A stretch of DNA of 64,000 bases from Sulfitobacter sp. EhC04. GTDB taxonomy: Bacteria; Pseudomonadota; Alphaproteobacteria; Rhodobacterales; Rhodobacteraceae. The stretch covers positions 186,001 to 250,000 of the forward strand of contig NZ_LXYI01000023.1 in assembly GCF_001650875.1 (NCBI RefSeq), read 5' to 3'. Within the stretch, counting starts at the first letter, position 1. Each line of letters opens with the position of its first letter. The position numbers and the translations under genes are program-made. The notes beneath the pieces were generated by a model. That model was not told where the DNA came from and made no database searches. It was given only the letters and a program-made list of their open reading frames with translations. Shown one piece after another: positions 1-64,000 of this stretch.

Positions 1-1
1 C

Positions 2-1846
2 CTGCGCAATTGCTGGTGGATCATCGACTATAACCGCCAGTCGCTGGACGGTGTGGTCCGTGAGGGTCTGTTTGAGCGGGTAGAGAAGATTTTCGAGGCC
101 TTCGGCTGGAATGTCATCCGGGTGAAATACGGTGCCTTGCAGCGTGCTGCCTTTGCCGAGGAGGGCGGCGACGCCCTGCGCGCATGGATCGACGCCTGCC
201 CGAACCAGCAGTATTCGGCACTGACCTATCAGGGCGGCGCGGTCTGGCGCAAACGGCTGATGGAAGACCTGGGCGATCAGGGGCCTTTGTCCCGGCTGAT
301 CGACAAGCGTGACGACGAGGAGCTTGCCGCGCTGATGGAGAACCTTGGCGGCAATTGCGTGACAACCATGGCCGAGGTTTTCGCAAGCGTCACTGACGAA
401 CGGCCCACCTGTTTTCTTGCCTATACGATCAAGGGCTGGGGGACGCCGATTGCCGGGCACAAGGACAACCATGGCGGTCTGATGACCAAGGCGCAGATGG
501 CGGATTGGCAGGCGCATATGGGCGTGCCGGAAGGGCAGGAGTGGGAGAAATTCGCCGCAGTGGAAGATGCCGACGCTTTGCAATCCTTCCTCGACGATGT
601 GCCGTTCTTTTCCCGAGGGCGCAGGCGATATGAAGACGAGATCTTGCCGGTCCCACAGATACAGTTTTCGTCCGACCGGGAGATTTCGACGCAGATGGCT
701 TTTGGCAAGATCCTGGATGATCTGTCAAAGGGCGACAGCAAGCTGGCAGAGCGTATCGTGACCATGTCCCCCGACGTGACCGGCACCACCAACCTTGGCC
801 CCTGGGTGAACCGCCGCAAGCTTTTTGCCCGCACCGCGCAGACAGATGCCTTTATCGAACATCGCATCCCTTCCACAGCGAAGTGGGAATTCAACCCGGA
901 AGGGCAGCACATTGAGCTGGGCATCGCGGAGAACAACCTTTTTCTGCTGCTGGGGGCTGCGGGGTTGTCTCATTCGTTGTTTGGCAAGCGCCTGATCCCG
1001 ATCGGCACACTTTATGACCCCTTTGTCGCGCGCGGCCTCGATGCGCTGAACTATGCCTGCTACCAGGACGCGCGGTTCATGGTCGTCGGCACGCCATCAG
1101 GTGTTACGCTGGCCCCGGAGGGCGGCGCGCACCAATCCATCGGCACCCCGCTGATCGGCATGAGCCAGGATGGCTTGGTGGCCTTTGAACCCGCCTTTGC
1201 CGATGAACTGGCCGAGATCATGGCCTGGGCCTTTGGCTATCTGCAAAATGACGGATCGGGCGAGCCGGACGAACGCACATGGCTGCGCGACGAGATCGGC
1301 GGATCGGTTTACCTTCGGCTGTCCACCAATCCCATCGAACAGCCGGGCAAGCGTGCTGACGACAGCTGGCAGCAGGGGGCAATTGATGGCGCGTATTGGC
1401 TGCGGCGTCCGGGGCCAAACTGCGAGGTGGTGATCGCCTATCAGGGGGTCATCGCACCTGAGGCGATCAAGGCTGCCGGCGAACTGGCCGAACACCGGCG
1501 CGACGTGGGGGTTCTTGCGGTCACCTCGGCAGATCGGCTGAACGCCGGCTGGACCGCGGCACAAGGAGCGCGGGCGCAGGGGCAGGTGACGGCGACCAGT
1601 CATGTGGAACGGCTGTTGGGCGAACTCTCTCCGCATTGCCAACTGGTCACTGTCATCGACGGCCATCCGGCGACGCTTTCCTGGCTGGGCGCCGTTGGGG
1701 GGCATAAAACAATTCCGCTGGGGGTCGAGCACTTTGGCCAGACGGGCGGGATCAGTGACCTTTACAGGCACTACGGTATCGACAGCCAGGGCATTGTGGA
1801 AAAGGTCAGCGGCCTGACGGATGGCCGCAAGATCAAGGCTGCCTGA
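2..1846 (+). CDS. AceE-like transketolase / homodimeric 2-oxoacid dehydrogenase E1 component (5' truncated by window edge)
   Basis: Thiamine-diphosphate enzyme related to the homodimeric E1 of pyruvate dehydrogenase. The frame is open from base 2, so the N-terminus lies outside the window; about 615 residues remain, roughly the part of AceE after its first 250 residues. Visible AceE-like landmarks are the thiamine-fold segment IIDYNRQSLDGVV at the edge, FEAFGWNVIRVKYG just after it, and APEGGAHQSIG in the pyrimidine-binding domain, which corresponds to the GEGLQHEDGHS region of AceE. No E2 or E3 gene is near, so it may work without a complex or borrow one. The next gene is a convergent Lrp regulator. 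The family is clear; the exact substrate is not. Confidence 0.85.
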   Translation: MRNCWWIIDYNRQSLDGVVREGLFERVEKIFEAFGWNVIRVKYGALQRAAFAEEGGDALRAWIDACPNQQYSALTYQGGAVWRKRLMEDLGDQGPLSRLIDKRDDEELAALMENLGGNCVTTMAEVFASVTDERPTCFLAYTIKGWGTPIAGHKDNHGGLMTKAQMADWQAHMGVPEGQEWEKFAAVEDADALQSFLDDVPFFSRGRRRYEDEILPVPQIQFSSDREISTQMAFGKILDDLSKGDSKLAERIVTMSPDVTGTTNLGPWVNRRKLFARTAQTDAFIEHRIPSTAKWEFNPEGQHIELGIAENNLFLLLGAAGLSHSLFGKRLIPIGTLYDPFVARGLDALNYACYQDARFMVVGTPSGVTLAPEGGAHQSIGTPLIGMSQDGLVAFEPAFADELAEIMAWAFGYLQNDGSGEPDERTWLRDEIGGSVYLRLSTNPIEQPGKRADDSWQQGAIDGAYWLRRPGPNCEVVIAYQGVIAPEAIKAAGELAEHRRDVGVLAVTSADRLNAGWTAAQGARAQGQVTATSHVERLLGELSPHCQLVTVIDGHPATLSWLGAVGGHKTIPLGVEHFGQTGGISDLYRHYGIDSQGIVEKVSGLTDGRKIKAA

Positions 1847-2026
1847 GGCCAGGTCGTCGGGCGCAGTTCATTCACGGCATGTCACGCCGGTGTTTGCGTG
1901 ATATGCCGGGCCGCTGCGAGGTCCTGAACAATCAGTTCATGAGGCTTGTCGCCGGTGATCGGGGTGACGGATGTTCTGCCAGTTGCCGCACCAGCGGGAC
2001 GACCGTTGGGGCGGCAGGTGGTGGCG

Positions 2027-2506
2027 TCAGTCGTCCGGGAGGATGGACGCAAGCGGCAGATGCGTCTTGACGATGGGTGATTTGAGGATGACGAAGCTGA
2101 AATATTTGTCGATGCCGATATCCCGTTCGACCAGGCTTTCCATGATCAACTGATAATCGCTGATCCCGGCGGTCACGAATTTTACCAGAAAATCATAGCC
2201 GCCGGACACAAGGTGGCATTCGATCACCTGGTCAATCTTTTCCATCGCGGCGAGGAAACGTGCGAAATCAATCTGACGGTGGTTCTTCAGCGTGATTTCG
2301 GTGAAAACCATCAGGCTTTGGCCAAGTTTCGACACGTCGATCTGGGCGGCGTAGCCGGTGATGTATCCTTCGGCTTGCAGCTTCTTGACCCGCATCAGGC
2401 AGGGACTGGGTGACAGGTAAACCAGTTCGGCCAGTTCGACATTGGTGATCCGGCCGTTCTTCTGGAGTTCAGACAGAATCCTGATGTCGATCTTGTCGAG
2501 GGTCAT
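2027..2506 (-). CDS. Lrp/AsnC-family transcriptional regulator
   Basis: A 159-residue Lrp/AsnC regulator with an N-terminal winged helix-turn-helix (residues about 1-60, LSELQKNGRITNVELAELV then SPSPCLMRVKKLQAEGYI) and a C-terminal RAM/AsnC effector-binding domain (about 65-150). The ATG at 2506 was chosen because GGAG lies 7-8 bases upstream and the protein then starts MTLDKIDIRIL, as in typical Lrp proteins; the frame runs further upstream but that part is unrelated. It converges with the E1 gene and diverges from the ABC transporter operon beginning at 2894, so it could control either; Lrp proteins commonly sense the amino acid their neighbours handle. The ligand is unknown. Confidence 0.93.
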   Translation of the reverse strand: MTLDKIDIRILSELQKNGRITNVELAELVYLSPSPCLMRVKKLQAEGYITGYAAQIDVSKLGQSLMVFTEITLKNHRQIDFARFLAAMEKIDQVIECHLVSGGYDFLVKFVTAGISDYQLIMESLVERDIGIDKYFSFVILKSPIVKTHLPLASILPDD

Positions 2507-2893
2507 GCAGGTACTCCAATTGGTCCTGAAAAAGTATAGCGTGGCAAATAACGGGTCGTCATCTGTTTCGTGCGGGCGGGTGCCGAAGGAAACGCCTGCC
2601 GCTTGCCGGTGCCCGTTTCCTGCGCAGGCTGCGCAGCGGGTGCCCTGGCAAGGCGTAAGCCATCCATCGGACGCGGGCAACATACCGGACGGGGTCACGG
2701 GGGCGTTCGCCTGATCGCGCGCCGCAGAGGGTGCCATATGTAGCGCAGAATAATCTGCCAGACCCGGACATCAGATCAGTCATTCCTGCCGTCTGCGCGT
2801 CGGGATTTGGTGACTCTGCTCCCGGAGAGAGATCACAATGCTTGGATCACCAGTGTGGGCCGGACAAAGGTTCACACCCAAGGAAAGTGCAAC
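2507..2893. other. Divergent intergenic region, lrp / ABC operon
   Basis: 387 bases between the divergent Lrp and ABC-transporter genes, with no credible gene. It should hold both promoters and the Lrp target. The only structure seen is an 8-bp inverted repeat, AGGAAACG (2587-2594) with CGTTTCCT (2614-2621), plus a short GCGCAG direct repeat just after it. No recognised riboswitch was identified. Confidence 0.5.
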
Positions 2894-4558
2894 ATGACAG
2901 CAAACCCCGACACAGACGACAGCCAGAAATCGGCGCTATCGGTGCGCGGTCTGACGGTCACATTGCCGGATGGAATGGAACGTGCCCATGCGGTCAAGGA
3001 TGTCTCCTTCGATCTCGAACGGGGCCAGATTCTGTGTGTGATCGGTGAATCCGGGTCCGGCAAGTCGGTGACGGCGAACACCATCATGGGGCTGCTGCCC
3101 CGTGTGATCGGTGTCAGCGCCGGTTCTATCATGCTGGACGGGCGCGACATTATCGGCATGGACGCCGAGTCTCTGCGCGACCTGCGCGGTCGGGTGGTGT
3201 CGATGATCTTTCAGGACCCCCTGTCGGCGCTGAACCCGCTGATGACGGTGGGCGCGCAGGTTGATGAGGCCATGCGGGCGCATGGGATCGGCACACCGGC
3301 GTCGCGGCGCAAGCGGGCTGTCGAATTACTGACCGAGGTGGGGCTGCCGGACCCCGCGCTGATGTACAGTCAATACCCTTTCCGCCTGTCCGGCGGGCAA
3401 CGCCAGCGGGTGATGATCGCCATGGCGCTTGCGCTTGAGCCGTCGATCCTGATCGCGGATGAGCCGACAACGGCACTGGACGTGACCACACAGGCGCAAA
3501 TCCTCGAACTGATCCGCGACATCCAGCGCCGCAAGGGCATGAGCGTGCTTTTCATCACTCATGATTTCGGCGTGGTGGCCGAGATCGCTGACAGCGTTGT
3601 GGTGATGGAAAAGGGCCATGTGGTTGAACAGGGCACGGCAGATCAGGTTCTGAAATCACCTGAACATCCCTATACCAAGCGGCTGATCGCCGCCGTGCCG
3701 CATCTGACCGACAAGGACCGCCCGTCGTTGCAGGCCAAAGGCAGTGGCACGGTGCTGCAGGTTGAAGGGCTGACCAAGACCTATCGCAGCGGCAGTGCCC
3801 TGCTGCGCAGCCTGCGCGTAGTGCCTGCGGTGCGCGAGGTATCGTTTGAACTGGCCAGCGGTCGGACGCTGGGCGTGGTGGGCGAAAGCGGGTCGGGAAA
3901 ATCGTCGCTCGGGCGGTTGCTGACCAAGCTGATGGATTGTGACGGTGGGCGCATCCTGTTCGAAGGCCGTGACATTGCCCCGATGGCGGAGGCCGAGTTC
4001 CGCCCACTGCGCCAGCGCATCCAGATGATTTTTCAGGACCCGTTTGCATCGCTGAATCCGCGCGCGACGATTGGCCGGATCTTGACCGTGGGGCCAATTG
4101 CGCACGGGATGCCCTATGCCAAGGCCCGCGAAGATGCGCGTGCGCTGCTGGATCTGGTTGGGCTGGATGCGGGTGCCTTCGGGCGCTACCCGCATGAGTT
4201 TTCCGGCGGACAGCGCCAGCGGATCGGCATTGCGCGCGCACTGATGTTCAAGCCGACGCTGCTGGTCGCGGACGAGGCAGTTTCGGCGCTGGATGTGTCG
4301 ATCCAGGCGCAGATCCTGCAACTGCTGGACAAGATCCAGCGCGAAACCGGGGTTTCGATGATCTTTATCACCCACGACCTGCGCGTCGCCAGCCAGATTT
4401 GCGACGATATCGCCGTCATGCAACGCGGGCGGGTCGTTGAAATGGGGCCGCCGTCGCAGATCTTTCTCAATCCGAAATCCGATTACACACGCGAACTGGT
4501 GGCCGCCATTCCGGGCGAACGCGACGAGCGTCACGCATTGGCCGCAGCCGAAGGCTGA
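2894..4558 (+). CDS. Peptide-type ABC transporter, fused dual ATP-binding protein (DppD-DppF / GsiA type)
   Basis: Cytoplasmic ATPase of a cluster-4 (dipeptide/oligopeptide/nickel family) importer, 554 residues, with two complete nucleotide-binding domains in one chain as in GsiA. The first domain has Walker [12 protein letters not shown], signature LSGGQRQRV and Walker [13 protein letters not shown]. The second has [20 protein letters not shown] and [12 protein letters not shown]. The ATG at 2894 is preceded by AAGGAAA at a good distance; the frame is open upstream but that stretch has no similarity to the family. It is the first gene of an operon with the binding protein and two permeases. 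The substrate cannot be read from the ATPase. Confidence 0.95.
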
Positions 4559-4635
4559 ATGCCGATATCCAAAGCCGTCACAAGAAACGTCTCAACAAAC
4601 CAACCATAAAATAAACCATCACACGGGAGACTAAA

Positions 4636-6303
4636 ATGACCAAATTCAGCAAGACCAGCGCAGGCTTTTCACGCCGCAATGCCCTGCGGGTTCTCGGTGC
4701 CGGTGGCGCTGCGGGCCTTTTCGCGCCGCACCTGTTGGGCAAACCCGCCTATGCGCAGACGCCTCCGGCCACACCCACGGGCCGCGTGATTGTCGGCCTG
4801 TCGCAGGAACCCACGGTGTTCAACCCGCTGATGCCACATATCGAAGTGGACGACGGTGTGAACTTTTCGCTGTTCGACGCGCTGTTCCGCATTGACCCGG
4901 AAGGCAATATCGTGCCGAACTTGGCCACCGAAGTGCCCAGCCAGGAGAATGGCGGCATTTCCGAGGACGGTCTGGAATGGCGGGTCAAACTGCGTGAAGA
5001 CGTGCGCTGGCATGACGGCGAACCCTTTACCGCAGAGGACGTGAAATTCACCCTGGAGCTGATCCTGAACCCCGATTTTCGTGCCTGGCGCACCGCGGGC
5101 CATGCGCTGTTGCGCGACATCACCGTGGTGTCCCCGACCGAGATCACCTGGCGGATGGAAGAGGTTTTTTCACCCTACATGTCATTCCTGACCGAAACCT
5201 TCATTGTCCCCGAACATATCCTTGGCAACGCGCCAGACGTCAACAATGCGGCCTTCAATCAGGCTCCGATCGGCACCGGTGCGTTCAAATGGGGCCAGCG
5301 TCTGGCCGGGGACCGTCTGGAGCTGATGGCCAACACCGAATATTTCGGCGAAGGCCCCTATGTGGAACAGCTGATCTACAAGTACATCCCGGACATGACT
5401 GTGCTGTATACCCAGTTCAAGAGCGGCGATATCGACCTGGTCGGCCAATCCTATATCACCCCCGACAACTATGCCGAGGCCAGCACGCTGCCCGACCGCG
5501 ACGTGATACTGGTGCCCAAGGGATCAGTGGAATCGATCTATCTGAACATGGAAAAACCGCAGTTTCAGGACCCTGCCGTGCGCAAGGCGCTGTACTTGGC
5601 GATTGATCGCGCTGCCATCATCGACGCGCTGAACTATGGTGTGCCCAGCCCGACCGAAACCTTCATGCCGCCGCAGTCCTACTACTACAATCCGGACCTG
5701 CCTGCGCATGAATTCAATCTCGAAACTGCCCGCCAGATTCTGGACGATGCAGGCTGGGTGCCCGGCGCAGGCGGCATACGTGAAAAGGACGGCGTGCGCC
5801 TGTCCTTTGCGAATTCGACCACTTCCGGCGCGCATCTGCGTGAACAGGCGCAGCAGTTCCTGCAGCAGACCTTTGCCGAGATCGGCGTCGAGATGAAGAT
5901 CGAGAACCTGCCGCCGGCCGTGATGTGGGGCGAGTTCTGGGGCATGTCGCAGTTTGATTCAGCGATGGTGGGGATCACCTATCTGATCGGCGCCGACCCG
6001 GATGTGACCAACCGCTTCCACAGCAAGGCGATCACGGCCCAGGGCGGCAACGGTTCGAACAATGCGCAGTATTCCAACCCGGAGGTTGACGCCTTGCTGG
6101 AAGAGGGCAGCCGCACATTCGACCCGGAAGCCCGTCGCGAGATCTATTTCCGGGTGCAGGAAATCATCCGCGAGGATCTGCCGTTCCTGCCTTTGTATGC
6201 CTACACGCAGGTTCATGGGCGCAAGGCAGGTATCGAGGGTTATATCCCCAACACCAACACGCGCACCGAATCCTGGCACGCTGCTGGCTGGTACTGGAGC
6301 TAG
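4636..6303 (+). CDS. ABC transporter substrate-binding protein, family 5, Tat-exported
   Basis: Periplasmic solute-binding protein (SBP_bac_5; DppA/OppA relatives), 555 residues. The N-terminus carries a twin-arginine signal, SRRNALRVLG, followed by a hydrophobic stretch ending near AYA, so it is probably exported folded by the Tat system, which is common for this family in Rhodobacteraceae. The body has the usual segments LVGQSYITPDNYAE and LYLAIDRAAIIDALN, and the C-terminal part is typical of the family. It follows the ATPase gene by 77 bases and precedes a strong hairpin. Ligands of the family range from di/oligopeptides to opines, nickel and sugars. The surrounding oxidases and deacylase favour an amine or amino-acid derivative, by inference only. 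Confidence 0.93.
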   Translation: MTKFSKTSAGFSRRNALRVLGAGGAAGLFAPHLLGKPAYAQTPPATPTGRVIVGLSQEPTVFNPLMPHIEVDDGVNFSLFDALFRIDPEGNIVPNLATEVPSQENGGISEDGLEWRVKLREDVRWHDGEPFTAEDVKFTLELILNPDFRAWRTAGHALLRDITVVSPTEITWRMEEVFSPYMSFLTETFIVPEHILGNAPDVNNAAFNQAPIGTGAFKWGQRLAGDRLELMANTEYFGEGPYVEQLIYKYIPDMTVLYTQFKSGDIDLVGQSYITPDNYAEASTLPDRDVILVPKGSVESIYLNMEKPQFQDPAVRKALYLAIDRAAIIDALNYGVPSPTETFMPPQSYYYNPDLPAHEFNLETARQILDDAGWVPGAGGIREKDGVRLSFANSTTSGAHLREQAQQFLQQTFAEIGVEMKIENLPPAVMWGEFWGMSQFDSAMVGITYLIGADPDVTNRFHSKAITAQGGNGSNNAQYSNPEVDALLEEGSRTFDPEARREIYFRVQEIIREDLPFLPLYAYTQVHGRKAGIEGYIPNTNTRTESWHAAGWYWS

Positions 6304-6312
6304 CGCATCTGT

Positions 6313-6348
6313 TGCCGCCCGGACCTTCCGATCCGGGCGGCAGCTTTT
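6313..6348 (+). terminator. Stem-loop after the binding-protein gene
   Basis: A perfect 11-bp stem, TGCCGCCCGGA (6313-6323) with TCCGGGCGGCA (6332-6342), 8-base loop, followed by GCTTTT. It begins 10 bases after the binding-protein stop, and the permease gene follows at 6382. It looks like an attenuator or mRNA-stabilising hairpin that keeps binding-protein expression above that of the permeases. Confidence 0.7.
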
Positions 6349-6381
6349 CCTTGACGTCACCTGTTGCAAAAGGAGGGGACC

Positions 6382-7332
6382 ATGCCCGCATTCCTGCTTA
6401 ATCGCTTCATGCAGAGCGCCGTGCTTCTGGTCATAGTCTCGATCATCGGCTTCACCGTGCTCAACCTGATTCCGGGTGGTCCGATGTCGCAATATGCGCT
6501 TGATCCCGGCATGACCCAGGAAGACATGAACCGTCTGGCAGAACAGCTGGGCCTGAACCGTCCGATCTGGGTGCAGTATCTTGAGTGGGTCTGGCGGCTT
6601 TTGCATGGGGACTGGGGCACCTCGTTCCGCGATGGCGCGCCGGTGCTGACGGTGATCAGCCGACATATCTTTGCCACGCTGCTGCTGATGGGTTCGTCGA
6701 CCGTGATCGCCATTGCAGTGGGCACCTGGATCGGCATTCGCGGCGCGACGCACCGCTATTCCATTTTCGATTACACCGCGACCGTCGGCGCGATGATCGC
6801 CCTGTCGATCCCGACATTCTGGTTCGGCCTTGTGGGCATCTATGTCTTTTCGTTGCAACTGGGATGGCTGCCTGCGGGCAACATGTACACCATCGGCGAT
6901 GGATCCGTCCTGAACTACCTGCATCACCTGATCATGCCCTCGGTGGTTCTGGCGCTGGTTCATATCGCGATCTGGAGCCGTTACATGCGCACCGCGACAC
7001 TGGACGTGATCAGCCAGGAGTTCGTCAAAACCGCCCGCGCCAAAGGTGTCTCAGAACGCCGTGTGCTGATGAAACATGTTGTCGGCAATGCGCTGCTGCC
7101 GATGATCACGCTGGCAGGCGTGCAATTGCCCGCGATCCTGACCGGGGCGCTGGTGACCGAAACCGTCTTTACTTGGCCCGGCATGGGACGGTTGTTCCTG
7201 GATAGCCTTGGGTACAGTGATTACCCGGTTGTGATGGGGCTTTTGATGTTCTCGGCGGTGCTGACCATCGCGGGCAACCTGATTGCCGATATCGTCGTCG
7301 CGCTGGTCGATCCGCGCATCCGCCTGGCCTGA
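6382..7332 (+). CDS. ABC transporter permease, DppB/GsiC type
   Basis: Inner-membrane permease of the same peptide-type importer, 316 residues, with an N-terminal membrane helix (FMQSAVLLVIVSIIGFTVL), a DppB N-terminal domain and the BPD_transp_1 domain. The EAA-type coupling loop is visible as TARAKGVSERRVLMKHVVG. The ATG at 6382 has AGGAGG 6-11 bases upstream. It should pair with the permease at 7362 to form the transmembrane channel. Confidence 0.94.
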   Translation: MPAFLLNRFMQSAVLLVIVSIIGFTVLNLIPGGPMSQYALDPGMTQEDMNRLAEQLGLNRPIWVQYLEWVWRLLHGDWGTSFRDGAPVLTVISRHIFATLLLMGSSTVIAIAVGTWIGIRGATHRYSIFDYTATVGAMIALSIPTFWFGLVGIYVFSLQLGWLPAGNMYTIGDGSVLNYLHHLIMPSVVLALVHIAIWSRYMRTATLDVISQEFVKTARAKGVSERRVLMKHVVGNALLPMITLAGVQLPAILTGALVTETVFTWPGMGRLFLDSLGYSDYPVVMGLLMFSAVLTIAGNLIADIVVALVDPRIRLA

Positions 7333-7361
7333 GCGCCATTAGAACACAGGAGGCCACCACC

Positions 7362-8240
7362 ATGACCACCCTTACCGCAGACCAGGCGCAAAGCCATTGG
7401 TGGCAAAGCCGCGTGATGCGCCGTTTTCGCAGTCACCGGCTGGCGCTATTGGGGCTTTGTATGATCAGCCTGCTGACGCTGGCCTGTGTCATTGGCCCCT
7501 ATCTGCTGCCCTACGATTCCCTGTACATCGACCTGCGCGCGCGTTTTGCACCGCCTTTTTCCGGGGATCATTACCTGGGCACCGATCCGCTGGGCCGTGA
7601 TGTCGCGGCGCGGCTGCTCATGGCGGGGCGGATTTCGCTGTTGGTCGGTTTCAGCGCCATGATTCTGGCCACGATGGTCGGCACGGTGGTGGGCGTGATC
7701 GCGGGTTATCGCGGCGGCTGGATCAGCGCCGTCCTGATGCGCATTGTCGATGGATTTTTGTCCTATCCGTCGATCTTTTTGCTGCTGGCGCTGGCGGCGG
7801 TGCTGAAACCCAGCCCCATGATGATCACGGTAATCATCGCCGTTACCGGCTGGATGGAGGTCGCCCGGATCGTCGAGGCCGAGGTGCGGTCGCTGAAAGA
7901 GCGTGAATTCGTCCTGGCCGGGCGGATGCTGGGGTTAAGCCGGATGCATATCATGTTCCGCGAGATCCTGCCCAATGTCACCGGGCCGATCATTGTCGCT
8001 GCGACCCTGACCGTGGCCCGTGCCATCCTGCTTGAGGCCTATATCAGCTTTCTGGGGTTTGGTATCCAGCCGCCGCTGCCAAGCTGGGGCAACATGCTGA
8101 ACGGGGCGCAGCAGTATCTGGCCAGCGCGCCATGGCTTGCAATCATACCGGGCATTGCAATTACCATCGCCGTGTCCAGTTTCAACTTTATCGGCGACGG
8201 GCTGCGCGATGCGCTTGACGTCCGCAACGACACTGTCTGA
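7362..8240 (+). CDS. ABC transporter permease, DppC/GsiD type
   Basis: Second permease of the importer, 292 residues. It has the N-terminal OppC-like helix (LALLGLCMISLLTLACVIG), the conserved periplasmic segment HYLGTDPLGRDVAARLL and an EAA loop (AGRMLGLSRMHIMFREILP). AGGAGG precedes the ATG. Its stop codon overlaps the start of the FAD oxidoreductase at 8240 (TGATG), so import and the first oxidation are probably translated together. Confidence 0.94.
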   Translation: MTTLTADQAQSHWWQSRVMRRFRSHRLALLGLCMISLLTLACVIGPYLLPYDSLYIDLRARFAPPFSGDHYLGTDPLGRDVAARLLMAGRISLLVGFSAMILATMVGTVVGVIAGYRGGWISAVLMRIVDGFLSYPSIFLLLALAAVLKPSPMMITVIIAVTGWMEVARIVEAEVRSLKEREFVLAGRMLGLSRMHIMFREILPNVTGPIIVAATLTVARAILLEAYISFLGFGIQPPLPSWGNMLNGAQQYLASAPWLAIIPGIAITIAVSSFNFIGDGLRDALDVRNDTV

Positions 8241-9565
8241 TGGGAAACACGATGCGTACCTCTTCGAAGCTTGCTGACAAGGCCACGCCCTATTGGTGGG
8301 AGGCCGCCCCACCCGGACCGGCACCCGTGCAGCCCCTGGCCAAGTCGGTTGATGTGGCCATTGTCGGTGCCGGATATGCCGGGCTGGCCGCAGGGCTGAC
8401 ACTGGCGCGGGCAGGCCGGTCGGTCGCGGCCTTTGACGCGATGCATCCGGGCGAGGGCGCTTCATCGCGTAACGGCGGTATAACCAGCGGCTCGATCCGC
8501 CCCAGCCATGCCGCGATAACCCGGACTTTTGACGAGGACACCGCCTTTGCCATCGAGGCCGAGAGCAAGGCCGCGCGGGAGTTCCTCTATGAGTTGATCC
8601 GCAGCGAAGAGATCGACTGTGACTTTCGCCTGGCCGGGCTGTTCAAGGGCGCGCTGGGGTACGGGCAATACGATACGATGGCCCGTGGTGCCGAGGCCCT
8701 GGCAAAACGGCTGGGCATCGAGACCTATGCAGTGCCCCACGGGGAACAGGAAAAATATATCGGCACCGGCTTTTATCGCGGCGGCGTTGTGCGCAAGGAC
8801 ATCGGCGGACTGCATCCGGGCAAGTTCCACGCAGGTCTGTTGCAACTGGCGCTGGCCGCCGGTGTCGCCGTTCACGGGCATACCCCGGTCACGGCGATCA
8901 AGCGCGATGGCGCGACGTTCCGTGTCCAGACCGCGTCAGGCACTGTCGAGGCGCGACAGGTTCTGGTCTGCACCAATGGCTATACGGACGGGGCCGCGCC
9001 CTATCTGCGCCGCCGCCTGGTTCCGGTGCGCAGCCGGATCATCGTCACAGAGGAACTGTCACCCGAGGTGATGAACCGGCTGATGCCGCAACGCATGATG
9101 ATGGGCGAGGGGCGGCAACTGGGCTACTACTATCGCCCCACACCCGACGGCCGCCGCATTCTGCTGGGTGGCCGCGAAAGCGGACATGGGGGCGACGCCA
9201 CTGTGCCGACACAGCGGCTGCGCCAAGGGCTGGCCGAACTGTTCCCCGAACTAGACGGGGTGCGGCTGTCGCACAGCTGGTTCGGCAATGTCGCGATGAA
9301 CCGGGACATGCTGCCACGGATCTTTGAAAAGGACGGGATCGTCTATGCCAGCGGATTTTGCGGCTCGGGGGTGGTCTGGGCACCCTGGGTTGGCACCCGC
9401 GCCGCGCACCGGCTGCTGGGCAACGGCGAGCAGGGACGCTCTGCGCTATTCTCGCGTCCGCCAGCGGCAGTGCCGCTGTACCGGGGCAACCCCTGGTTCA
9501 TGCCCGCGATCATCAGGGGCTATGCCTTGCAGGACCGCATCGCATGGTGGCGCAGCAAGCGATAA
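8240..9565 (+). CDS. FAD-dependent oxidoreductase, DAO family
   Basis: 441-residue flavoprotein of the D-amino-acid oxidase / glycine oxidase / PuuB-like family, which oxidises C-N bonds of amines or N-substituted amino acids. The Rossmann motif VAIVGAGYAGLAAG is near residue 37, the family segment GASSRNGG follows, and GFCGSGVVWAPWVG lies in the C-terminal FAD-binding part. It overlaps the permease gene by one base, tying it to the imported substrate. A second ATG four codons in (8252) is an alternative start. It is one of three DAO-family genes in the first 22 kb. The substrate is not known. Confidence 0.9.
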   Translation: MGNTMRTSSKLADKATPYWWEAAPPGPAPVQPLAKSVDVAIVGAGYAGLAAGLTLARAGRSVAAFDAMHPGEGASSRNGGITSGSIRPSHAAITRTFDEDTAFAIEAESKAAREFLYELIRSEEIDCDFRLAGLFKGALGYGQYDTMARGAEALAKRLGIETYAVPHGEQEKYIGTGFYRGGVVRKDIGGLHPGKFHAGLLQLALAAGVAVHGHTPVTAIKRDGATFRVQTASGTVEARQVLVCTNGYTDGAAPYLRRRLVPVRSRIIVTEELSPEVMNRLMPQRMMMGEGRQLGYYYRPTPDGRRILLGGRESGHGGDATVPTQRLRQGLAELFPELDGVRLSHSWFGNVAMNRDMLPRIFEKDGIVYASGFCGSGVVWAPWVGTRAAHRLLGNGEQGRSALFSRPPAAVPLYRGNPWFMPAIIRGYALQDRIAWWRSKR

Positions 9566-9659
9566 CGCAGACTGGGACCGATTTTTTTTGGGCTTCTTCC
9601 CGGTATCAACCCCACATATTGGCTGATTGGCCGGGTGGCCTTGCCATGGTAGACTGCGG

Positions 9660-11846
9660 ATGAGCACGATGTTTGACGGTGCGGTTGTGACCGGGCTCTG
9701 GCGCTATCCGATCAGTACGCTGGGCGGCGAGCATTGCGATAGCCTCCAGTTGGCCCAAGGCGGGCCGGTCGGGGACCGCACCCATGGGCTTTTCGATGCC
9801 GAGACTGGCGAGAATGCCTATCCCGTGCGCGATCCCCGCTGGAACCGGGCCCCCGAGATATCTGCACGGATCAGCAACGGCACCCCCCAGGCTTCTTGTG
9901 ACGGAAAGGTCTGGCTTGATGTCGAAAGCGCGCCAGCCCGTGAGATGCTGTCGTCGCATTTCGGGCGCGGGGTAGAGGCCCGACGTTACGGTGCATTGTC
10001 CGCTGACGGCATTGTCGCCGAGGCCCGATATTCGATGGCACCGGTGCATCTGATCAGTCGGCAGGCGCTGGCGCAATTGTCCCGAGTCCTTCCGCAAAGC
10101 GACATTGATCCGCGCCGTTTTCGCCCGAACATTGTGGTTGATTTGCCAAGCGCACCAGAGGGTATTCCGGAATACAATCTGCTTGGCCAAAAATTCCGGA
10201 TTGGGAACGTCATCTTGCGCGGCGTCTCGCATTGCGGGCGATGCGGGTTTACTACTTTAGCGCAGGGTGAATTGCCAGCCGATCCTGACGTCTTGCGGAC
10301 ACTGGTCGACCGTTTTCAACGCAATCTGGGGATCTATTGTGTTGTCGAAACGGAAGGGACGCTTCAGGTCGGACAGAGGCTTGAGATCCCGCGCCCTCGG
10401 CCAATTGTGATCGTGGGCGCGGGGCAGGCCGGAGCGATGGCCGCACGAACCCTGCGTGAATTGGGGTATCGCGGGCCTGTACACTTGATTGGCAACGAGG
10501 CAAGGCCACCCTACGAGCGGCCAGAGCTGTCCAAGGCGCTGTTCCGTGGCGTGCCGGATACCGATGCGATGACGCTGGATGAGGCTAAGAGCCTGGACAT
10601 CGACCTGAGGCTCGACAGTGGGGTTGTGGCGGTGGACCCGGATACCAGCCAACTGACGCTGGCCGATGGCAACAGTCTCGACTTTGCGCGGTTGGTCATT
10701 GCAACCGGCGGGCGGGCGCGGAATCCGATGGCGACGACCGGGCCACGCGTGCGCACATTGCGGACCCGCGACGACGCGCAGGCCATCGCTTTGGCAGCAC
10801 CGCGCCGCTTGTTGATCCTGGGGGGCGGCTGGATCGCCATGGAGGCCGCCGCTGCCGCCCGTGCCGCCGGGATCGACGTGACGGTTCTGGTGCGTGGACC
10901 GGCGCTGGCGCATCGCTTGCTGCCGAGAGGAGTTTCCGATCATCTTGCCGCATTACACCGCAGTCATGGTATCGATCTTCGTCTGGGTGTCACCGCTGAG
11001 TTCTCTGTCGATGAAAATGCGGTTCACGCCCGCATCGACGATTGTGAGATGTCGGCGGATATGCTGCTGATTGCCACCGGGATCGCGCCCAACGATGACC
11101 TTGGCCGCCAGGCCGGGATCGCGTCTGACGCAGGGATTATCGCAGATGCCGCCGGGAAAACCGGCAACCCGCTCATCCATGCAGTTGGCGATGTGGCATT
11201 GCAACCGGGACCATCAGCGCCCGCGCGGATCGAAAGCTGGCAGAATGCCAACGATCAGGCGCGTGCATGTGTGCAGGCAATGCTGGGCCTGCCATTATCG
11301 CCCCGCGCGCCACTGCGGTTCTGGTCGGATCAATTCGGCAAGCGGATTCAGATTGCGGGCCTTCCTCATGCGGAGGCCACGCTTTGCAGCGTAACCGGGG
11401 ATGCGGAACGGCCATTCTGGGACTATGGCGATTTTGCAATCGGCGTGGACCGCCCGCAGGAAATTCACTGCTTCGATTCAGAGCCCCGGCCAGAGACTGC
11501 GCGCCCTCAGCCACCTGTGCCAGTTGGGCCGGGCCGCAAACTTGTCGCGCGTTCCGCCGTGCCGGAGGGCGCATTGCTTCGCATCAAAGACCCCGAGTAT
11601 GGCGTGTTGGCCGTGACACGAACCAACGGCCGGGTCTATGCTGTTGCGGATGCCTGTCCGCATGCTCTGGCGTCTTTGTCGGATGGTTTCGTAGCAGATG
11701 GGCATATCGTTTGCCCCGTGCATTTCGCGGAATTTGACCTTGCGGATGGTACGCCACGCAAAGCGCCTGCGGGATGCAGGAAATTGACCGTCCATGCGGT
11801 CAGTGAAACCGACGATCTGGTCCTGATCCACGACGGACAAACATAG
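9660..11846 (+). CDS. Three-domain fusion: MOSC (mARC/YcbX-like) - FAD/NAD(P)H reductase - Rieske [2Fe-2S]
   Basis: A 728-residue protein with three recognisable parts. Residues about 1-245 are a MOSC N-terminal barrel plus MOSC domain: GLWRYPISTLGGE, VGDRTHGLFD, RRFRPNIVVD and HCGRCGFTT, whose last cysteine matches the molybdenum-ligating cysteine of mARC/YcbX. Residues about 248-625 are a putidaredoxin/BphA4-type reductase with two nucleotide motifs (VIVGAGQAGAMAA, LLILGGGWIAMEAAA) and HAVGDVAL. Residues about 630-728 are a Rieske domain with CPHA and CPVH ligands. Known mARC/YcbX enzymes reduce N-hydroxylated compounds using separate redox partners; here all partners appear to be on one chain. 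ATG 9660 was chosen because the upstream codons (from TTG 9627) do not fit the fold. Confidence 0.88.
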   Translation: MSTMFDGAVVTGLWRYPISTLGGEHCDSLQLAQGGPVGDRTHGLFDAETGENAYPVRDPRWNRAPEISARISNGTPQASCDGKVWLDVESAPAREMLSSHFGRGVEARRYGALSADGIVAEARYSMAPVHLISRQALAQLSRVLPQSDIDPRRFRPNIVVDLPSAPEGIPEYNLLGQKFRIGNVILRGVSHCGRCGFTTLAQGELPADPDVLRTLVDRFQRNLGIYCVVETEGTLQVGQRLEIPRPRPIVIVGAGQAGAMAARTLRELGYRGPVHLIGNEARPPYERPELSKALFRGVPDTDAMTLDEAKSLDIDLRLDSGVVAVDPDTSQLTLADGNSLDFARLVIATGGRARNPMATTGPRVRTLRTRDDAQAIALAAPRRLLILGGGWIAMEAAAAARAAGIDVTVLVRGPALAHRLLPRGVSDHLAALHRSHGIDLRLGVTAEFSVDENAVHARIDDCEMSADMLLIATGIAPNDDLGRQAGIASDAGIIADAAGKTGNPLIHAVGDVALQPGPSAPARIESWQNANDQARACVQAMLGLPLSPRAPLRFWSDQFGKRIQIAGLPHAEATLCSVTGDAERPFWDYGDFAIGVDRPQEIHCFDSEPRPETARPQPPVPVGPGRKLVARSAVPEGALLRIKDPEYGVLAVTRTNGRVYAVADACPHALASLSDGFVADGHIVCPVHFAEFDLADGTPRKAPAGCRKLTVHAVSETDDLVLIHDGQT

Positions 11847-12099
11847 AGCAGTGCGCGCGATACTTGAACCATCTAGCGCTGCTGTATCGGCGATCAAAAG
11901 GTCGGCGTACCTGTTTTGGCAGCGCAAAATTTGGGTGGTTGTCGCACGGGACATCGGTTTGCCGAAGAATTTCATGCGGCAGAATATTCTGCTATGTGAT
12001 GGCTTTCGATAGATTACTTCGACTAAATTCGGGCAGAGTGCTTTTCAACGGATAGCTCAAACCCAAGGGTGCGCTCAAACAGAACGGGATGGGAAGCAA
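11847..12099. promoter_or_regulatory. AT-rich intergenic region with a 14-bp palindrome
   Basis: About 250 bases, more AT-rich than the neighbouring genes. It contains the perfect palindrome GCAGAATATTCTGC at 11979-11992, about 108 bases before the GNAT start. This is a plausible operator for the downstream gene, but the cognate regulator is not identified. Confidence 0.4.
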
Positions 12100-13068
12100 A
12101 TGCAGAGTGAAAGCGGGGGCAGGGTCAAAAGCCATCACGCCGACAGTGAGAGCGCTGCGCATTACGAGGTCTTTATGGCCGAACTATCCCCTGAAGAAGA
12201 CGCGCGTCTGAAGCTGGACAGCTACGACGCCGATATCCGACCTCTTGTTGCCGCCGACCGCGCGCTGTTGCATGAGCTGACCGTTTCAGTGTTGTGGCCG
12301 CATCGTGCGTTGGATCTTGATATGCTTCTGTCGCTTGGCAAGGGGTACATCGCCCATGATGAGATTGGCCGCCCGCTTGGATCAGCCATGTATTTCCCGG
12401 CAGGCGATGATTTTGCTATGTGCGGGATGATGATGACCACACCGCGTTTGCAGACCCAGGGTGTCGGGCGGCGGCTCTTGCGGCGTATCCTGGCAGATTG
12501 CAAAGGCCGCGATTTGCGGTTGTCAGCCACGCGGTCTGGATATCGGCTGTACCGTGATGCCGGGTTTTTGACCGTCGGGACGATCTGGCAGCAGCAGGGG
12601 ATCGCGCGGCTTGCCCATTTGCCTGAAGCTGTCCCGGGGTTGGATGTGCGTCCGCTTGCAGCGGCCGACCATGGCGCCGTGGCCGCATTGGACACCCTGG
12701 CCTTTGGTGCCGACCGTCAGTCGGTCAAGGCGGCGATGCTGCGCGAGTCTGGCGGTGTCGTTGCCCTGCGCGACGGCGAAGTCCGCGGTTTTGCGTTGGT
12801 GCGGTCCTTTGGCAAGGGGGTGGTGATTGGTCCGGTGGTGGCGGAGGATGACCGGATGGCGATGCTGCTCTGCGCCCCGCTGTTCCAGCAATACGAGGGC
12901 CAGTTTGTCCGTCTGGATACACCGCAGCAAAGCGAAAATTTCAAAGCGTTCCTGTTTGCCGCAGGCCTGGGCGGGTTCGACACCTGCACCGAGATGCGGA
13001 TCGGACCGCAGCGGCGGGCCAAGACTGGTGCGTGTCTTTATGGTCTGGCCGCGCATTCCTTGGGATAA
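12100..13068 (+). CDS. GNAT-family N-acetyltransferase with C-terminal Acetyltransf_18-like domain
   Basis: 322-residue two-domain protein. The N-terminal half is a GNAT fold with the acetyl-CoA loop RLQTQGVGRRLLRRI and the strand-helix SATRSGYRLYRDAGF; the C-terminal half (about 185-322) resembles the second domain of YitH-like acetyltransferases. It is clearly paralogous to the gene at 16930: both share WPHR, SxxKG, the GxGRRL/GRAL loop, LRLxAT, LY...GF and QQGIA/HQGIA. The ATG at 12100 has a GGGA-type site; an internal ATG at 12175 (MAELSPEEDARL) is an alternative start close to where the similarity begins. The acyl acceptor is unknown; the neighbours suggest an amine or amino acid. Confidence 0.88.
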   Translation: MQSESGGRVKSHHADSESAAHYEVFMAELSPEEDARLKLDSYDADIRPLVAADRALLHELTVSVLWPHRALDLDMLLSLGKGYIAHDEIGRPLGSAMYFPAGDDFAMCGMMMTTPRLQTQGVGRRLLRRILADCKGRDLRLSATRSGYRLYRDAGFLTVGTIWQQQGIARLAHLPEAVPGLDVRPLAAADHGAVAALDTLAFGADRQSVKAAMLRESGGVVALRDGEVRGFALVRSFGKGVVIGPVVAEDDRMAMLLCAPLFQQYEGQFVRLDTPQQSENFKAFLFAAGLGGFDTCTEMRIGPQRRAKTGACLYGLAAHSLG

Positions 13069-13090
13069 CTGTGCGCCGCCTCGCTCCGGT

Positions 13091-14392
13091 TCAGGAAATG
13101 CGGTCTTTCAGCGCGAACCACATGCCGACCAACGGCAGGAACCACGGCTTGCCGCTGTGCAGCGGGATCGCGGGCCAGTCCAGCCCGTCGAGTGGATTGG
13201 TGTCCTTGCGTCCCATCGCCATATCCGCCAACGCCTGCCCGATCAATGTGGACATCTGTGCACCGTGGCCGGAATAGCCCATGCCATAGATCATACCGCA
13301 GGCCTCGCCCGCGCGGGGGTAGCGATCCTTGGTCATGCCGACAAGGCCACCCCAGCAATAGTCCAGTTGGACCTGCGCCAGTTGCGGAAAAATCCGTCCT
13401 ATCGCACGGTGCAGGACCTGGCCTGACAGCGCATCGGATTGCTGGTCGGATGTGGCCGAAAACCGGGCGCGCCCGCCAAAGATCAGGCGGTTGTCCGGGG
13501 ACAGACGGAAATAGTTGCCGATGTTCATGGAGGTCACGCAGGTGCGGTTGCCCGGAAGCGTCGCCGCAACCTCGTCCGGTGTCAGCGGGCGGGTGGCGAC
13601 GATGAACGAGCCGACCGAGATGATCCGTTTGCGGAAATAGGCCAGCGGCGCCTTGGCCACGCTGTCGGAATAGCTGCCCGAATAAGCTCCGGTGGCGACG
13701 ATGACGCGGTCGGCATTCAGCGTGCCCTTGGGTGTTTTCAGCGTCCAGCCACTGCCGAAACGGTCGCGCGCGACAACCGGCGCGCCCTCCCAGATCAGCG
13801 CGCCGTGGCGGTGGGCGGCATCCGCCAGGCCGGTGGCATAACGGCCCATGTGCATCATCGCGGATTTACCGTATAGCACCGCGCCATGAAATTCATCCGA
13901 CCCGATTTCAACGGCCAGATCCGCCTTTTCCAGCCAGCGCGTGTCGGGGTCGACTTCTTTGTGGATCAGCTCGAAGCCGCGCCGCAAACCCGCGACATGC
14001 GAAGGTTTGGACGCCAGTTTCAGCTTGCCCGAACGGCGGAAGTCACAGTCGATGTCTTCTTCGGCGATGAGATCCTCGATCATGTCGATAGAGCGGTCAT
14101 AGGCCTTGTAGAGCGCATGGGCGCGCGCCGCACCCAGATGCGATTTTGCTTCCGCATAGCCATGGGCCATGCCGTTGTTCAGATGCCCGCCGTTGCGCCC
14201 CGAACCGCCCGCGCCGATGTGGTCGGCTTCCAACAGGGCCACGCTGACGCCCGCGCGCGCCAGCCGCCGCGCGGCGTTCAGCCCGGTAAAGCCGCCGCCG
14301 ATCACCGCCAAGTCAATCTTGCCCGATACCGGGCCTTCCTGTGCCTTTGCGAAGGCAGGTGCGGTGTCATGCCAGAAAGGCGTATACTTCAT
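13091..14392 (-). CDS. FAD-dependent oxidoreductase, PuuB-like (DAO family)
   Basis: 433-residue DAO-family flavoprotein resembling gamma-glutamylputrescine oxidase (PuuB/OrdL group). The nucleotide motif is LAVIGGGFTGLNAA near residue 28, followed by GAGGSGRNGGHLNNG, and the C-terminal GMGYSGHGAQMST is typical of the group. ATG 14392 is preceded by GGAGG; the codon before it (GTG) is in frame but less likely. It is transcribed with the HAD gene at 14409 (16-base gap) against the surrounding genes. The reaction is probably oxidative deamination of an amine or gamma-glutamyl amine to an aldehyde, which the aldehyde dehydrogenases at 21746 or 24276 could take over. Confidence 0.88.
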   Translation of the reverse strand: MKYTPFWHDTAPAFAKAQEGPVSGKIDLAVIGGGFTGLNAARRLARAGVSVALLEADHIGAGGSGRNGGHLNNGMAHGYAEAKSHLGAARAHALYKAYDRSIDMIEDLIAEEDIDCDFRRSGKLKLASKPSHVAGLRRGFELIHKEVDPDTRWLEKADLAVEIGSDEFHGAVLYGKSAMMHMGRYATGLADAAHRHGALIWEGAPVVARDRFGSGWTLKTPKGTLNADRVIVATGAYSGSYSDSVAKAPLAYFRKRIISVGSFIVATRPLTPDEVAATLPGNRTCVTSMNIGNYFRLSPDNRLIFGGRARFSATSDQQSDALSGQVLHRAIGRIFPQLAQVQLDYCWGGLVGMTKDRYPRAGEACGMIYGMGYSGHGAQMSTLIGQALADMAMGRKDTNPLDGLDWPAIPLHSGKPWFLPLVGMWFALKDRIS

Positions 14393-14408
14393 CACTGCCT
14401 CCAGGGCG

Positions 14409-15074
14409 TCAAAGGCCCACTACCGCAGCCAGACCCGAGATGTCCTTGATTTCGGTATAGCCATAATAGGGGTTTGCCGGTTCGTGGCCACGGTTCACCC
14501 AGACCTTGTGGTTGATGCCCAGATCATGCGCGGTCATCAGGTCATAGCGGAAACTGGATGAGACATGCAGAACGTCCTCGGGGCCGCACCCCAGCATGTC
14601 GAACATATACTCAAATGCCTGCATCTGCGGCTTGTAGGCCTGCGCGCTTTCGGCGGTGTAAACATGGGCGATGGGTGCGCCAAGTTTTGCGATGTTGTGC
14701 GGAATCTGGTCGTTCATCGAATTGGTCAGGGCCACCAGCGGGATCTTGTTCGCGATTTTGGCCAGGCCTGCGGGCACGTCGGCGTGTGGCCCCCATGTCG
14801 GCACGCGGGTATAGATTTCGGCGGCCACGGCGGGGTCAAAGGCGACACCGTTGCGCTTGCATGTGCGTTCCAGCGCATTGTGGACGATTTCGGCATAGGG
14901 CTTCCATGCGCCCAGCACCTCGTCCAGCCGATAGCCCGAGAAATCGGCCACGAACTTGTCCATCTGCGCGGGCGACAGCTGGTCTGCGTAATGGGCGCGT
15001 GCGGCGCCTGCCATGTCGAAGTTGATCATCGTGCCGTGGCAGTCGAAGCTGATAAATTTGGGGCGGAAGGTCAT
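14409..15074 (-). CDS. HAD-superfamily hydrolase, 2-haloacid dehalogenase type II family
   Basis: 221-residue HAD protein. Motif I is SFDCHGTMI with the nucleophilic aspartate at residue 10, motif II is LVALTNS, the lysine lies in SAQAYKPQ, and the acidic motif is around DVLHVSSSFRYDLMTAHD. This matches the haloacid-dehalogenase (type II) subgroup, where the nucleophile attacks carbon rather than phosphorus, but family membership does not prove dehalogenation. It has a cap-domain insertion after motif I. It is the upstream partner of the PuuB-like gene, and its promoter region (15075-15294) is shared with the divergent cupin gene. Confidence 0.87.
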   Translation of the reverse strand: MTFRPKFISFDCHGTMINFDMAGAARAHYADQLSPAQMDKFVADFSGYRLDEVLGAWKPYAEIVHNALERTCKRNGVAFDPAVAAEIYTRVPTWGPHADVPAGLAKIANKIPLVALTNSMNDQIPHNIAKLGAPIAHVYTAESAQAYKPQMQAFEYMFDMLGCGPEDVLHVSSSFRYDLMTAHDLGINHKVWVNRGHEPANPYYGYTEIKDISGLAAVVGL

Positions 15075-15294
15075 CGGTCTCTCCGGAGTTTGCGTTGCAA
15101 TGATGTTCGCCCGTTTCGCGCCACATGGCTTGCCGCGTTTGAGGATTTGCGAGCATTAAATTGCGTTTATCGCGCGGCATCCGGCATGACCTGCCGCCGG
15201 GGTGGAAACTTCGGTCAGGATCGCGGGGCAAGCTGGTGCACTGTGTATGAACAGACAAACGCGCCGGTTGGCGCATCAACAGAAAGCCCCTATC

Positions 15295-15675
15295 ATGGCC
15301 CTTATCGTCCCGATTGATATCGCCCCCGCATTTGCCCCCCGCGAACATGTGGCCGCCCCCGACCGCTTGATCGCAGGCGGACCGGCGTTTCGCACATGGG
15401 CGTTGGACGAGGCGCTGGCAGAGGCGGCGCAATGGGGTCAGATCCGCACCGGCGTCTGGGAAGCCACACCCGGCACGACGCTGTCGATCAAGGGGGACAC
15501 ATTCGAGTTCTGTCATATACTGTCAGGACGGGCCGAGATCAGCGAAGAGGGCGGTGCGACACATAGTTTTGGTGCGGGCGACAGTTTTGTGATGAAGCCG
15601 GGCTTTGTGGGCCAGTGGAAAACGCTTGAAACCCTGCGCAAGATCTATGTCATCGCAGCACCTGTCGCGGGGTGA
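15295..15675 (+). CDS. Small cupin-domain protein (DUF861/Cupin_3 type)
   Basis: 126-residue single-domain cupin related to the ureidoglycine-aminohydrolase/EutQ-like Cupin_3 group. It has GVWEATPGTT, an ISEEGG turn and FGAGDSFVMKPGF, the usual two-motif barrel. The ATG at 15295 starts MALIVPIDIAP; the open frame upstream is only a leader. Its stop overlaps the beginning of the ArgE-like gene, so the two are translationally coupled and the cupin probably acts on, or senses, the same small molecule. A specific reaction cannot be assigned. Confidence 0.85.
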   Translation: MALIVPIDIAPAFAPREHVAAPDRLIAGGPAFRTWALDEALAEAAQWGQIRTGVWEATPGTTLSIKGDTFEFCHILSGRAEISEEGGATHSFGAGDSFVMKPGFVGQWKTLETLRKIYVIAAPVAG

Positions 15676-15680
15676 GTGCT

Positions 15681-16793
15681 ATGCAGGCATCCGCCGTTGA
15701 TTTGCTGGAACGCTTTGTCGGATTTCCCACTGTAGTCGGCACGCCCAACGACGGGCTGATGCAGTTTGTGGCCGATTACCTGCGCGAACATGGGGTGCCC
15801 TATCATCTGCTCAAAGGGCCGGAAGGCGACCGCTACAACCTTTTCGCCACCATCGGGGATGCGTCGCGGCCCGGTTATATCCTGTCGGGTCACGTCGATG
15901 TGGTGCCTGCGGGCGAGCCGGAATGGCGGGGCGATCCCTTTGTCCTGCGCCGCGACGGCGGACGGCTGATCGGGCGGGGCAGTTGCGACATGAAGGGCTA
16001 TGTGGCGGCAGTTCTGGCGACTGTGCCCGAACTGGTGCGTATGGACCTGTCTGCGCCGGTGCATATCGCGCTGTCCTATGACGAAGAGGCGGGCTGTCGC
16101 GGTGTGCCGCATATGATTGCGGCGCTGCCGGATCTCTGCGCGCCGCCGTTAGGCTGTATCGTCGGAGAGCCGACCGGGCTGGTGCCGGTGCTGGCACACA
16201 AGGGCAAGGCGGCGCTGCGGCTGGTGGCGCAGGGCAAGTCGGGGCACAGTTCGCGCCCTGATCAGGGTGCAAACGCCATTCACGCGCTCTTGCCCGCGCT
16301 GGAGGCCGCGCGCGTTCAGGCAGAGGCACTGCGCGATGGGCCGCAAGATGGACGTTTCGCGCCGCCTTATTCCAGCCTTCAGATTGGCACTCTGCAGGGC
16401 GGTCAGGCGCTGAACATCATCCCCGATCATGCCGAGGCGAGCATCGAGGCGCGGGCGATTGCAGGTGTCGATCCCAAGACGCTGCTGGCACCGGTAATGG
16501 ATGCCTTGGGGCCGCGGGTGCGCGGTGAATGGCTGTCGTCCTATCCGGCACTTTCGCTGGATGCGGGTCATCCGCTGGCCGCTTTGGCTGCGCAGATCTC
16601 GGGGCGCGACCCGCTGGGCGCCGTCAGCTTTGGCACCGAGGCGGGGCTCTTCCAGCAGGCGGGCATTGCGTCGGTGATTTGCGGTCCGGGCGACATCGGG
16701 CGCGCGCACCGGCCCGAGGAATATCTGACCGAGGAAGAGTTGGCCGGGACGGTTGCAATGATCCGGGCGCTGGGGCGACGACTGTCGGTGTGA
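15681..16793 (+). CDS. ArgE/DapE-family M20 deacylase
   Basis: 370-residue zinc amidohydrolase of the acetylornithine deacetylase family. Metal and catalytic motifs are intact: GHVDVVP, GRGSCDMKG, SYDEEAG, GEPTG, a HSSRPDQG dimerisation-domain histidine, FGTEAGLFQ and GRAHRPEEYL. It removes an N-acyl group (acetyl or similar) from an amino acid or amine. GGGGTGAG lies just before the ATG at 15681; a GTG at 15672 that overlaps the cupin stop is the alternative. Lying between two GNAT paralogues and beside an aminotransferase, it may deacylate the imported compound rather than serve arginine synthesis. Confidence 0.9.
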   Translation: MQASAVDLLERFVGFPTVVGTPNDGLMQFVADYLREHGVPYHLLKGPEGDRYNLFATIGDASRPGYILSGHVDVVPAGEPEWRGDPFVLRRDGGRLIGRGSCDMKGYVAAVLATVPELVRMDLSAPVHIALSYDEEAGCRGVPHMIAALPDLCAPPLGCIVGEPTGLVPVLAHKGKAALRLVAQGKSGHSSRPDQGANAIHALLPALEAARVQAEALRDGPQDGRFAPPYSSLQIGTLQGGQALNIIPDHAEASIEARAIAGVDPKTLLAPVMDALGPRVRGEWLSSYPALSLDAGHPLAALAAQISGRDPLGAVSFGTEAGLFQQAGIASVICGPGDIGRAHRPEEYLTEEELAGTVAMIRALGRRLSV

Positions 16794-16929
16794 TCGCAAG
16801 AATGGTACGCGGCATTTTCTGCGGCGGCGCTGATGTGTTGCAACAGAAAACTGCGGCGGCGGGCGGGGATCAGAATAAAACTGCCGCCTTCAGGATTCTA
16901 AATTGGTGACAAAAAAGGATGGATTGTTA

Positions 16930-17775
16930 ATGACCGCTTCCAAACCCGACACCGCCACATTGTCGCAAGACAATTTTCAGATCACGGCCTTTGAACCAAC
17001 CCATCTGGACGGTGCGCTGCGTCTGTCCGCCGAGGCAGGTTGGCCGCACCGCACCGAGGACTGGCAGTTGGCACTGTCGGTGTCCAAAGGGGTTGTGGCG
17101 CTGGCGGGGGGCGAGGTTGTCGGAACCGCGTTGTGCTCCCCCTTTGGCGATGTGGCGGCGATGAACATGATTATCGTCGATGCGCGGATGCGCGGGCGCG
17201 GGCTGGGGCGGGCGCTGATGGAACAGGTCATTGCCTTTGGCGGCGCGCGCGAGTTGCGTCTGACCGCCACCGCAGACGGGCTGCCGCTGTATGAGAAGCT
17301 GGGCTTTGCGGCCTGTGGCAAGGTGCTTCAGCATCAGGGCATCGCGCAGGATGCGACGCCCGAATTGCCCGTATACACCGGCGATGTGCAGGATATGCCC
17401 GCGCTGGCGGCGCTGGATTTGCAGGCATCGGGCCTGTCGAGGGCCGGATTGCTGGCGGTGATCGCCGCCCAGGGCGAAGTGTTGCGCTGCGGAAACGGAT
17501 TCGCCTTGTTGCGCGATTTCGGGCGCGGGCGGGTGCTGGGGCCGGTTGTGGGGCAGGACGTGGCCAGTGCTGCGGCGCTGATGGCCGAAGCCGCTCGGCG
17601 CTGCGCCGGTCAGTTTCTGCGCGTTGATCTGCCCTCCGATGCAGGCCTGAGCAAGACCGCGACGCAGCTGGGTCTGGTGGCGGCTGGCGGTGGTGTTGCC
17701 ATGAAAAAGGCTGCGAAAACGCGCGCGCCGTCAAACTATAAAACCTTTGCGCTTTTGTCGCAGGCGCTGGGATAA
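16930..17775 (+). CDS. GNAT-family N-acetyltransferase, paralogue of the 12100 gene
   Basis: 281-residue GNAT protein with the acetyl-CoA loop RMRGRGLGRALMEQV, ELRLTATADGLPLYEKLGF and a C-terminal second domain ending SQALG, matching AHSLG in the first paralogue. ATG 16930 is supported by AAGGA about ten bases upstream; the TTG/GTG codons further up are less likely. It precedes the aminotransferase by a few bases, so it is co-transcribed with amine metabolism. Polyamine, amino-acid or antibiotic acetylation are all possible. Confidence 0.88.
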   Translation: MTASKPDTATLSQDNFQITAFEPTHLDGALRLSAEAGWPHRTEDWQLALSVSKGVVALAGGEVVGTALCSPFGDVAAMNMIIVDARMRGRGLGRALMEQVIAFGGARELRLTATADGLPLYEKLGFAACGKVLQHQGIAQDATPELPVYTGDVQDMPALAALDLQASGLSRAGLLAVIAAQGEVLRCGNGFALLRDFGRGRVLGPVVGQDVASAAALMAEAARRCAGQFLRVDLPSDAGLSKTATQLGLVAAGGGVAMKKAAKTRAPSNYKTFALLSQALG

Positions 17776-17792
17776 CCTGAGTGGGACGGATC

Positions 17793-19166
17793 ATGTTGAC
17801 CAATTCTCTTGTCGAGCTGGACCGCCAGCACCTTGTTCATCCGGTGTCGTCGTTTCGTGGCCACGAGGCCCGCGGCGTGCGTGTCTTGCGGTCGGCGAAA
17901 GGGGCGACTGTCACCGACAGCGAAGGGCGCGAGTTGCTGGACGGATTCTCGGGCCTTTGGTGTGTAAATGCCGGATATGGCCACGAAAGCGTGGTGGAAG
18001 CCGCCGCCGAGCAGATGCGCAGGCTGCCCTATGCCACCGGATATTTCGATCTGGGGTCCGAACCGCCGATCCGGCTGGCCGGGGCATTGGCCGACCGGGC
18101 GCCGGGTGATCTGAACCATGTTTATTTCACCCTTGGCGGGTCAGATGCGGTGGACAGCACGATCCGCTTTGTCCGTTATTACTGGCATGCAAAGGGGCAG
18201 CCCGAACGCGATCAGTTCATCTCGGTCGAGCAGGGCTACCATGGTTCCACGACAATGGCCGCCGGGCTGACGGCTTTGCCCGGTTTCCATGACGGATTTG
18301 GCGTGCCCTATGCCTGGCAGCACAAGATTTCGTCGCATTATCTTTATCGCAATCCGCTGGGCGACGATCCGCAGGCGGTGATTGATGCGTCGTTGGCCGA
18401 ATTGCGCGCCAAGGTTGCCGAGATTGGCGAAGACCGCGTTGCGGCGTTCTATGTCGAACCTATTCAGGGATCGGGCGGCGTGCTGGTGCCGCCACCGGGC
18501 TGGATCAAGGCGATGCGCGACCTGTGCACCGAACTGGACATTCTCTTTGTCGCTGATGAGGTCATCACCGCATTTGGCCGCACCGGCCCGATCTTTGCCA
18601 GTTCGGATGAGGGGATCGTGCCTGATCTGCTGACCTGCGCCAAAGGGCTGACCTCGGGCTACGTGCCGATGGGGGCGGTGATCATGTCTGATGATGTCTA
18701 TGAGGTGATTGCCGAAGGGGCAGGGGCCAAAGCCGTGGGCCATGGGTTCACCTATTCCGCGCATCCGGTCTCTGCCGCTGTCGCGCTTGAGGTGCTGGCG
18801 CTCTATGAGGGCGGGCTGTTCGAGAACGGCATTCGCGCGGGCAAACGCCTGATGGCGGGGCTGGAAAGCCTGCGTGATCATCCGCTGGTGGGCGATGTGC
18901 GCGGGCGCGGGATGCTGGCGGCGGTAGAACTGGTCACCGACAAGGCGCGCAAGACGCCATTGCCGGCCGAAGTGCAGCCCGCAATCCGGCTGTTTGATCG
19001 GGCCTGGGAACAGGGTCTTGTGGTGCGGTCCTTCCCTCAGGGCATCTTTGCCTATGCGCCGCCACTCTGTTGCACGGATGACGAGATCGACCTGATCGTG
19101 GCGCGGACCCGCAAGGTTCTGGATATCACCCTGGACGATCCCGAAATTCGCGCGGTGCTGCGCTGA
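17793..19166 (+). CDS. Class III (omega-amino acid/amine : pyruvate type) aminotransferase
   Basis: 457-residue PLP-dependent transaminase, fold type I. The phosphate-cup segment GSDAVDSTIRF, the PLP-ring aspartate in VADEVITAFGRTG and the Schiff-base lysine in TCAKGLTSGYVPMGA are all present. The general pattern matches omega-amino acid, putrescine or taurine-type aminotransferases of Proteobacteria that use pyruvate as acceptor. The start is ATG 17793; GTG 17781 in the same frame is possible. The last base of its stop is the first base of the hydroxyacid dehydrogenase gene, so the oxo product of one may be reduced by the other. Confidence 0.92.
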   Translation: MLTNSLVELDRQHLVHPVSSFRGHEARGVRVLRSAKGATVTDSEGRELLDGFSGLWCVNAGYGHESVVEAAAEQMRRLPYATGYFDLGSEPPIRLAGALADRAPGDLNHVYFTLGGSDAVDSTIRFVRYYWHAKGQPERDQFISVEQGYHGSTTMAAGLTALPGFHDGFGVPYAWQHKISSHYLYRNPLGDDPQAVIDASLAELRAKVAEIGEDRVAAFYVEPIQGSGGVLVPPPGWIKAMRDLCTELDILFVADEVITAFGRTGPIFASSDEGIVPDLLTCAKGLTSGYVPMGAVIMSDDVYEVIAEGAGAKAVGHGFTYSAHPVSAAVALEVLALYEGGLFENGIRAGKRLMAGLESLRDHPLVGDVRGRGMLAAVELVTDKARKTPLPAEVQPAIRLFDRAWEQGLVVRSFPQGIFAYAPPLCCTDDEIDLIVARTRKVLDITLDDPEIRAVLR

Positions 19167-20077
19167 TGGCGTTGCTGTTTGTATCCAGCGCAGAACGCGC
19201 GGCAGTCTGGGTTTCGGCATTCGACGCTGCGGGCGAAAAGATCATTGTGGGCGAAGAGGCCGTTACCGACCCGGCGGAGATCACACATCTGTTGTGCTGG
19301 ACGCCGCCAAAGGATCTGCAGCGCTATCCCAATCTGCGGGTTGTGATCAGCGCCGGCGCTGGCGTGGACCAGATGCCGCCATTGCCCGAGGGCGTCGAAC
19401 TGGTGCGTGCGATTGATCCGGGGATCGAAGAGATGGTGCGCGACTGGGTGGTGATGGCGACACTGATGCAGCACCGCGCGATACCGGTCTATCTGGCGCG
19501 GGCACAGCAAGGCCTGTGGAAGCCGCAGCCGGGGCGGCATGCCAAAAACACCCGCGTGGGCATTATGGGGATGGGCCGCATTGGCACGCTGGCTGCACAA
19601 ACGCTGGGCGGCATGGGTTTCAAGGTCAGCGGCTGGTCGCGCTCGGGGCGCGCGGTGGCGGATGTTCCGGTTTATGGCCTGCAGGATCTGGATGTCTTTC
19701 TAAGCCAAAGTGACATCCTGATTTGCCTGCTGCCACTGACAACCGAGACGCGCGGCATACTGAATGCCGACCTGTTTGCGAAACTGCCAGAGGGGGCGGC
19801 ACTGGTGCATGCGGGTCGCGGGGCGCAGCTGGACATGCAGGCGATGCGCGATGCGCTGGATGGGGGCGCCTTGAGTTCGGCGATGCTGGACGTGACCAAC
19901 CCTGAACCACTTCCCGCCGACCACTGGGCATGGCGCGACCCGCGTGTGATCATCACACCGCATATCGCTGCCGTGACCGACCACCATGCAGGGTCAATGC
20001 ATGCCCTGGAGGTGATCCGCGCCACGCGTGACAATCGCCCGCTTCCCGGTCGTGTGGATCAGGACCGGGGATATTGA
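19166..20077 (+). CDS. D-2-hydroxyacid dehydrogenase, GhrA-like (glyoxylate/hydroxypyruvate reductase type)
   Basis: 303-residue NAD(P)-dependent dehydrogenase. The coenzyme motif is GIMGMGRIGTLAA (about residue 132), the catalytic arginine lies in VHAGRGAQ, the glutamate in TNPEPLP and the histidine in ITPHIAA. GhrA-type enzymes reduce glyoxylate, hydroxypyruvate or other 2-oxoacids. It is coupled to the aminotransferase by a one-base TGATG overlap, which suggests it disposes of a 2-oxoacid formed by transamination or oxidation in this pathway. Confidence 0.9.
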   Translation: MALLFVSSAERAAVWVSAFDAAGEKIIVGEEAVTDPAEITHLLCWTPPKDLQRYPNLRVVISAGAGVDQMPPLPEGVELVRAIDPGIEEMVRDWVVMATLMQHRAIPVYLARAQQGLWKPQPGRHAKNTRVGIMGMGRIGTLAAQTLGGMGFKVSGWSRSGRAVADVPVYGLQDLDVFLSQSDILICLLPLTTETRGILNADLFAKLPEGAALVHAGRGAQLDMQAMRDALDGGALSSAMLDVTNPEPLPADHWAWRDPRVIITPHIAAVTDHHAGSMHALEVIRATRDNRPLPGRVDQDRGY

Positions 20078-20211
20078 GCGCTAGGCTCTGGACCCGGTAA
20101 CTGGTGACATGCCGCCGTTCTTGCAAATTCATAAGACCATACCGTGCGACGCCGCGAATTGGGCGTTTCGGGCGGCATGATGAAGGCCTGGCCAAAACTG
20201 CGGAGAATACA

Positions 20212-21537
20212 ATGCCTGCCCCGTTGATGAAATTGTCGACAAATGACGCATTTCCCGATGCCGCCGACTGCGTGGTGATCGGTGCCGGGATTGTCGGTGC
20301 AAGTGCGGCCCATTGGCTGGCGCGCGCGGGCATGAAGGTGGTGTTGCTGGAAAAGGGCCGGGTGGGCGCCGAACAATCCAGCCGGAACTGGGGCTGGTGC
20401 CGCCAGCAGAACCGCGACGCGCGCGAGTTGCCGCTTTCGACCCGGAGCCTGGGGCTGTGGGAGGAGATGGCGCAGGACATTGGTGCCGATCTTGGCTTTC
20501 GCCGCTGCGGATTGCTGTACCTTTCCAATAACCCCGCCGAGATTGAGGGCTGGGCCACTTGGGGCCGCTTTGCGCGGGGCGAAGGTGTGGACACCCGGAT
20601 GCTGAGCGCCGCCGATGCCACCGAACGAGGTGCTGCCACGGGCCAAAGCTGGGCAGGCGGCGTCTGGTCGCCCAGCGATGGTATTGCCGATCCGGCCAGC
20701 GCCACGCCGCTGATTGCGCGTGGTGTGATGCAGCATGGTGGCGTGGTGGTGCAAGGCTGTGCCGCGCGCGGTATCGAGACCGAAGCCGGTGCCGTTTCTG
20801 CGGTGGTGACCGAGCGTGGCGTCATCCGCACGCCGCAGGTGGTGATGGCGGGCGGCGCATGGGCAGGCAGCTTCCTGCACCAATCCGGCATTTTCTTTCC
20901 GCAGGCGTCGGTGCGCAGCTCGATCCTGTCCTTGGCACCGGGCGCACTGGGTCTGCCTCCCGCCCTGCATACAGCGTCTGTATCCGTGACCAGGCGCGCG
21001 GACGGCGGGCACACGCTGGCGATCTCGGGCAAGGGCAGCGTCGATCTGACCCCGCGCATGATCCGTGGGGCGAAACATTTTCTGCCAATGTTCGCAAAAC
21101 GCTGGCGGTCGCTGGTGCCGGGTGGGTTGCAGGCCTGGCAGGCGGGTTTCGAAAGCACAGCGATTTGGGATCTGGACCGTGAAACGCCGATGGAGCGGCT
21201 GCGCATCCTTGACCCGCGCCCCACGGCAGCAACCGTAAACCAGACGCTGGCCCGCGCGCGTGCGCTGTTGCCCGCGTTTGAGGCTGTGCCGGTACAGGCA
21301 AGTTGGGCGGGCTATATCGACAGCACGCCTGATGGCGTGCCGGTGATCGACAATGACATTGGCATCCCTGGTCTGACACTGGCAGCCGGGCTGTCCGGGC
21401 ACGGCTTTGGCATCGGTCCGGGGGTGGGTCATCTGGTGGCCGATCTGGTGCTTGCCCGCACACCCATCACCAAGACAGCGCAGTACCGTCTGGCCCGGTT
21501 TGACAATTCCCAGTGGGGCAGCGTTTCAAAGTTCTGA
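20212..21537 (+). CDS. FAD-dependent oxidoreductase, DAO family (third copy)
   Basis: 441-residue DAO-family flavoprotein with CVVIGAGIVGASAAHWLARAG near residue 20, EQSSRNWGWCRQQNRD (a basic, aromatic patch typical of the amine/opine oxidase subgroup) and GLSGHGFGIGPGVGHL at the C-terminus. The ATG at 20212 follows CGGAGA; the frame is open for 36 codons upstream, but those residues are not part of the fold. It is separated from the hydroxyacid dehydrogenase by 134 bases. Substrates of the family include sarcosine, glycine, D-amino acids, opines and gamma-glutamyl amines. Confidence 0.9.
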   Translation: MPAPLMKLSTNDAFPDAADCVVIGAGIVGASAAHWLARAGMKVVLLEKGRVGAEQSSRNWGWCRQQNRDARELPLSTRSLGLWEEMAQDIGADLGFRRCGLLYLSNNPAEIEGWATWGRFARGEGVDTRMLSAADATERGAATGQSWAGGVWSPSDGIADPASATPLIARGVMQHGGVVVQGCAARGIETEAGAVSAVVTERGVIRTPQVVMAGGAWAGSFLHQSGIFFPQASVRSSILSLAPGALGLPPALHTASVSVTRRADGGHTLAISGKGSVDLTPRMIRGAKHFLPMFAKRWRSLVPGGLQAWQAGFESTAIWDLDRETPMERLRILDPRPTAATVNQTLARARALLPAFEAVPVQASWAGYIDSTPDGVPVIDNDIGIPGLTLAAGLSGHGFGIGPGVGHLVADLVLARTPITKTAQYRLARFDNSQWGSVSKF

Positions 21538-21745
21538 TTGCGCCGGCCCGGCTTTGTCCATGCCCAACAGGTTGCGGCAGGGCATTGGCCGCGCCGATCA
21601 GAAAGCCCTGAGCCGATGGTGACAAAATCTTCTGCCTGAGAGGTCTGGGAGCGCAGCGTAAAATGCTGAGGACAGAGATCTTTCGGCAGCTTTGCCCGCG
21701 TCATACGCGCGATCTTGCAGGCAGAACTCATTTCCGAGGTACGAC

Positions 21746-23209
21746 ATGACTTTTGCCGTTGATGCAGACCAGATCGCATTGCCAAACGGGCACTTTATCG
21801 GTGGTGTCTATGTTGCCGGTCCCGGACAGATTGCGGTGTTGTCGCCATCGACCGGCAAGGTTCTAGGCGATATCCCCATTGCGGACGCGGGGCTGGTCGA
21901 CAGCGCCGTTTCTGCTTCACGCGCCGCCCTGGCGGCGTCGAACTGGGGCGGCATCGCGCCGCGCGAACGGCTGCGGGCGCTGTCCGCATGGGCTGACCTG
22001 ATCGAAGCGGAGGCCGACACGCTGGCAGCGCTTGAAGCGGTCTGCTCCTCGCGCCCCTACGGCCAGCTGCACGAAGGCGACATTCGTATAACCGCCGAAC
22101 AGATACGCTTTTTCGCGGAATTCGCGGACAAGGAAGGCGGGGTGCTGGCCCCCGTCGCGGACAGCAGCTTCGGTTTCATTTCGGATGAGCCCTACGGCGT
22201 GGTTGGTGCCATCACGCCCTGGAACTTTCCAATATCCATGGCCGGGTGGAAACTGGGGCCTGCGCTGGCTGCGGGCAATGCCGTGGTGATCAAACCATCG
22301 GAAATGACACCATATTCGACCCTGTATATGGCCGAACTGTCGGTGCGCGCTGGTGTACCTGCGGGGTTGATCAATGTCGTGCTGGGCGATGGGCCTGTGA
22401 CAGGTGCCGCAATCACCGGACACGCGGGCATCGACAAGGTGTCGTTTACCGGATCGACCCGCGCGGGTGCGGCGATCATGGAGAACATCGCGCGCAGCGG
22501 GATCAAGCCGATGACGCTGGAACTGGGGGGCAAAAGCCCGGTCATCGTCTGCGCCGATGCCGATCTGGATCTGGCGGCGGAGTGCATTGACCGGGGGATC
22601 ACCTCCAATGCCGGACAGGTTTGTGTGGCAGGCTCGCGCATTATCGTGGCGCGAGAGATCGCCAACGCGCTGGCGGCAAAACTCACAGAACGCTTTGGCC
22701 GTCACCGCCCGGCCCATACGCTTGCGGTGACCGCAGGCTATTCGCCGATCATCTCTGAAAAGCAGCTGGAGCGGATCGACAGCATCGTCAGGGCGGCGGT
22801 GGATCAGGGCGGCGAGGTGCTGTGTGGCGGCGCGCGCTTTGACCACCAAGGCAGCTATTACCAACCCACGCTGGTGGCAGGCGTGACCGACACCAGCCCC
22901 GCAATCCGCGAAGAGATTTTCGGGCCCGTGGCGACCTTTCAGACCTTTGAAGGCGAGGAAGAGGCCTTGGCTCTTGCCAGCCATCCCAGCTATGGGTTGT
23001 GCGCGGGCCTGTTTACCCGCGACCTGAGCCGCGCCCTGCGTCTGACCCGCCAGATCGAGGCAGGGACAGTCTGGGTAAACCGCTATGGCCGCTCGACCGA
23101 CCACATCCTGCCCACGGGCGGTTGGAAATCCAGCGGACTGGGCAAGGATCTGGGCCGCGAAGCCTATGCCGCAAACCGCAGAAAGAAATCGGTCCTGATC
23201 GACCTGTGA
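21746..23209 (+). CDS. NAD(P)-dependent aldehyde dehydrogenase
   Basis: 487-residue ALDH. It has the ITPWNFP cofactor segment, FTGSTRAGA, the general base in ELGGKSPVIV, the nucleophilic cysteine in SNAGQVCVAGSR and EEIFGPV. It fits the PuuC/betaine-aldehyde/aminoaldehyde dehydrogenase group. GAGGT precedes the ATG at 21746. The preceding 208 bases hold no gene. Beside amine oxidases, its likely job is oxidation of the aldehyde left after deamination. Confidence 0.92.
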   Translation: MTFAVDADQIALPNGHFIGGVYVAGPGQIAVLSPSTGKVLGDIPIADAGLVDSAVSASRAALAASNWGGIAPRERLRALSAWADLIEAEADTLAALEAVCSSRPYGQLHEGDIRITAEQIRFFAEFADKEGGVLAPVADSSFGFISDEPYGVVGAITPWNFPISMAGWKLGPALAAGNAVVIKPSEMTPYSTLYMAELSVRAGVPAGLINVVLGDGPVTGAAITGHAGIDKVSFTGSTRAGAAIMENIARSGIKPMTLELGGKSPVIVCADADLDLAAECIDRGITSNAGQVCVAGSRIIVAREIANALAAKLTERFGRHRPAHTLAVTAGYSPIISEKQLERIDSIVRAAVDQGGEVLCGGARFDHQGSYYQPTLVAGVTDTSPAIREEIFGPVATFQTFEGEEEALALASHPSYGLCAGLFTRDLSRALRLTRQIEAGTVWVNRYGRSTDHILPTGGWKSSGLGKDLGREAYAANRRKKSVLIDL

Positions 23210-23226
23210 AGACCAAGGAAACGGAT

Positions 23227-24279
23227 ATGACCACTTACAATCTTGCTTTGATCCCCGGAGACGGCATTGGCGTTGATGTCACCGATGCCGCCATGCTGGT
23301 GATGAATGCCGCCGCCAGCCAGTTCGGCTTTGCATTGGAAACCCAGCGCTTTCCATGGTCTTGCGAATATTACACCAAAACCGGCGCGATGATGCCCGAG
23401 GATGGTATTGAAACGCTGCGCGGCTTCGATGCGATTTTTCTGGGCGCGGTCGGCTGGCCCGAAACCGTGCCGGATTCCGTGTCGCTTCATGGTCTGCTGC
23501 TGCCGATCCGCAAGGCGTTTGACCAATATGCCAACATCCGCCCGCACCGGCTGCTGGCCGGTGTCGAGGGGCCGCTGAAGGCCGAAGGCTTTGATATTCT
23601 GTGCATCCGCGAAAACACCGAAGGTGAATATTCGGGTGCCGGTGGGCGTGTGCATCAGGGTCGCGACAACGAAGTGGCTGTCGAGACGTCGATTTTCACC
23701 CGAACCGGCGTTGAACGTATCCTGCGCTTTGGATTCGAGCAGGCGCAGGCGCGGCGCAAGCATCTGACGTCGGTTACCAAGTCGAACGCACAGAAATATT
23801 CGATGGTGTTCTGGGATGAGGTCACGCGTGAACTGGCGGCAGAGTATCCCGAGGTAACAGTCAGCCATATGCATATTGACGCCATGGCAGCCAAGATGGT
23901 GATGAACCCGCAGGATCTGGACGTGGTTGTTGCCTCGAACCTGTTTGGCGACATCCTGACCGATCTGGGCGCGGCGATACAAGGGGGGCTGGGCTTTGCC
24001 GCCTCCGCCAATATCTGCCCCGATCGCAGCGCGCCGTCGATGTTTGAACCTGTGCACGGCTCGGCGCCGGATATTGCGGGCAAGAACATCGCCAACCCGA
24101 TTGCCGCGATCTGGTCGGGGGCGCAGATGCTGGAGCATCTGGGTGAGAGTACCGCTGCCGCTGCCGTACTGGAGGCCATCGAAACAGCGACCGGGCAGGG
24201 CATTGGCACCCGCCCGGGTCAGAACACAACCGACGACATTACGGCGGCGGTTGTTGCCGCACTTGGGGGCACAGCATGA
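23227..24279 (+). CDS. D-malate / tartrate dehydrogenase family (decarboxylating, isocitrate dehydrogenase fold)
   Basis: 350-residue member of the isocitrate/isopropylmalate dehydrogenase superfamily, closest by eye to DmlA/TtuC: IPGDGIG, GAVGWPETVPD, RENTEGEYSGAGGR, TKSNA, ASNLFGDILTDLG and FEPVHGSAPDIAGKNIANP. The enzyme decarboxylates D-malate, tartrate or a related 2-hydroxyacid with NAD. The ATG at 23227 has AAGGAAACGG before it; the frame extends upstream inside the ALDH gene as a shadow. Its stop overlaps the next ATG (ATGA), so it is tightly coupled to the semialdehyde dehydrogenase. Confidence 0.9.
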   Translation: MTTYNLALIPGDGIGVDVTDAAMLVMNAAASQFGFALETQRFPWSCEYYTKTGAMMPEDGIETLRGFDAIFLGAVGWPETVPDSVSLHGLLLPIRKAFDQYANIRPHRLLAGVEGPLKAEGFDILCIRENTEGEYSGAGGRVHQGRDNEVAVETSIFTRTGVERILRFGFEQAQARRKHLTSVTKSNAQKYSMVFWDEVTRELAAEYPEVTVSHMHIDAMAAKMVMNPQDLDVVVASNLFGDILTDLGAAIQGGLGFAASANICPDRSAPSMFEPVHGSAPDIAGKNIANPIAAIWSGAQMLEHLGESTAAAAVLEAIETATGQGIGTRPGQNTTDDITAAVVAALGGTA

Positions 24280-25757
24280 CCATTCACGACACACCATCCA
24301 CCGATCTGCGCGCGCGTCTGGCCGATCCTGACCTGCTGCGCGAAGCGGCGTTGATTGACGGCACCTGGATCGCCCGCGCCGATATGCCGGTGATTGATCC
24401 TGCCACAGGGGGCGCGATTGGCCATATGCCCGACTGCACGGCGGATGAAACCAGTGCGGCAATCGCCGCCGCCGAGGTGGCGATGAAAGACTGGCGGGCG
24501 CGCACGAATATCGAACGCGCCGACATCCTGATGCGCTGGTATCAGCTGATGCAGGACCACGCTGAAGACCTGGCGCGCATTCTGACCGCCGAGCAGGGCA
24601 AGCCGCTGGCCGAGGCGCGTGGTGAAGTGGTCTATGGCGCGTCCTTTGTGCGCTGGTTTGCGGAAGAGGGGCGGCGGATCAACGGGCATATCATCCCGTC
24701 GCCGGTGCCGGGCAAGAAGATCTTTGCGATGAAGGAACCTGTCGGCGTCTGTGCCATCATCACGCCTTGGAATTTCCCGATTGCGATGATCACCCGCAAG
24801 GTGGCCCCCGGCCTTGCGGCGGGCTGCACGATGGTCATCAAACCGTCTGATTTCACGCCCTATTCGGCGCTGGCGCTTGGCGTTCTGGCAGAGCGGGCCG
24901 GCATACCCAAAGGGGTGCTGAATATCCTGACAGGCCGCCCCGAGGTGATTGGCGAAACGCTGACCGCCAGCCCGGTGGTGCGCAAGCTGTCGTTCACCGG
25001 CTCGACCCGCGTGGGCGCGCTGCTGGCGGGGCAATGCGCCCCGACGCTCAAGAAAATGTCGCTGGAACTGGGCGGCAACGCGCCCTTCATCGTCTTTGAC
25101 GACGCCGATCTGGAGGCCGCTGTCGAAGGCGCGATGCAATCGAAATTCCGCAATGGCGGTCAGACCTGTGTCTGCGCCAATCGGATTCTGGTGCAATCAG
25201 GCATTCACGATGCCTTTGTCGCGGCATTGGCCGCACGGGTCGACGCGCTGACGGTTGGCCCCGGCACCACCGAAGGCATTGCCATCGGCCCGATGATCAA
25301 CACCAGCGCCATCACCAAGATCAACGCCCATGTCGCGGATGCATTGGCCAAAGGTGCCGTGCGCGCCACCAAACCGCGCGACCTGCCAGCACAATTTGCC
25401 GATCCGGTGGTGCTGTCGGGCGCGACAATCGACATGCAGCTGGCCGAGGAGGAAACCTTTGGCCCCGTCGCACCTGTGTTCCGGTTCGAGACGGAGGCCG
25501 AAGCGCTGGCGCTGGCCAACGGGACGCCCTTTGGTCTGGCGGCCTATTTCTATACCACGGACATGGCCCGCGCCTTCCGGTTCGGAGAGGCGCTGGAGGC
25601 GGGTCTGGTGGGCCTGAACACCGGTGTGGTCAGCCATGCCGAGGCCCCGTTTGGCGGCGTCAAAGCATCCGGTCTGGGCAGGGAGGGCGCGCAGGAAGGG
25701 ATAGAGGAATATCTTGAAACCAAGGCGTTCCATTTCGCCGGTCTTGGGGCTGCCTGA
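24276..25757 (+). CDS. gabD: Succinate-semialdehyde dehydrogenase (GabD type)
   Basis: 493-residue aldehyde dehydrogenase of the GabD group. It has ITPWNFPIAMITRK, FTGSTRVGALL, ELGGNAPFIVFDDAD, the catalytic cysteine in NGGQTCVCANR (the CxC pair typical of GabD) and EETFGPVAPVFRF. It converts succinate semialdehyde to succinate, completing routes from GABA, putrescine or gamma-glutamyl-GABA. It is the last gene of the run and is followed by a hairpin. Glutarate semialdehyde is an alternative substrate within the same subgroup. Confidence 0.9.
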   Translation: MTIHDTPSTDLRARLADPDLLREAALIDGTWIARADMPVIDPATGGAIGHMPDCTADETSAAIAAAEVAMKDWRARTNIERADILMRWYQLMQDHAEDLARILTAEQGKPLAEARGEVVYGASFVRWFAEEGRRINGHIIPSPVPGKKIFAMKEPVGVCAIITPWNFPIAMITRKVAPGLAAGCTMVIKPSDFTPYSALALGVLAERAGIPKGVLNILTGRPEVIGETLTASPVVRKLSFTGSTRVGALLAGQCAPTLKKMSLELGGNAPFIVFDDADLEAAVEGAMQSKFRNGGQTCVCANRILVQSGIHDAFVAALAARVDALTVGPGTTEGIAIGPMINTSAITKINAHVADALAKGAVRATKPRDLPAQFADPVVLSGATIDMQLAEEETFGPVAPVFRFETEAEALALANGTPFGLAAYFYTTDMARAFRFGEALEAGLVGLNTGVVSHAEAPFGGVKASGLGREGAQEGIEEYLETKAFHFAGLGAA

Positions 25758-25772
25758 GGGCTGTTGCAGCCC
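25758..25772 (+). terminator. Short GC hairpin directly after gabD
   Basis: GGGCTG TTG CAGCCC, a perfect 6-bp stem starting on the base after the stop codon. There is no T-run, so it may terminate weakly or simply protect the transcript end. Confidence 0.45.
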
Positions 25773-25783
25773 TGTGGCATGAG

Positions 25784-25819
25784 CCTAAGACGCATTTCAG
25801 AGCCTGTATGTGTCTTAGG
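25784..25819. repeat. 8-bp inverted repeat between gabD and the MITE-like element
   Basis: CCTAAGAC (25784-25791) is repeated in inverse orientation as GTCTTAGG (25812-25819) with a 20-base spacer. It could be a second terminator arm, an operator or a small insertion scar; nothing in the sequence decides. Confidence 0.4.
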
Positions 25820-25839
25820 TGATGGCGATCCGGGACTGT

Positions 25840-26108
25840 TAGGGCCTGTGGACGTTCATCTTCCGCCACCCGCGCGAGTCGGATTTTGCCGCTGGCGCTC
25901 GGATTTGAGTGCAGCAATGTGATCATTGGAAGGGAAAATCCGGGATGGCAGAGGCAAAATCCGCCGCGCCCCGCAGGGGTTTCGCCAAAATTGCCCACTT
26001 CTGCGTTAAGAGAGCTTGAAATAGCTGGCTATTCCGGCGCTCTCTTGCCTGGAACTGAGCAATTTTGGGCAGGAACGGGTGATGGAAGATGAACGTCCAC
26101 AGGCCCTA
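25840..26108. mobile_element. MITE-like non-coding element with 24-bp perfect terminal inverted repeats and TA flanks
   Basis: A 265-bp element (25842-26106). The ends AGGGCCTGTGGACG... (25841-25864) and its exact reverse complement (26084-26107) match over 24 bases, and over 32 bases with two mismatches. A TA dinucleotide at each side (25840-25841 and 26107-26108) fits a target-site duplication, as made by IS630/mariner-type or some IS5-type transposases. The inside has no ORF of note but folds: GGATTTTGCC / GGCAAAATCC (25881-25890 with 25953-25962) and a nested hairpin AAGAGAGC ... AATAGC-TG-GCTATT ... GCTCTCTT around 26008-26047. The right end supplies the last base of the neighbouring gene's stop codon. 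Confidence 0.8.
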
Positions 26109-27563
26109 GTAAATGCCAAAATACTCCGCCTGTTCCCATTCGGAAATCGTCAGGTGATAGCGGTCCCATTCCGCGCGCCGGATATAGGCAAGGTAATCGA
26201 CAAAAGCATCGCCCAGCATGTCGCGGTAGAATGACGCGCTTTCGAAATGCTGGATTGCGCTGAGCAGGCTGTCGGGCAACTGGGTGGCCGGGCCATCATA
26301 GGGGGTTTCGACCGGATCGGGCGCACGCAGCCCCCGATTCAGCCCGTCGAGGCCTGACAGGATCTGACTGGCAAAGAAATAATAGGGGTTGGCCGTCGTC
26401 TCCGCCACTCGGTTTTCGATCCGCGAGGCGGGGTCGCCGGGCTCCATCAGGGCGCGGATCATTGCACCACGGTTGTCGCGGCCCCATTGAATGCGGTCGG
26501 GGGCCAGTTGGTGCGGGCGGTAGCGCTTGTACCCGTTCACCGTCGGCGTGGTGAGCAGGCAGGATTCGCGGGCGTGGTCCAGCAGGCCCGCGATCCAGCC
26601 GCTGGCAGTGTCGGTGATCTTGCCCGCCGCAGGCGGGGTCAGAAGGTTCTCGCCGGTTGTCATGTCGACAAGCGACTGGTGCAGGTGCCATCCGCTGGCG
26701 GCAGCATTGGCGAGGTTCGGTTTGCACATGAAGGTCGCGTGCAGGCCACGCCGCGCGCAGGTCTCCTTCACCATGGCGCGGAACATCATCATGTTGTCCG
26801 CATGAGTCAGCGGATCGGCCGGATCGAAGGTGAATTCGAACTGGCTTGGCCCCATTTCGATCTCCATCGAGCGCAGGGGCAGGCCAAGCGCCTGACAATG
26901 GCGGCGCAGGTCGTCCAGCACGGGCTCCATCAGGTCATACTGCTGTTCGGTCAGGAACTGATAGCCCTGGGTGAGGTTGCGCGTCGCAGGGGGCTGGCCG
27001 GGCATCGTCGCATCGGTATGGTCGAGCCGTTCGGCTACCCGCTCGTATATCTGAAACTCGACCTCCAGCCCGACAACCAATGCGATGTTGTGCTCCGACA
27101 GGCGGGCAATCGCACGCTTGAGCACGTCACGTGGCGAGAAGGCCAGGGTCCCGCCGTCCTTTCCGTGCGGGTCGCAGAAGATCCAGGCGGATTTTGGTGA
27201 CCATGGCAGGATGCGGAAGGTGGCCGGGTCGGGCAACAACAGGATATCGCCTGCACCGGTCATGCCTCCAGGAATGTCGGAGTCATTTGACCATACCGGA
27301 AAGACGGTCTTGTGCGCGGTGTCCTTCAACAGAAGGGTAGACGGCATCGCGATGCCAGAGGTGAAGATCGAGGCCATCGCAGAGGCCACAATGGTCTTGC
27401 CCCGCAGAATGCCGTGCTGGTCGGCAAAAAGCACCCTGACTGTTTCGGTATCCGAGGCACTGATCTGTTCCAGCAACCCAACGGCGGCGCGGATTGCGTC
27501 ATCGTCCAGGAGACCCTTTTGTGCAAGTGCACCGCTGGCAATCTTTTCGTGTAACTGGCTCAT
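26106..27563 (-). CDS. Glutamine-synthetase-like enzyme (gamma-glutamyl amine ligase type)
   Basis: 485-residue GS-fold ligase. Typical motifs are present: GLEVEFQIYE, MEIEMGPSQFEF, SGWHLHQSL in place of the usual SGMHVHQS, KRYRPHQLAPD, WGRDNRGAMIR and RIENRVAETTANPYY. The length and N-terminus differ from housekeeping GlnA, and it belongs with PuuA/aniline-ligase-like enzymes that join glutamate to an amine using ATP. It lies 68 bases after the Rieske oxygenase gene on the same strand, so both are probably one operon. Its stop codon TAG is formed by the TA target plus the first base of the inserted element. The amine substrate is unknown. Confidence 0.88.
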   Translation of the reverse strand: MSQLHEKIASGALAQKGLLDDDAIRAAVGLLEQISASDTETVRVLFADQHGILRGKTIVASAMASIFTSGIAMPSTLLLKDTAHKTVFPVWSNDSDIPGGMTGAGDILLLPDPATFRILPWSPKSAWIFCDPHGKDGGTLAFSPRDVLKRAIARLSEHNIALVVGLEVEFQIYERVAERLDHTDATMPGQPPATRNLTQGYQFLTEQQYDLMEPVLDDLRRHCQALGLPLRSMEIEMGPSQFEFTFDPADPLTHADNMMMFRAMVKETCARRGLHATFMCKPNLANAAASGWHLHQSLVDMTTGENLLTPPAAGKITDTASGWIAGLLDHARESCLLTTPTVNGYKRYRPHQLAPDRIQWGRDNRGAMIRALMEPGDPASRIENRVAETTANPYYFFASQILSGLDGLNRGLRAPDPVETPYDGPATQLPDSLLSAIQHFESASFYRDMLGDAFVDYLAYIRRAEWDRYHLTISEWEQAEYFGIY

Positions 27564-27631
27564 ATCTGCCCTTCAGGTGGCGGCGTCAGGGAACTGCGCG
27601 TCAACCACCGGTACGATTCATCTTATGGCCA

Positions 27632-28951
27632 TCAGACCTTTGCGTCCCATCCCTTGCAAGCCTCGCGTCGTTCGGCATCGCTTTGCGTGAACGCCTCCTG
27701 CCAAGTGTCCCGCGTGCCGATGGTGTCGTTTGAGATCGGACCGTAGATGGTGCTGACATCGACGCCGTTGCACATGGGCAACGCGTCGGTGTTCCCCTCC
27801 TTGAGGCTGCTGATCGCTGCCCGCATCATGCGTCGGTATTTGATGATGGCGACATCGGTTTTGCCCAGATGTTCCTTGGTCCGGTCAAAGATCCGACCGG
27901 GGCTTTCGACTGCCCATTGGTCGTGCACATTGATGTCGAGCCCCATGCCGGTATAGGTTTCGCGGCTCTGCTCTTCGGGGTCGAAGCCATAGTCATTGCG
28001 CTTGTTCTTGATCGGGGCGTAATCTGGCAGCCGATGTTCCTTGAGACGCTGATCGCGCATCTTCTGCTTGTCGACGGGTTTGTCAAAGCTGGTGAACATC
28101 GAATACCAATAGCAGGTCTCGTCATCCACGGGCACATGCCACTGGGTGATGATCATCTCCCGCGACATGGGGATAGAGATTGCTTCGGGGAAGATCTGGT
28201 TGGTGATGCGCACATGGGTCCGGCCGTCTTCCATGTGGCGCAGGGCGATGATGCGCATACCGTAATCGGTTTCTTCGACCGTGATGTCGGGACGCGGATA
28301 ATCGCGCAGCAGCTTGGTCATCGGGATCTCGGTGTTGGCAGCCATGTCGCGGAACTGTTTGCCGTAGCTGTCGGCGGGGTCCTCATCCTGCAGGAAACGG
28401 TGCAGGAACGATGCATGCGCGGGGTCGATGCCCACCTCCATCGCCTGAAGCCAGTTGCATTCCCACAACCCCTTGAACGCAAAAACATGGCTTTCCGGCG
28501 CGCGGAAACAGTCGAAATTCGGGAAGGCCGGTGGCGCGCCCGGCCCCATATAGGCAAAGATGATGCCGTTTTTCTCGATCACCGGATATGAGGTGGTCTG
28601 GATCTGTTCATGCATCCGCGATCCTTCGGGTTCGCCGGGCTGTTCCACGCATTGACCACTGCGGTTGAAGTGCCAGCCGTGGAAGGGGCAGCGCAGCCCG
28701 TTATCTTCCAGCCGACCATAGCAAAGATCGGCACCCCGGTGCGGACAGCCGCGCGCGATCAGGCCAAGTTCGCCGTCGCTGTCACGAAACAGAACCAGAT
28801 CCTCGCCCAGCAGCCGGACCGGCACAACCGGGCGTTTGCCCGCCAGTTCATCGGTCAGGGCAGCAGGCTGCCAATAGCGGCGCATGACCTGCCCGGCATC
28901 GGTGCCGGGGCCGGTTCTTGTCAACGTTTCGTTAAGGTCCTGGCTGATCAT
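27632..28951 (-). CDS. Rieske non-heme iron oxygenase, alpha subunit (phthalate-dioxygenase/demethylase group)
   Basis: 439-residue oxygenase. The Rieske centre ligands are in CPHRGADL and CPFHGWHF (about residues 69-93). The mononuclear iron site is in MEVGIDPAHASFLHRF, with D-P-x-H and H as expected. The chain is single and long, with no beta-subunit gene nearby, which fits the homotrimeric group that hydroxylates or N/O-demethylates aromatic and quaternary amines. No dedicated reductase adjoins it; the ferredoxin and reductase at 49865-51363 sit with a P450 but could in principle be shared. It leads an operon with the GS-like gene and diverges from an IclR regulator. Confidence 0.92.
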   Translation of the reverse strand: MISQDLNETLTRTGPGTDAGQVMRRYWQPAALTDELAGKRPVVPVRLLGEDLVLFRDSDGELGLIARGCPHRGADLCYGRLEDNGLRCPFHGWHFNRSGQCVEQPGEPEGSRMHEQIQTTSYPVIEKNGIIFAYMGPGAPPAFPNFDCFRAPESHVFAFKGLWECNWLQAMEVGIDPAHASFLHRFLQDEDPADSYGKQFRDMAANTEIPMTKLLRDYPRPDITVEETDYGMRIIALRHMEDGRTHVRITNQIFPEAISIPMSREMIITQWHVPVDDETCYWYSMFTSFDKPVDKQKMRDQRLKEHRLPDYAPIKNKRNDYGFDPEEQSRETYTGMGLDINVHDQWAVESPGRIFDRTKEHLGKTDVAIIKYRRMMRAAISSLKEGNTDALPMCNGVDVSTIYGPISNDTIGTRDTWQEAFTQSDAERREACKGWDAKV

Positions 28952-29012
28952 GAGAAGTCTCCTTCAGATGGGTGGCTGAGCGTGTCATTACCTCGTATGG
29001 TTAAATAACGCA

Positions 29013-29098
29013 CAGATGGTACATTAACAATCTTTATGGCTGCCCCGTGGAAACTATGTTGGCTTATGGTTTGATAGCGCCCACGAATGTGCCATCTG
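29013..29098. promoter_or_regulatory. Pair of inverted 13-bp sites between the Rieske and IclR genes
   Basis: CAGATGGTACATT (29013-29025) is repeated inverted as AATGTGCCATCTG (29086-29098), twelve of thirteen bases matching. The centres are 73 bases apart, about seven helical turns, in the shared divergent promoter region. This fits a looped or paired operator for the IclR-type regulator encoded at 29128. Confidence 0.55.
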
Positions 29099-29127
29099 AA
29101 AGATATAGGGAAATTCAGGAGCCGCCC

Positions 29128-29928
29128 GTGACCGTTCGTCCAGACCCGTCGAAACATGAAATTGCGGATCGGGATATTTCCTCGACCTTCGTAAAGGGCA
29201 TGGCCGTCCTGAAAGCCTTTGACGACACTCATACCAGGCTCACCCTGGCAGAAATCGCGCAGCTTACCGGGCTTGACCGCGCTTCGGTTCGAAGGCTGAC
29301 CCTGACACTGGTCCATCTGGGCTATGTCGAACGGGACGGGAGGCACTTTTCCTTGTCCCCCCAGGTGCTGATCCTTGCAGGCAGTTTTCTGCGCGGCAAC
29401 CAGTTCGGCACACATATCCAACCGCTGCTCAATCGCTTTTCCTCGCGGATCGGGCAAACCGTTTCGCTGGCCATTCCTGACGGGAACTCGGCGGTCTATG
29501 TCGCCCAGTCGACAGCGCAGGAGGACGCGGTCTCTTTCGGGTTCACCGTTGGCAGCCGCTTGCCGCTACTTCACACAGCCATTGGCCGGATGATATTGGC
29601 ATTTGCGCCGCAGGACTGGGCGGAGGAGACAATCCGCGCCGTTCCGTTCGAACAATACACGCCGGAGACCACGATGGACCGCGGCGAAATTCTGAACAGG
29701 GTCCGGAACTGCAGGGCAGTTGGCTATGCCATTGTAGAGAACGAATTCGAACCGGGGGTGACTGGCTTTGCCACGCCTATTGGGGGGTTAAATGCGCTCA
29801 AAGCCGTGGTTGGCACGTCGATGCCGACCCTTGGCATTCGCAATGAGGAGGACCGCCTGCAGACGATCAGCCTTCTGCAACAGGTCGCGCAGGAACTGGG
29901 CCGGTCGCGACTGTTTTCCACCACCTGA
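29128..29928 (+). CDS. IclR-family transcriptional regulator
   Basis: 266-residue IclR protein: N-terminal winged HTH (FVKGMAVLKAFDD, LTLAEIAQLTGLDRASVRRL) and a C-terminal effector domain with SRLPLLHTAIGRMILA and GYAIVENEFEPGVTGFATPI, close to PcaR/PobR-type regulators. The GTG at 29128 was chosen because AGGAG ends 6 bases upstream; an earlier GTG (29047) would add 27 residues outside the fold and overlap one operator arm. It is divergent from the Rieske / GS-like operon, which it most likely controls in response to the substrate. Confidence 0.92.
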   Translation: MTVRPDPSKHEIADRDISSTFVKGMAVLKAFDDTHTRLTLAEIAQLTGLDRASVRRLTLTLVHLGYVERDGRHFSLSPQVLILAGSFLRGNQFGTHIQPLLNRFSSRIGQTVSLAIPDGNSAVYVAQSTAQEDAVSFGFTVGSRLPLLHTAIGRMILAFAPQDWAEETIRAVPFEQYTPETTMDRGEILNRVRNCRAVGYAIVENEFEPGVTGFATPIGGLNALKAVVGTSMPTLGIRNEEDRLQTISLLQQVAQELGRSRLFSTT

Positions 29929-30034
29929 TCCAGGCGCTTTGGCCTGTAGCGGTACGGGCTGGATTGATGACCCGGCCCCGACAACGCACAGGAACTCGTC
30001 GGCATTCGCACCTGATCGCAGGTGAAAAGTTCTG

Positions 30035-30724
30035 CTAGGCCAGGTCGTCCGGGCAGATCAGGTCAGCGACATCGCCGTCGATTTGCAATGGCGCACCCGT
30101 GACGGACTGCAACTCTTCCAGGGTTACGGCGGGCACTTTCTCCCGCAGGACAAAGCGGCCATCGACCACATCCACCACGGCGAGAGAGGTATATATCCGT
30201 GTCACGCAGGCAACGCCGGTGAGGGGCAGGGTGCATTCAGACACCAGTTTCGGCGCACCATCCTTGGTCACATGATCGGTCAGCACTGCGACGCGTTTCG
30301 CGCTCTGCACCAGATCCATGGCACCGCCGACCGCAGGAATGCCGCCCTTGCCGGTGGACCAGTTCGCCAGGTCGCCGTTCTGCGCAATCTCGTATGCCCC
30401 AAGGATTGCAACATCCAGATGTCCGCCCCGCACCATCGCGAAACTGTCGGCGTGGTGGAAAAAGGCTGTTCCCGGCTTTAGCGTGACGGCCTTCTTGCCT
30501 GCATTGATCAGATCCCAATCTTCGTCACCACGGGCAGGGGCGGCGCCAAAGTCGAGGATTCCGTTCTCGGTGTGAAAGACAGCCTGCCGCCCCGGCGGTT
30601 GGAACTGCGCCACCATTTCGGGAAATCCGATCCCGAGATTGACGTAAGCGCCGTCTTCGATGTCCTGCGCCGCGCGCCATGCGATCTGGGCGTTGCTCAG
30701 CTTTGCGTGGGAAATTTCGGTCAT
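30035..30724 (-). CDS. 3-oxoacid (3-oxoadipate type) CoA-transferase, subunit B
   Basis: 229-residue beta subunit of a class I CoA-transferase. The catalytic glutamate lies in HTENGILDFG (about residue 53) and GKGGIPAVGGAMDL is typical of PcaJ/ScoB. With subunit A it moves CoA from succinyl-CoA to 3-oxoadipate or acetoacetate-like acids. Its ATG overlaps the subunit A stop on the minus strand (ATGA). No thiolase or other beta-ketoadipate gene is present in the window. Confidence 0.92.
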   Translation of the reverse strand: MTEISHAKLSNAQIAWRAAQDIEDGAYVNLGIGFPEMVAQFQPPGRQAVFHTENGILDFGAAPARGDEDWDLINAGKKAVTLKPGTAFFHHADSFAMVRGGHLDVAILGAYEIAQNGDLANWSTGKGGIPAVGGAMDLVQSAKRVAVLTDHVTKDGAPKLVSECTLPLTGVACVTRIYTSLAVVDVVDGRFVLREKVPAVTLEELQSVTGAPLQIDGDVADLICPDDLA

Positions 30725-31428
30725 GGATAGACGGCCTCCGCCCGGTTTAGGTCTTCTTCCTGCGCGGGTGCGGACACTTCGACAATTTTTTGAACGAAGA
30801 TACCCGGCGTCACGACATGTTCGGGATCGATGCCGCCCAGCGGGACGATCCGCGATACCTGTGCGATGGTTGTGGTTGCTGCCGTGGCCATGATCGGGTT
30901 GAAGTTCCGCGCGGCCATCCGGTAGGTCATGTTACCATGCGGGTCGGCCAATTCCCCCTTGATCAAGGCAAAATCGGCCTTGAGCCATTTTTCACGCACA
31001 TAAGACCGGCCTTCGAAAACCTCTGTCGGTTTGCCTTCGGCCACCTGGGTGCCAAAGGCGGTGGGCGTGAAAAACGCCGGTATACCCGCACCACCTGCCC
31101 GTATCCGCTCTGCCAGCGTACCCTGTGGAACGATCTCAAGCTCGATCCGGCCTGCCTTGTAGGCTTCGACAAAGACGGAAGGATCGGAAGAGCGCGGAAA
31201 GGAGCAGATCAGCTTGTCGACACGGCCCTGTTCGATCAGTGCCGCCAGGCCGACATGGCCGTTGCCTGCATTGTTTTTGATAATCGTCAGGTGCCGCGCA
31301 CCCTGGTCGATCAGCGCGTGAACCAGTTCGATCGGCGCACCAGAGCCGCCGAAACCGCCGATCATCACGGTCGCCCCGTCCGGGATGACCGAAACAGCAT
31401 CGGCCAGCGATGGGAATGTCTTGTCCAT
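30721..31428 (-). CDS. 3-oxoacid (3-oxoadipate type) CoA-transferase, subunit A
   Basis: 235-residue alpha subunit with the CoA-transferase 1 signature GGFGGSGAPIELVHAL and IIKNNAGNGHVGLAALIEQG, as in PcaI/ScoA. ATG 31428 has AGGAG 7 bases upstream; the open frame before it contains no family sequence. It is the first gene of a two-gene operon and divergent from an IclR regulator of the PcaR kind, the common arrangement for beta-ketoadipate genes, so 3-oxoadipate is the favoured substrate. Acetoacetate cannot be excluded. Confidence 0.92.
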   Translation of the reverse strand: MDKTFPSLADAVSVIPDGATVMIGGFGGSGAPIELVHALIDQGARHLTIIKNNAGNGHVGLAALIEQGRVDKLICSFPRSSDPSVFVEAYKAGRIELEIVPQGTLAERIRAGGAGIPAFFTPTAFGTQVAEGKPTEVFEGRSYVREKWLKADFALIKGELADPHGNMTYRMAARNFNPIMATAATTTIAQVSRIVPLGGIDPEHVVTPGIFVQKIVEVSAPAQEEDLNRAEAVYP

Positions 31429-31483
31429 TGGGTGTCTCCTCGCGTTTTGGTAAGCCCTGAGCCGCAGCAGGCACCAGACGAAA

Positions 31484-31532
31484 TGTTCACATGTTGACTT
31501 TTGTTCACATGCTGCCATCAGTTGTTCGCATG
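31484..31532. promoter_or_regulatory. Three direct repeats TGTTCACATG between the CoA-transferase and IclR genes
   Basis: TGTTCACATG occurs at 31484-31493 and 31502-31511, and as TGTTCGCATG at 31523-31532, spaced 18 and 21 bases (about two helical turns). The last copy contains the start codon assigned to the IclR gene. This looks like an operator array for autoregulation and control of the divergent CoA-transferase operon. Confidence 0.65.
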
Positions 31533-32288
31533 GTGAACAGAACGGATTTCATTGCATCTTTGGCCAAGGGGCTGCGCGTGCTGGAATGTTTCCGGGCCGA
31601 AACTCCACGCCAGTCTGTCGCCGAAGCGGCTGCTGCGACAGGGCTCGACCGGGCAACTGCACGCCGCTGTCTACTGACGTTTACCGAACTTGGCTATGCG
31701 GAATACGATGGTAAATATTTCCAGCTCACACCCCGTGTGCTGCGGCTCGGGATGGGGGCCCTGGCGGCCCTGCCGTTGCCGCAGATCGTGCAGCCTTGGC
31801 TAGATCAGCTTTCCGCCCGTACCGGGCAGTCCTCCTCGGTGTCGGTCCTGGACGAAACAGACATCGTATATATCGCCCGTTCGGCGGCCACGCGGATCAT
31901 GTCCATCGGGCTGATGCCGGGTTCGCGCCTGCCAGCGCATTGCACCTCCATGGGCCGGGTGCTGTTGGGTGCTCTGCCCGAGGACGAGGCGCGCAAATGG
32001 ATCGACCGCACCGACCTTGCACCGCGCACCCCGCGCAGCCTCACCAACCCGGACGCGATCATGGCGGAACTTGCGATGGTGCGCGAACAGGGATTTTCCG
32101 TCATCGACCAAGAGGTAGAGATCGGCCTGCGGTCAATCGCGGTGCCGCTTTATGACATTCGCGGACGCATCGTCGCGGCACTGAACCTTGGCATCGCGGC
32201 AACAGATGCGCCCGCATCGGAGTTGCCCGACCGCTTCCTTGCCCCGCTGCGCGAGGTCCAGTCAGGGCTGCAGCGGGTTCTGCAATAG
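31530..32288 (+). CDS. IclR-family regulator, PcaR-like
   Basis: About 252 residues. The N-terminal HTH is FIASLAKGLRVLECF with ATGLDRATARRCLLTF; the effector domain has GSRLPAHCTSMGRVLLGAL and QEVEIGLRSIAVPL, strongly PcaR/PcaU-like. These proteins activate or repress beta-ketoadipate genes with 3-oxoadipate as effector. ATG 31530 (MVNRTDFIASLAKG) gives the family's normal N-terminus; in-frame ATGs at 31491 and 31509 are alternatives. No clear ribosome-binding site precedes any of them, so a leaderless transcript is possible. Confidence 0.9.
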   Translation: MVNRTDFIASLAKGLRVLECFRAETPRQSVAEAAAATGLDRATARRCLLTFTELGYAEYDGKYFQLTPRVLRLGMGALAALPLPQIVQPWLDQLSARTGQSSSVSVLDETDIVYIARSAATRIMSIGLMPGSRLPAHCTSMGRVLLGALPEDEARKWIDRTDLAPRTPRSLTNPDAIMAELAMVREQGFSVIDQEVEIGLRSIAVPLYDIRGRIVAALNLGIAATDAPASELPDRFLAPLREVQSGLQRVLQ

Positions 32289-32316
32289 GCACCCCGTCTG
32301 ATCGCCAGACGTCCGA

Positions 32317-33807
32317 TCAGTCGAAGGTCAGGAATTCGTCAGCCTGCGACAGCGGCGGGGCGGCGCGCAGGGCGGCAAAGTCGGGGCCGGGGACAGCCAT
32401 ATCTGTGCCTTCGATGATCGCCTCCAGCTCGGCAGCGACAGCCAGCACGCCCAGATCGTCGTGACGACGGCCCACGATTTGCAGACCAAATGGCATGCCG
32501 TTCGCATCCATCCCGCAAGGGATGGTGATCGACGGATGCCCCGGAATGGTCGAGGCATAGGCCAGTGCCAGCCAGCGATAGTAGCTTTTGGTCGGCGTGC
32601 CATCAATTTCGGTCGGATACAGCTCGCGCCACGGGCGGGGGCTGAGGGTGACGGCCGGCGAGATGATGAAGTCGTGCGATTCAAAAAACGCCTGCCAGGC
32701 GCGGTGATAGCGGCTTTGGGAGAACAACGCCTGGGCCACGTCTTCGGCGGAATAGCTGCGGCCTTCGCGGACGTTGTCAGCGACGTTGGGGCCGACCAGA
32801 TCGGGGGTTTCGTCAAACAGCCGCGCGTGGATGCCAAGGAATTGCACGCCGCGCAGCACCGAAAAGATGCTGTCGGCGTCGGTGCAATCGGGGGTGGCGT
32901 CCTGCACCCGCCCCAGAAACGGGCTCAACTTGGGCAGGATGGCGCGGAAATGGTCGCGGATCAGCGTTTCAGTGGGGGCAAAGCCGTAATCCTCGGTCAC
33001 CGCGATGCGCAGGGATGTCAGATCACGGCGCGGCAGGGTGGCAAAGCTGGCTGCATCCCATGGGGTGCGCCCGTCGATCACGGTGGTGAACGGATCGTTG
33101 CGGTCGGGCCGGGCCAGCACCGACAGCATCAGCCCCGCATCGGCCACGCTGCGCGCCATCGGGCCGGATGTGGGCATGGGGATCAGCCCCGCCGCGCGGG
33201 TGTTGCCCGGCACCACGCCGGGGCTGGGCCGAAAGCCGACGATGCCGCAATAGGCGGCCGGATTGCGCAGGCTGCCGCCGGTGTCCGATCCGGTGGCCAG
33301 TGGTGCATATTCGCAGGCCAGCGCCACCGCCGAGCCGCCCGATGATCCAGCGCAGGTGCGCGTCAGGTCATAGGGGTTTGCGGTCACCCCGTTGACGCGG
33401 TTGCGGGTGTTGCCGCCCGCGCTCCATTCCGGCGTGTTGGTCTTGCCCATCGGCAATCCGCCCGCCTGGCGCATCGCCGCGACAATCGCGTCGTCGCCGG
33501 TGGCGAGGTTGTCGGCAAAAGCCTCGGACCCGTAGGTGGTGGGCAGGTCCGCCACGTCAATCATATCCTTCACCGCAAAGGGCAGCCCGTGCAATGCGCC
33601 CAGCGGCGCGCCGGACATTACGGCAATTTCCGCCTGTCGTGCGCCGGTCAGCATGGCATCAAAGTCGCGGGCGATCAGGGCGTTCACCGCATGGTCCAAT
33701 GTCTCGACCCGCGCGATACAGGCCTGGGTCAGCTCGACCGGCGACAATTGTTTGCGCGCGATCATCTGGCGGGCTTCGATGGCACCAAGGGTGGCGGGGT
33801 TGGTCAC
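32317..33807 (-). CDS. Amidase, amidase-signature family
   Basis: 496-residue amidase-signature hydrolase with the complete Ser-cisSer-Lys triad: lysine in LPFAVKDMIDV, cis-serine in CAGSSGGSAVA, nucleophilic serine in TGSDTGGSLRNPAAY. It hydrolyses an amide to acid and ammonia or amine; malonamidase E2 and indole-acetamide hydrolase are characterised relatives in this superfamily. The start is a GTG at 33807 with AAAGGA upstream, five bases after the preceding gene's stop; the open frame further upstream lies within that gene. Last gene of the seven-gene transporter operon under the MatR-type operator. A malonamate or malonyl-amide substrate is attractive but inferred. Confidence 0.9.
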   Translation of the reverse strand: MTNPATLGAIEARQMIARKQLSPVELTQACIARVETLDHAVNALIARDFDAMLTGARQAEIAVMSGAPLGALHGLPFAVKDMIDVADLPTTYGSEAFADNLATGDDAIVAAMRQAGGLPMGKTNTPEWSAGGNTRNRVNGVTANPYDLTRTCAGSSGGSAVALACEYAPLATGSDTGGSLRNPAAYCGIVGFRPSPGVVPGNTRAAGLIPMPTSGPMARSVADAGLMLSVLARPDRNDPFTTVIDGRTPWDAASFATLPRRDLTSLRIAVTEDYGFAPTETLIRDHFRAILPKLSPFLGRVQDATPDCTDADSIFSVLRGVQFLGIHARLFDETPDLVGPNVADNVREGRSYSAEDVAQALFSQSRYHRAWQAFFESHDFIISPAVTLSPRPWRELYPTEIDGTPTKSYYRWLALAYASTIPGHPSITIPCGMDANGMPFGLQIVGRRHDDLGVLAVAAELEAIIEGTDMAVPGPDFAALRAAPPLSQADEFLTFD

Positions 33808-33812
33808 GGGGA

Positions 33813-35200
33813 TCAGTCCTTTGGCAGGCCCTGTTCGGCCAGATCGGCGAACAATCCGGTCATCGCCACTAGCGCCTGACGCGACAGCGGTTTCAGGACG
33901 TGTTCGTTGGGGGCATGCTGCGAACAGCCCGCATAGGAATGCGGCACCCAGATTGTCGGCAGGCCCAGCACTTCGGCAAAGCAATCGTTGGGCAGGGAGC
34001 CGCCTAGGTTGGGCAGGATGTCGGGGGCGACCCCCAGGCTTTTTTCAATCGAGGCGGTCGCAAAGCGGACCATCGGGTGGTCGGGGTCCAGCCGTGTCGC
34101 GGGGAAGCTGTTGCGGCTGTGTTCAACGATCTCGACCTTGCCAAGCCTTCGCGGTCCAGATGGCGGCGCAGGGCGGGCAGGACGTCGTCCACCTCGGTGC
34201 CAACCACAAAGCGCAGCTGGCAGGTGGCGCGGGCCGAGCCTGCGATGGCGTTCAGCGGCGCGGCGGGCACGCCTGCGCTCATCGCCAGAATGGCAAAACT
34301 GTTCCAACCGAACACGCGTTCGGCAGGGGTCAGATCCTGTTCGCCCCAATCGGCGTCAAGGTCGATGCCAGTGTCATGGGCGGGCAGGGAGGCCAGCACC
34401 TCGCGGATGCGGGGTGTCAGGCTGGTGGGGCGCCATTCCGGGATGCGGATCTGCCCCTTGGCATCGGTGATGCTGGCCAGTGCATGCGACAGGATCATCG
34501 CGGGGTCGGCAAGCAGACCGCCGAAGTTGCCCGAATGGTTGGCCCCTTCGCGCAGGTTGACCTCAAGATCAAAGCTGGTGCCGCCGCGCGATCCGGTAAA
34601 GATGGTGGGCGCGGCAGGGCGCAGGCGCGGGCCGTCGGAGGCGATGAACACATCGGCTTTCAGAAGCTCGGAGTTGGCGGCGCAGAATTCTTTCAGCCCC
34701 GGTGATCCCGCCTCTTCGCCCATTTCGATGATGACCTTGGCGTTGAACCCCAAGCGCCCCTGCGCCTTGATCACGGCACCCATGGCGCGCAGATTGATCA
34801 GGTGCTGGACCTTGTTGTCGGCCGCACCGCGCCCGTACAGGCGGTCGCCTTCCTCGATCAGCTCGAACGGTGTCAGCCCCTCGCGCCACTGGTCTTCCTG
34901 CGCGCGCACCACATCGCCGTGGCCATAGCTGAGGACCGTTGGCAGGGCCGCATCCTCGATCCGTTCGGCGGTCAGGATCGGCGGGCCGTCGGGCGCGGGG
35001 TTGTCGTGAAACTGGCAGGTAAATCCCATCGCTTCCAGCATCGGGGCCATGTCGTCGTGCAGATAGGCGTGCAGGTGCGGCTTGCCGCGCGCATCCTGGC
35101 TTTCTGTCGGGCGCGACACCAGCGTGGCCAGATCGCGCTGGAAATCACCGCTGTCGAAATAGGTTTCGATGTGGGCGCGGGCGATGTTGTGCAGGGTCAT
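33813..35200 (-). pseudogene. M20-family metallopeptidase/amidohydrolase, interrupted by a frameshift
   Basis: Two adjacent frames together make a full-length M20 hydrolase of about 462 residues. The first part (from 35200) has the metal motifs SYGHGDVV, YGRGAADNKVQHL and EMGEEAGSPGL plus the dimerisation domain, and runs to DREGL. It then shifts to nonsense, while the correct continuation KVEIVEHSRNSFP ... GGSLPNDCFAEVLG ... CSQHAPNEH is in another frame. The break is at about 34141-34142, where one G seems to be missing (CTTGGCAAGG instead of CTTGGGCAAGG). As read, the product would lack the last zinc-ligand histidine. Either a real recent mutation or a sequencing error. It overlaps the gamma-glutamyltransferase stop, as an intact operon member would. 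Confidence 0.85.
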
Positions 35201-36789
35201 GCGGGGGCCTTTTTGTGTTCAGGTTCGGCAACCCCATCGCCCCAAGGCGACATGGTTTCGGTGGTGCCGGAGTTGGTGGTGCCCTCGCGCATCACCCCTG
35301 CGGGGCAGGCAAAGGCAAAGGGGAAGGGCAGCCGTTGCGCCAGCGCCAGCGGGAAACTGTCCGCCAACGCCTCGGTGACAGGACCGGCAAGGCGTTCGTC
35401 CGCCACCACCTGCGCGCCGCCCGACGCGTCCAGACGCGGCGCTTCGATGGCGTCCTGCATCGACATGCCCTGTTCGATCAGGTGACCGCTGATCTGGGCC
35501 ACCGCAGGCATGATCTTGCGCCCGCCCGAGGCCCCCAACGCAAAGCGGCGCGTCGGGGTTTCGCCGATCACGGGACAGACGTTCATCAGACAGGCTTTGT
35601 CGGCGGCCAGCGAGTTCGGCTTGCCCGGTTCGGGGTCGAACCACATGATGCCGTTGTTCAGGTTCAGGCCGGTCGAGGGCGACACGACCTTGGAGCCGAA
35701 GATCGACAGCAGGGTTTGTGTCATCGCCACCATGTTGCCTGCACTGTCGACGATGGAAAAATGCGTGGTGCAGCCGGGGGCCTTGGCGCTTTCGTGGTCG
35801 CCCATGTTGGTCAGCCGTTCGGCATAGGCGGCGCGCAGCCCGTTGGCGCGGGCGACATAGGCGGCAGGGGTATCGGCATCAGCGGCGGCATAACCGTCCT
35901 GCCAACGGGCCAGCGTGTCGGCCAGCGTGGGGCCCGCGGTCAGCCCCGGCATGGCGTGGATGGTGCCATCGCGGAACGGGATCGACAGCGGGTCGGACCA
36001 TGTGACGCTGTAACCCGCCAGGTCTTCCATCGACAGGAAACCGCCCTTGTCAGTCACGTCACGCACCAGCGCTGCGGCAATGTCGCCGCGATAGAACGCT
36101 TCTTCGCCCTCGCGGGCGAGTTGCTCCAGCGTTTCGGCCATCTTGCTTTGGTCCAGCCGCTGATCGGCCAGCGCGGTCCAGCCGGACCCTTTGGGCCATT
36201 GGCCATCGTCCAGATAGAGCGCCGCCGCATCAGGATCACGCGCCAGATCACGCGCGCTGGAGGCGATGACAAGGGCCGCGTACCAGTCCACGTGCAAGCC
36301 GCGTTTGGCAAGTTCAACGGCGGGCGCCAGCAGCGTGTCCCACGGCATCCGGCCAAAGCGGCCGTGTGCGGCGGAAATGCCCGCCATCGTGCCGGGCACG
36401 GCGACCGATGTGGCCCCGGTGACGTTGCGGTCCTCGACCACCGATTCCCACGGGAACAGGTCCGATGCCTTGCCCGCGCCCGACAGCGGATAATGCCCCA
36501 CATCGAGTGTGGCGGAGGACCGCATACCATAGTTCAACGCATGGGCGCGACCCTCGTCCGCGCGCCACAGCATCATGGCACCGCCGCCCATCGGGCCGGA
36601 CATCCACGGCTCCAGCACGCCAATGGCAAAGCTGACCGCAACGGCGGCGTCCACCGCGTCACCGCCTGCGGCCAGAACCTCGGCCCCGACTTCGGCGGCG
36701 CGAAGATGCTGGGCGGCGACAACACCGCCCGAAGTGGCCGTGACACCCGGCTTGCGGGTCTGCTGGCTGCGCGAAAACGATCCGCTCAT
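35197..36789 (-). CDS. Gamma-glutamyltransferase-family hydrolase, no signal peptide
   Basis: 530-residue Ntn-hydrolase of the GGT family. The autoprocessing/catalytic threonine is residue 341 in GCTTHFSIVD; FGSKVVSPSTGLNLNNG and ALGASGGRKIMP are the usual small-subunit motifs. The N-terminus ([15 protein letters not shown]) has no signal peptide, unlike periplasmic GGT, so it should act on gamma-glutamyl compounds after import; YwrD-type GGTs are similar in this and in length. It overlaps both neighbours by ATGA junctions (ABC ATPase upstream, M20 hydrolase downstream). Substrates could be glutathione-like peptides, gamma-glutamyl amines or gamma-glutamyl-ACC. Confidence 0.92.
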   Translation of the reverse strand: MSGSFSRSQQTRKPGVTATSGGVVAAQHLRAAEVGAEVLAAGGDAVDAAVAVSFAIGVLEPWMSGPMGGGAMMLWRADEGRAHALNYGMRSSATLDVGHYPLSGAGKASDLFPWESVVEDRNVTGATSVAVPGTMAGISAAHGRFGRMPWDTLLAPAVELAKRGLHVDWYAALVIASSARDLARDPDAAALYLDDGQWPKGSGWTALADQRLDQSKMAETLEQLAREGEEAFYRGDIAAALVRDVTDKGGFLSMEDLAGYSVTWSDPLSIPFRDGTIHAMPGLTAGPTLADTLARWQDGYAAADADTPAAYVARANGLRAAYAERLTNMGDHESAKAPGCTTHFSIVDSAGNMVAMTQTLLSIFGSKVVSPSTGLNLNNGIMWFDPEPGKPNSLAADKACLMNVCPVIGETPTRRFALGASGGRKIMPAVAQISGHLIEQGMSMQDAIEAPRLDASGGAQVVADERLAGPVTEALADSFPLALAQRLPFPFAFACPAGVMREGTTNSGTTETMSPWGDGVAEPEHKKAPA

Positions 36790-38423
36790 GCGACCGCCGG
36801 GGGCAGGGTGGAGATATCGGGCACGTTCCAGTGTTTGCCCGGCTGCGCATCCAGCAGCATCCGGGTGTAAGGGTGCGATGGTGCGCCAAAGACCTGTTCG
36901 ACGGTGCCGCGTTCCACCACATCGCCTTCTTGCATGACGATCAGCGTGTCACAAACCTGTGCCGCGACGCGCAGGTCGTGGGTGATGAACAGCACGGTCA
37001 GGCCCATCCGGTCACGGATTTCGTTCAGCAGCTTGAGCACCTCTTTTTGCACCGAGACATCCAGCGCCGACACGGCCTCGTCCGCAATCAGGATTTTCGG
37101 TTCGACCATCAGCGCGCGCGCGATGCAAATCCGCTGACGTTGACCGCCGGAAAACTGGTTCGGATAGCGGTTCAGCACCTCGGGGTCCAGCCGCACGATC
37201 TTCATCAGCTCGCGGGCGCGTTCCATCGCCTTTGCGCGGTTTTCGCCAAAGTTCACCGGCCCCTCGACCAGCTGGTCGCCAATGGTGCGGCGCGGGTTCA
37301 GAGAACCGTAGGGGTCCTGAAACACGATCTGGATGTGTTTACGATAAGGATGCAGGTCATTGCGTGACATCAGGGCGATGTCCTTGCCCTCGACCGAGAC
37401 AACGCCGCTTTCGGGGTCTTCCAGTCGGATCAGGCATTTGACCAGTGTCGACTTGCCCGAGCCGCTTTCGCCGACGATGCCCAGCGTTTCGCCCTGATGC
37501 ACGGTAAAGTCCACGTCCTTGCAGGCGTGGACCCTGCGCGCGGGGCGGAACATGCCGCCTGCGACGTAATAGGTCTTGTTCAGGTTCGACACCTTCAACA
37601 CCTCGTGGCTGGTGATCGGTTCGGGCACGTCGCGGGTGCGGCGCGGCACCGCGTCGATCAGCAGGCGGGTATAGGGGTGTTGCGGGCGGTTCAGGACCTC
37701 TTCGGCGCTGCCCTGTTCGACGATCTTGCCATGCTGCATCACCACGACGCGGTCGGCAATCTCGGCCACCACGTCGAAATCGTGGGTCACGAACATGATG
37801 CCTGCGTCGTGCTTTTCGCGCAGTTCCTTGAACAGGTGCAGAATCTGCTGCTGCGTGGACAGGTCGAGCGCCGTTGTCGGCTCGTCTGCGATCAGCAGCG
37901 CGGGGTCCAATGCAAGGGCCATGGCAATCACGATGCGCTGGCGCTGTCCGCCTGACAGCTGGTGCGGGTACGATCCGTAGATGCGCGGCGGATCGGGCAG
38001 GTGGACCTCTTCCAGCAGCTTGATGGTGCGGGCCTTGCGTTCAGCCGCGCCCAGATTGGTGTGTTGCTGGAACATCTCTTCGATCTGGTCGCCCACGGTA
38101 TAGCAGGGGTTCAGCGCCGACATCGGCTCCTGAAAGATCATCGCCATGCGACGCCCGCGCAGGTTGCTGTGCGCGCGCTTGGACAGTTTCAGCAGGTCGT
38201 GCCCGTCAAATCGTATTTCACCCTGCGACGGTTTCAGCGCCTGCGGCAGCAGCCCCATGGTGGTAAAGGCCGTGATCGACTTGCCCGAGCCGCTTTCGCC
38301 GACGATGCAGACGATTTCCTTGGGCATCACTTGCAGCGACAGGTTTTCGACAGCATGGGCGCGGTCAGCGGCCTTGGGCAGGTCAACGGTCAGGTTGTTG
38401 ATGGACAGGATAGGATCGGTCAT
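36786..38423 (-). CDS. Peptide-type ABC transporter, fused dual ATP-binding protein (GsiA-like)
   Basis: 545-residue fused ATPase with two nucleotide-binding domains: [44 protein letters not shown] and then [43 protein letters not shown]. The architecture is that of GsiA, the ATPase of the glutathione importer, and of the first cluster's ATPase at 2894. The start overlaps the permease stop and the stop overlaps the GGT start. It powers import of the substrate bound by the protein encoded at 40330. Confidence 0.94.
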
Positions 38424-39334
38424 CAGTTGCGGCCCTCCGGTGCGGTGACGTCACGCAGGCCGTCGCCCAGCATGTTGATGGCAAGCACCAGAAAGAACAG
38501 CGCCACGCCGGGAATGGTGATCAGCCAGGGTTCAAACAACAGCATGTCCTTGCCTTCCGAAATCATCAGGCCCCAGGACGGCGTGGGCGGTTGTACGCCC
38601 AGACCAAGGAAGGACAGCGCTGCTTCCAGAATGATGGCGTGGGCCATTTCCAGTGTGAAAATGACGATCAGGTGGTTCATCACGTTGGGCAGGATGTCCT
38701 TGACCAGAATGCGCGGCAGCGATGCGCCCAGCACTTCGGCGGCGGCGACATATTCCTGTTTGCGCACCTGCATCGTGGCCGAGCGCAGCACGACCGCAAA
38801 GCGGTCCCACAGCAGCAGCCCCAGAACCGAGACGACGACGGTTAGCGAGCCGCCGAACAGCGCAACGACAGCGAGCGCCACGAGCACAACGGGCATCGCC
38901 AGCCGCACGTTGATCAGGAAGGTCACGACCATATCGACCTTGCCGCCGAAATAGCCCGCCAGAATGCCCAGCGTCGAGCCGATGATGCCCGAAATGACGG
39001 CGGCCAGAATGCCGATCATCAGCGAGATGCGCGCGCCATAGGCCAGTCGCGCCCAGAAGTCGCGCCCCAGCCCGTCGGTGCCCAGCCAATGCTCGGATGT
39101 ACCGCCGAGGAACACCGGCGGTTTCATCCGTGCCAGCAGGCTTTGCTGGTAAGGGTCGTATTGGGTCAGCAGCGGGGCAAAGATCGCAATGAACATGACG
39201 ATCAGCATGACGACGGCACCAAACATCAGGCCTTTATGGTGCAGGGCGCGTTTGCGCAGGGCCTGTCCGGGCGTCAGCGGCTTGTCGCGGAGTTCCTGCC
39301 GGGGCAGGTCGGTGGGTGTGGTTGTATCGGTCAT
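38423..39334 (-). CDS. ABC transporter permease, DppC/GsiD type
   Basis: 303-residue inner-membrane permease with an N-terminal OppC-like helix (LMFGAVVMLIVMFIAIF), HWLGTDGLGRDFWARL, and an EAA loop in AAEVLGASLPRILVKDILP. The ATG at 39334 was chosen for the AGGAC site 6 bases upstream; 13 further codons are open but lie in the tail of the neighbouring permease. Part of the seven-gene operon. Confidence 0.94.
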   Translation of the reverse strand: MTDTTTPTDLPRQELRDKPLTPGQALRKRALHHKGLMFGAVVMLIVMFIAIFAPLLTQYDPYQQSLLARMKPPVFLGGTSEHWLGTDGLGRDFWARLAYGARISLMIGILAAVISGIIGSTLGILAGYFGGKVDMVVTFLINVRLAMPVVLVALAVVALFGGSLTVVVSVLGLLLWDRFAVVLRSATMQVRKQEYVAAAEVLGASLPRILVKDILPNVMNHLIVIFTLEMAHAIILEAALSFLGLGVQPPTPSWGLMISEGKDMLLFEPWLITIPGVALFFLVLAINMLGDGLRDVTAPEGRN

Positions 39335-39342
39335 ATCAGTCC

Positions 39343-40260
39343 TCAACCCACGCGCAGCCGTGGGTCCAGCCATGCGTTCAACACGTCAGCCAGGAAGGTG
39401 AACAGAATGTAGAAGGTCGAAAAGATCAGGATCAGCGCCTGCATCGTCGGCAGGTCGTTGCGCGCGATGGATTCCCACGCCAGATAACCCGCCCCATGCA
39501 GCGCAAAGACGGTTTCGACCACGATCGAGCCGCCCAGCATAAAGCCCATCTGGACCGCCGCCAGGCTGACCACGGGGATGATCGCATTGCGCAGGGCGTG
39601 CTTGAACATCACCTTGCGGGTGCGCAGCCCCTTGGCCCGCGCGGTGCGGATATAGTCGGAGGACAGCACCTCCATCATCCCCGCCCTCGTCAGGCGCATG
39701 ATCGCCGGGGTGGCGTAATAACCCAGAACGATGGTGGGCAGCACAAAGTGCTGCCAGGTTTCATTGCCCGAAGCAGGCAGCAGCCGCAGATTGATTGAAA
39801 AGACGATGATCAGGATCAGACCAAACCAGAACGACGGAATGGCCTGACCGACCACCGACAGAAACAGCGCAAAGCGGTCGATCAGGGAATTGGGATTGGC
39901 CGCCGCGGCAACACCCAGCGGGATCGCCACCGCGAGTGCAAGGGTTATGGCAAACAGGCCCAGCTTCATGGTGACGGTCAGCCGGTCGGCAATCAGATCG
40001 GTCACGGACATGTCGAAATACCACGACCGTCCCAGATCACCGGTCAAAGCCGACCCCAGCCAATCGCCATATTGCACGATCATCGGCCGGTCAAAACCGA
40101 AGCGTTCGTTGACCAGAGCGATATCTTCCGAACTGGCATTCTCGCCCGCAATGGCCACCGCCGGATCGCCTGCCATGAACAACAGGCTGAAACTGATGAA
40201 AGAAACGGTCAGGGCCACCAAAAGCGCAAGACCGAGACGTTTGAGTATGTAGACGGCCAT
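39343..40260 (-). CDS. ABC transporter permease, DppB/GsiC type
   Basis: 305-residue permease. It starts MAVYILKRLGLALLV, a typical DppB N-terminal helix; it has SFWFGLILIIVFSI and the coupling loop TARAKGLRTRKVMFKHALRN. It follows the binding-protein gene after a strong hairpin and precedes the second permease by 8 bases. Forms the membrane channel with the 38423 product. Confidence 0.94.
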   Translation of the reverse strand: MAVYILKRLGLALLVALTVSFISFSLLFMAGDPAVAIAGENASSEDIALVNERFGFDRPMIVQYGDWLGSALTGDLGRSWYFDMSVTDLIADRLTVTMKLGLFAITLALAVAIPLGVAAAANPNSLIDRFALFLSVVGQAIPSFWFGLILIIVFSINLRLLPASGNETWQHFVLPTIVLGYYATPAIMRLTRAGMMEVLSSDYIRTARAKGLRTRKVMFKHALRNAIIPVVSLAAVQMGFMLGGSIVVETVFALHGAGYLAWESIARNDLPTMQALILIFSTFYILFTFLADVLNAWLDPRLRVG

Positions 40261-40293
40261 CGTGCGTCACCTTCCGGGCAAAGAAACAGGCAC

Positions 40294-40321
40294 GGGCCGC
40301 GCAACAGATGCCGCGCGGCCC
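40294..40321 (-). terminator. Stem-loop between binding-protein and permease genes
   Basis: A 9-bp stem, GGGCCGCGC (40294-40302) with GCGCGGCCC (40313-40321), 10-base loop, just after the binding-protein stop on the minus strand. The same arrangement occurs in the first ABC operon (6313). It probably acts as an attenuator or mRNA stabiliser. Confidence 0.65.
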
Positions 40322-40329
40322 GCCAAAGG

Positions 40330-41844
40330 TTATTTCCAGGCGAAGTCTGCGAAACGGATGACTTCGTCGTCTGTGGGTGTGAAGTCCAGCTCTTTGCTGA
40401 GCACATAGTTCACGTTGTAGGTCCACAGCGGCACCCAATAGGCTTCTTCGGCGATCTTGGCATGTGCTTTGCTGTACAGTTCTTCACGCTTGGCACGGTC
40501 GGTGATGGAACCTGCTTCTTTCACCCATTCGATGATTTCCGGGTCATGCGCATCGTCCAGATCGCCGCCGGTAAAGAACTCGCCAGTGATCGCCGAGACG
40601 TCGGGCAGCGAATACGATCCCCATGTCTGGAAGGAAATCGCCACCTCGTCCTTTGTACGTTTTTCACGCAGGGCGGCGTATTGCAGGTAATTGAAGTTGG
40701 TCTTGATCCCGACCGCATTCAGGAACCCCATCATCGCCTCGGCATAGGGCCGGTCGCGGTAGGCGTAAAAGTCGATCTCGAATCCATCCGGATACCCGGC
40801 TTCGGCCAACAGCGCCTTGGCCTTTTCAGGATCGTAGTCATAGGTCGTCACGCTGAGGTCACAGCCGAACTGGATCGGCGCGCACCCTGCGTTCACAACT
40901 TCGGACGAGCCTTTGACCAGCGCGTTGACAATCGCCTGACGGTCGACGGCGTGATAGATTGCCTGTCGCACCGCTTTCTTGGTCATCGGGCCATCGGGAT
41001 CAGCGGCACCCTGGGCGTCCATCGTGATATAGCCTATGCGCATCGCCTGCGCGTTAACCACGTCAAACCGATCGTCCATCTCGGCCAGTTTCTCGGCCTG
41101 ATCGGCGGGCACATTCCACAAAAAGTCCAGGCCGCCGTTGAACAGCTCTGCCACCTGGGTATTCATGTCCGGGATCGTCTTGACCTCGATCTTGCCAATC
41201 TCGCCCTTGCCCTTGGGGCTATCGTGATAGTTTTCGTTCAGGCTCAGCTCATAGAGCTTGCCAGCCTCGACCATGTCGACCTTATAGGGGCCGGTGCCCA
41301 CGGGATTGGCATTCATGCCGGTGGGCCCAACTTCGGCATAGTATTCGTCCGGATACATGACGACGACGCTTGCAAGATATTCTTCGGCTGGCGGGAACGG
41401 CGCGTTCAGATTGATACGCACCGTATTGCCGTCGACCTTTTCTGCGCTTTTCATCCAGTTGACGTTGGTCATCACCTTGATGCCGTTGTCGGGGTTGGTG
41501 ACGAAGTTGACAGTGTAGACCACATCATCGGCGTTGAAGACTTCGCCGTTGTGAAACGTCACACCCTCCCGCAGTTTGAATTCGACCGTGACATCATCAA
41601 TCCAGGTCCATTCGGTCGCAAGATTGCCCGAGATTTCGCCCGAAATGGGGTCACGGAACAACAGGGCGTCCCAGACGCCGCGGGTGAAGAGGATGCCTTC
41701 GCGGGCAGAGTTGAAATAGGTGTCGACGGATTCCAGTTCCTTGGTGAAGGCCAGGCGCAGGGTATCGTCCGCCTTGTCTGCGAATGCGGGTGCGGCGGCC
41801 AGCAGGCCCAGGGCAGTGCCGGTCATCAGGTTTTTCAGTGTCAT
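40330..41844 (-). CDS. ABC transporter substrate-binding protein, family 5, Sec-exported
   Basis: 504-residue periplasmic binding protein with a Sec signal peptide (MTLKNLMTGTALGLLAAAPAFA, cleavage after AFA) and SBP_bac_5 features such as LREGVTFHNGEVFNADDV and AIYHAVDRQAIVNAL. Unlike the first cluster's protein it has no twin-arginine signal. It is the first gene of the operon, with the palindrome TTGTATACAA 52 bases before its ATG. The co-transcribed GGT, M20 hydrolase and amidase point to gamma-glutamyl or N-acyl amino acid conjugates as ligands; this is inference. Confidence 0.93.
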   Translation of the reverse strand: MTLKNLMTGTALGLLAAAPAFADKADDTLRLAFTKELESVDTYFNSAREGILFTRGVWDALLFRDPISGEISGNLATEWTWIDDVTVEFKLREGVTFHNGEVFNADDVVYTVNFVTNPDNGIKVMTNVNWMKSAEKVDGNTVRINLNAPFPPAEEYLASVVVMYPDEYYAEVGPTGMNANPVGTGPYKVDMVEAGKLYELSLNENYHDSPKGKGEIGKIEVKTIPDMNTQVAELFNGGLDFLWNVPADQAEKLAEMDDRFDVVNAQAMRIGYITMDAQGAADPDGPMTKKAVRQAIYHAVDRQAIVNALVKGSSEVVNAGCAPIQFGCDLSVTTYDYDPEKAKALLAEAGYPDGFEIDFYAYRDRPYAEAMMGFLNAVGIKTNFNYLQYAALREKRTKDEVAISFQTWGSYSLPDVSAITGEFFTGGDLDDAHDPEIIEWVKEAGSITDRAKREELYSKAHAKIAEEAYWVPLWTYNVNYVLSKELDFTPTDDEVIRFADFAWK

Positions 41845-41895
41845 GGTAATCCTCGCTGTTACGTTGGTCGGGATGATGTATTTTTATTCTTGTTT

Positions 41896-41905
41896 TTGTA
41901 TACAA
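41896..41905. promoter_or_regulatory. MatR-type operator before the ABC transporter operon
   Basis: Perfect palindrome TTGTATACAA, 52 bases upstream of the binding-protein ATG. It is identical to the site at 42813 next to the GntR gene. Established work on Rhizobium MatR describes a target containing TTGTATAC, so this looks like a second site of the same regulator. Confidence 0.75.
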
Positions 41906-42109
41906 CATCGGCTGATTGTAATTGGTCAAGTAAATACTGCATTTTCTTGTGACGAGTCCGGTGCGACAACGCGGCTGATACATATTTGGGCATTGTCGGC
42001 CGGGCATCGCGTCCGCACCTGTTGTCCCTGCAAGAATGGGAACGACAGCCGCACCCGTTTCAGGCCGGGCCGATCTTGTGGGCTGAGAACGGATTTTTGT
42101 GACAGGCCG

Positions 42110-42766
42110 TTAGGATGCCGCCGTTTTCAGGCCTGCCATCAAGCTCTGAAACCGCTCGCCCTGGACGTTCACGTGGTCCCGCAGCGCATTGGCTGCGGCA
42201 TTGGAATCCCCTGCCGTCAGCGCCTCTACAATCACCTCGTGCTCGGTCAGTGACTGCGGCATCCTTCCGCGCAGGCGCAGTTGCTGGCGGCGGAAAGGGC
42301 GCAGGCGTTTTTGCAGTTTCAGGCTTTCCTGCTCAAGAAAGCTGTTGCCCGATTCGCGGTAGATCGTGGCGTGGAACCGTTCGTTTTCTGTATAGTACAA
42401 GTCAGCGTCCTGCGCATCCGAAGCCGCCTGACAGCGCGCATTGGCCAGCCGCAGCATGTCCAGCGCGTCATCGGACATCCGCCGCGCGGCCAGACGGGCG
42501 CAGACCGCTTCCAGTTCGGCCATCACCTCGAACATCTCAAGCAGTTCCAGCGGGCCGGGCTGGCGTACAAAGGCACCGCGCCGCGGAATCAAGGTGACCA
42601 GTCCCGAACTTTCCAGACGCTGCAAAGCCTCGCGCAGCGGTGTGCGCGACACGCCGAACTGTTCGGCCAGCCGCACCTCGTCCAGCCGGTCGCCGTCGGC
42701 AAAGGTGCCGTCGAAAATCAACTGTTCCAAAGAGTTTGCGATGTTCACGGCGCTGCGTTGTTCCAT
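42110..42766 (-). CDS. matR: GntR-family (FCD domain) regulator, MatR-like
   Basis: 218-residue FadR-subfamily regulator: N-terminal wHTH (DEVRLAEQFGVSRTPLREALQRLESSGLV) and a C-terminal FCD domain with the metal/ligand residues in ENERFHATIYRESGN and LTEHEVIVEALTAGD. It is divergent from malonyl-CoA decarboxylase and synthetase genes, the arrangement of matR-matAB in Rhizobium, where MatR senses malonate. One TTGTATACAA palindrome lies 47 bases before its start and another before the downstream transporter operon, so the regulon appears to include both. Confidence 0.88.
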   Translation of the reverse strand: MEQRSAVNIANSLEQLIFDGTFADGDRLDEVRLAEQFGVSRTPLREALQRLESSGLVTLIPRRGAFVRQPGPLELLEMFEVMAELEAVCARLAARRMSDDALDMLRLANARCQAASDAQDADLYYTENERFHATIYRESGNSFLEQESLKLQKRLRPFRRQQLRLRGRMPQSLTEHEVIVEALTAGDSNAAANALRDHVNVQGERFQSLMAGLKTAAS

Positions 42767-42812
42767 ACAAAAAAGCTAGCTTGACGCGGCAAAGCACGCA
42801 ATAACTAATATC

Positions 42813-42822
42813 TTGTATACAA
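42813..42822. promoter_or_regulatory. MatR-type operator between matR-like gene and malonate genes
   Basis: TTGTATACAA, a perfect 10-bp palindrome (in context TCTTGTATACAAAG) in the divergent region between the regulator and the malonyl-CoA decarboxylase gene. Identical to 41896-41905. Suggests coordinated control by the MatR-like protein. Confidence 0.78.
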
Positions 42823-42984
42823 AGTAATTGACCTAAAAAACACGATGCGCCTATGATCAACCCATCTATTCAGTTGGTGTTGGCCCGTCAGGCACAAAAG
42901 CGGCTAGAACACGAGCACGCTTCACGCCGCGTTCGACGCGCGGCCCATCATCGGCTGCGGCACTCCGTCATAAGGACATGCAAC

Positions 42985-44238
42985 ATGACGATACTTGCTG
43001 ACCTGCTTTCGACCATGTTCGAAAGGCGCTATCGCCCCTTCGGCCAGGATCGCCCGTCGTCCCGTCCGATCGCGGCCCTGACCGCCGATCTGCTGGGCAG
43101 TGCGGGCGAAACGACCGAACAGGCGCTTGCCCAGGACATTCTGGGAAAATTCGCCAGCCTTGATGACGCCGGGAAGCTGGCGTTCCTGCAACACCTGGCG
43201 CATGACATGAACATCGACCCCGAAACAGTACGCTCCGCGCTGGATGCGTATGAGCAAACCCCGTCGAAGGCGACCTACCGGGCCTTCCTCAACGCTGCCG
43301 AACCACAGCGGCAGGAACTGATCCGCCGCCTGAATCGCGCGCCGGGGGCCACCGGCGCATTGGTACGGATGCGGGCGGACCTGCTGTCGCTGGCCGGAGA
43401 CGACCCTGAACTTGCCGCGCTCGATCTGGATTTCCGCCATCTTTTCGCATCCTGGTTCAACCGTGGTTTTCTGGTGCTGCGCCCGATCAGTTGGGAAAGC
43501 CCCGCGCATATCCTGGAAAAGATCATCGCCTATGAGGCAGTCCATGCCATTCACAGTTGGGACGACCTGCGCCGCAGGTTGCAGCCCAAAGACCGCCGCT
43601 GCTTTGCCTTTTTCCACCCCGCCATGCCGGACGAGCCGTTGATATTTGTCGAGGTGGCGCTGACAAAGGGCATTCCGGGATCAATACAGGCGCTGCTGGC
43701 CGAAGACCGGGCGGCGCTGAACCCCGAGGATTGCGACACCGCCGTTTTCTATTCGATCTCGAACTGTCAGGCCGGGCTGGCCAGCATTTCATTTGGCAAT
43801 TCTCTGATCAAGCAGGTGGCGGCGGACCTGTCCGCAGAACAGACCGGGCTGAAGAACTTTGTCACGCTTTCACCAATCCCGCTTCTGACCAAATGGGCGG
43901 CACAGAACAACATCGAGATGCCCGACACGCCCGCAATGCGGCGCGCGTTTGCGGCGCATTACCTGCTGGACGCCAAGGGCAGGGGCGATGGGCCTTACGA
44001 TCCGGTGGCGCGCTTTCATCTGGGCAATGGCGCGCTTGTCCATGCGGTCCATGCCGATGCGGATTCCTCGGCCAATGGCGCGGCAAATTCGGGTGGCGTG
44101 ATGGTCAACTATCTTTATGATCTTTCTGCCGTCGCGCAGAATCTTGAAAACTTTGCCACCAAGGGCAAGATCGTTGCCAGCGCGGATGTCACCGCCCTGG
44201 CAAAGTCATATGCCAACGCGACCACCGCGGAAAGATAA
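42985..44238 (+). CDS. matA: Malonyl-CoA decarboxylase
   Basis: 417-residue enzyme converting malonyl-CoA to acetyl-CoA and CO2. Family motifs are FYSISNCQAGLASISFGNSL, SGGVMVNYLYD and the conserved histidine/serine region around HAVHADADSSANG. The ATG at 42985 has AAGGA 8 bases upstream; an upstream open stretch from 42853 carries no family sequence. It is followed by malonyl-CoA synthetase after 4 bases, so exogenous malonate is activated and decarboxylated by this pair. Divergent from the MatR-like gene and probably induced by malonate. Confidence 0.95.
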   Translation: MTILADLLSTMFERRYRPFGQDRPSSRPIAALTADLLGSAGETTEQALAQDILGKFASLDDAGKLAFLQHLAHDMNIDPETVRSALDAYEQTPSKATYRAFLNAAEPQRQELIRRLNRAPGATGALVRMRADLLSLAGDDPELAALDLDFRHLFASWFNRGFLVLRPISWESPAHILEKIIAYEAVHAIHSWDDLRRRLQPKDRRCFAFFHPAMPDEPLIFVEVALTKGIPGSIQALLAEDRAALNPEDCDTAVFYSISNCQAGLASISFGNSLIKQVAADLSAEQTGLKNFVTLSPIPLLTKWAAQNNIEMPDTPAMRRAFAAHYLLDAKGRGDGPYDPVARFHLGNGALVHAVHADADSSANGAANSGGVMVNYLYDLSAVAQNLENFATKGKIVASADVTALAKSYANATTAER

Positions 44239-44242
44239 CACC

Positions 44243-45760
44243 ATGTCAAACCCACTTTACGATACTTTATTCGGTGCTCATCTGGGGCGCGATGCACCTT
44301 TCCTGCACCTGATTGACGGATCCATCCTGACCTATTCGGATTTCCTGAAACAGACCGCCCGGATCGCGCATGTGTTGACGGGTCTGGGGCTGGAACCGGG
44401 GGCCCGTGTGGCAGCGCAGGTGCATAAATCTCCGCAGGCACTGGCGCTTTTTGCGGCCTGCGCCCAGGCTGGCCTGGTGTTCCTGCCGTTGAACACGGCC
44501 TATACCACGGTTGAACTGACCTATTTCATCAAGGACAGCGGCGCGGCGCTGGTGGTCTGTGACCCAAGCGAGGTCTCGGCGCTGACGCCGGTTGCGGATG
44601 GGCTGGGCGCGCTTGTCGAAACCCTTGACGCGGACGGGGGTGGGTCGCTGACCGACAAGGCGGCAAACGCGCGCGAAAGTTTTGACACCGTTCCGCGCAG
44701 CGCCGATGATCTGGCCGCGTTTCTATATACGTCCGGGACCACGGGCAGATCGAAAGGGGCGATGCTGACGCAGACCAATCTGTTGTCGAATGCAGCGACC
44801 CTTGCAAAGGAATGGCGCTTTACCTCGGACGACGTGCTGCTGCACGCGCTGCCGATCTTTCATACCCACGGGTTGTTCGTTGCCACCAATGTGACCCTGA
44901 TCGCGGGCGGCAGCATGATATTCATGCCCCGTTTCGATGTGGATCAGGTGCTGTCCCTGATGCCCCGCGCTACAACGATGATGGGTGTCCCCACGTTCTA
45001 CACCCGCCTGTTGGACGATGCCCGCTTCACCCGGCAGGCAGCCGACCTTATGCGCGTGTTCATCTCGGGATCTGCGCCCTTGCTGGCCGAAACCCATGTC
45101 CAGTTCGAAGCCCGCACCGGCCAGCGGATTCTGGAACGATACGGCATGACAGAGACGAATATGAACACCTCCAACCCCTATGACGGTGAGCGCCGCGCGG
45201 GCACTGTGGGCTTTCCATTGCCGGGGGTCGAGCTGAAGGTCTGCGACCCCGACAGCGGCAATCCCCTGCCGCAGGGCGAGGTCGGCGTCATCGAGGTCCG
45301 GGGTGACAATGTATTCAAGGGCTATTGGCAAATGCCCGACAAGACCGCGGCGGAACTGCGCGACAACGGGTACTTCATCACCGGCGATCTGGGGATGGTT
45401 GACGCCGATGGCTATGTCAGCATCGTGGGTCGGGGCAAGGATCTGATCATCTCCGGCGGCTATAACATCTATCCCAAGGAGATCGAGCTGGTACTCGATG
45501 AACAGGACGACGTTCTGGAAAGTGCGGTCATCGGCGTGCCGCATCCGGACTTTGGCGAAACGGTGGTGGGTGTGCTGGTCCCGAAACAGGGCAAGACACC
45601 CGACACAGATGCGATCATGGAGGCGGTCAAAGGCCCGCTGGCGCGCTTCAAGCACCCGCGCCTCCTGATCGTGATCGACAGCCTGCCGCGCAATACCATG
45701 GGCAAGGTCCAGAAGAACCTGCTGCGGGACGCCTACAAGGACATGTTCGCCTCCGCGTGA
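44243..45760 (+). CDS. matB: Malonyl-CoA synthetase (malonate:CoA ligase)
   Basis: 505-residue AMP-forming acyl-CoA synthetase of MatB length. ATP-binding motif LYTSGTTGRSKGAML, RYGMTETNMNTSNP and GTVGFPLPGVELKV are nearly as in characterised MatB, and the C-terminal lysine region PRNTMGKVQKN is intact. It makes malonyl-CoA from malonate, feeding the decarboxylase upstream. No MatC-type malonate carrier gene is present; instead an ABC transporter with the same operator lies on the other side of the regulator, suggesting that malonate arises inside the cell from a conjugate. Confidence 0.95.
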   Translation: MSNPLYDTLFGAHLGRDAPFLHLIDGSILTYSDFLKQTARIAHVLTGLGLEPGARVAAQVHKSPQALALFAACAQAGLVFLPLNTAYTTVELTYFIKDSGAALVVCDPSEVSALTPVADGLGALVETLDADGGGSLTDKAANARESFDTVPRSADDLAAFLYTSGTTGRSKGAMLTQTNLLSNAATLAKEWRFTSDDVLLHALPIFHTHGLFVATNVTLIAGGSMIFMPRFDVDQVLSLMPRATTMMGVPTFYTRLLDDARFTRQAADLMRVFISGSAPLLAETHVQFEARTGQRILERYGMTETNMNTSNPYDGERRAGTVGFPLPGVELKVCDPDSGNPLPQGEVGVIEVRGDNVFKGYWQMPDKTAAELRDNGYFITGDLGMVDADGYVSIVGRGKDLIISGGYNIYPKEIELVLDEQDDVLESAVIGVPHPDFGETVVGVLVPKQGKTPDTDAIMEAVKGPLARFKHPRLLIVIDSLPRNTMGKVQKNLLRDAYKDMFASA

Positions 45761-45766
45761 GGGGGT

Positions 45767-45794
45767 GACGCGGGCAGCAAAAGCCGCCCGCGTC
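45767..45794. terminator. Bidirectional terminator between matB and acdS
   Basis: GACGCGGGC (45767-45775) pairs with GCCCGCGTC (45786-45794), a 9-bp GC-rich stem between two convergent genes. It contains AAAA in the loop but has no clear T-run. Confidence 0.6.
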
Positions 45795-45811
45795 TGGCAT
45801 TCGGGGCCGGA

Positions 45812-46831
45812 TCAGCCGTCCTTGTAGTAATAGCTGTAGCCGTTCAGGGCCGGTGCGCCACCAAGATGGGCATAAAGCACCCGCGATCCTTCGGGGAAGA
45901 AACCCTTGCGTGTCAGGTCAATCATGCCCTGCATGGATTTGCCTTCATAAACCGGGTCGGTCATCATCGCTTCGGTCTGGGCCGCAAGCCGGATTGCGTC
46001 GTTGGTTTCATCCGATGGCACGCCGTAGGCGGGGTAGGCGTAATCGGGGTTGATCACGATGTCGTCCTCGGTGATGTCCTGGCCCAGCCCGACCAGTTCG
46101 GCGGTTTTGCGTGAGATATCCGTGACCTGTGCGCGGGTCTGGTCAACGGTGCCTGATGCGTCGATCCCGATCACACGGTCGGCACGGCCCTGATCCTTGA
46201 AACCCACAATCATGCCAGCCTGTGTCGATCCGGTGACGACGCAGACAACGATGTAATCGAATTTGAAGCCAAGCTCCGCTTCTTGTTCGGCCACTTCCTC
46301 GGCAAAACCGATATAACCCAAAGCGCCGTATTTGTGCACGGATGCGCCCGCCGGAATGCCATAGGGTTTGCCCCCCGCATCGCGGACCGACTGCATCGCG
46401 TTTTCCCAGCTTTCCCGGATGCCGATGTCAAAACCATCTTCGACCAGTCGCGAATCCGCGCCCATCAGACGGGTCATCAGGATATTGCCGACACGGTCGT
46501 AAACGGCGTCGAAATGGGGCACCCATTTTTCCTGCACGACAACGCATTTCATCCCGATCTTGGCGGCGGTTGCCGCAACCATCCGGGTGTGGTTCGACTG
46601 GACGCCACCGATGGACACAAGCGTGTCAGCGCCCGAGGCGATGACGTCCGGCACGATATATTCCAACTTGCGCAGCTTGTTACCGCCCATGGCCAGACCG
46701 GAGTTGCAGTCCTCCCGCTTGGCATAGATTTCGACCTTGCCACCCAGGGCGGCGGTCAGCCGGGGCAAGTGGTCAATCGGTGTCTTACCGTAGGTCAGCG
46801 GATACCGTTCGAATTTCTCAAGTAGTGACAT
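45812..46831 (-). CDS. acdS: 1-aminocyclopropane-1-carboxylate (ACC) deaminase
   Basis: 339-residue PLP enzyme that opens ACC, the precursor of ethylene, to 2-oxobutyrate and ammonia. The PLP lysine is K52 ([10 protein letters not shown]), with S79 in [10 protein letters not shown]269 and Y295. The two residues that separate true ACC deaminases from D-cysteine desulfhydrases, Glu295 and Leu322 in Pseudomonas numbering, are both present (E296 in [10 protein letters not shown]323 in YAHLGG). The ATG at 46831 has GGAG 7 bases upstream and gives the standard family length. It converges with matB and diverges from an Lrp regulator, as acdS does from acdR. Confidence 0.95.
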
Positions 46832-46967
46832 GGCCATCTCCAGTTTTGGTTGCCACGGTGATAGCAAGGCAGGGATGAAATGTCCTTTCAATCTGGATGC
46901 TGTTTCTTGGCCCCAGAGTCTGATACATCTATAATAGTTTCAAAAAGGCCCGCATCTGCCCGATAAT

Positions 46968-46988
46968 GTGAAAGGATATATCATTCAC
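46968..46988. promoter_or_regulatory. Dyad in the divergent acdS / acdR promoter region
   Basis: GTGAA (46968-46972) and TTCAC (46984-46988) flank an inner palindrome GATATATC (46975-46982). The stretch around it is AT-rich (46921-46985). Lrp-type regulators bind degenerate AT-rich dyads, so this is a candidate AcdR site. Confidence 0.45.
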
Positions 46989-47052
46989 GGAATCCTGCGA
47001 ATCACCAAAGGCGGCGCGCGCCCCCAACCTTCCAGCGAGGTTCAGAGGTAAC

Positions 47053-47532
47053 ATGTTGAAAGATCACCCATCCCGCGCGCTCGACCGGACCGAACTGGCG
47101 CTATTGCAGCTGCTGCAGTCGGACGGTCGGCTGACCAATGCCGAACTGGCGCAGCGAACCAACGTGAGCCCCGCGACCTGCCACCGCCGCACCCAACGCC
47201 TGTTCGATGAGGGGTACATCACCGGCGTCCGGGCCATGGTCGATCCGCACAAGGTTGGTCTGGGGGCACTGGTGATGGTCGGCATCGTCCTCGATCGCTC
47301 CACCCCGGAAAGCTTTGCTGCCTTTGAGGCGGCGATCACCAAGGAAACCTCGATCCTCGACTGCGATCTGGTGGCCGGGGATTTCGATTACCTGTTGCGG
47401 ATCAGGGTGTCGGACATTGCCGATTTCAACCGGTTCCACACCCGGAAACTGATCGCACTTCCAGGTGTCCGGCAGGCCCGGACCTTCTTTGTGATCAAGG
47501 AAGTGAAGTCAAATGCGCCGATGGATTTTTGA
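47053..47532 (+). CDS. acdR: Lrp/AsnC-family regulator, AcdR-like
   Basis: 159-residue Lrp-type regulator: HTH LLQLLQSDGRLTNAELAQRT with SPATCHRRTQRLFDEGYI, and an AsnC/RAM domain with VAGDFDYLLRIRVSD. AcdR proteins of known acdS loci are Lrp-like, about this length, and divergently transcribed from acdS, exactly as here (221 bases between starts). It should activate the deaminase gene in the presence of ACC. The symbol rests on context plus family, since Lrp paralogues are many. Confidence 0.85.
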   Translation: MLKDHPSRALDRTELALLQLLQSDGRLTNAELAQRTNVSPATCHRRTQRLFDEGYITGVRAMVDPHKVGLGALVMVGIVLDRSTPESFAAFEAAITKETSILDCDLVAGDFDYLLRIRVSDIADFNRFHTRKLIALPGVRQARTFFVIKEVKSNAPMDF

Positions 47533-47562
47533 GATGACGCGCGCGGGCACATAAGAACACCC

Positions 47563-47580
47563 GCCCGGCACAAGCCGGGC
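47563..47580. terminator. Hairpin between convergent acdR-like and LysR genes
   Basis: GCCCGGC (47563-47569), loop ACAA, GCCGGGC (47574-47580): a compact GC stem-loop suitable for terminating transcription from either side. Confidence 0.55.
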
Positions 47581-47649
47581 ATCGCCTCACGCCGCGCCGG
47601 GATCGTTCCTGGCGCATGCTGCGCGAATGTCCGCAGCGTCAGTGCGCTT

Positions 47650-48558
47650 TCACAAGGCTGTCGATCTGAGAGACGTTGCGATCATGTCGCGCGCCCATTT
47701 CATCATATCGGAGTGATGATTTACCGCCGTCCATATCAATTGAATCCGCAGGTCTGCGGTAAAGGGGCCGGGGCTGGTATGCAGGCCCTGGCCGATCTTG
47801 CGGGCGAGGGCGAAGGGCAGGGTGGCGACCAGCCGGGTGCCGCGCACCAGTTCTTCGATCCCCGCTGGGCTCGGAATTCTGATTGCGGGGCTGATGCTGT
47901 GGCCCAACTGCTCCAACTCGGTCAGGTAACCGGATTGCCAGCGCCCGCCATAGGTCACAAGGATATGGTCCAGCGCCAGATAGCGGTCCAGCGTCAGCGT
48001 CTTTCCGGCCTCGGGGTGCGCAGGGTCAATCATGTAGGCAAAGCGGTCAGTGGCAACAGTACGGGCATAAAATGCAGCGTTTTCGCGCCGGAACGGGCCA
48101 ATCAGCAAGTCCGCCTCGCGGTTCAGCAGCTTTTCATGACCGATGCCTGACGCCTCGATAATCTCGATCTGCAAACCGGGCGCGGCCCGCGACAGGGCCG
48201 TCACGGCACGTGGAACGAACAGCATCCGCTCGTAATAGTTGCAGGCAATCACCAGACGCTCGGTTGTGGTGGCCGGGTCAAACCGGCCCTTGGTCCTGAG
48301 CAGTTGGAAATCCTCGATGAACTTGTCAGCCAGAACAATCAGTTCTTCGCACCGCTCGGTTGGTTGGGTCTGTCCGGCGATCCGTACGAACAATGGATCG
48401 TCATAGACCTGCCGAAGTTTTTCGATGCCATAGCTGACAACGGACTGGTTAAGCCCCAGTCGGTCAGCCGCGGCGGAAAATGATCCCTCGCGCGCGATCG
48501 CCGCAAGCAACATGAAGCTGCGCAGTTGGAGCGCGTGAAGAGCGTCTTCCATGGCCAT
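47650..48558 (-). CDS. LysR-family transcriptional regulator
   Basis: 302-residue LysR regulator. The HTH is SFMLLAAIAREGSFSAAADRLGLNQSVVSYGIEKLR and is followed by a LysR substrate-binding domain of the NodD/LinR-like kind. It diverges from the P450 gene at 48667 with 108 bases between starts, the classical position for controlling that operon. The inducer is unknown. Confidence 0.92.
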   Translation of the reverse strand: MAMEDALHALQLRSFMLLAAIAREGSFSAAADRLGLNQSVVSYGIEKLRQVYDDPLFVRIAGQTQPTERCEELIVLADKFIEDFQLLRTKGRFDPATTTERLVIACNYYERMLFVPRAVTALSRAAPGLQIEIIEASGIGHEKLLNREADLLIGPFRRENAAFYARTVATDRFAYMIDPAHPEAGKTLTLDRYLALDHILVTYGGRWQSGYLTELEQLGHSISPAIRIPSPAGIEELVRGTRLVATLPFALARKIGQGLHTSPGPFTADLRIQLIWTAVNHHSDMMKWARDMIATSLRSTAL

Positions 48559-48666
48559 GCCTCAGCATAGTATCGAATTTTCAGATGGCAATGATCTACT
48601 TCAAGCGGTTTTCACGATAGATGCACCCGATTACCTTGGCCCCTACATCTTTGGGAGGAGGATCAA

Positions 48667-49842
48667 ATGCCACTGGCCCCTGTAAATACCGATGTCGGAA
48701 TGAATCAACTGACGCGCGATCCCTACCCGATCTACCGCCGCATGCGCCGCGACACACCGGTGGTTCGGGTCGAGGGGGTGAAACGGACCTTCCTGACGAA
48801 GGCCGCGCACACCAAACGCGTCAAGGACACCCCGGAACTGTTCAGCTCGAACGATCCAAATACACCGATGCAACCGGCCTTTCGTGCCCATACGCTGATG
48901 CGAAAGGATGGCGACGAACACCGCCGTGAACGCATGGCAATGCAGATGGCCTATACGCCGAAGGTGATCAAAGCCAACTGGGCCCAAATCTATCGCGACA
49001 TCACCGATGAGTACCTCTCGCGGCTGAAAAAGGGCGATACTGTGGATCTGTTCCGCGAGATCTGCGGCCCGGTCTCGGCGCGCATCCTTGTGCATATCCT
49101 TGGGCTTGATGGCGCGACCGACGAACAGATGATGCGCTGGTCGCAAGAATTGATCGACGGGGCGGGCAATTTCGGCTGGGACCCCGAGCTGTTCAGGATC
49201 ACCGAACGTGCGAATGACGAGATGGACGCTCATTTCGGCAGCCTGATCGACCACCACAAGGCCAACCCCAATGCCTCGGCCCTTTCATTGATGGTGAATG
49301 CCGAAAACCCCATCCCCGACAGCCAGATATACGCCAACATGAAAATCGCCATTGGCGGCGGCATCAACGAACCGCGCGATGCGATGGCGACGATTATCTA
49401 TGGTCTGCTGACCAGTCCCGAACAACTGGAAGAGGTACGCCGTCAGGAAGCCTGGGGCATGGCGTTTGAAGAAGGCGTGCGCTGGGTGGCACCGATCCAG
49501 GCCTCCAGCCGGCTGGTGCTTGAAGATACCGAAATCGGCGGTTTCGACATCCCCAAGGGGGATACCGTCATGACGATCCAGGCCTCCGCAAACCGTGACG
49601 AGGATCTGTTCGAGGACGGCGAGAACTTTGTCGTTTTCCGCGACAAGAACCCACACCAGGCTTTCGGCAGCGGCCCGCATCACTGCGCAGGGGCCCATAT
49701 CGCGCGGCGCACGGTGGGCGAGATCATGATTCCGGCCCTGTTCGACCGTTTCCCGAACATGCGCCTGCCCGATCCCGACGCCGTCCGCTGGCGCGGCTTT
49801 GGTTTTCGTGGGCCGGTCAATCTGCCCGTTTCCCTGAACTGA
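48667..49842 (+). CDS. Cytochrome P450 (class I, ferredoxin-dependent)
   Basis: 391-residue soluble P450. The heme-thiolate loop FGSGPHHCAGAHIARR and the K-helix ExxR-type segment EEGVRW are present. The I-helix reads AIGGGINEPRDAM: the usual (A/G)Gx(D/E)T has proline where the oxygen-activating threonine normally stands. Such I-helices occur in some P450 groups with altered proton delivery. The start ATG follows GGGAGGAGG. The next two genes are a [2Fe-2S] ferredoxin and its reductase, giving a complete electron chain. The substrate is unknown; regulation by the divergent LysR gene is likely. Confidence 0.94.
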   Translation: MPLAPVNTDVGMNQLTRDPYPIYRRMRRDTPVVRVEGVKRTFLTKAAHTKRVKDTPELFSSNDPNTPMQPAFRAHTLMRKDGDEHRRERMAMQMAYTPKVIKANWAQIYRDITDEYLSRLKKGDTVDLFREICGPVSARILVHILGLDGATDEQMMRWSQELIDGAGNFGWDPELFRITERANDEMDAHFGSLIDHHKANPNASALSLMVNAENPIPDSQIYANMKIAIGGGINEPRDAMATIIYGLLTSPEQLEEVRRQEAWGMAFEEGVRWVAPIQASSRLVLEDTEIGGFDIPKGDTVMTIQASANRDEDLFEDGENFVVFRDKNPHQAFGSGPHHCAGAHIARRTVGEIMIPALFDRFPNMRLPDPDAVRWRGFGFRGPVNLPVSLN

Positions 49843-49864
49843 TCCAAAACGGAAAGGACCTGTT

Positions 49865-50188
49865 ATGGTCAAGGTTACCTATGTTGCCGCAGATGGCACA
49901 GAAACCATCGTGGACGCCGACGAAGGCAGCACTGTGATGCAGACGGCGCTGGACAATAGTGTCGACGGGATCGTCGGCGAATGCGGCGGCGCAATGATGT
50001 GCGCCACCTGCCACTGCTATGTCGATGATGCCTGGTCTGACAAGACCGGCCCGCGCCAGGATGGCGAGGATGACATGCTGGAATGCGCCGCCGACGCGGT
50101 GAAACCGTCTTCGCGCCTGTCGTGTCAGATCAAACTGACCGATGCGCTTGACGGTCTGGTTGTACATCTGCCCCAGGATCAGGTCTGA
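49865..50188 (+). CDS. [2Fe-2S] ferredoxin, putidaredoxin/adrenodoxin type
   Basis: 107-residue vertebrate/putidaredoxin-type ferredoxin. Cluster cysteines are in ECGGAMMCATCHCY and RLSCQIK (pattern C-x5-C-x2-C-xn-C). It carries electrons from the reductase encoded next to the P450 encoded before it. Gaps of 22 and 5 bases to its neighbours indicate one operon. Confidence 0.95.
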   Translation: MVKVTYVAADGTETIVDADEGSTVMQTALDNSVDGIVGECGGAMMCATCHCYVDDAWSDKTGPRQDGEDDMLECAADAVKPSSRLSCQIKLTDALDGLVVHLPQDQV

Positions 50189-50193
50189 TTTCC

Positions 50194-51363
50194 ATGGACA
50201 ATATCGTCATTGTCGGTGCCGGGCAGGGCGGGCTTCAGGCTGCCATATCCTTGCGGCAGGACGGGTTTACCGGCCGCATCACCCTGATCGGCGGGGAGGA
50301 AGGGCTGCCGTACCAGCGCCCGCCGCTCTCCAAGGCCTACCTCAAGACCGGCGATGCAGGGGCGCTGCGTCTGCGGCCCGCCTCGTTTTTCGCAAAGGCG
50401 GGTATCGACCTGATCGGTGGTCTGTGGGTCGACCACATCGACCGCAACGCGCAGACCGTGATGGCGGGCGACAGGGTATTTCCCTACGACCACCTGATCC
50501 TTGCCACCGGCACCCGCAACCTGCGCCCGCCGATTCCGGGCCTCGACCGGGCGCTGGACCTGCGCACGCTTCAGGATGCGTCCAGACTGCGGGCGGCACT
50601 TGATCGGCCAAAACGCTGTGCCGTGATCGGCGGCGGTTTCATCGGACTGGAGTTCGCGGCGGTCGCAGCGGGGCTGGGCCATGATGTGACAATCGCGGAA
50701 GCCGCGCCGCGTCTGATGGCGCGGGCGGTATCCCCCGCGATGTCAGAAAGGTTCCACGCACTGCACCGCGATTTGGGCACGACCCTGCACCTCAACGCCC
50801 CGGTGACAGATGTCACTGAAGACGGCATCACCTTGCAGGACGGTTCAGCAATCGGGGCCGATGTCGTGCTCCTTGCCGCAGGCGTCAGACCAAACACACA
50901 TCTGGCCAAGGTGGCAGGTCTGCCGGTGGAAAATGGCATCGTGGTTGATGCTTTTCTTCTGACCAACGATCCAGCAATCTCGGCGCTTGGCGATTGCGCG
51001 GTATTTCCAAACCCGAACACCGGACAGCCCGTCCGTTTGGAAAGCGTTCAGGCCGCAACCGATCATGCCCGGCTCATCTCACGCCGGATTACAGGCAAGT
51101 CGCGCGATCCCTATGCGGCGGTGCCGTGGTTCTGGTCTGATCAGGCTGATGCGAAACTGCAGATTGCCGGTCTTGCCGCACCCGACGACGAGGCGCTGGC
51201 AGGCGCGGACGGAACGATCTGGCGCTTTGCCGGTGACAGGCTTTCTGCGGTGGAGACTGTAAACAACGCCAAGACCCACATGCAGGCGCGCAAACGTCTT
51301 GCCGGCGTGCCGATTGATCGGGCGGCACTATTCGGAACCGGATTTGACATCAGTGCGGTCTGA
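50194..51363 (+). CDS. NAD(P)H:ferredoxin reductase, putidaredoxin-reductase type
   Basis: 389-residue flavoprotein with IVIVGAGQGGLQAAISLR (FAD), PYQRPPLSKAYL, CAVIGGGFIGLEFAA (NAD) and SALGDCAVFPNP, followed by a reductase C-terminal domain with WFWSDQADAKLQIAG. It reduces the ferredoxin at 49865. The same fold is embedded as the middle domain of the MOSC fusion at 9660. Confidence 0.94.
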   Translation: MDNIVIVGAGQGGLQAAISLRQDGFTGRITLIGGEEGLPYQRPPLSKAYLKTGDAGALRLRPASFFAKAGIDLIGGLWVDHIDRNAQTVMAGDRVFPYDHLILATGTRNLRPPIPGLDRALDLRTLQDASRLRAALDRPKRCAVIGGGFIGLEFAAVAAGLGHDVTIAEAAPRLMARAVSPAMSERFHALHRDLGTTLHLNAPVTDVTEDGITLQDGSAIGADVVLLAAGVRPNTHLAKVAGLPVENGIVVDAFLLTNDPAISALGDCAVFPNPNTGQPVRLESVQAATDHARLISRRITGKSRDPYAAVPWFWSDQADAKLQIAGLAAPDDEALAGADGTIWRFAGDRLSAVETVNNAKTHMQARKRLAGVPIDRAALFGTGFDISAV

Positions 51364-51496
51364 AGGGCGATTATTACATAACTATGCTTATAGGATTCAA
51401 TGCTGTAGCCGGGTGCGCGCTACTTTGAAGTGCGAATCCTACTAGATAACTCATTGTTTTATATTAGGAGTCGCGGCTCAAGTATCGCTCACACTT

Positions 51497-51781
51497 TTAC
51501 GCTTCGAAATCCGCAGCAAATCTCAGTTCGCGCAATGGCCGCACCCGACGGATGGATTCTTGATAGATCTCATGCCCCTTGTAGGCATCGAGTGCCGCGG
51601 AATCCTCGAATTCGCCGTAGACGACCACGTCAACTTCCTGGCTGATAGGGTCGGACTTTCGGTTCGCCGTCACGTCCAATTTAATGGCATGGGGGATCTT
51701 TTTCAGGATCGAAAGCCCCTCTAGAATTTCCCCAAGGTCGCGTTCGGATTTAGCTGTGAAAAAGACGATGTGCCGGATCAA
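51497..51781 (-). CDS. Small Dabb-domain (stress-responsive alpha/beta barrel) protein
   Basis: 94-residue protein that starts, from a TTG codon at 51781 with AAGGA 7 bases upstream, MIRHIVFFTAKSE, which is the standard beginning of the Dabb family. DVVVYGEFEDSAALDAYKGHEIYQES is the conserved core. Dabb proteins are small dimeric ferredoxin-like folds; members include stress proteins of unknown role and some cyclases. The longer frame upstream of the TTG has no family sequence. It converges with the P450 operon and sits next to the nad operon, with no clear functional tie. Confidence 0.82.
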   Translation of the reverse strand: MIRHIVFFTAKSERDLGEILEGLSILKKIPHAIKLDVTANRKSDPISQEVDVVVYGEFEDSAALDAYKGHEIYQESIRRVRPLRELRFAADFEA

Positions 51782-52065
51782 ATTTTTATCCTTGGATGAA
51801 GGTGAGGGAAGGCGTCTTGCGGCGAATACATCTTTTGGCTTCCAGCTTTCCAGAGGCAAGCGCAACAAACCCCGCAAAAAACCGCCTGAACGTCCAAAGC
51901 GCTGGTGTCAGAACAATCAAGCACCGGATCATTCGGGGCAGGTATGACAACCGGCTTGCCCTGACGTCACCCGCCCCCTAAACATCCCTCCACCGGAAAT
52001 CTCCAGGTTGCCGGCTCGACGGTTCCATCCAGAATGGACAGTAATAACCCGAGGATATTTAGCAC
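51782..52065. other. Divergent promoter region, Dabb gene / nad operon
   Basis: 284 bases without a credible gene. It should contain the nadA promoter; GAGGA at 52051-52055 is the probable ribosome-binding site for the TTG start of nadA. No recognisable operator was identified. Confidence 0.45.
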
Positions 52066-53118
52066 TTGCTTGATCAGACCGCGCTGCGCACCGAACTTGC
52101 CGATCACTACGATCTTGCCCCGTCCCCTGAACTGGCAGCGGCACATCCCGAGATATATAGCAGGATGGAACGCGTGATCTCGCCGCCCGACTGGGCAATA
52201 TTTGCGCCCTATGTGGTGGCGATCAACAAGCTTAAGAAACAGCGCAATGCGGTGATCCTGGCACACAACTACATGACGCCAGAGATCTACCACGGCATTG
52301 CCGACGTTGTGGGCGACAGCCTGCAACTCGCAATTGAGGCGACAAAGGTCGAGGCGGAGGTGATCGTGCAATGCGGTGTGCATTTCATGGCCGAAACGTC
52401 GAAAATACTGAACCCGTCCAAGACCGTTTTGATCCCCGATATGGAAGCAGGCTGTTCGCTGGCCGAAAGCATCACCGCAGAAGGCATCGCGCAGATGCGC
52501 GCTAAATATCCCGGTGCGCCTGTCGTCACCTATGTGAACACCACAGCGGAGGTGAAAGCCGCATCAGACATTTGTTGCACCTCATCCAACGCCGCGCAGA
52601 TCGTCGCGGCACAGCAAAGCGATACGGTAATTATGACACCTGACAAATATCTGGCCCAGAACGTCGCCAGACAGGTGCCAAACAAACGCATTGTCTGGTG
52701 GGATGGCGCATGCATCGTGCATGAACGCTTCACCGCGCAAGACCTGAATGACTTCCGCACGTACAACCCCGACACGCGTATCATCGCGCATCCAGAATGC
52801 CCGCCGGACGTCGTTGATGCTGCTGATTTCTCCGGATCAACCAGTGGCATCATCGCCTATGTTGAACGTGAGCGCCCCGCGAAAGCAATGTTGGTGACCG
52901 AGTGTTCAATGGCCTCCAATATTTCCGACAGCCTTCCGGACGTAGACTTTGTGGGGCCCTGCAACATGTGCCCCTACATGAAAAAGATCACATTGGAGAA
53001 AGTGCTCTGGTCGCTGCATACGATGCAGGGGGCGGTCGAAGTGGATGCGGCCGTGGCAGATAAAGCGCGCGTCGCCGTGCAGCGCATGATTGATTTGTCA
53101 CGGCAGTTGGCCTGCTGA
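52066..53118 (+). CDS. nadA: Quinolinate synthase
   Basis: 350-residue [4Fe-4S] enzyme that condenses iminoaspartate with dihydroxyacetone phosphate to quinolinate, the second step of NAD synthesis. Motifs: ILAHNYMTPEIYHGIADVVGDS, CGVHFMAETSKIL, and the cluster cysteine region GPCNMCPYMKKI. The start is TTG at 52066; no ATG lies near the expected N-terminus (the first internal ATG would remove about 36 residues). First gene of a nadA-nadB-nadC operon. Confidence 0.95.
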   Translation: MLDQTALRTELADHYDLAPSPELAAAHPEIYSRMERVISPPDWAIFAPYVVAINKLKKQRNAVILAHNYMTPEIYHGIADVVGDSLQLAIEATKVEAEVIVQCGVHFMAETSKILNPSKTVLIPDMEAGCSLAESITAEGIAQMRAKYPGAPVVTYVNTTAEVKAASDICCTSSNAAQIVAAQQSDTVIMTPDKYLAQNVARQVPNKRIVWWDGACIVHERFTAQDLNDFRTYNPDTRIIAHPECPPDVVDAADFSGSTSGIIAYVERERPAKAMLVTECSMASNISDSLPDVDFVGPCNMCPYMKKITLEKVLWSLHTMQGAVEVDAAVADKARVAVQRMIDLSRQLAC

Positions 53119-53122
53119 TCGC

Positions 53123-54685
53123 ATGAAGCGTATCGACACGGGTCGCGTCATCATCGTCGGCGCGGGACTGGCAGCGCATTATGCCGCACTGACGCTGGCA
53201 CCGCGCCCGGTATTGATGATCTCGCCAGAACCACTGGGAAAAGGCGCATCCTCTGCCTGGGCACAGGGGGGCGTGGCCGCGGCGATGGACCCGGCAGACA
53301 GTGCCGCGGCCCATGCGCGCGATACGGTACAAGCCGGTGCAGGCACGGTGGATGCGCAGGTGGCGCAAGCTGTCACCAATGAAGCACGGGCACATATTCT
53401 GGACCTCACAGAACTTGGTACCCCCTTCGACCGAACGCCCGAAGGCGAATACGTGATGTCTCGCGAGGCGGCGCATTCCTTTGCCCGTGTGGTGCGGGTT
53501 AGAGGTGATCAGGCCGGGGCCGAAATCATGCGCGCACTCACCGCACAGGTGCGCGAGGCCGAACATATCCAAGTCCTCGAAGGGGTAATGGCCACCAGCC
53601 TTGAGACGTTGAACGGGGCAGTGTGCGGCGTCACGGTCGCAAACTGCACAAACGGTCTGTCTGCGCCCTGTCTGATCCGCGGCGCTGCTGTATTGCTGGC
53701 GGGGGGTGGGTCCGGCGGGCTCTATGCGCTGACAACCAATCCGCCTCCTGTGCGCGGGCAGGTGATTGGCATGGCCGCACGGGCAGGCGCGGTCATCGCC
53801 GATGCCGAATTCGTGCAGTTTCACCCCACAGCTATCAACTGCGGTCTCGACCCCGCACCATTGGCCACCGAGGCCCTGAGAGGCGAGGGAGCCATCCTGA
53901 TCAACCGCCACGGCGTCCGGTTCATGCAAGACGCCCATCCCGATGCAGAGCTTGCCCCGCGCGACATCGTGGCCCGTGCGGTCTTTGCCCAAACCCAGGC
54001 AGGTCTGGCCCCGGCGCTGGACACGCGCAGGGCCTTGGGCACACGTCTGTTACGCGATTTTCCCGCTGTTGCAGCCGCATGCCAAAAGGCAGGGCTGAAC
54101 CCGCTGGTCTCTCCGATACCGGTGGCAGCAGCGGCACACTACCACATGGGTGGTGTTGCGACCGATGCGGCGGGAAGGGCATCGTTGGAGGGCCTTTGGG
54201 CTTGTGGGGAAGTCGCGTCGACCGGATTGCACGGCGCAAACCGGCTGGCTTCCAACGGTCTGCTCGAAGCATTGGTCTATGGGCGACGCTGCGCAAAGGA
54301 TATTGACGCCGCATTGGGCCCCGTAACGGAGCATCAAGCGGCGGTTTGTTTGCCAGACATGCCCGCCGACGCGCTGCCGCGCGCTGACCTTGTGGCCCAG
54401 CTACGCCACACGATGACCAATGGCGCAGGCGTAATTCGCACCGCGCAAGGGCTGCAGAACACCCTTGGGGACATCGGCCAGATTGAGGCAACACAGCCCG
54501 ACTCCGTTGCGCTGGCAAATATGACCGCTACCGCAACATTAATTACTGCCGCCGCGCTAAACCGTCGCGAAAGCCGTGGCGCGCATTTCCGGTCCGACCA
54601 TCCCGAAAGTAACGGCGCAACCGGCACGCGGTCTTTCCTCACCCTCACCGATGCGCGCGCTCATGCGCGACTGGAGACCACATGA
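53123..54685 (+). CDS. nadB: L-aspartate oxidase
   Basis: 520-residue flavoprotein oxidising L-aspartate to iminoaspartate for quinolinate synthase. It has VIIVGAGLAAHYAALTL (FAD), SSAWAQGGVAAAM, REAAHSFARVVRV, AEFVQFHPTA, YHMGGV and STGLHGANRLASNGLLEAL, all as expected. The ATG at 53123 lies 4 bases after the nadA stop. The C-terminal helical domain is shorter and more divergent than in E. coli NadB. Confidence 0.95.
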   Translation: MKRIDTGRVIIVGAGLAAHYAALTLAPRPVLMISPEPLGKGASSAWAQGGVAAAMDPADSAAAHARDTVQAGAGTVDAQVAQAVTNEARAHILDLTELGTPFDRTPEGEYVMSREAAHSFARVVRVRGDQAGAEIMRALTAQVREAEHIQVLEGVMATSLETLNGAVCGVTVANCTNGLSAPCLIRGAAVLLAGGGSGGLYALTTNPPPVRGQVIGMAARAGAVIADAEFVQFHPTAINCGLDPAPLATEALRGEGAILINRHGVRFMQDAHPDAELAPRDIVARAVFAQTQAGLAPALDTRRALGTRLLRDFPAVAAACQKAGLNPLVSPIPVAAAAHYHMGGVATDAAGRASLEGLWACGEVASTGLHGANRLASNGLLEALVYGRRCAKDIDAALGPVTEHQAAVCLPDMPADALPRADLVAQLRHTMTNGAGVIRTAQGLQNTLGDIGQIEATQPDSVALANMTATATLITAAALNRRESRGAHFRSDHPESNGATGTRSFLTLTDARAHARLETT

Positions 54686-55530
54686 CACATGCCCCCCTGC
54701 CCGACCTGATCCTTGAACCTTTGGTCCGCGCCGCACTGATGGAAGACCTTGGCACCTATGGCGACATCACCACGCGCACGGTGATCCCCGCCGATACACG
54801 CTATGCCGCGCGCTTGAATGCACGCGCTGACGGTGTGGTGTCAGGCCTACAGATTGCGGCGCTGGCGTTCCGGTTGATTGACGCGGATCTGAAGGTCACG
54901 GCCCACAAGAGCGACGGCGACAGTATCGCGTCAGGTGATGTGCTGATGGAGGTCGAAGGCCGCGCCGCATCAATCCTCTCGGCGGAGCGGGTGGCCCTGA
55001 ACTTTGCCGGGCGTCTTTCGGGTATCGCCACATTGACCGCCGGCTTTGTGGCACAGGCAAAAGGCACCATAACGCGCATCACCTGCACCCGCAAAACCAC
55101 GCCAGGTTTACGGCTGGTCGAAAAGCAGGCCGTGCTGCACGGTGGCGGGTTCAATCACCGTTTTTCCCTCTCGGATGCGATCATGATCAAGGACAACCAT
55201 ATTGCAGCAGCAGGCAGTATCCGATCGGTGTTGCAAGCTGTGAAGGCCAAAGCATCGCATATGATCAGAACCGAAATTGAAGTCGACCGGCTGGAGCAGT
55301 TAGAAGAGGTATTGAACGAAGGCGGCGCGGATGTCGTGTTGCTGGACAATATGGACACCCCCGCCCTGCGTGAAGCGGTGGCAATGACAGATGGGCGGCT
55401 GGTGTTGGAAGCCTCGGGCAACATGCGCATCGACCGCATTGCAGAGGTCGCGGCGACGGGCGTGGATTACATCTCATCAGGCGCGCTGACACATTCCGCT
55501 CAAACCCTTGATATCGGACTGGACTTCTAA
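54682..55530 (+). CDS. nadC: Nicotinate-nucleotide pyrophosphorylase (carboxylating)
   Basis: 282-residue quinolinate phosphoribosyltransferase. TRKTTPGLRLVEKQAVLHGG, HRFSLSDAIMIKDNH, EVDRLEQLEE, VLLDNMD and LEASGNM are standard. The ATGA overlap with nadB shows translational coupling; it makes nicotinate mononucleotide and ends the de novo part of the pathway encoded here. Confidence 0.96.
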   Translation: MTHAPLPDLILEPLVRAALMEDLGTYGDITTRTVIPADTRYAARLNARADGVVSGLQIAALAFRLIDADLKVTAHKSDGDSIASGDVLMEVEGRAASILSAERVALNFAGRLSGIATLTAGFVAQAKGTITRITCTRKTTPGLRLVEKQAVLHGGGFNHRFSLSDAIMIKDNHIAAAGSIRSVLQAVKAKASHMIRTEIEVDRLEQLEEVLNEGGADVVLLDNMDTPALREAVAMTDGRLVLEASGNMRIDRIAEVAATGVDYISSGALTHSAQTLDIGLDF

Positions 55531-55552
55531 TCTGACAAAATTAGACAGTGTT

Positions 55553-55571
55553 AGCGCAATAATATTACGCT
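55553..55571. repeat. Imperfect palindrome between nadC and panB
   Basis: AGCGCAATAATATTACGCT, a 19-base dyad with one mismatch, in the 104-base nadC-panB gap. It may be a weak terminator or operator. It lies 64 bases before the panB start. Confidence 0.35.
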
Positions 55572-55634
55572 GCACTTGCAAAATGCCCCTGAACTCCTTA
55601 GGCGATTGACCTAACGTAACCTTAGAGAATCCAA

Positions 55635-56462
55635 ATGAGCCGACCTGCACAGAACAAGGCGTTGAACGCCGCCGATATTCTTGCCCGCAAAGGGACAATG
55701 CCCTTGGTTTGTTTGACCGCCTATACCACACCGGTGGCAAAACTCGCGGATGAACACTGCGATCTGGTCTTGGTGGGCGACAGTGTGGGGATGGTGCTGC
55801 ACGGTCTGACCTCAACCCTCGACGTGACAATGGAAATGATGACATTGCACGGGCGTGCGGTGTCACGGGGCACCGAACGGGCACTGATGGTGATCGACAT
55901 GCCCTTTGGCAGCTACGAGGAAAGCCCGGCGCAGGCTTTTCGCAACGCCGCAAAACTGATGGCAGACACTGGTGCCGGAGCAGTCAAGCTCGAAGGCGGA
56001 CGGCACATGGCCGATACGATCCGGTTCCTGACCGAGCGCGGCATCCCCGTGATGGCACATATCGGGCTGACCCCGCAGGCCGTGAACGCGATCGGAGGAT
56101 ATAAGGTACAAGGCCGTGGGACAGATGCGGCACGTATTCAAGAAGATGCCAAAGCCGTAGCCGATGCCGGTGCGTTTTCTGTGGTTCTGGAAAAGGTGCC
56201 CGCCGCCTTGGCCGACGACATTACGGCCCAGGTTCCCATCCCAACGGTCGGTATCGGCGCGTCACCGGGTTGCGACGGCCAGATCCTTGTGATCGACGAT
56301 ATGCTGGGCCTCTTCGACGCCTTCAAGCCGAAGTTTGTCAAACGCTATGCCCATTTGGCCGCTGATGCCTCTGTTGCCATTGCGACCTATGCCGCCGAAG
56401 TGCGCGCGCGTAGCTTTCCCGCCGCCGAGCACGTATTCACTGACCAAGGAACCGCCCCATGA
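55635..56462 (+). CDS. panB: 3-methyl-2-oxobutanoate hydroxymethyltransferase
   Basis: 275-residue ketopantoate hydroxymethyltransferase, first step of pantothenate synthesis. It has [56 protein letters not shown] and [16 protein letters not shown]. It overlaps panC by ATGA. The gene pair serves CoA synthesis and follows the NAD operon, perhaps under its own promoter. Confidence 0.96.
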
Positions 56463-57346
56463 GAATAATCCGCCGTAAATCCGAGTTGCGTGACCTGACC
56501 AAAAGCTGGCACCGGGCGGGGGAAACAATTGGCGTTGTTCTGACGATGGGTGCCCTGCATGATGGGCACCTTAGCCTGGTCAAGGCCGCCCGCAGCCGGG
56601 CCGACCGCGTGATCGTGACGATCTTCGTGAATCCGCGTCAGTTCAACAACCCCGAAGACCTCGCAAAATATCCCAAAACCGAAGACAATGACGCCCGCAT
56701 GCTCGGGCCGCTTGATATTGACGTGCTCTATGTGCCCGAGGCTGAGGAGATCTACCCTACCGGATTTTCCACGACGATTTCCGTGTCCGGTGTCAGCGAT
56801 GGGCTGTGTGGCGACGACCGGCCCGGACATTTTGACGGCGTGGCGACCGTGGTGACCAAGCTGCTGCTACAGACCGACGCGGATTGCACGTTCTTCGGAG
56901 AGAAGGACTATCAGCAACTTCAGGTGGTCCGTCGCGTCGTCGCTGATCTTGACTTGAAAACCGAGATTGTCGCCTGCCCTACCGTCCGTGAAGACGACGG
57001 TCTTGCCATGTCTTCGCGCAATCTGCGGCTTGGCGCGGCGGCCCGTGAGATGGCTCCCGTGATCGGGCGCGTGCTAGAGAGCGCGGCCAGTACGATCCGC
57101 CAGGGCGGCAACGTCGCGCAGGCGCTGACCACCGCCAGCCAAGCCCTGATGGCCGCAGGCTTTGATGCTGTGGATTACTTCGAGCTGCGCAGCGATCCCG
57201 ACTTGCAGCCGATGGCGGCAGCGAGCCGCCCCGGCCGCCTGTTTGTGGCCGCTTGGTTAAACGGGGTGCGGCTGATTGACAATCTGCCAGTTCAGGTGGA
57301 ACTCCGTGCCTCTGCAGATGCCAGGAAAACGGTCGAGCCGGTCTGA
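56459..57346 (+). CDS. panC: Pantothenate synthetase
   Basis: 295-residue ligase joining pantoate and beta-alanine. Class I nucleotide-binding motifs are intact: [42 protein letters not shown] and [11 protein letters not shown]. Translationally coupled to panB. The following 266 bases hold a palindrome and a transposase remnant. Confidence 0.96.
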
Positions 57347-57350
57347 TCTC

Positions 57351-57366
57351 TTGGGCAATTGCCCAA
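57351..57366. terminator. 16-bp perfect palindrome after panC
   Basis: TTGGGCAATTGCCCAA starts 5 bases after the panC stop. It can form a short hairpin and is the only terminator candidate for panBC; it could equally be a binding site. Confidence 0.45.
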
Positions 57367-57423
57367 ACCCTGGACAGGTTTCCGCGAGAGTTTAGCTGCT
57401 CTCTGCTGCTGATCGGGAATAGA

Positions 57424-57621
57424 GTATACGTCGGACCGGATGGCGCGATCCGTCATGTTGATCTTAAACATCTGAACAACCGCATCGAAAGCGACCATGC
57501 GGCGCTGAAGCAGCGGTTGCGACTCTTGCGCAGGGCCCAGGACCATGGCCGCTGCACAGGTCAAGATCTGATCACCGGTCATAAGGGATACCAAGATGCT
57601 GCCCTCGGTTATCTAATCTGA
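57424..57621 (+). pseudogene. Remnant of an IS6-like (DDE) transposase C-terminus
   Basis: In one forward frame the bases encode VYVGPDGAIRHVDLKHLNN and then RIESDHAALKQRLRLLRR. The LNNRIESDHAALKQRL block matches the last catalytic glutamate region of IS6-family transposases (N..E.DH..LK). After about 57534 the similarity fades, and no start codon, N-terminal domain or second terminal repeat was found. The fragment overlaps the end of the response-regulator gene. It is a scar of a former insertion. Confidence 0.6.
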
Positions 57622-58953
57622 CGTGCCCTCACCCCAGGCTTGCAACTTGCGATCAATTGTCTTGCGCGACACACCCAAACGGCGCGCGGCCTCGGCGCGG
57701 TTGCCGTTGCACAGGTCCAGCATGTGCAGCATGTGGCGTTGCACCACCAGATCCAGATCCTCGATGGCACGCGCCCCCGCGACCGATCCTTTTCCCGAGA
57801 ACTCATCGGGGAAGAACCCCAGGATTACCGAGCGTTCGATCAGATTGCGCAGTTCGCGCACGTTGCCCGGCCAATCGTAGCGGCGCAGTTTCAACAATGT
57901 GTCGTCGTCCAGCCGCAGCGCGGGCATGCCCAAAGCGGTCGAAAACTGCTCCATGAACAGCGCTGCCAGTTCAACGATATCTTCCGAGCGGTCCTTGAGC
58001 GGCGGCATCTCGATCTTCATCACGTTGATGCGGTGATAGAGGTCAGCGCGGAACCGCCCCTGCGCCACCGCCTGTTCCAGATCGGCATTGGTGGCGAAAA
58101 GAAACCGCAGATCCAGCGGGATTTCACGTTCGGCCCCCTGCGGGCGAATGCGCTGATCCTCCAGCACCCGCAGGAACGCCGCTTGCAGCGGTTCGGGCAT
58201 TTGCGCCACTTCGTCCAGAAACAGCGTGCCGCCATCGGCCAGCAACAGCAGGCCGGGTTTCAGCGTCGCGTCTCCTTCGACCGAACCGAACAGCTCGGGC
58301 ACGATCCGGTCGGGCGCAATCGCGGCACAGTTCACCGCCACGAACGCCTTGTCGGCGCGCGGCGACATCTGGTGCAACTGCCGCGCCGCCAGTTCCTTGC
58401 CGGTGCCGCTGGCCCCGGTGAACAGCACCGGCGTCGGCAGCGGGGCCAGCCGTTTCAGCAGGTCGCGCACCGCGGTCAGCGCAGGCGATTTGCCCAGCAT
58501 CCGCACCGTCGATCCGGCACCCAGCTCGCGCCGCAACAAGGTGTTGTCGCGGCGCAGGTTCTTGCGATCCAGCGTGCGCGACACCGCGCCCAATATCTGG
58601 TTGGTGCGGAAGGGTTTGAGAATAAAATCACTGACCCCTGCCCGCAGTGCAGCAATGGCGGTTTCCAGATCGGCATAGGCGGTGATCAGGATGGTGTCGG
58701 CATAGAACCCCTTGCGGCGCTGTTCGGTGACCCATTCCAGACCGGTCTTGCCCGGCATGACGTTGTCCAGCACGACAACATCGAAACGCGCCTTGTCCAG
58801 CATCCGCGTCGCTTCGGCGGGCGACGCGGCCTGCGCCACCCGCTTGACGCGGGGTTCGAGCATCTTGACCAGAAAGTTTCGCATGCCCGGTTCGTCGTCG
58901 ATCACAAGAACCGACGCGCCCGCAAGCGTGCCGCCGTATTCGTCACCTGCCAT
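57613..58953 (-). CDS. NtrC-type response regulator lacking the GAFTGA loop
   Basis: 446-residue regulator: receiver domain (residues about 13-125, phospho-acceptor D63 in VVLDNVMPG), AAA+ domain (about 148-375) with Walker A TGASGTGKE and Walker B GGTLFLDEV, and a Fis-type HTH (NRAEAARRLGVSRKTIDRKL). The L1 loop that carries GAFTGA and contacts sigma-54 is replaced by SVEGDATLKPG and is about four residues shorter. Rhodobacter NtrC also lacks GAFTGA and works with sigma-70 polymerase; this protein probably does too. It lies just after the formate dehydrogenase operon on the same strand; no histidine kinase gene is in view. Confidence 0.92.
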   Translation of the reverse strand: MAGDEYGGTLAGASVLVIDDEPGMRNFLVKMLEPRVKRVAQAASPAEATRMLDKARFDVVVLDNVMPGKTGLEWVTEQRRKGFYADTILITAYADLETAIAALRAGVSDFILKPFRTNQILGAVSRTLDRKNLRRDNTLLRRELGAGSTVRMLGKSPALTAVRDLLKRLAPLPTPVLFTGASGTGKELAARQLHQMSPRADKAFVAVNCAAIAPDRIVPELFGSVEGDATLKPGLLLLADGGTLFLDEVAQMPEPLQAAFLRVLEDQRIRPQGAEREIPLDLRFLFATNADLEQAVAQGRFRADLYHRINVMKIEMPPLKDRSEDIVELAALFMEQFSTALGMPALRLDDDTLLKLRRYDWPGNVRELRNLIERSVILGFFPDEFSGKGSVAGARAIEDLDLVVQRHMLHMLDLCNGNRAEAARRLGVSRKTIDRKLQAWGEGTSD

Positions 58954-58967
58954 GAGTTTCCCTCGTG

Positions 58968-59093
58968 TCAGTCCAGCCGTACGTTGTCACTGGAATAGAC
59001 CTGTTGCGAGGAAAAGCCCATCTCGTGCAGGCCGAAATAGGCCACAACGCCGATCACAAGAACCCCGGCAAAGCCTGCAAACATGATCTTCAT
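58968..59093 (-). CDS. 41-residue single-span membrane peptide in the formate dehydrogenase operon
   Basis: A short ORF starting at ATG 59093 with AGGAG 7 bases upstream. The product begins MKIMFAGFAGVLVIGVVAYF, has one clear membrane helix (about residues 3-20), then a short tail HEMGFSSQQVYSSDNVRLD. It lies 25 bases after the gamma subunit stop and 14 bases before the response regulator start, so it belongs to the same transcript. No known family was recognised. Spacing, the good ribosome-binding site and the hydrophobic design argue for a real gene, perhaps an accessory subunit or stabiliser of the membrane-bound enzyme. Confidence 0.72.
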   Translation of the reverse strand: MKIMFAGFAGVLVIGVVAYFGLHEMGFSSQQVYSSDNVRLD

Positions 59094-59118
59094 GGCCTGT
59101 CTCCTATGGTGCGGCAAG

Positions 59119-60321
59119 TCATTCTGCCGGGCTCCGGTGCTCTTTCTGTTCGACTTTTTCCAGCCAGATCGAATGGTGCTGTTCAGCCCAGTTCACGTCA
59201 ACCTCGCCGCTGCCCATTGCATCATAGGCGCCTTCCATGCCCAGCGTCCCGATATAGATGTGGCCGAAGATGATCGCGATCATGACAAAGCCGATGATCG
59301 CGTGCCAAAGCTGCGCATATTGCATCTCTTCCTGCGGGGCCAGATCGACGGGCAAGGTGCCAAAGCCAACCGCTTGCGGCAGGCCGGTGTCGTTCAGCAG
59401 CGCAAAGCTGTGCCCGAACAGCGGCAAATCATAGGGAAAAAGCATCGACAGGCCCGACACGGAAACCGAGGCCCCCAGCACAATCACCGACCAGAAGATC
59501 AGCTTTTGCCCCGCGTTGAACTTTTTCGCAGGCGGGTGTTTCTTGCCGATGATGCCCCCGCCATAGCGGAACCATGTCAGGTCGGTGCGGTCGGGCAGAT
59601 TGTGCCAGACCCACATCACGAACACCATCACCAGCGCAATCATGAACGCCCAGGAGACATTGTCGTGAATGAACTTTGTCCCGGTCAGCAGGACCGAGTT
59701 GAACCCGTGACCAAAGGCAGGGATCAACACCTTGCGCCCGAACAACGACAACAGCCCCGTGATCGCCAGCAGGATAAACGACCCCGCCAGCATCCAGTGG
59801 GCAAAGCGTTCAATCGCCTTGAACCGGGTCACGGTGCGCCCCGACATCCCGTCCTCGACCCGCACGCGACCGCGCAACAGGAAGAACACCGCCAGAACCG
59901 CCAGCGTGCCCAGCAGCAACCAGCCGCCATAGGTGGGCAGCGGCCCGCGCCGCACCTCCAGCCACCACATGCCGCCATCCTGCACCAGAACCTTGCCGCG
60001 TTTGTCCATGGTGGTCACGGTGACGTCGGCCTCATTATAGCGCAGCGCGCGCCATTGTTCGGCATCCGATGTGCCGCCCAGGGGACCAAGCCCAAGCGCA
60101 GTCCCCGCGTCGCCGCCAATGTTGTCGCGCCTGAAACTGTCGTCAACCTCAAGCCCTTGTTCGCGGCGCAACACGTCGTCCAGCGTCTGCGCCCCGCCGG
60201 TCGCGGCACGCGGCGTTTCTGTGTTCACCGCGTTTTCCGGCGGGCGCACGTCTTGCGCAGTGGCGACACCGGGCACAGCCAGCATCGCAAGAATAATGAA
60301 TGCCATCAGAAGGCGCAGCAT
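59119..60321 (-). CDS. fdoI: Formate dehydrogenase gamma subunit (cytochrome b556 type)
   Basis: 400-residue membrane subunit. It has an N-terminal signal-like helix (MLRLLMAFIILAMLAVPGVATA), an extra periplasmic region of about 110 residues not found in E. coli FdoI, and then a four-helix diheme cytochrome b domain with RFAHWMLAGSFILLAITG, FIHDNVSWAFMIALVMVF and LWHAIIGFVMIAIIFGHIYIG. The conserved histidines bind heme b and pass electrons from the beta subunit to quinone. ATG 60321 is preceded by GGGGGA; the frame is open 15 codons further up without signal character. Confidence 0.92.
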   Translation of the reverse strand: MLRLLMAFIILAMLAVPGVATAQDVRPPENAVNTETPRAATGGAQTLDDVLRREQGLEVDDSFRRDNIGGDAGTALGLGPLGGTSDAEQWRALRYNEADVTVTTMDKRGKVLVQDGGMWWLEVRRGPLPTYGGWLLLGTLAVLAVFFLLRGRVRVEDGMSGRTVTRFKAIERFAHWMLAGSFILLAITGLLSLFGRKVLIPAFGHGFNSVLLTGTKFIHDNVSWAFMIALVMVFVMWVWHNLPDRTDLTWFRYGGGIIGKKHPPAKKFNAGQKLIFWSVIVLGASVSVSGLSMLFPYDLPLFGHSFALLNDTGLPQAVGFGTLPVDLAPQEEMQYAQLWHAIIGFVMIAIIFGHIYIGTLGMEGAYDAMGSGEVDVNWAEQHHSIWLEKVEQKEHRSPAE

Positions 60322-60418
60322 GGGAAAATCCCCCGCATGAAGTAGGGTGAAGCGGCGGCCCGCCACAATGGGCCGCCGGACCTGTCATCGGCACGGGCGC
60401 ATGGCCCGTGCCGCCGGG

Positions 60419-61012
60419 TTACTGACCCTTCTGGTCGTAGGCCGTGCCCCAACCCCAGGCGCCAGAGCCAAAGCCACGGGCCACCACACGTTCGCGGTAG
60501 ATGTCCGACACCATGTCGCCGTCCCCGGCCAACAGGGCCTTGGTCGAACACATTTCGGCACAGATCGGCAATTTGCCCTCTGCAATCCGATTGCGCCCGT
60601 ACTTCTGGAACTCGGCCTGCGAGTTGTTCTCCTCGGGACCACCGGCGCAGAAGGTACACTTGTCCATCTTGCCGCGCGATCCAAAGTTGCCCGCCTGCGG
60701 ATACTGCGGCGCGCCAAAGGGGCACGCGTAGAAACAGTAACCACAGCCGATGCACAGATCCTTCGAGTGCAGAACCACACCTTCGTCGGTCTGGTAAAAG
60801 CAGTCCACGGGGCAGACGGCCATGCACGGCGCGTCCGAACAGTGCATACAGGCGACCGAGATCGAGCGTTCGCCCGGCTTGCCGTCCTGAATGGTCACCA
60901 CCCGACGGCGGTTGATGCCCCAGGGCACCTCGTGCTCGTTCTTGCAGGCCGTGACACAGGCGTTGCATTCGATGCAGCGTTCGGCATCGCAGAGAAATTT
61001 TGATCTAGCCAT
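60419..61012 (-). CDS. fdoH: Formate dehydrogenase beta subunit, four-cluster ferredoxin
   Basis: 197-residue iron-sulfur subunit with four [4Fe-4S] motifs: CIECNACVTACKNEH, CMHCSDAPCMAVCPVDC, CIGCGYCFYACPFG and CTFCAGG with CAEMC. It relays electrons from the alpha to the gamma subunit. It is shorter than E. coli FdoH and lacks the C-terminal membrane anchor helix of that protein. It lies 12 bases downstream of the alpha subunit gene. Confidence 0.94.
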   Translation of the reverse strand: MARSKFLCDAERCIECNACVTACKNEHEVPWGINRRRVVTIQDGKPGERSISVACMHCSDAPCMAVCPVDCFYQTDEGVVLHSKDLCIGCGYCFYACPFGAPQYPQAGNFGSRGKMDKCTFCAGGPEENNSQAEFQKYGRNRIAEGKLPICAEMCSTKALLAGDGDMVSDIYRERVVARGFGSGAWGWGTAYDQKGQ

Positions 61013-61024
61013 TCTCTTGTCTCC

Positions 61025-64000
61025 TTACGCGGGCATGATTTTGCAAAGAGTCGCTTTGGTCTCTTGCATCTGGGTGACGGAGTCATAGCCGTAGGTCTGC
61101 ACGGTGTTGGTGCTTTCCCCCAGCACGATCGGATCGGCACCGTCGGGATATTTGTCCCGCAGGCTGACGCCTTCCATGTGGCCACCAAAGTGGAACGGCA
61201 TAAAGGCAACGCCCTCGCCGACCCGTTCGGTGACCATGGCCTGCACCTTGATCCGCCCGCCTTCCGGCCCTTCGACCCACACATCGGTCCCGTCACGCAC
61301 GCCCAGATTGTTGGCGTCGCGCGTGTTGATCTCGATGAACATGGTCTGCTGAAGCTCGGCCAGCCACGGGTTCGACCGCGTCTCGTCCCCGCCGCCCTCG
61401 TATTCGACCAGACGGCCGGAGGTCAGGATAATCGGGAACTCTTTGGAAAAGTCGTTTTTCTGGATTGACGCATAGAGCGTCGGCACCCGCCAGAACGATT
61501 TGTCCTCATAGGTCGGATAGTCCTCGACCAGATCGCGACGGTTGGTGTACAGCGGCTCGCGGTGCAGCGGTACGGGATCGGGGAAGGTCCAGACCACGCA
61601 GCGTGCCTTGGCATTGCCGAAGGGCGCACAGCCGTGGGCAATCGCCACCCGCTGGATGCCGCCCGACAGGTCGGTCTTCCAGTTCACGCCGCCAACTGCC
61701 TCGACATAATCCGATGGCACGTCACCCTGTTGCGAGGTTTCGCCGACCTCTTCGGTGCCGTCGTCCGCGTTTTCGGGCCGCTCATAGCCTGCGACCATTT
61801 CGATGGACTTGCGTTCATCCGCCGTCAGATCGCCGTCCCAACCCAGGTCAATCAGCATCTGCATGGTGAACTCAGGATAACCATCCTGAATTTCGGACCC
61901 GACAGAATAGACGCCTTCTGCCAGCAGATTGTCACCGTCGCGTTCCACACCGAACCGGGCGCGGAAGGTCAAACCACCTTCGGCCACCGGCATCGACATA
62001 TCGTACAGGTTGGCCGTGCCGGGGTGGTTCATCTCCGGCGTGCCCCAGCTGGGCCACGGCAGGCCATAGAAATCCCCGTCCGCAGGGCCGCCAACAGCCC
62101 GCAGCGTGGTCTTGTCAAAGGTGTGCTGGTTGGCCATGTGCATTTTCAGCCGCTCGGGGCTTTGCCCGGTATAGCCGATGGTCCACATGCCGCGATTGAA
62201 CTCGCGGGTCAGATCCTCGACCAGCGGTTCCTCTCCGTTCACCTCAATGTTGCGGAACATGCGATCCGCAAAACCGAACTTGGCGGCGAACTTGTAGAGG
62301 ATCGTTTGATCCGGCAGCGATTCAAACAGCGGATCAACCACCTTTTCCCGCCATTGCAGCGACCGGTTGGACGCGGTGACAGAACCGGATGTTTCGAACT
62401 GCGTCGACGCAGGCAACAGATAGGTATTGTCGGTGCGGTCGTGCAGAACGGCGGAAACGGTCGGGTATGGGTCAACCACGACCAGCAGGTCGAGCTTTTC
62501 CATCGCGGTCTTCATTTCCTTCTGACGGGTCTGCGAGTTGGGCGCGTGACCCCACAGCACCATCGCTTTGGTGTTGTCGGGCTGTTCAAGGTTTTCGCGC
62601 GCTTCAAGAACACCGTCAATCCAGCGCGAAACGGGAATACCCGTCAGCCCCATCATATCCTTGTCCTTGCCATCGGCGCCCTTGATCGTGTCGAACCGAC
62701 CCTTGAGCCAGTCCAGATCTTCCTCCCAGACACGCGCCCAGTGGGCCCATGATCCGGCGGACAGACCGTAATAGCCCGGCAATGTGTCGGCCAGCACGCC
62801 CAGATCGGTCGCGCCCTGCACGTTGTCGTGGCCCCGGAAAATGTTGGTGCCACCACCGGCGGTGCCCATGTTCCCCAGCGCAAGCTGTAGGATGCAATAG
62901 GCGCGGGTGTTGTTGTTGCCGTTGGTGTGCTGCGTGCCACCCATGCACCAGATCACGGTGCCGGGACGGTTGTTGGCCAGCGTGCGCGCCACGCGTTTCA
63001 ACTGTGCCTCGGGCACACCTGTCACACGCTCGACCTCGTCCGGTGTCCAGTTGGCCACCTCTTTGCGGATCTCGTCCATGCCCCAGACACGTGTGCGGAT
63101 GAACTCCTGATCCTCCCAGCCATTGTCAAAGATATGGTACAGAATGCCCCAGACCAGCGCCACGTCCGAACCGGGCCGGAAGCGCACGAACTCGTCCGCA
63201 TGGGCCGCCGTGCGGGTAAAACGCGGGTCGCAGACGATCAGCGGCGCGTTGTTCTGTTCCTTGGCCTTCAGCAGGTGCTGAAGCGACACAGGATGCGCCT
63301 CGGCGGGGTTGCCGCCGATGATGAAGATCGCCTTGGAATTGTGGATGTCGTTATAGCTGTTGGTCATGGCGCCGTAGCCCCATGTGTTCGCAACACCCGC
63401 AACAGTGGTCGAGTGGCAGATACGCGCCTGGTGATCGACGTTGTTGGTGCCCCAATAGGCCGCAAACTTGCGGAACAGATAGGCCTGTTCATTCGAATGC
63501 TTGGCCGAGCCCAGCCAATAGACGCTGTCAGGGCCGGATGTGTCCCTGATCGACGTCATCTTGTCACCGATCTCGTTGATCGCCTGTTCCCAGCTGATGC
63601 GCTGCCATTCGCCTCCGACTTTCTTCATCGGATACTTCAGGCGGCGTTCGCCGTGGGCGTGTTCACGCACCGATGCGCCCTTGGCGCAGTGGGCGCCCAG
63701 GTTGAACGGGCTGTCCCAGCCGGGTTCCTGCCCGACCCAGACACCGCCCGAAACCTCTGCAATCACCGTGCAGCCCACCGAACAGTGGGTGCAAACGGAT
63801 TTCTTGATTTCAATCGCGCCCGTCGCCGCAGCTGTCGCGGCATTGGCCTGCTGAACGGTGCCGCCTGTCGCTGCAATGGCGGCCAGACCGCCAATCGCCA
63901 GCCCTGAACCGCGCAAAAACGCACGGCGGTCAATCTTGGACCGGGCCACGTCAGACAGGATACTTGTCCGCTGGGGGCGTCGCGCAACCCCGTTGGTCTT
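61025..64000 (-). CDS. fdoG: Formate dehydrogenase alpha subunit, molybdopterin oxidoreductase (5' end at window edge)
   Basis: Catalytic subunit, at least 974 residues. A twin-arginine signal (IDRRAFLRGSG) directs Tat export; the [4Fe-4S] ligands are CTHCSVGC and the later cysteine in GAHCAKG. The metal-ligand site is RICHSTTVAGVANTWG, with cysteine where E. coli FdnG/FdoG have selenocysteine. It oxidises formate to CO2 on the periplasmic side with a bis-MGD cofactor. A GTG at 63949 could start the protein but has a poor ribosome-binding site, and the frame stays open to the edge with ARRPQRTSILSDVARSK before it; homologues often have such an extension, so the true start is probably outside the window. 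Confidence 0.93.
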   Translation of the reverse strand, partial: KTNGVARRPQRTSILSDVARSKIDRRAFLRGSGLAIGGLAAIAATGGTVQQANAATAAATGAIEIKKSVCTHCSVGCTVIAEVSGGVWVGQEPGWDSPFNLGAHCAKGASVREHAHGERRLKYPMKKVGGEWQRISWEQAINEIGDKMTSIRDTSGPDSVYWLGSAKHSNEQAYLFRKFAAYWGTNNVDHQARICHSTTVAGVANTWGYGAMTNSYNDIHNSKAIFIIGGNPAEAHPVSLQHLLKAKEQNNAPLIVCDPRFTRTAAHADEFVRFRPGSDVALVWGILYHIFDNGWEDQEFIRTRVWGMDEIRKEVANWTPDEVERVTGVPEAQLKRVARTLANNRPGTVIWCMGGTQHTNGNNNTRAYCILQLALGNMGTAGGGTNIFRGHDNVQGATDLGVLADTLPGYYGLSAGSWAHWARVWEEDLDWLKGRFDTIKGADGKDKDMMGLTGIPVSRWIDGVLEARENLEQPDNTKAMVLWGHAPNSQTRQKEMKTAMEKLDLLVVVDPYPTVSAVLHDRTDNTYLLPASTQFETSGSVTASNRSLQWREKVVDPLFESLPDQTILYKFAAKFGFADRMFRNIEVNGEEPLVEDLTREFNRGMWTIGYTGQSPERLKMHMANQHTFDKTTLRAVGGPADGDFYGLPWPSWGTPEMNHPGTANLYDMSMPVAEGGLTFRARFGVERDGDNLLAEGVYSVGSEIQDGYPEFTMQMLIDLGWDGDLTADERKSIEMVAGYERPENADDGTEEVGETSQQGDVPSDYVEAVGGVNWKTDLSGGIQRVAIAHGCAPFGNAKARCVVWTFPDPVPLHREPLYTNRRDLVEDYPTYEDKSFWRVPTLYASIQKNDFSKEFPIILTSGRLVEYEGGGDETRSNPWLAELQQTMFIEINTRDANNLGVRDGTDVWVEGPEGGRIKVQAMVTERVGEGVAFMPFHFGGHMEGVSLRDKYPDGADPIVLGESTNTVQTYGYDSVTQMQETKATLCKIMPA

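What the first reader, a model, noticed from the sequence alone, without database searches (positions are those of the whole stretch)
9660..11846. Self-contained mARC/YcbX-like N-reductase: MOSC, NAD(P)H reductase and Rieske domain in one chain
Eukaryotic mARC needs cytochrome b5 and its reductase, and E. coli YcbX has a fused ferredoxin but borrows a reductase. Here the molybdenum MOSC module (HCGRC cysteine, RRFRPN), a putidaredoxin-reductase-type flavodomain and a Rieske centre with complete CPH/CPVH ligands are fused, so NAD(P)H could drive Mo-dependent reduction without partners. Its place beside amine oxidases suggests N-hydroxylated or N-oxide metabolites as substrates.
Basis: partly seen in the sequence, partly recalled or inferred. 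Interest (0 to 1): 0.78.

Follow-up and report, generated by a model that had tools for sequence, protein, structure and literature searches.

The report
Self-powered molybdenum N-reductase in catabolic island
A bacterial gene really does fuse a molybdenum-type reductase domain to its own flavin reductase and iron-sulphur electron carrier, and it recurs near amine- or amino-acid-breakdown genes, which may help to find what such enzymes naturally act on.

Summary
Confirmed. Window 9660-11846 (+) encodes one 728-aa chain: MOSC_N-like/MOSC, a putidaredoxin-reductase/BphA4-type flavoprotein and a Rieske [2Fe-2S] domain. It is no assembly accident: 7 complete proteins (window included) share the order, and an eighth locus is broken in its record. 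All 7 keep the MOSC cysteine, FRPN, the flavin GxG and CPH/CP[VL]H. A family profile finds human mARC1 at E 4.7e-17. In a tree the fusions are one clade, whose sister is a stand-alone MOSC gene. That gene, and two branches of the fusion clade, lie in versions of one large island (peptide-type ABC transporter, DAO-type oxidases, ArgE-like deacylase, class III aminotransferase, aldehyde dehydrogenases), pointing to breakdown of an imported nitrogen compound. The coenzyme site reads VRG, as in engineered BphA4 variants, so I infer NADPH. Most likely function: NADPH-FAD-Rieske-Mo electron flow reducing an N-O bond; the substrate is unknown. Self-contained MOSC reductases are already in print (Vibrio VCA0924; YiiM-like Q89NR8), so that idea is not new; I found no description of this reductase/Rieske pairing or of the catabolic linkage in the library searched. 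New variant of a known kind.

The parts
9660..11846 (+). fusion gene, 728 aa: MOSC_N-like + MOSC + ferredoxin reductase + Rieske
9660..10034 (+). MOSC_N-like beta-barrel region (residues 1-125), Lys of mARC/YcbX replaced by Ser19
   Evidence: weak PF03476 (19.1 bits); profile aligns part of it with mARC1; column counts
10035..10382 (+). MOSC domain (residues 126-241)
   Evidence: PF03473 61.4 bits; mARC1 by profile E 4.7e-17
10242..10244 (+). codon of Cys195, taken as the equivalent of mARC1 Cys273 (Mo ligand)
   Evidence: alignment; Cys in 35 of 35 MOSC rows
10404..11261 (+). Pyr_redox_2 flavoprotein module (residues 249-534)
   Evidence: BphA4 E 3.7e-57; putidaredoxin reductase Z 43
10890..10898 (+). 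VRG (411-413) at the BphA4 E175/T176/Q177 coenzyme-specificity site
   Evidence: alignments
11319..11384 (+). start of a Reductase_C domain, only 22 of 85 profile positions, under cut-off
   Evidence: PF14759 23.3 bits against 25
11607..11771 (+). Rieske [2Fe-2S] domain (residues 650-704) with CPH and CPVH ligands
   Evidence: PF00355 47.6 bits; ligands in 7 of 7 complete fusions
8240..9565 (+). DAO-family flavo-oxidase (DAO1) just upstream; in L009 its match ends 8 bases before the fusion
2807..8240 (+). peptide-type ABC transporter: ATPase, binding protein, two permeases
   Evidence: ATPase, binding protein; permeases named from position, sequence and synteny only
12100..25757 (.). rest of the conserved island: GNATs, DAO2, HAD type II, ArgE-like deacylase, class III aminotransferase, GhrA-like, DAO3, aldehyde dehydrogenases, tartrate-dehydrogenase-like
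   Evidence: shared in part with L009/L112, L044/L110, L063/L109
2027..2737 (-). Lrp/AsnC-type regulator that travels with the island

Best explanation
The protein is a self-contained, probably NADPH-dependent, molybdenum N-reductase. Electrons pass as hydride to FAD in the putidaredoxin-reductase-type module, one at a time to the Rieske cluster, and then to a Cys195-bound molybdopterin Mo in the MOSC module. There an N-OH (or N-oxide, oxime) group is reduced by two electrons with loss of water. Its place is a catabolic step: it removes oxygen from nitrogen in an imported amine or imino acid, or in an intermediate, so that the neighbouring flavo-oxidases, deacylase, aminotransferase and aldehyde dehydrogenases can finish the breakdown. 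Shown by sequence: the modules, the ligands, the kinship and the linkage. Inferred: Moco loading, electron path, NADPH preference, N-O chemistry. Unknown: the substrate.
For: All three modules with complete cofactor motifs. The MOSC profile finds mARC1 first, E 4.7e-17, with its CSRC opposite CGRC (C195) and FRPN opposite FRPN; C195 in 35 of 35 rows, Arg155 in 34 of 35. A low-confidence MOSC model ranks three mARC1 entries first, then YuaD; YiiM of Geobacillus is sixth. FdR module like BphA4/putidaredoxin reductase; that BphA4's partner is a Rieske ferredoxin is recalled. The 7 fusions are one clade, 100/99. The genome has a MoaA-family match, so Moco can probably be made. Linkage: DAO oxidase within 7 kb in 7 of 8 fusion loci, 2 of 17 stand-alone MOSC loci, 0 of 20 stretches of the own genome; aldehyde dehydrogenase 5 of 8, 2 of 17, 0 of 20. 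The review read in part says that all MOSC proteins so far studied in vitro show N-reductive activity (PMC10637980, passages).
Against: No experiment and no Mo, FAD or Fe content. The Lys of mARC that binds the Moco phosphate (recalled) is Ser19 in 7 of 7 fusions, so cofactor binding may differ. MOSC_N scores below cut-off in the window protein. Structure models are weak (pLDDT 74.4 whole, 60.3 MOSC; residues 194-221, with C195, are under 50 in the whole model), so the Moco pocket and electron distances are untested. Island genes name no N-oxygenated substrate. L026, L055 and L056 have different neighbours, so one common substrate is doubtful. An ABC ATPase nearby is no more telling than background (4 of 8 against 7 of 20), and L044 has no DAO gene within 7 kb (its DAO1 starts about 7.5 kb away). 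The DAO counts use related loci and partly self-derived queries.
Confidence: 0.6

Rival explanations
1. The FdR-Rieske half mainly feeds an oxygenase in trans (for instance the LigXa-type Rieske oxygenase at window 27632-28951, minus strand), and the MOSC part is an accessory or evolutionary passenger.
For: FdR + Rieske ferredoxin is the standard electron supply of three-component oxygenases (recalled). A Rieske oxygenase lies about 16 kb away, and in Sulfitobacter DFL-14 its 96% orthologue lies about 11 kb from the fusion on the same contig.
Against: G275 has no match to it, G810 only a 30% match over residues 19-186, L010's genome only a 29% match over 108 residues, and in L011's genome the 66% orthologue is C1:558072-559379, apart from the fusion's contig if contig numbers follow the records; all four carry the fusion. 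For L055 and L056 only the plasmid record was searched (no match; 28% partial). The MOSC Mo ligand is kept in 7 of 7 fusions, and the sister MOSC gene sits in a version of the island without any FdR or Rieske match at E 1e-3 in the 40 kb read.
Confidence: 0.12
2. [quoted passage not shown]
For: Closest studied bacterial relatives do this (PMC5818509, passages; PMC3831636, start of abstract in a listing).
Against: Rare distribution (2 further fusion genomes, G275 and G810, in the samples; checked), repeated linkage to catabolic genes, and two other MOSC genes already in this genome.
Confidence: 0.15
3. The MOSC domain is a sulphur or Moco carrier/maturation module rather than a catalyst, as first predicted for MOSC domains.
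For: MOSC domains were first described as predicted sulphur carriers (title in the reference list of PMC5818509); cysteine invariant.
Against: A built-in NAD(P)H electron chain has no evident role in sulphur transfer; no NifS-like domain was found; the nearest solved homologue is the N-reductase mARC1.
Confidence: 0.06

Closest known systems
human mARC1 (PDB 6fw2, 7p41)
   Same: MOSC_N/MOSC layout, Cys273 equivalent, FRPN
   Different: mARC borrows cytochrome b5 and its reductase; here the electron chain is fused; Lys of the YPVKS motif is Ser here
E. coli YcbX
   Same: MOSC core with a fused [2Fe-2S] domain, C and FRPN conserved
   Different: YcbX carries a plant-type ferredoxin and works with CysJ; here a Rieske domain and a BphA4-type reductase
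Vibrio VCA0924 / VPA0411 and YiiM-like Q89NR8
   Same: Mo, flavin and [2Fe-2S] modules in one chain (PMC5818509, PMC10637980; passages)
   Different: VCA0924 is described as holding the domains of YcbX and CysJ, Q89NR8 as YiiM-like; the word Rieske does not occur in either paper by the listing; I did not fetch their sequences
BphA4/BphA3, TodA/TodB, Pdr reductase-ferredoxin systems
   Same: FdR fold (Z about 40-43); Rieske ligands as in dioxygenase ferredoxins
   Different: separate proteins serving oxygenases; here fused in the order MOSC-FdR-Rieske, Reductase_C mostly lost

Membership tests
MOSC superfamily | MOSC domain over the Pfam cut-off | tested here: met
   61.4 against 22.7 bits
MOSC superfamily | invariant Mo-ligand cysteine | tested here: met
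   C195; 35 of 35 rows, opposite the second Cys of mARC1 CSRC
mARC/YcbX group | MOSC_N barrel before MOSC | tested here: inconclusive
   window 19.1 bits, cut-off 25; 16 of 17 members, window included, match at E 0.01 or better; several stand-alone relatives are over cut-off
mARC/YcbX group | Moco bound and N-oxygenated compounds reduced | not testable with these tools
   needs protein
YcbX proper | C-terminal plant-type ferredoxin (Fer2) | tested here: not met
   no Fer2 match at E 0.001; Rieske instead
BphA4/Pdr-type ferredoxin reductase | Pyr_redox_2 fold with FAD and NAD(P) glycine motifs | tested here: met
   7 of 7 keep GxG of the FAD site (the third Gly is Ala in L026)
BphA4/Pdr-type ferredoxin reductase | complete Reductase_C domain | tested here: not met
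   22 of 85 positions, 23.3 against 25 bits
Rieske ferredoxin domain | CxH...CxxH ligands | tested here: met
   7 of 7 complete fusions
reductase of a Rieske oxygenase | the neighbouring oxygenase co-occurs with the fusion | tested here: not met
   no match in G275, only partial 29-30% matches in G810 and L010's genome; another oxygenase as partner is not excluded

The most novel reading that the evidence does not exclude
A separate class of self-sufficient MOSC N-reductase, with a BphA4/Rieske electron chain acquired once, that serves nutrition rather than detoxification: it opens imported N-oxygenated amino acids, amines or hydroxamate fragments for catabolism, giving MOSC enzymes a physiological substrate that can be read from a gene cluster.
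Probability: 0.3. Interest if true: 0.75.

Novelty: new variant of a known kind. Interest (0 to 1): 0.55.

Why it matters
The natural substrates of mARC and its bacterial counterparts are still debated (PMC10637980, passages). A one-chain version that needs no partner could be assayed with NAD(P)H alone, and its recurring place in a catabolic island offers candidate growth substrates that a knock-out could test. It also shows another way of wiring an electron chain to a MOSC domain, with modules of the oxygenase-reductase kind.

Tried and rejected
Substrate guesses considered from memory (siderophore-type N-hydroxydiamines, hydroxyguanidine from canavanine, ectoine, homarine) were not supported. 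I did not search for marker genes of these pathways one by one; the genes identified did not include the ones I would expect for canavanine or ectoine use, and the searches (listings only) showed nothing tied to this gene set. Proline-betaine/hydroxyproline use fits L026 and L056 only (proline racemase in L026; DHDPS family and betaine transport in both), not the window.

A viral-contig scan for relatives found none. The whole-chain fold search was filled by reductases, so it says nothing on MOSC. The promoter/terminator scan was uninformative; no terminator-like site was found in 8000-12200.

Slips and dropped rows: the first MOSC column count read minus-strand loci on the wrong strand and is void; one search replaces it. 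Not or the tree: L058 (stop in frame), L056 (broken frame), and L023, L032, L036, L037, L061 (partial or not taken); L073 was left out of the tree only. The linkage count left out L029 and L042 (short contigs or contig ends) and several loci held with 1.5 kb flanks only; it uses DAO queries from L026 and L055 as well as the window, and both loci were also hit by window queries. One search used E 1e-15; the FdR/Rieske absence in L109 rests at E 1e-3. Papers listed but not opened include PMC5317091, PMC6559788 and PMC1779556.

Full report
Observation. One frame, TTG 9627 / ATG 9660 to the stop at 11846, encodes 728 residues from the ATG. Pfam finds MOSC at 126-241, Pyr_redox_2 at 249-534 and Rieske at 650-704, all above their cut-offs. 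One match in the genome covers the whole chain; the other 9 cover the reductase or Rieske part only. NCBIfam names no family for the MOSC part (0 of 17 family members matched at E 0.01).

Is it real? A scan of genome contigs gave 8 loci, 3 of them full length: Sulfitobacter sp. DFL-14 (78%), a Rhodobacteraceae MAG (67%) and Hwanghaeella grinnelliae (43%). Others came from genome and plasmid searches: G275 (L026), G810 (L044) and Ensifer adhaerens plasmid pB (L055). Sinorhizobium meliloti AK57 pSymA (L056) carries the same order but the reading frame is broken in the record. So there are 7 complete proteins and 8 loci. All 7 keep the flavin GxG, both Rieske ligand pairs and the MOSC cysteine. 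The fusion is rare: with cut-offs of E 1e-10 (MOSC part as query) or 1e-25, the only fusions met were the window's genome, G275 (295 family genomes) and G810 (292 order genomes); none besides the window's own among 385 class or 398 phylum genomes. The samples overlap. The other MOSC loci returned by these searches were checked for reductase and Rieske matches beside them and had none.

MOSC module. A profile of 17 family MOSC regions finds human mARC1 first (E 4.7e-17), aligning part of the N-terminal barrel and the MOSC domain; mARC1 CSRC, whose second Cys I take to be Cys273, lies opposite CGRC (C195), and FRPN opposite FRPN. With the window sequence alone mARC1 is only at E 0.09, so the profile matters. 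PMC10637980 (passages and section 11) names Cys273 as the conserved Mo ligand. C195 is Cys in 35 of 35 MOSC rows, while C192 is Cys in 21. Ser19 replaces the Lys of the YPVKS motif in 7 of 7 fusions and in 23 of 35 rows; that this Lys binds the Moco phosphate in mARC is recalled. The MOSC-only model is weak (mean pLDDT 60.3), yet its best matches are three mARC1 entries, then YuaD (TM-score 0.37-0.38 by query length for mARC1, rmsd about 11, so a poor superposition).

Electron-supply modules. The flavoprotein is closest to BphA4 (E 3.7e-57) and to putidaredoxin reductase by fold (Z 43.0, rmsd 2.2 over 360 residues). PDB titles give BphA4 as E175-T176-Q177 at this site; entries with changes to A/C-R-G align with the native VRG 411-413 here. 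Six of 7 fusions have a non-acidic residue followed by Arg, while L011 has Asp-Arg. That the engineered series shifts BphA4 towards NADPH is recalled (one search listed no paper on it); NADPH preference is thus an inference. Reductase_C is reduced to a stub, and the Rieske domain follows.

Origin and context. In a 34-row tree the 7 fusions form one clade (100/99), and its sister (99/95) is the stand-alone MOSC gene of G1211. The G1211 contig, from another family, carries a version of the island: binding protein 51%, permeases 64 and 66%, ArgE-like 55%, HAD 67%, aminotransferase 60%, SSADH-like 64%, regulator 59%, plus hydantoinase A and B genes; no FdR or Rieske match at E 1e-3 in the 40 kb read. 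G810 has 16 of 18 window genes from this stretch at 55-83% identity, but its fusion is only about 47-54% identical and groups with the Ensifer protein. So one island type carries two branches of the fusion and one stand-alone MOSC, which argues for a functional link rather than passive inheritance. DAO-type oxidase genes lie within 7 kb in 7 of 8 fusion loci, 2 of 17 stand-alone MOSC loci and 0 of 20 stretches of the own genome (Fisher p 6.8e-6 against the genome, 5.4e-4 against the stand-alone loci). The loci are not independent and the own-genome stretches were spaced, not random. Family-5 binding proteins were 4 of 8, 1 of 17, 0 of 20; ArgE 2 of 8, 0, 0; ABC ATPases 4 of 8, 1 of 17, but 7 of 20 in the background, so they are not telling. 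L026 and L056 sit with betaine or hydroxyproline-type genes (DHDPS family, betaine transport; proline racemase in L026), L055 with hydantoinase A/B, so the pathway need not be the same everywhere.

Mechanism. NADPH to FAD to Rieske to Mo to an N-O bond is the economical reading. Moco can probably be made (MoaA-family match). The main rival, that FdR-Rieske serves the Rieske oxygenase at 27632-28951, has some support: the oxygenase is 96% conserved and about 11 kb from the fusion in Sulfitobacter DFL-14. It is weakened because G275 has no match and G810 and L010's genome only partial 29-30% matches. Whether the island's substrate or an intermediate carries the N-O group is not settled.

Novelty. 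Self-contained MOSC reductases exist in print: Vibrio VCA0924/VPA0411 with the domains of YcbX and CysJ, and YiiM-like proteins with flavin and [2Fe-2S] domains (PMC5818509, PMC10637980; passages). PMC6147048 lists domain fusions of molybdoproteins and holds no mention of Rieske (0 occurrences, passages seen). Searches for MOSC with Rieske listed no paper whose title or abstract start describes this architecture; of the two papers, passages were read in one (PMC2700814: separate genes). The library lacks most subscription journals and preprints, so absence in print is not proven.

Noticed in passing
window 27632-28951 (-): LigXa-type Rieske oxygenase beside a glutamine-synthetase-family gene (26106-27563, -); both are next to the island in Sulfitobacter DFL-14 too (96 and 91%), and a 66% oxygenase is in Hwanghaeella's genome.
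   Followed up: partly
window 48667-51363 (+): A P450 gene (48667-49842) followed by a ferredoxin reductase with Reductase_C over its cut-off (50194-51363), possibly a separate P450 redox set.
   Followed up: no
L055:3201-7355 and L063:5309-9363: Hydantoinase A/B pairs, 62 and 70% identical between the two, near a fusion in one genome and near the sister stand-alone MOSC in the other; may hint at a cyclic amide in the pathway.
   Followed up: partly
L064 and L065: Stand-alone MOSC genes of two related genomes sit between an acetyl-CoA-synthetase-like gene and a cyclopropane-synthase-like gene, a different context from the fusion's.
   Followed up: no
L056:10001-12227: The S. meliloti AK57 pSymA copy is split over several frames in the deposited record; whether this is sequencing error or decay is not known.
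   Followed up: no
window 61025-63949 (-): A molybdopterin oxidoreductase (974 aa), a further Mo-enzyme family member in the same genome.
   Followed up: no
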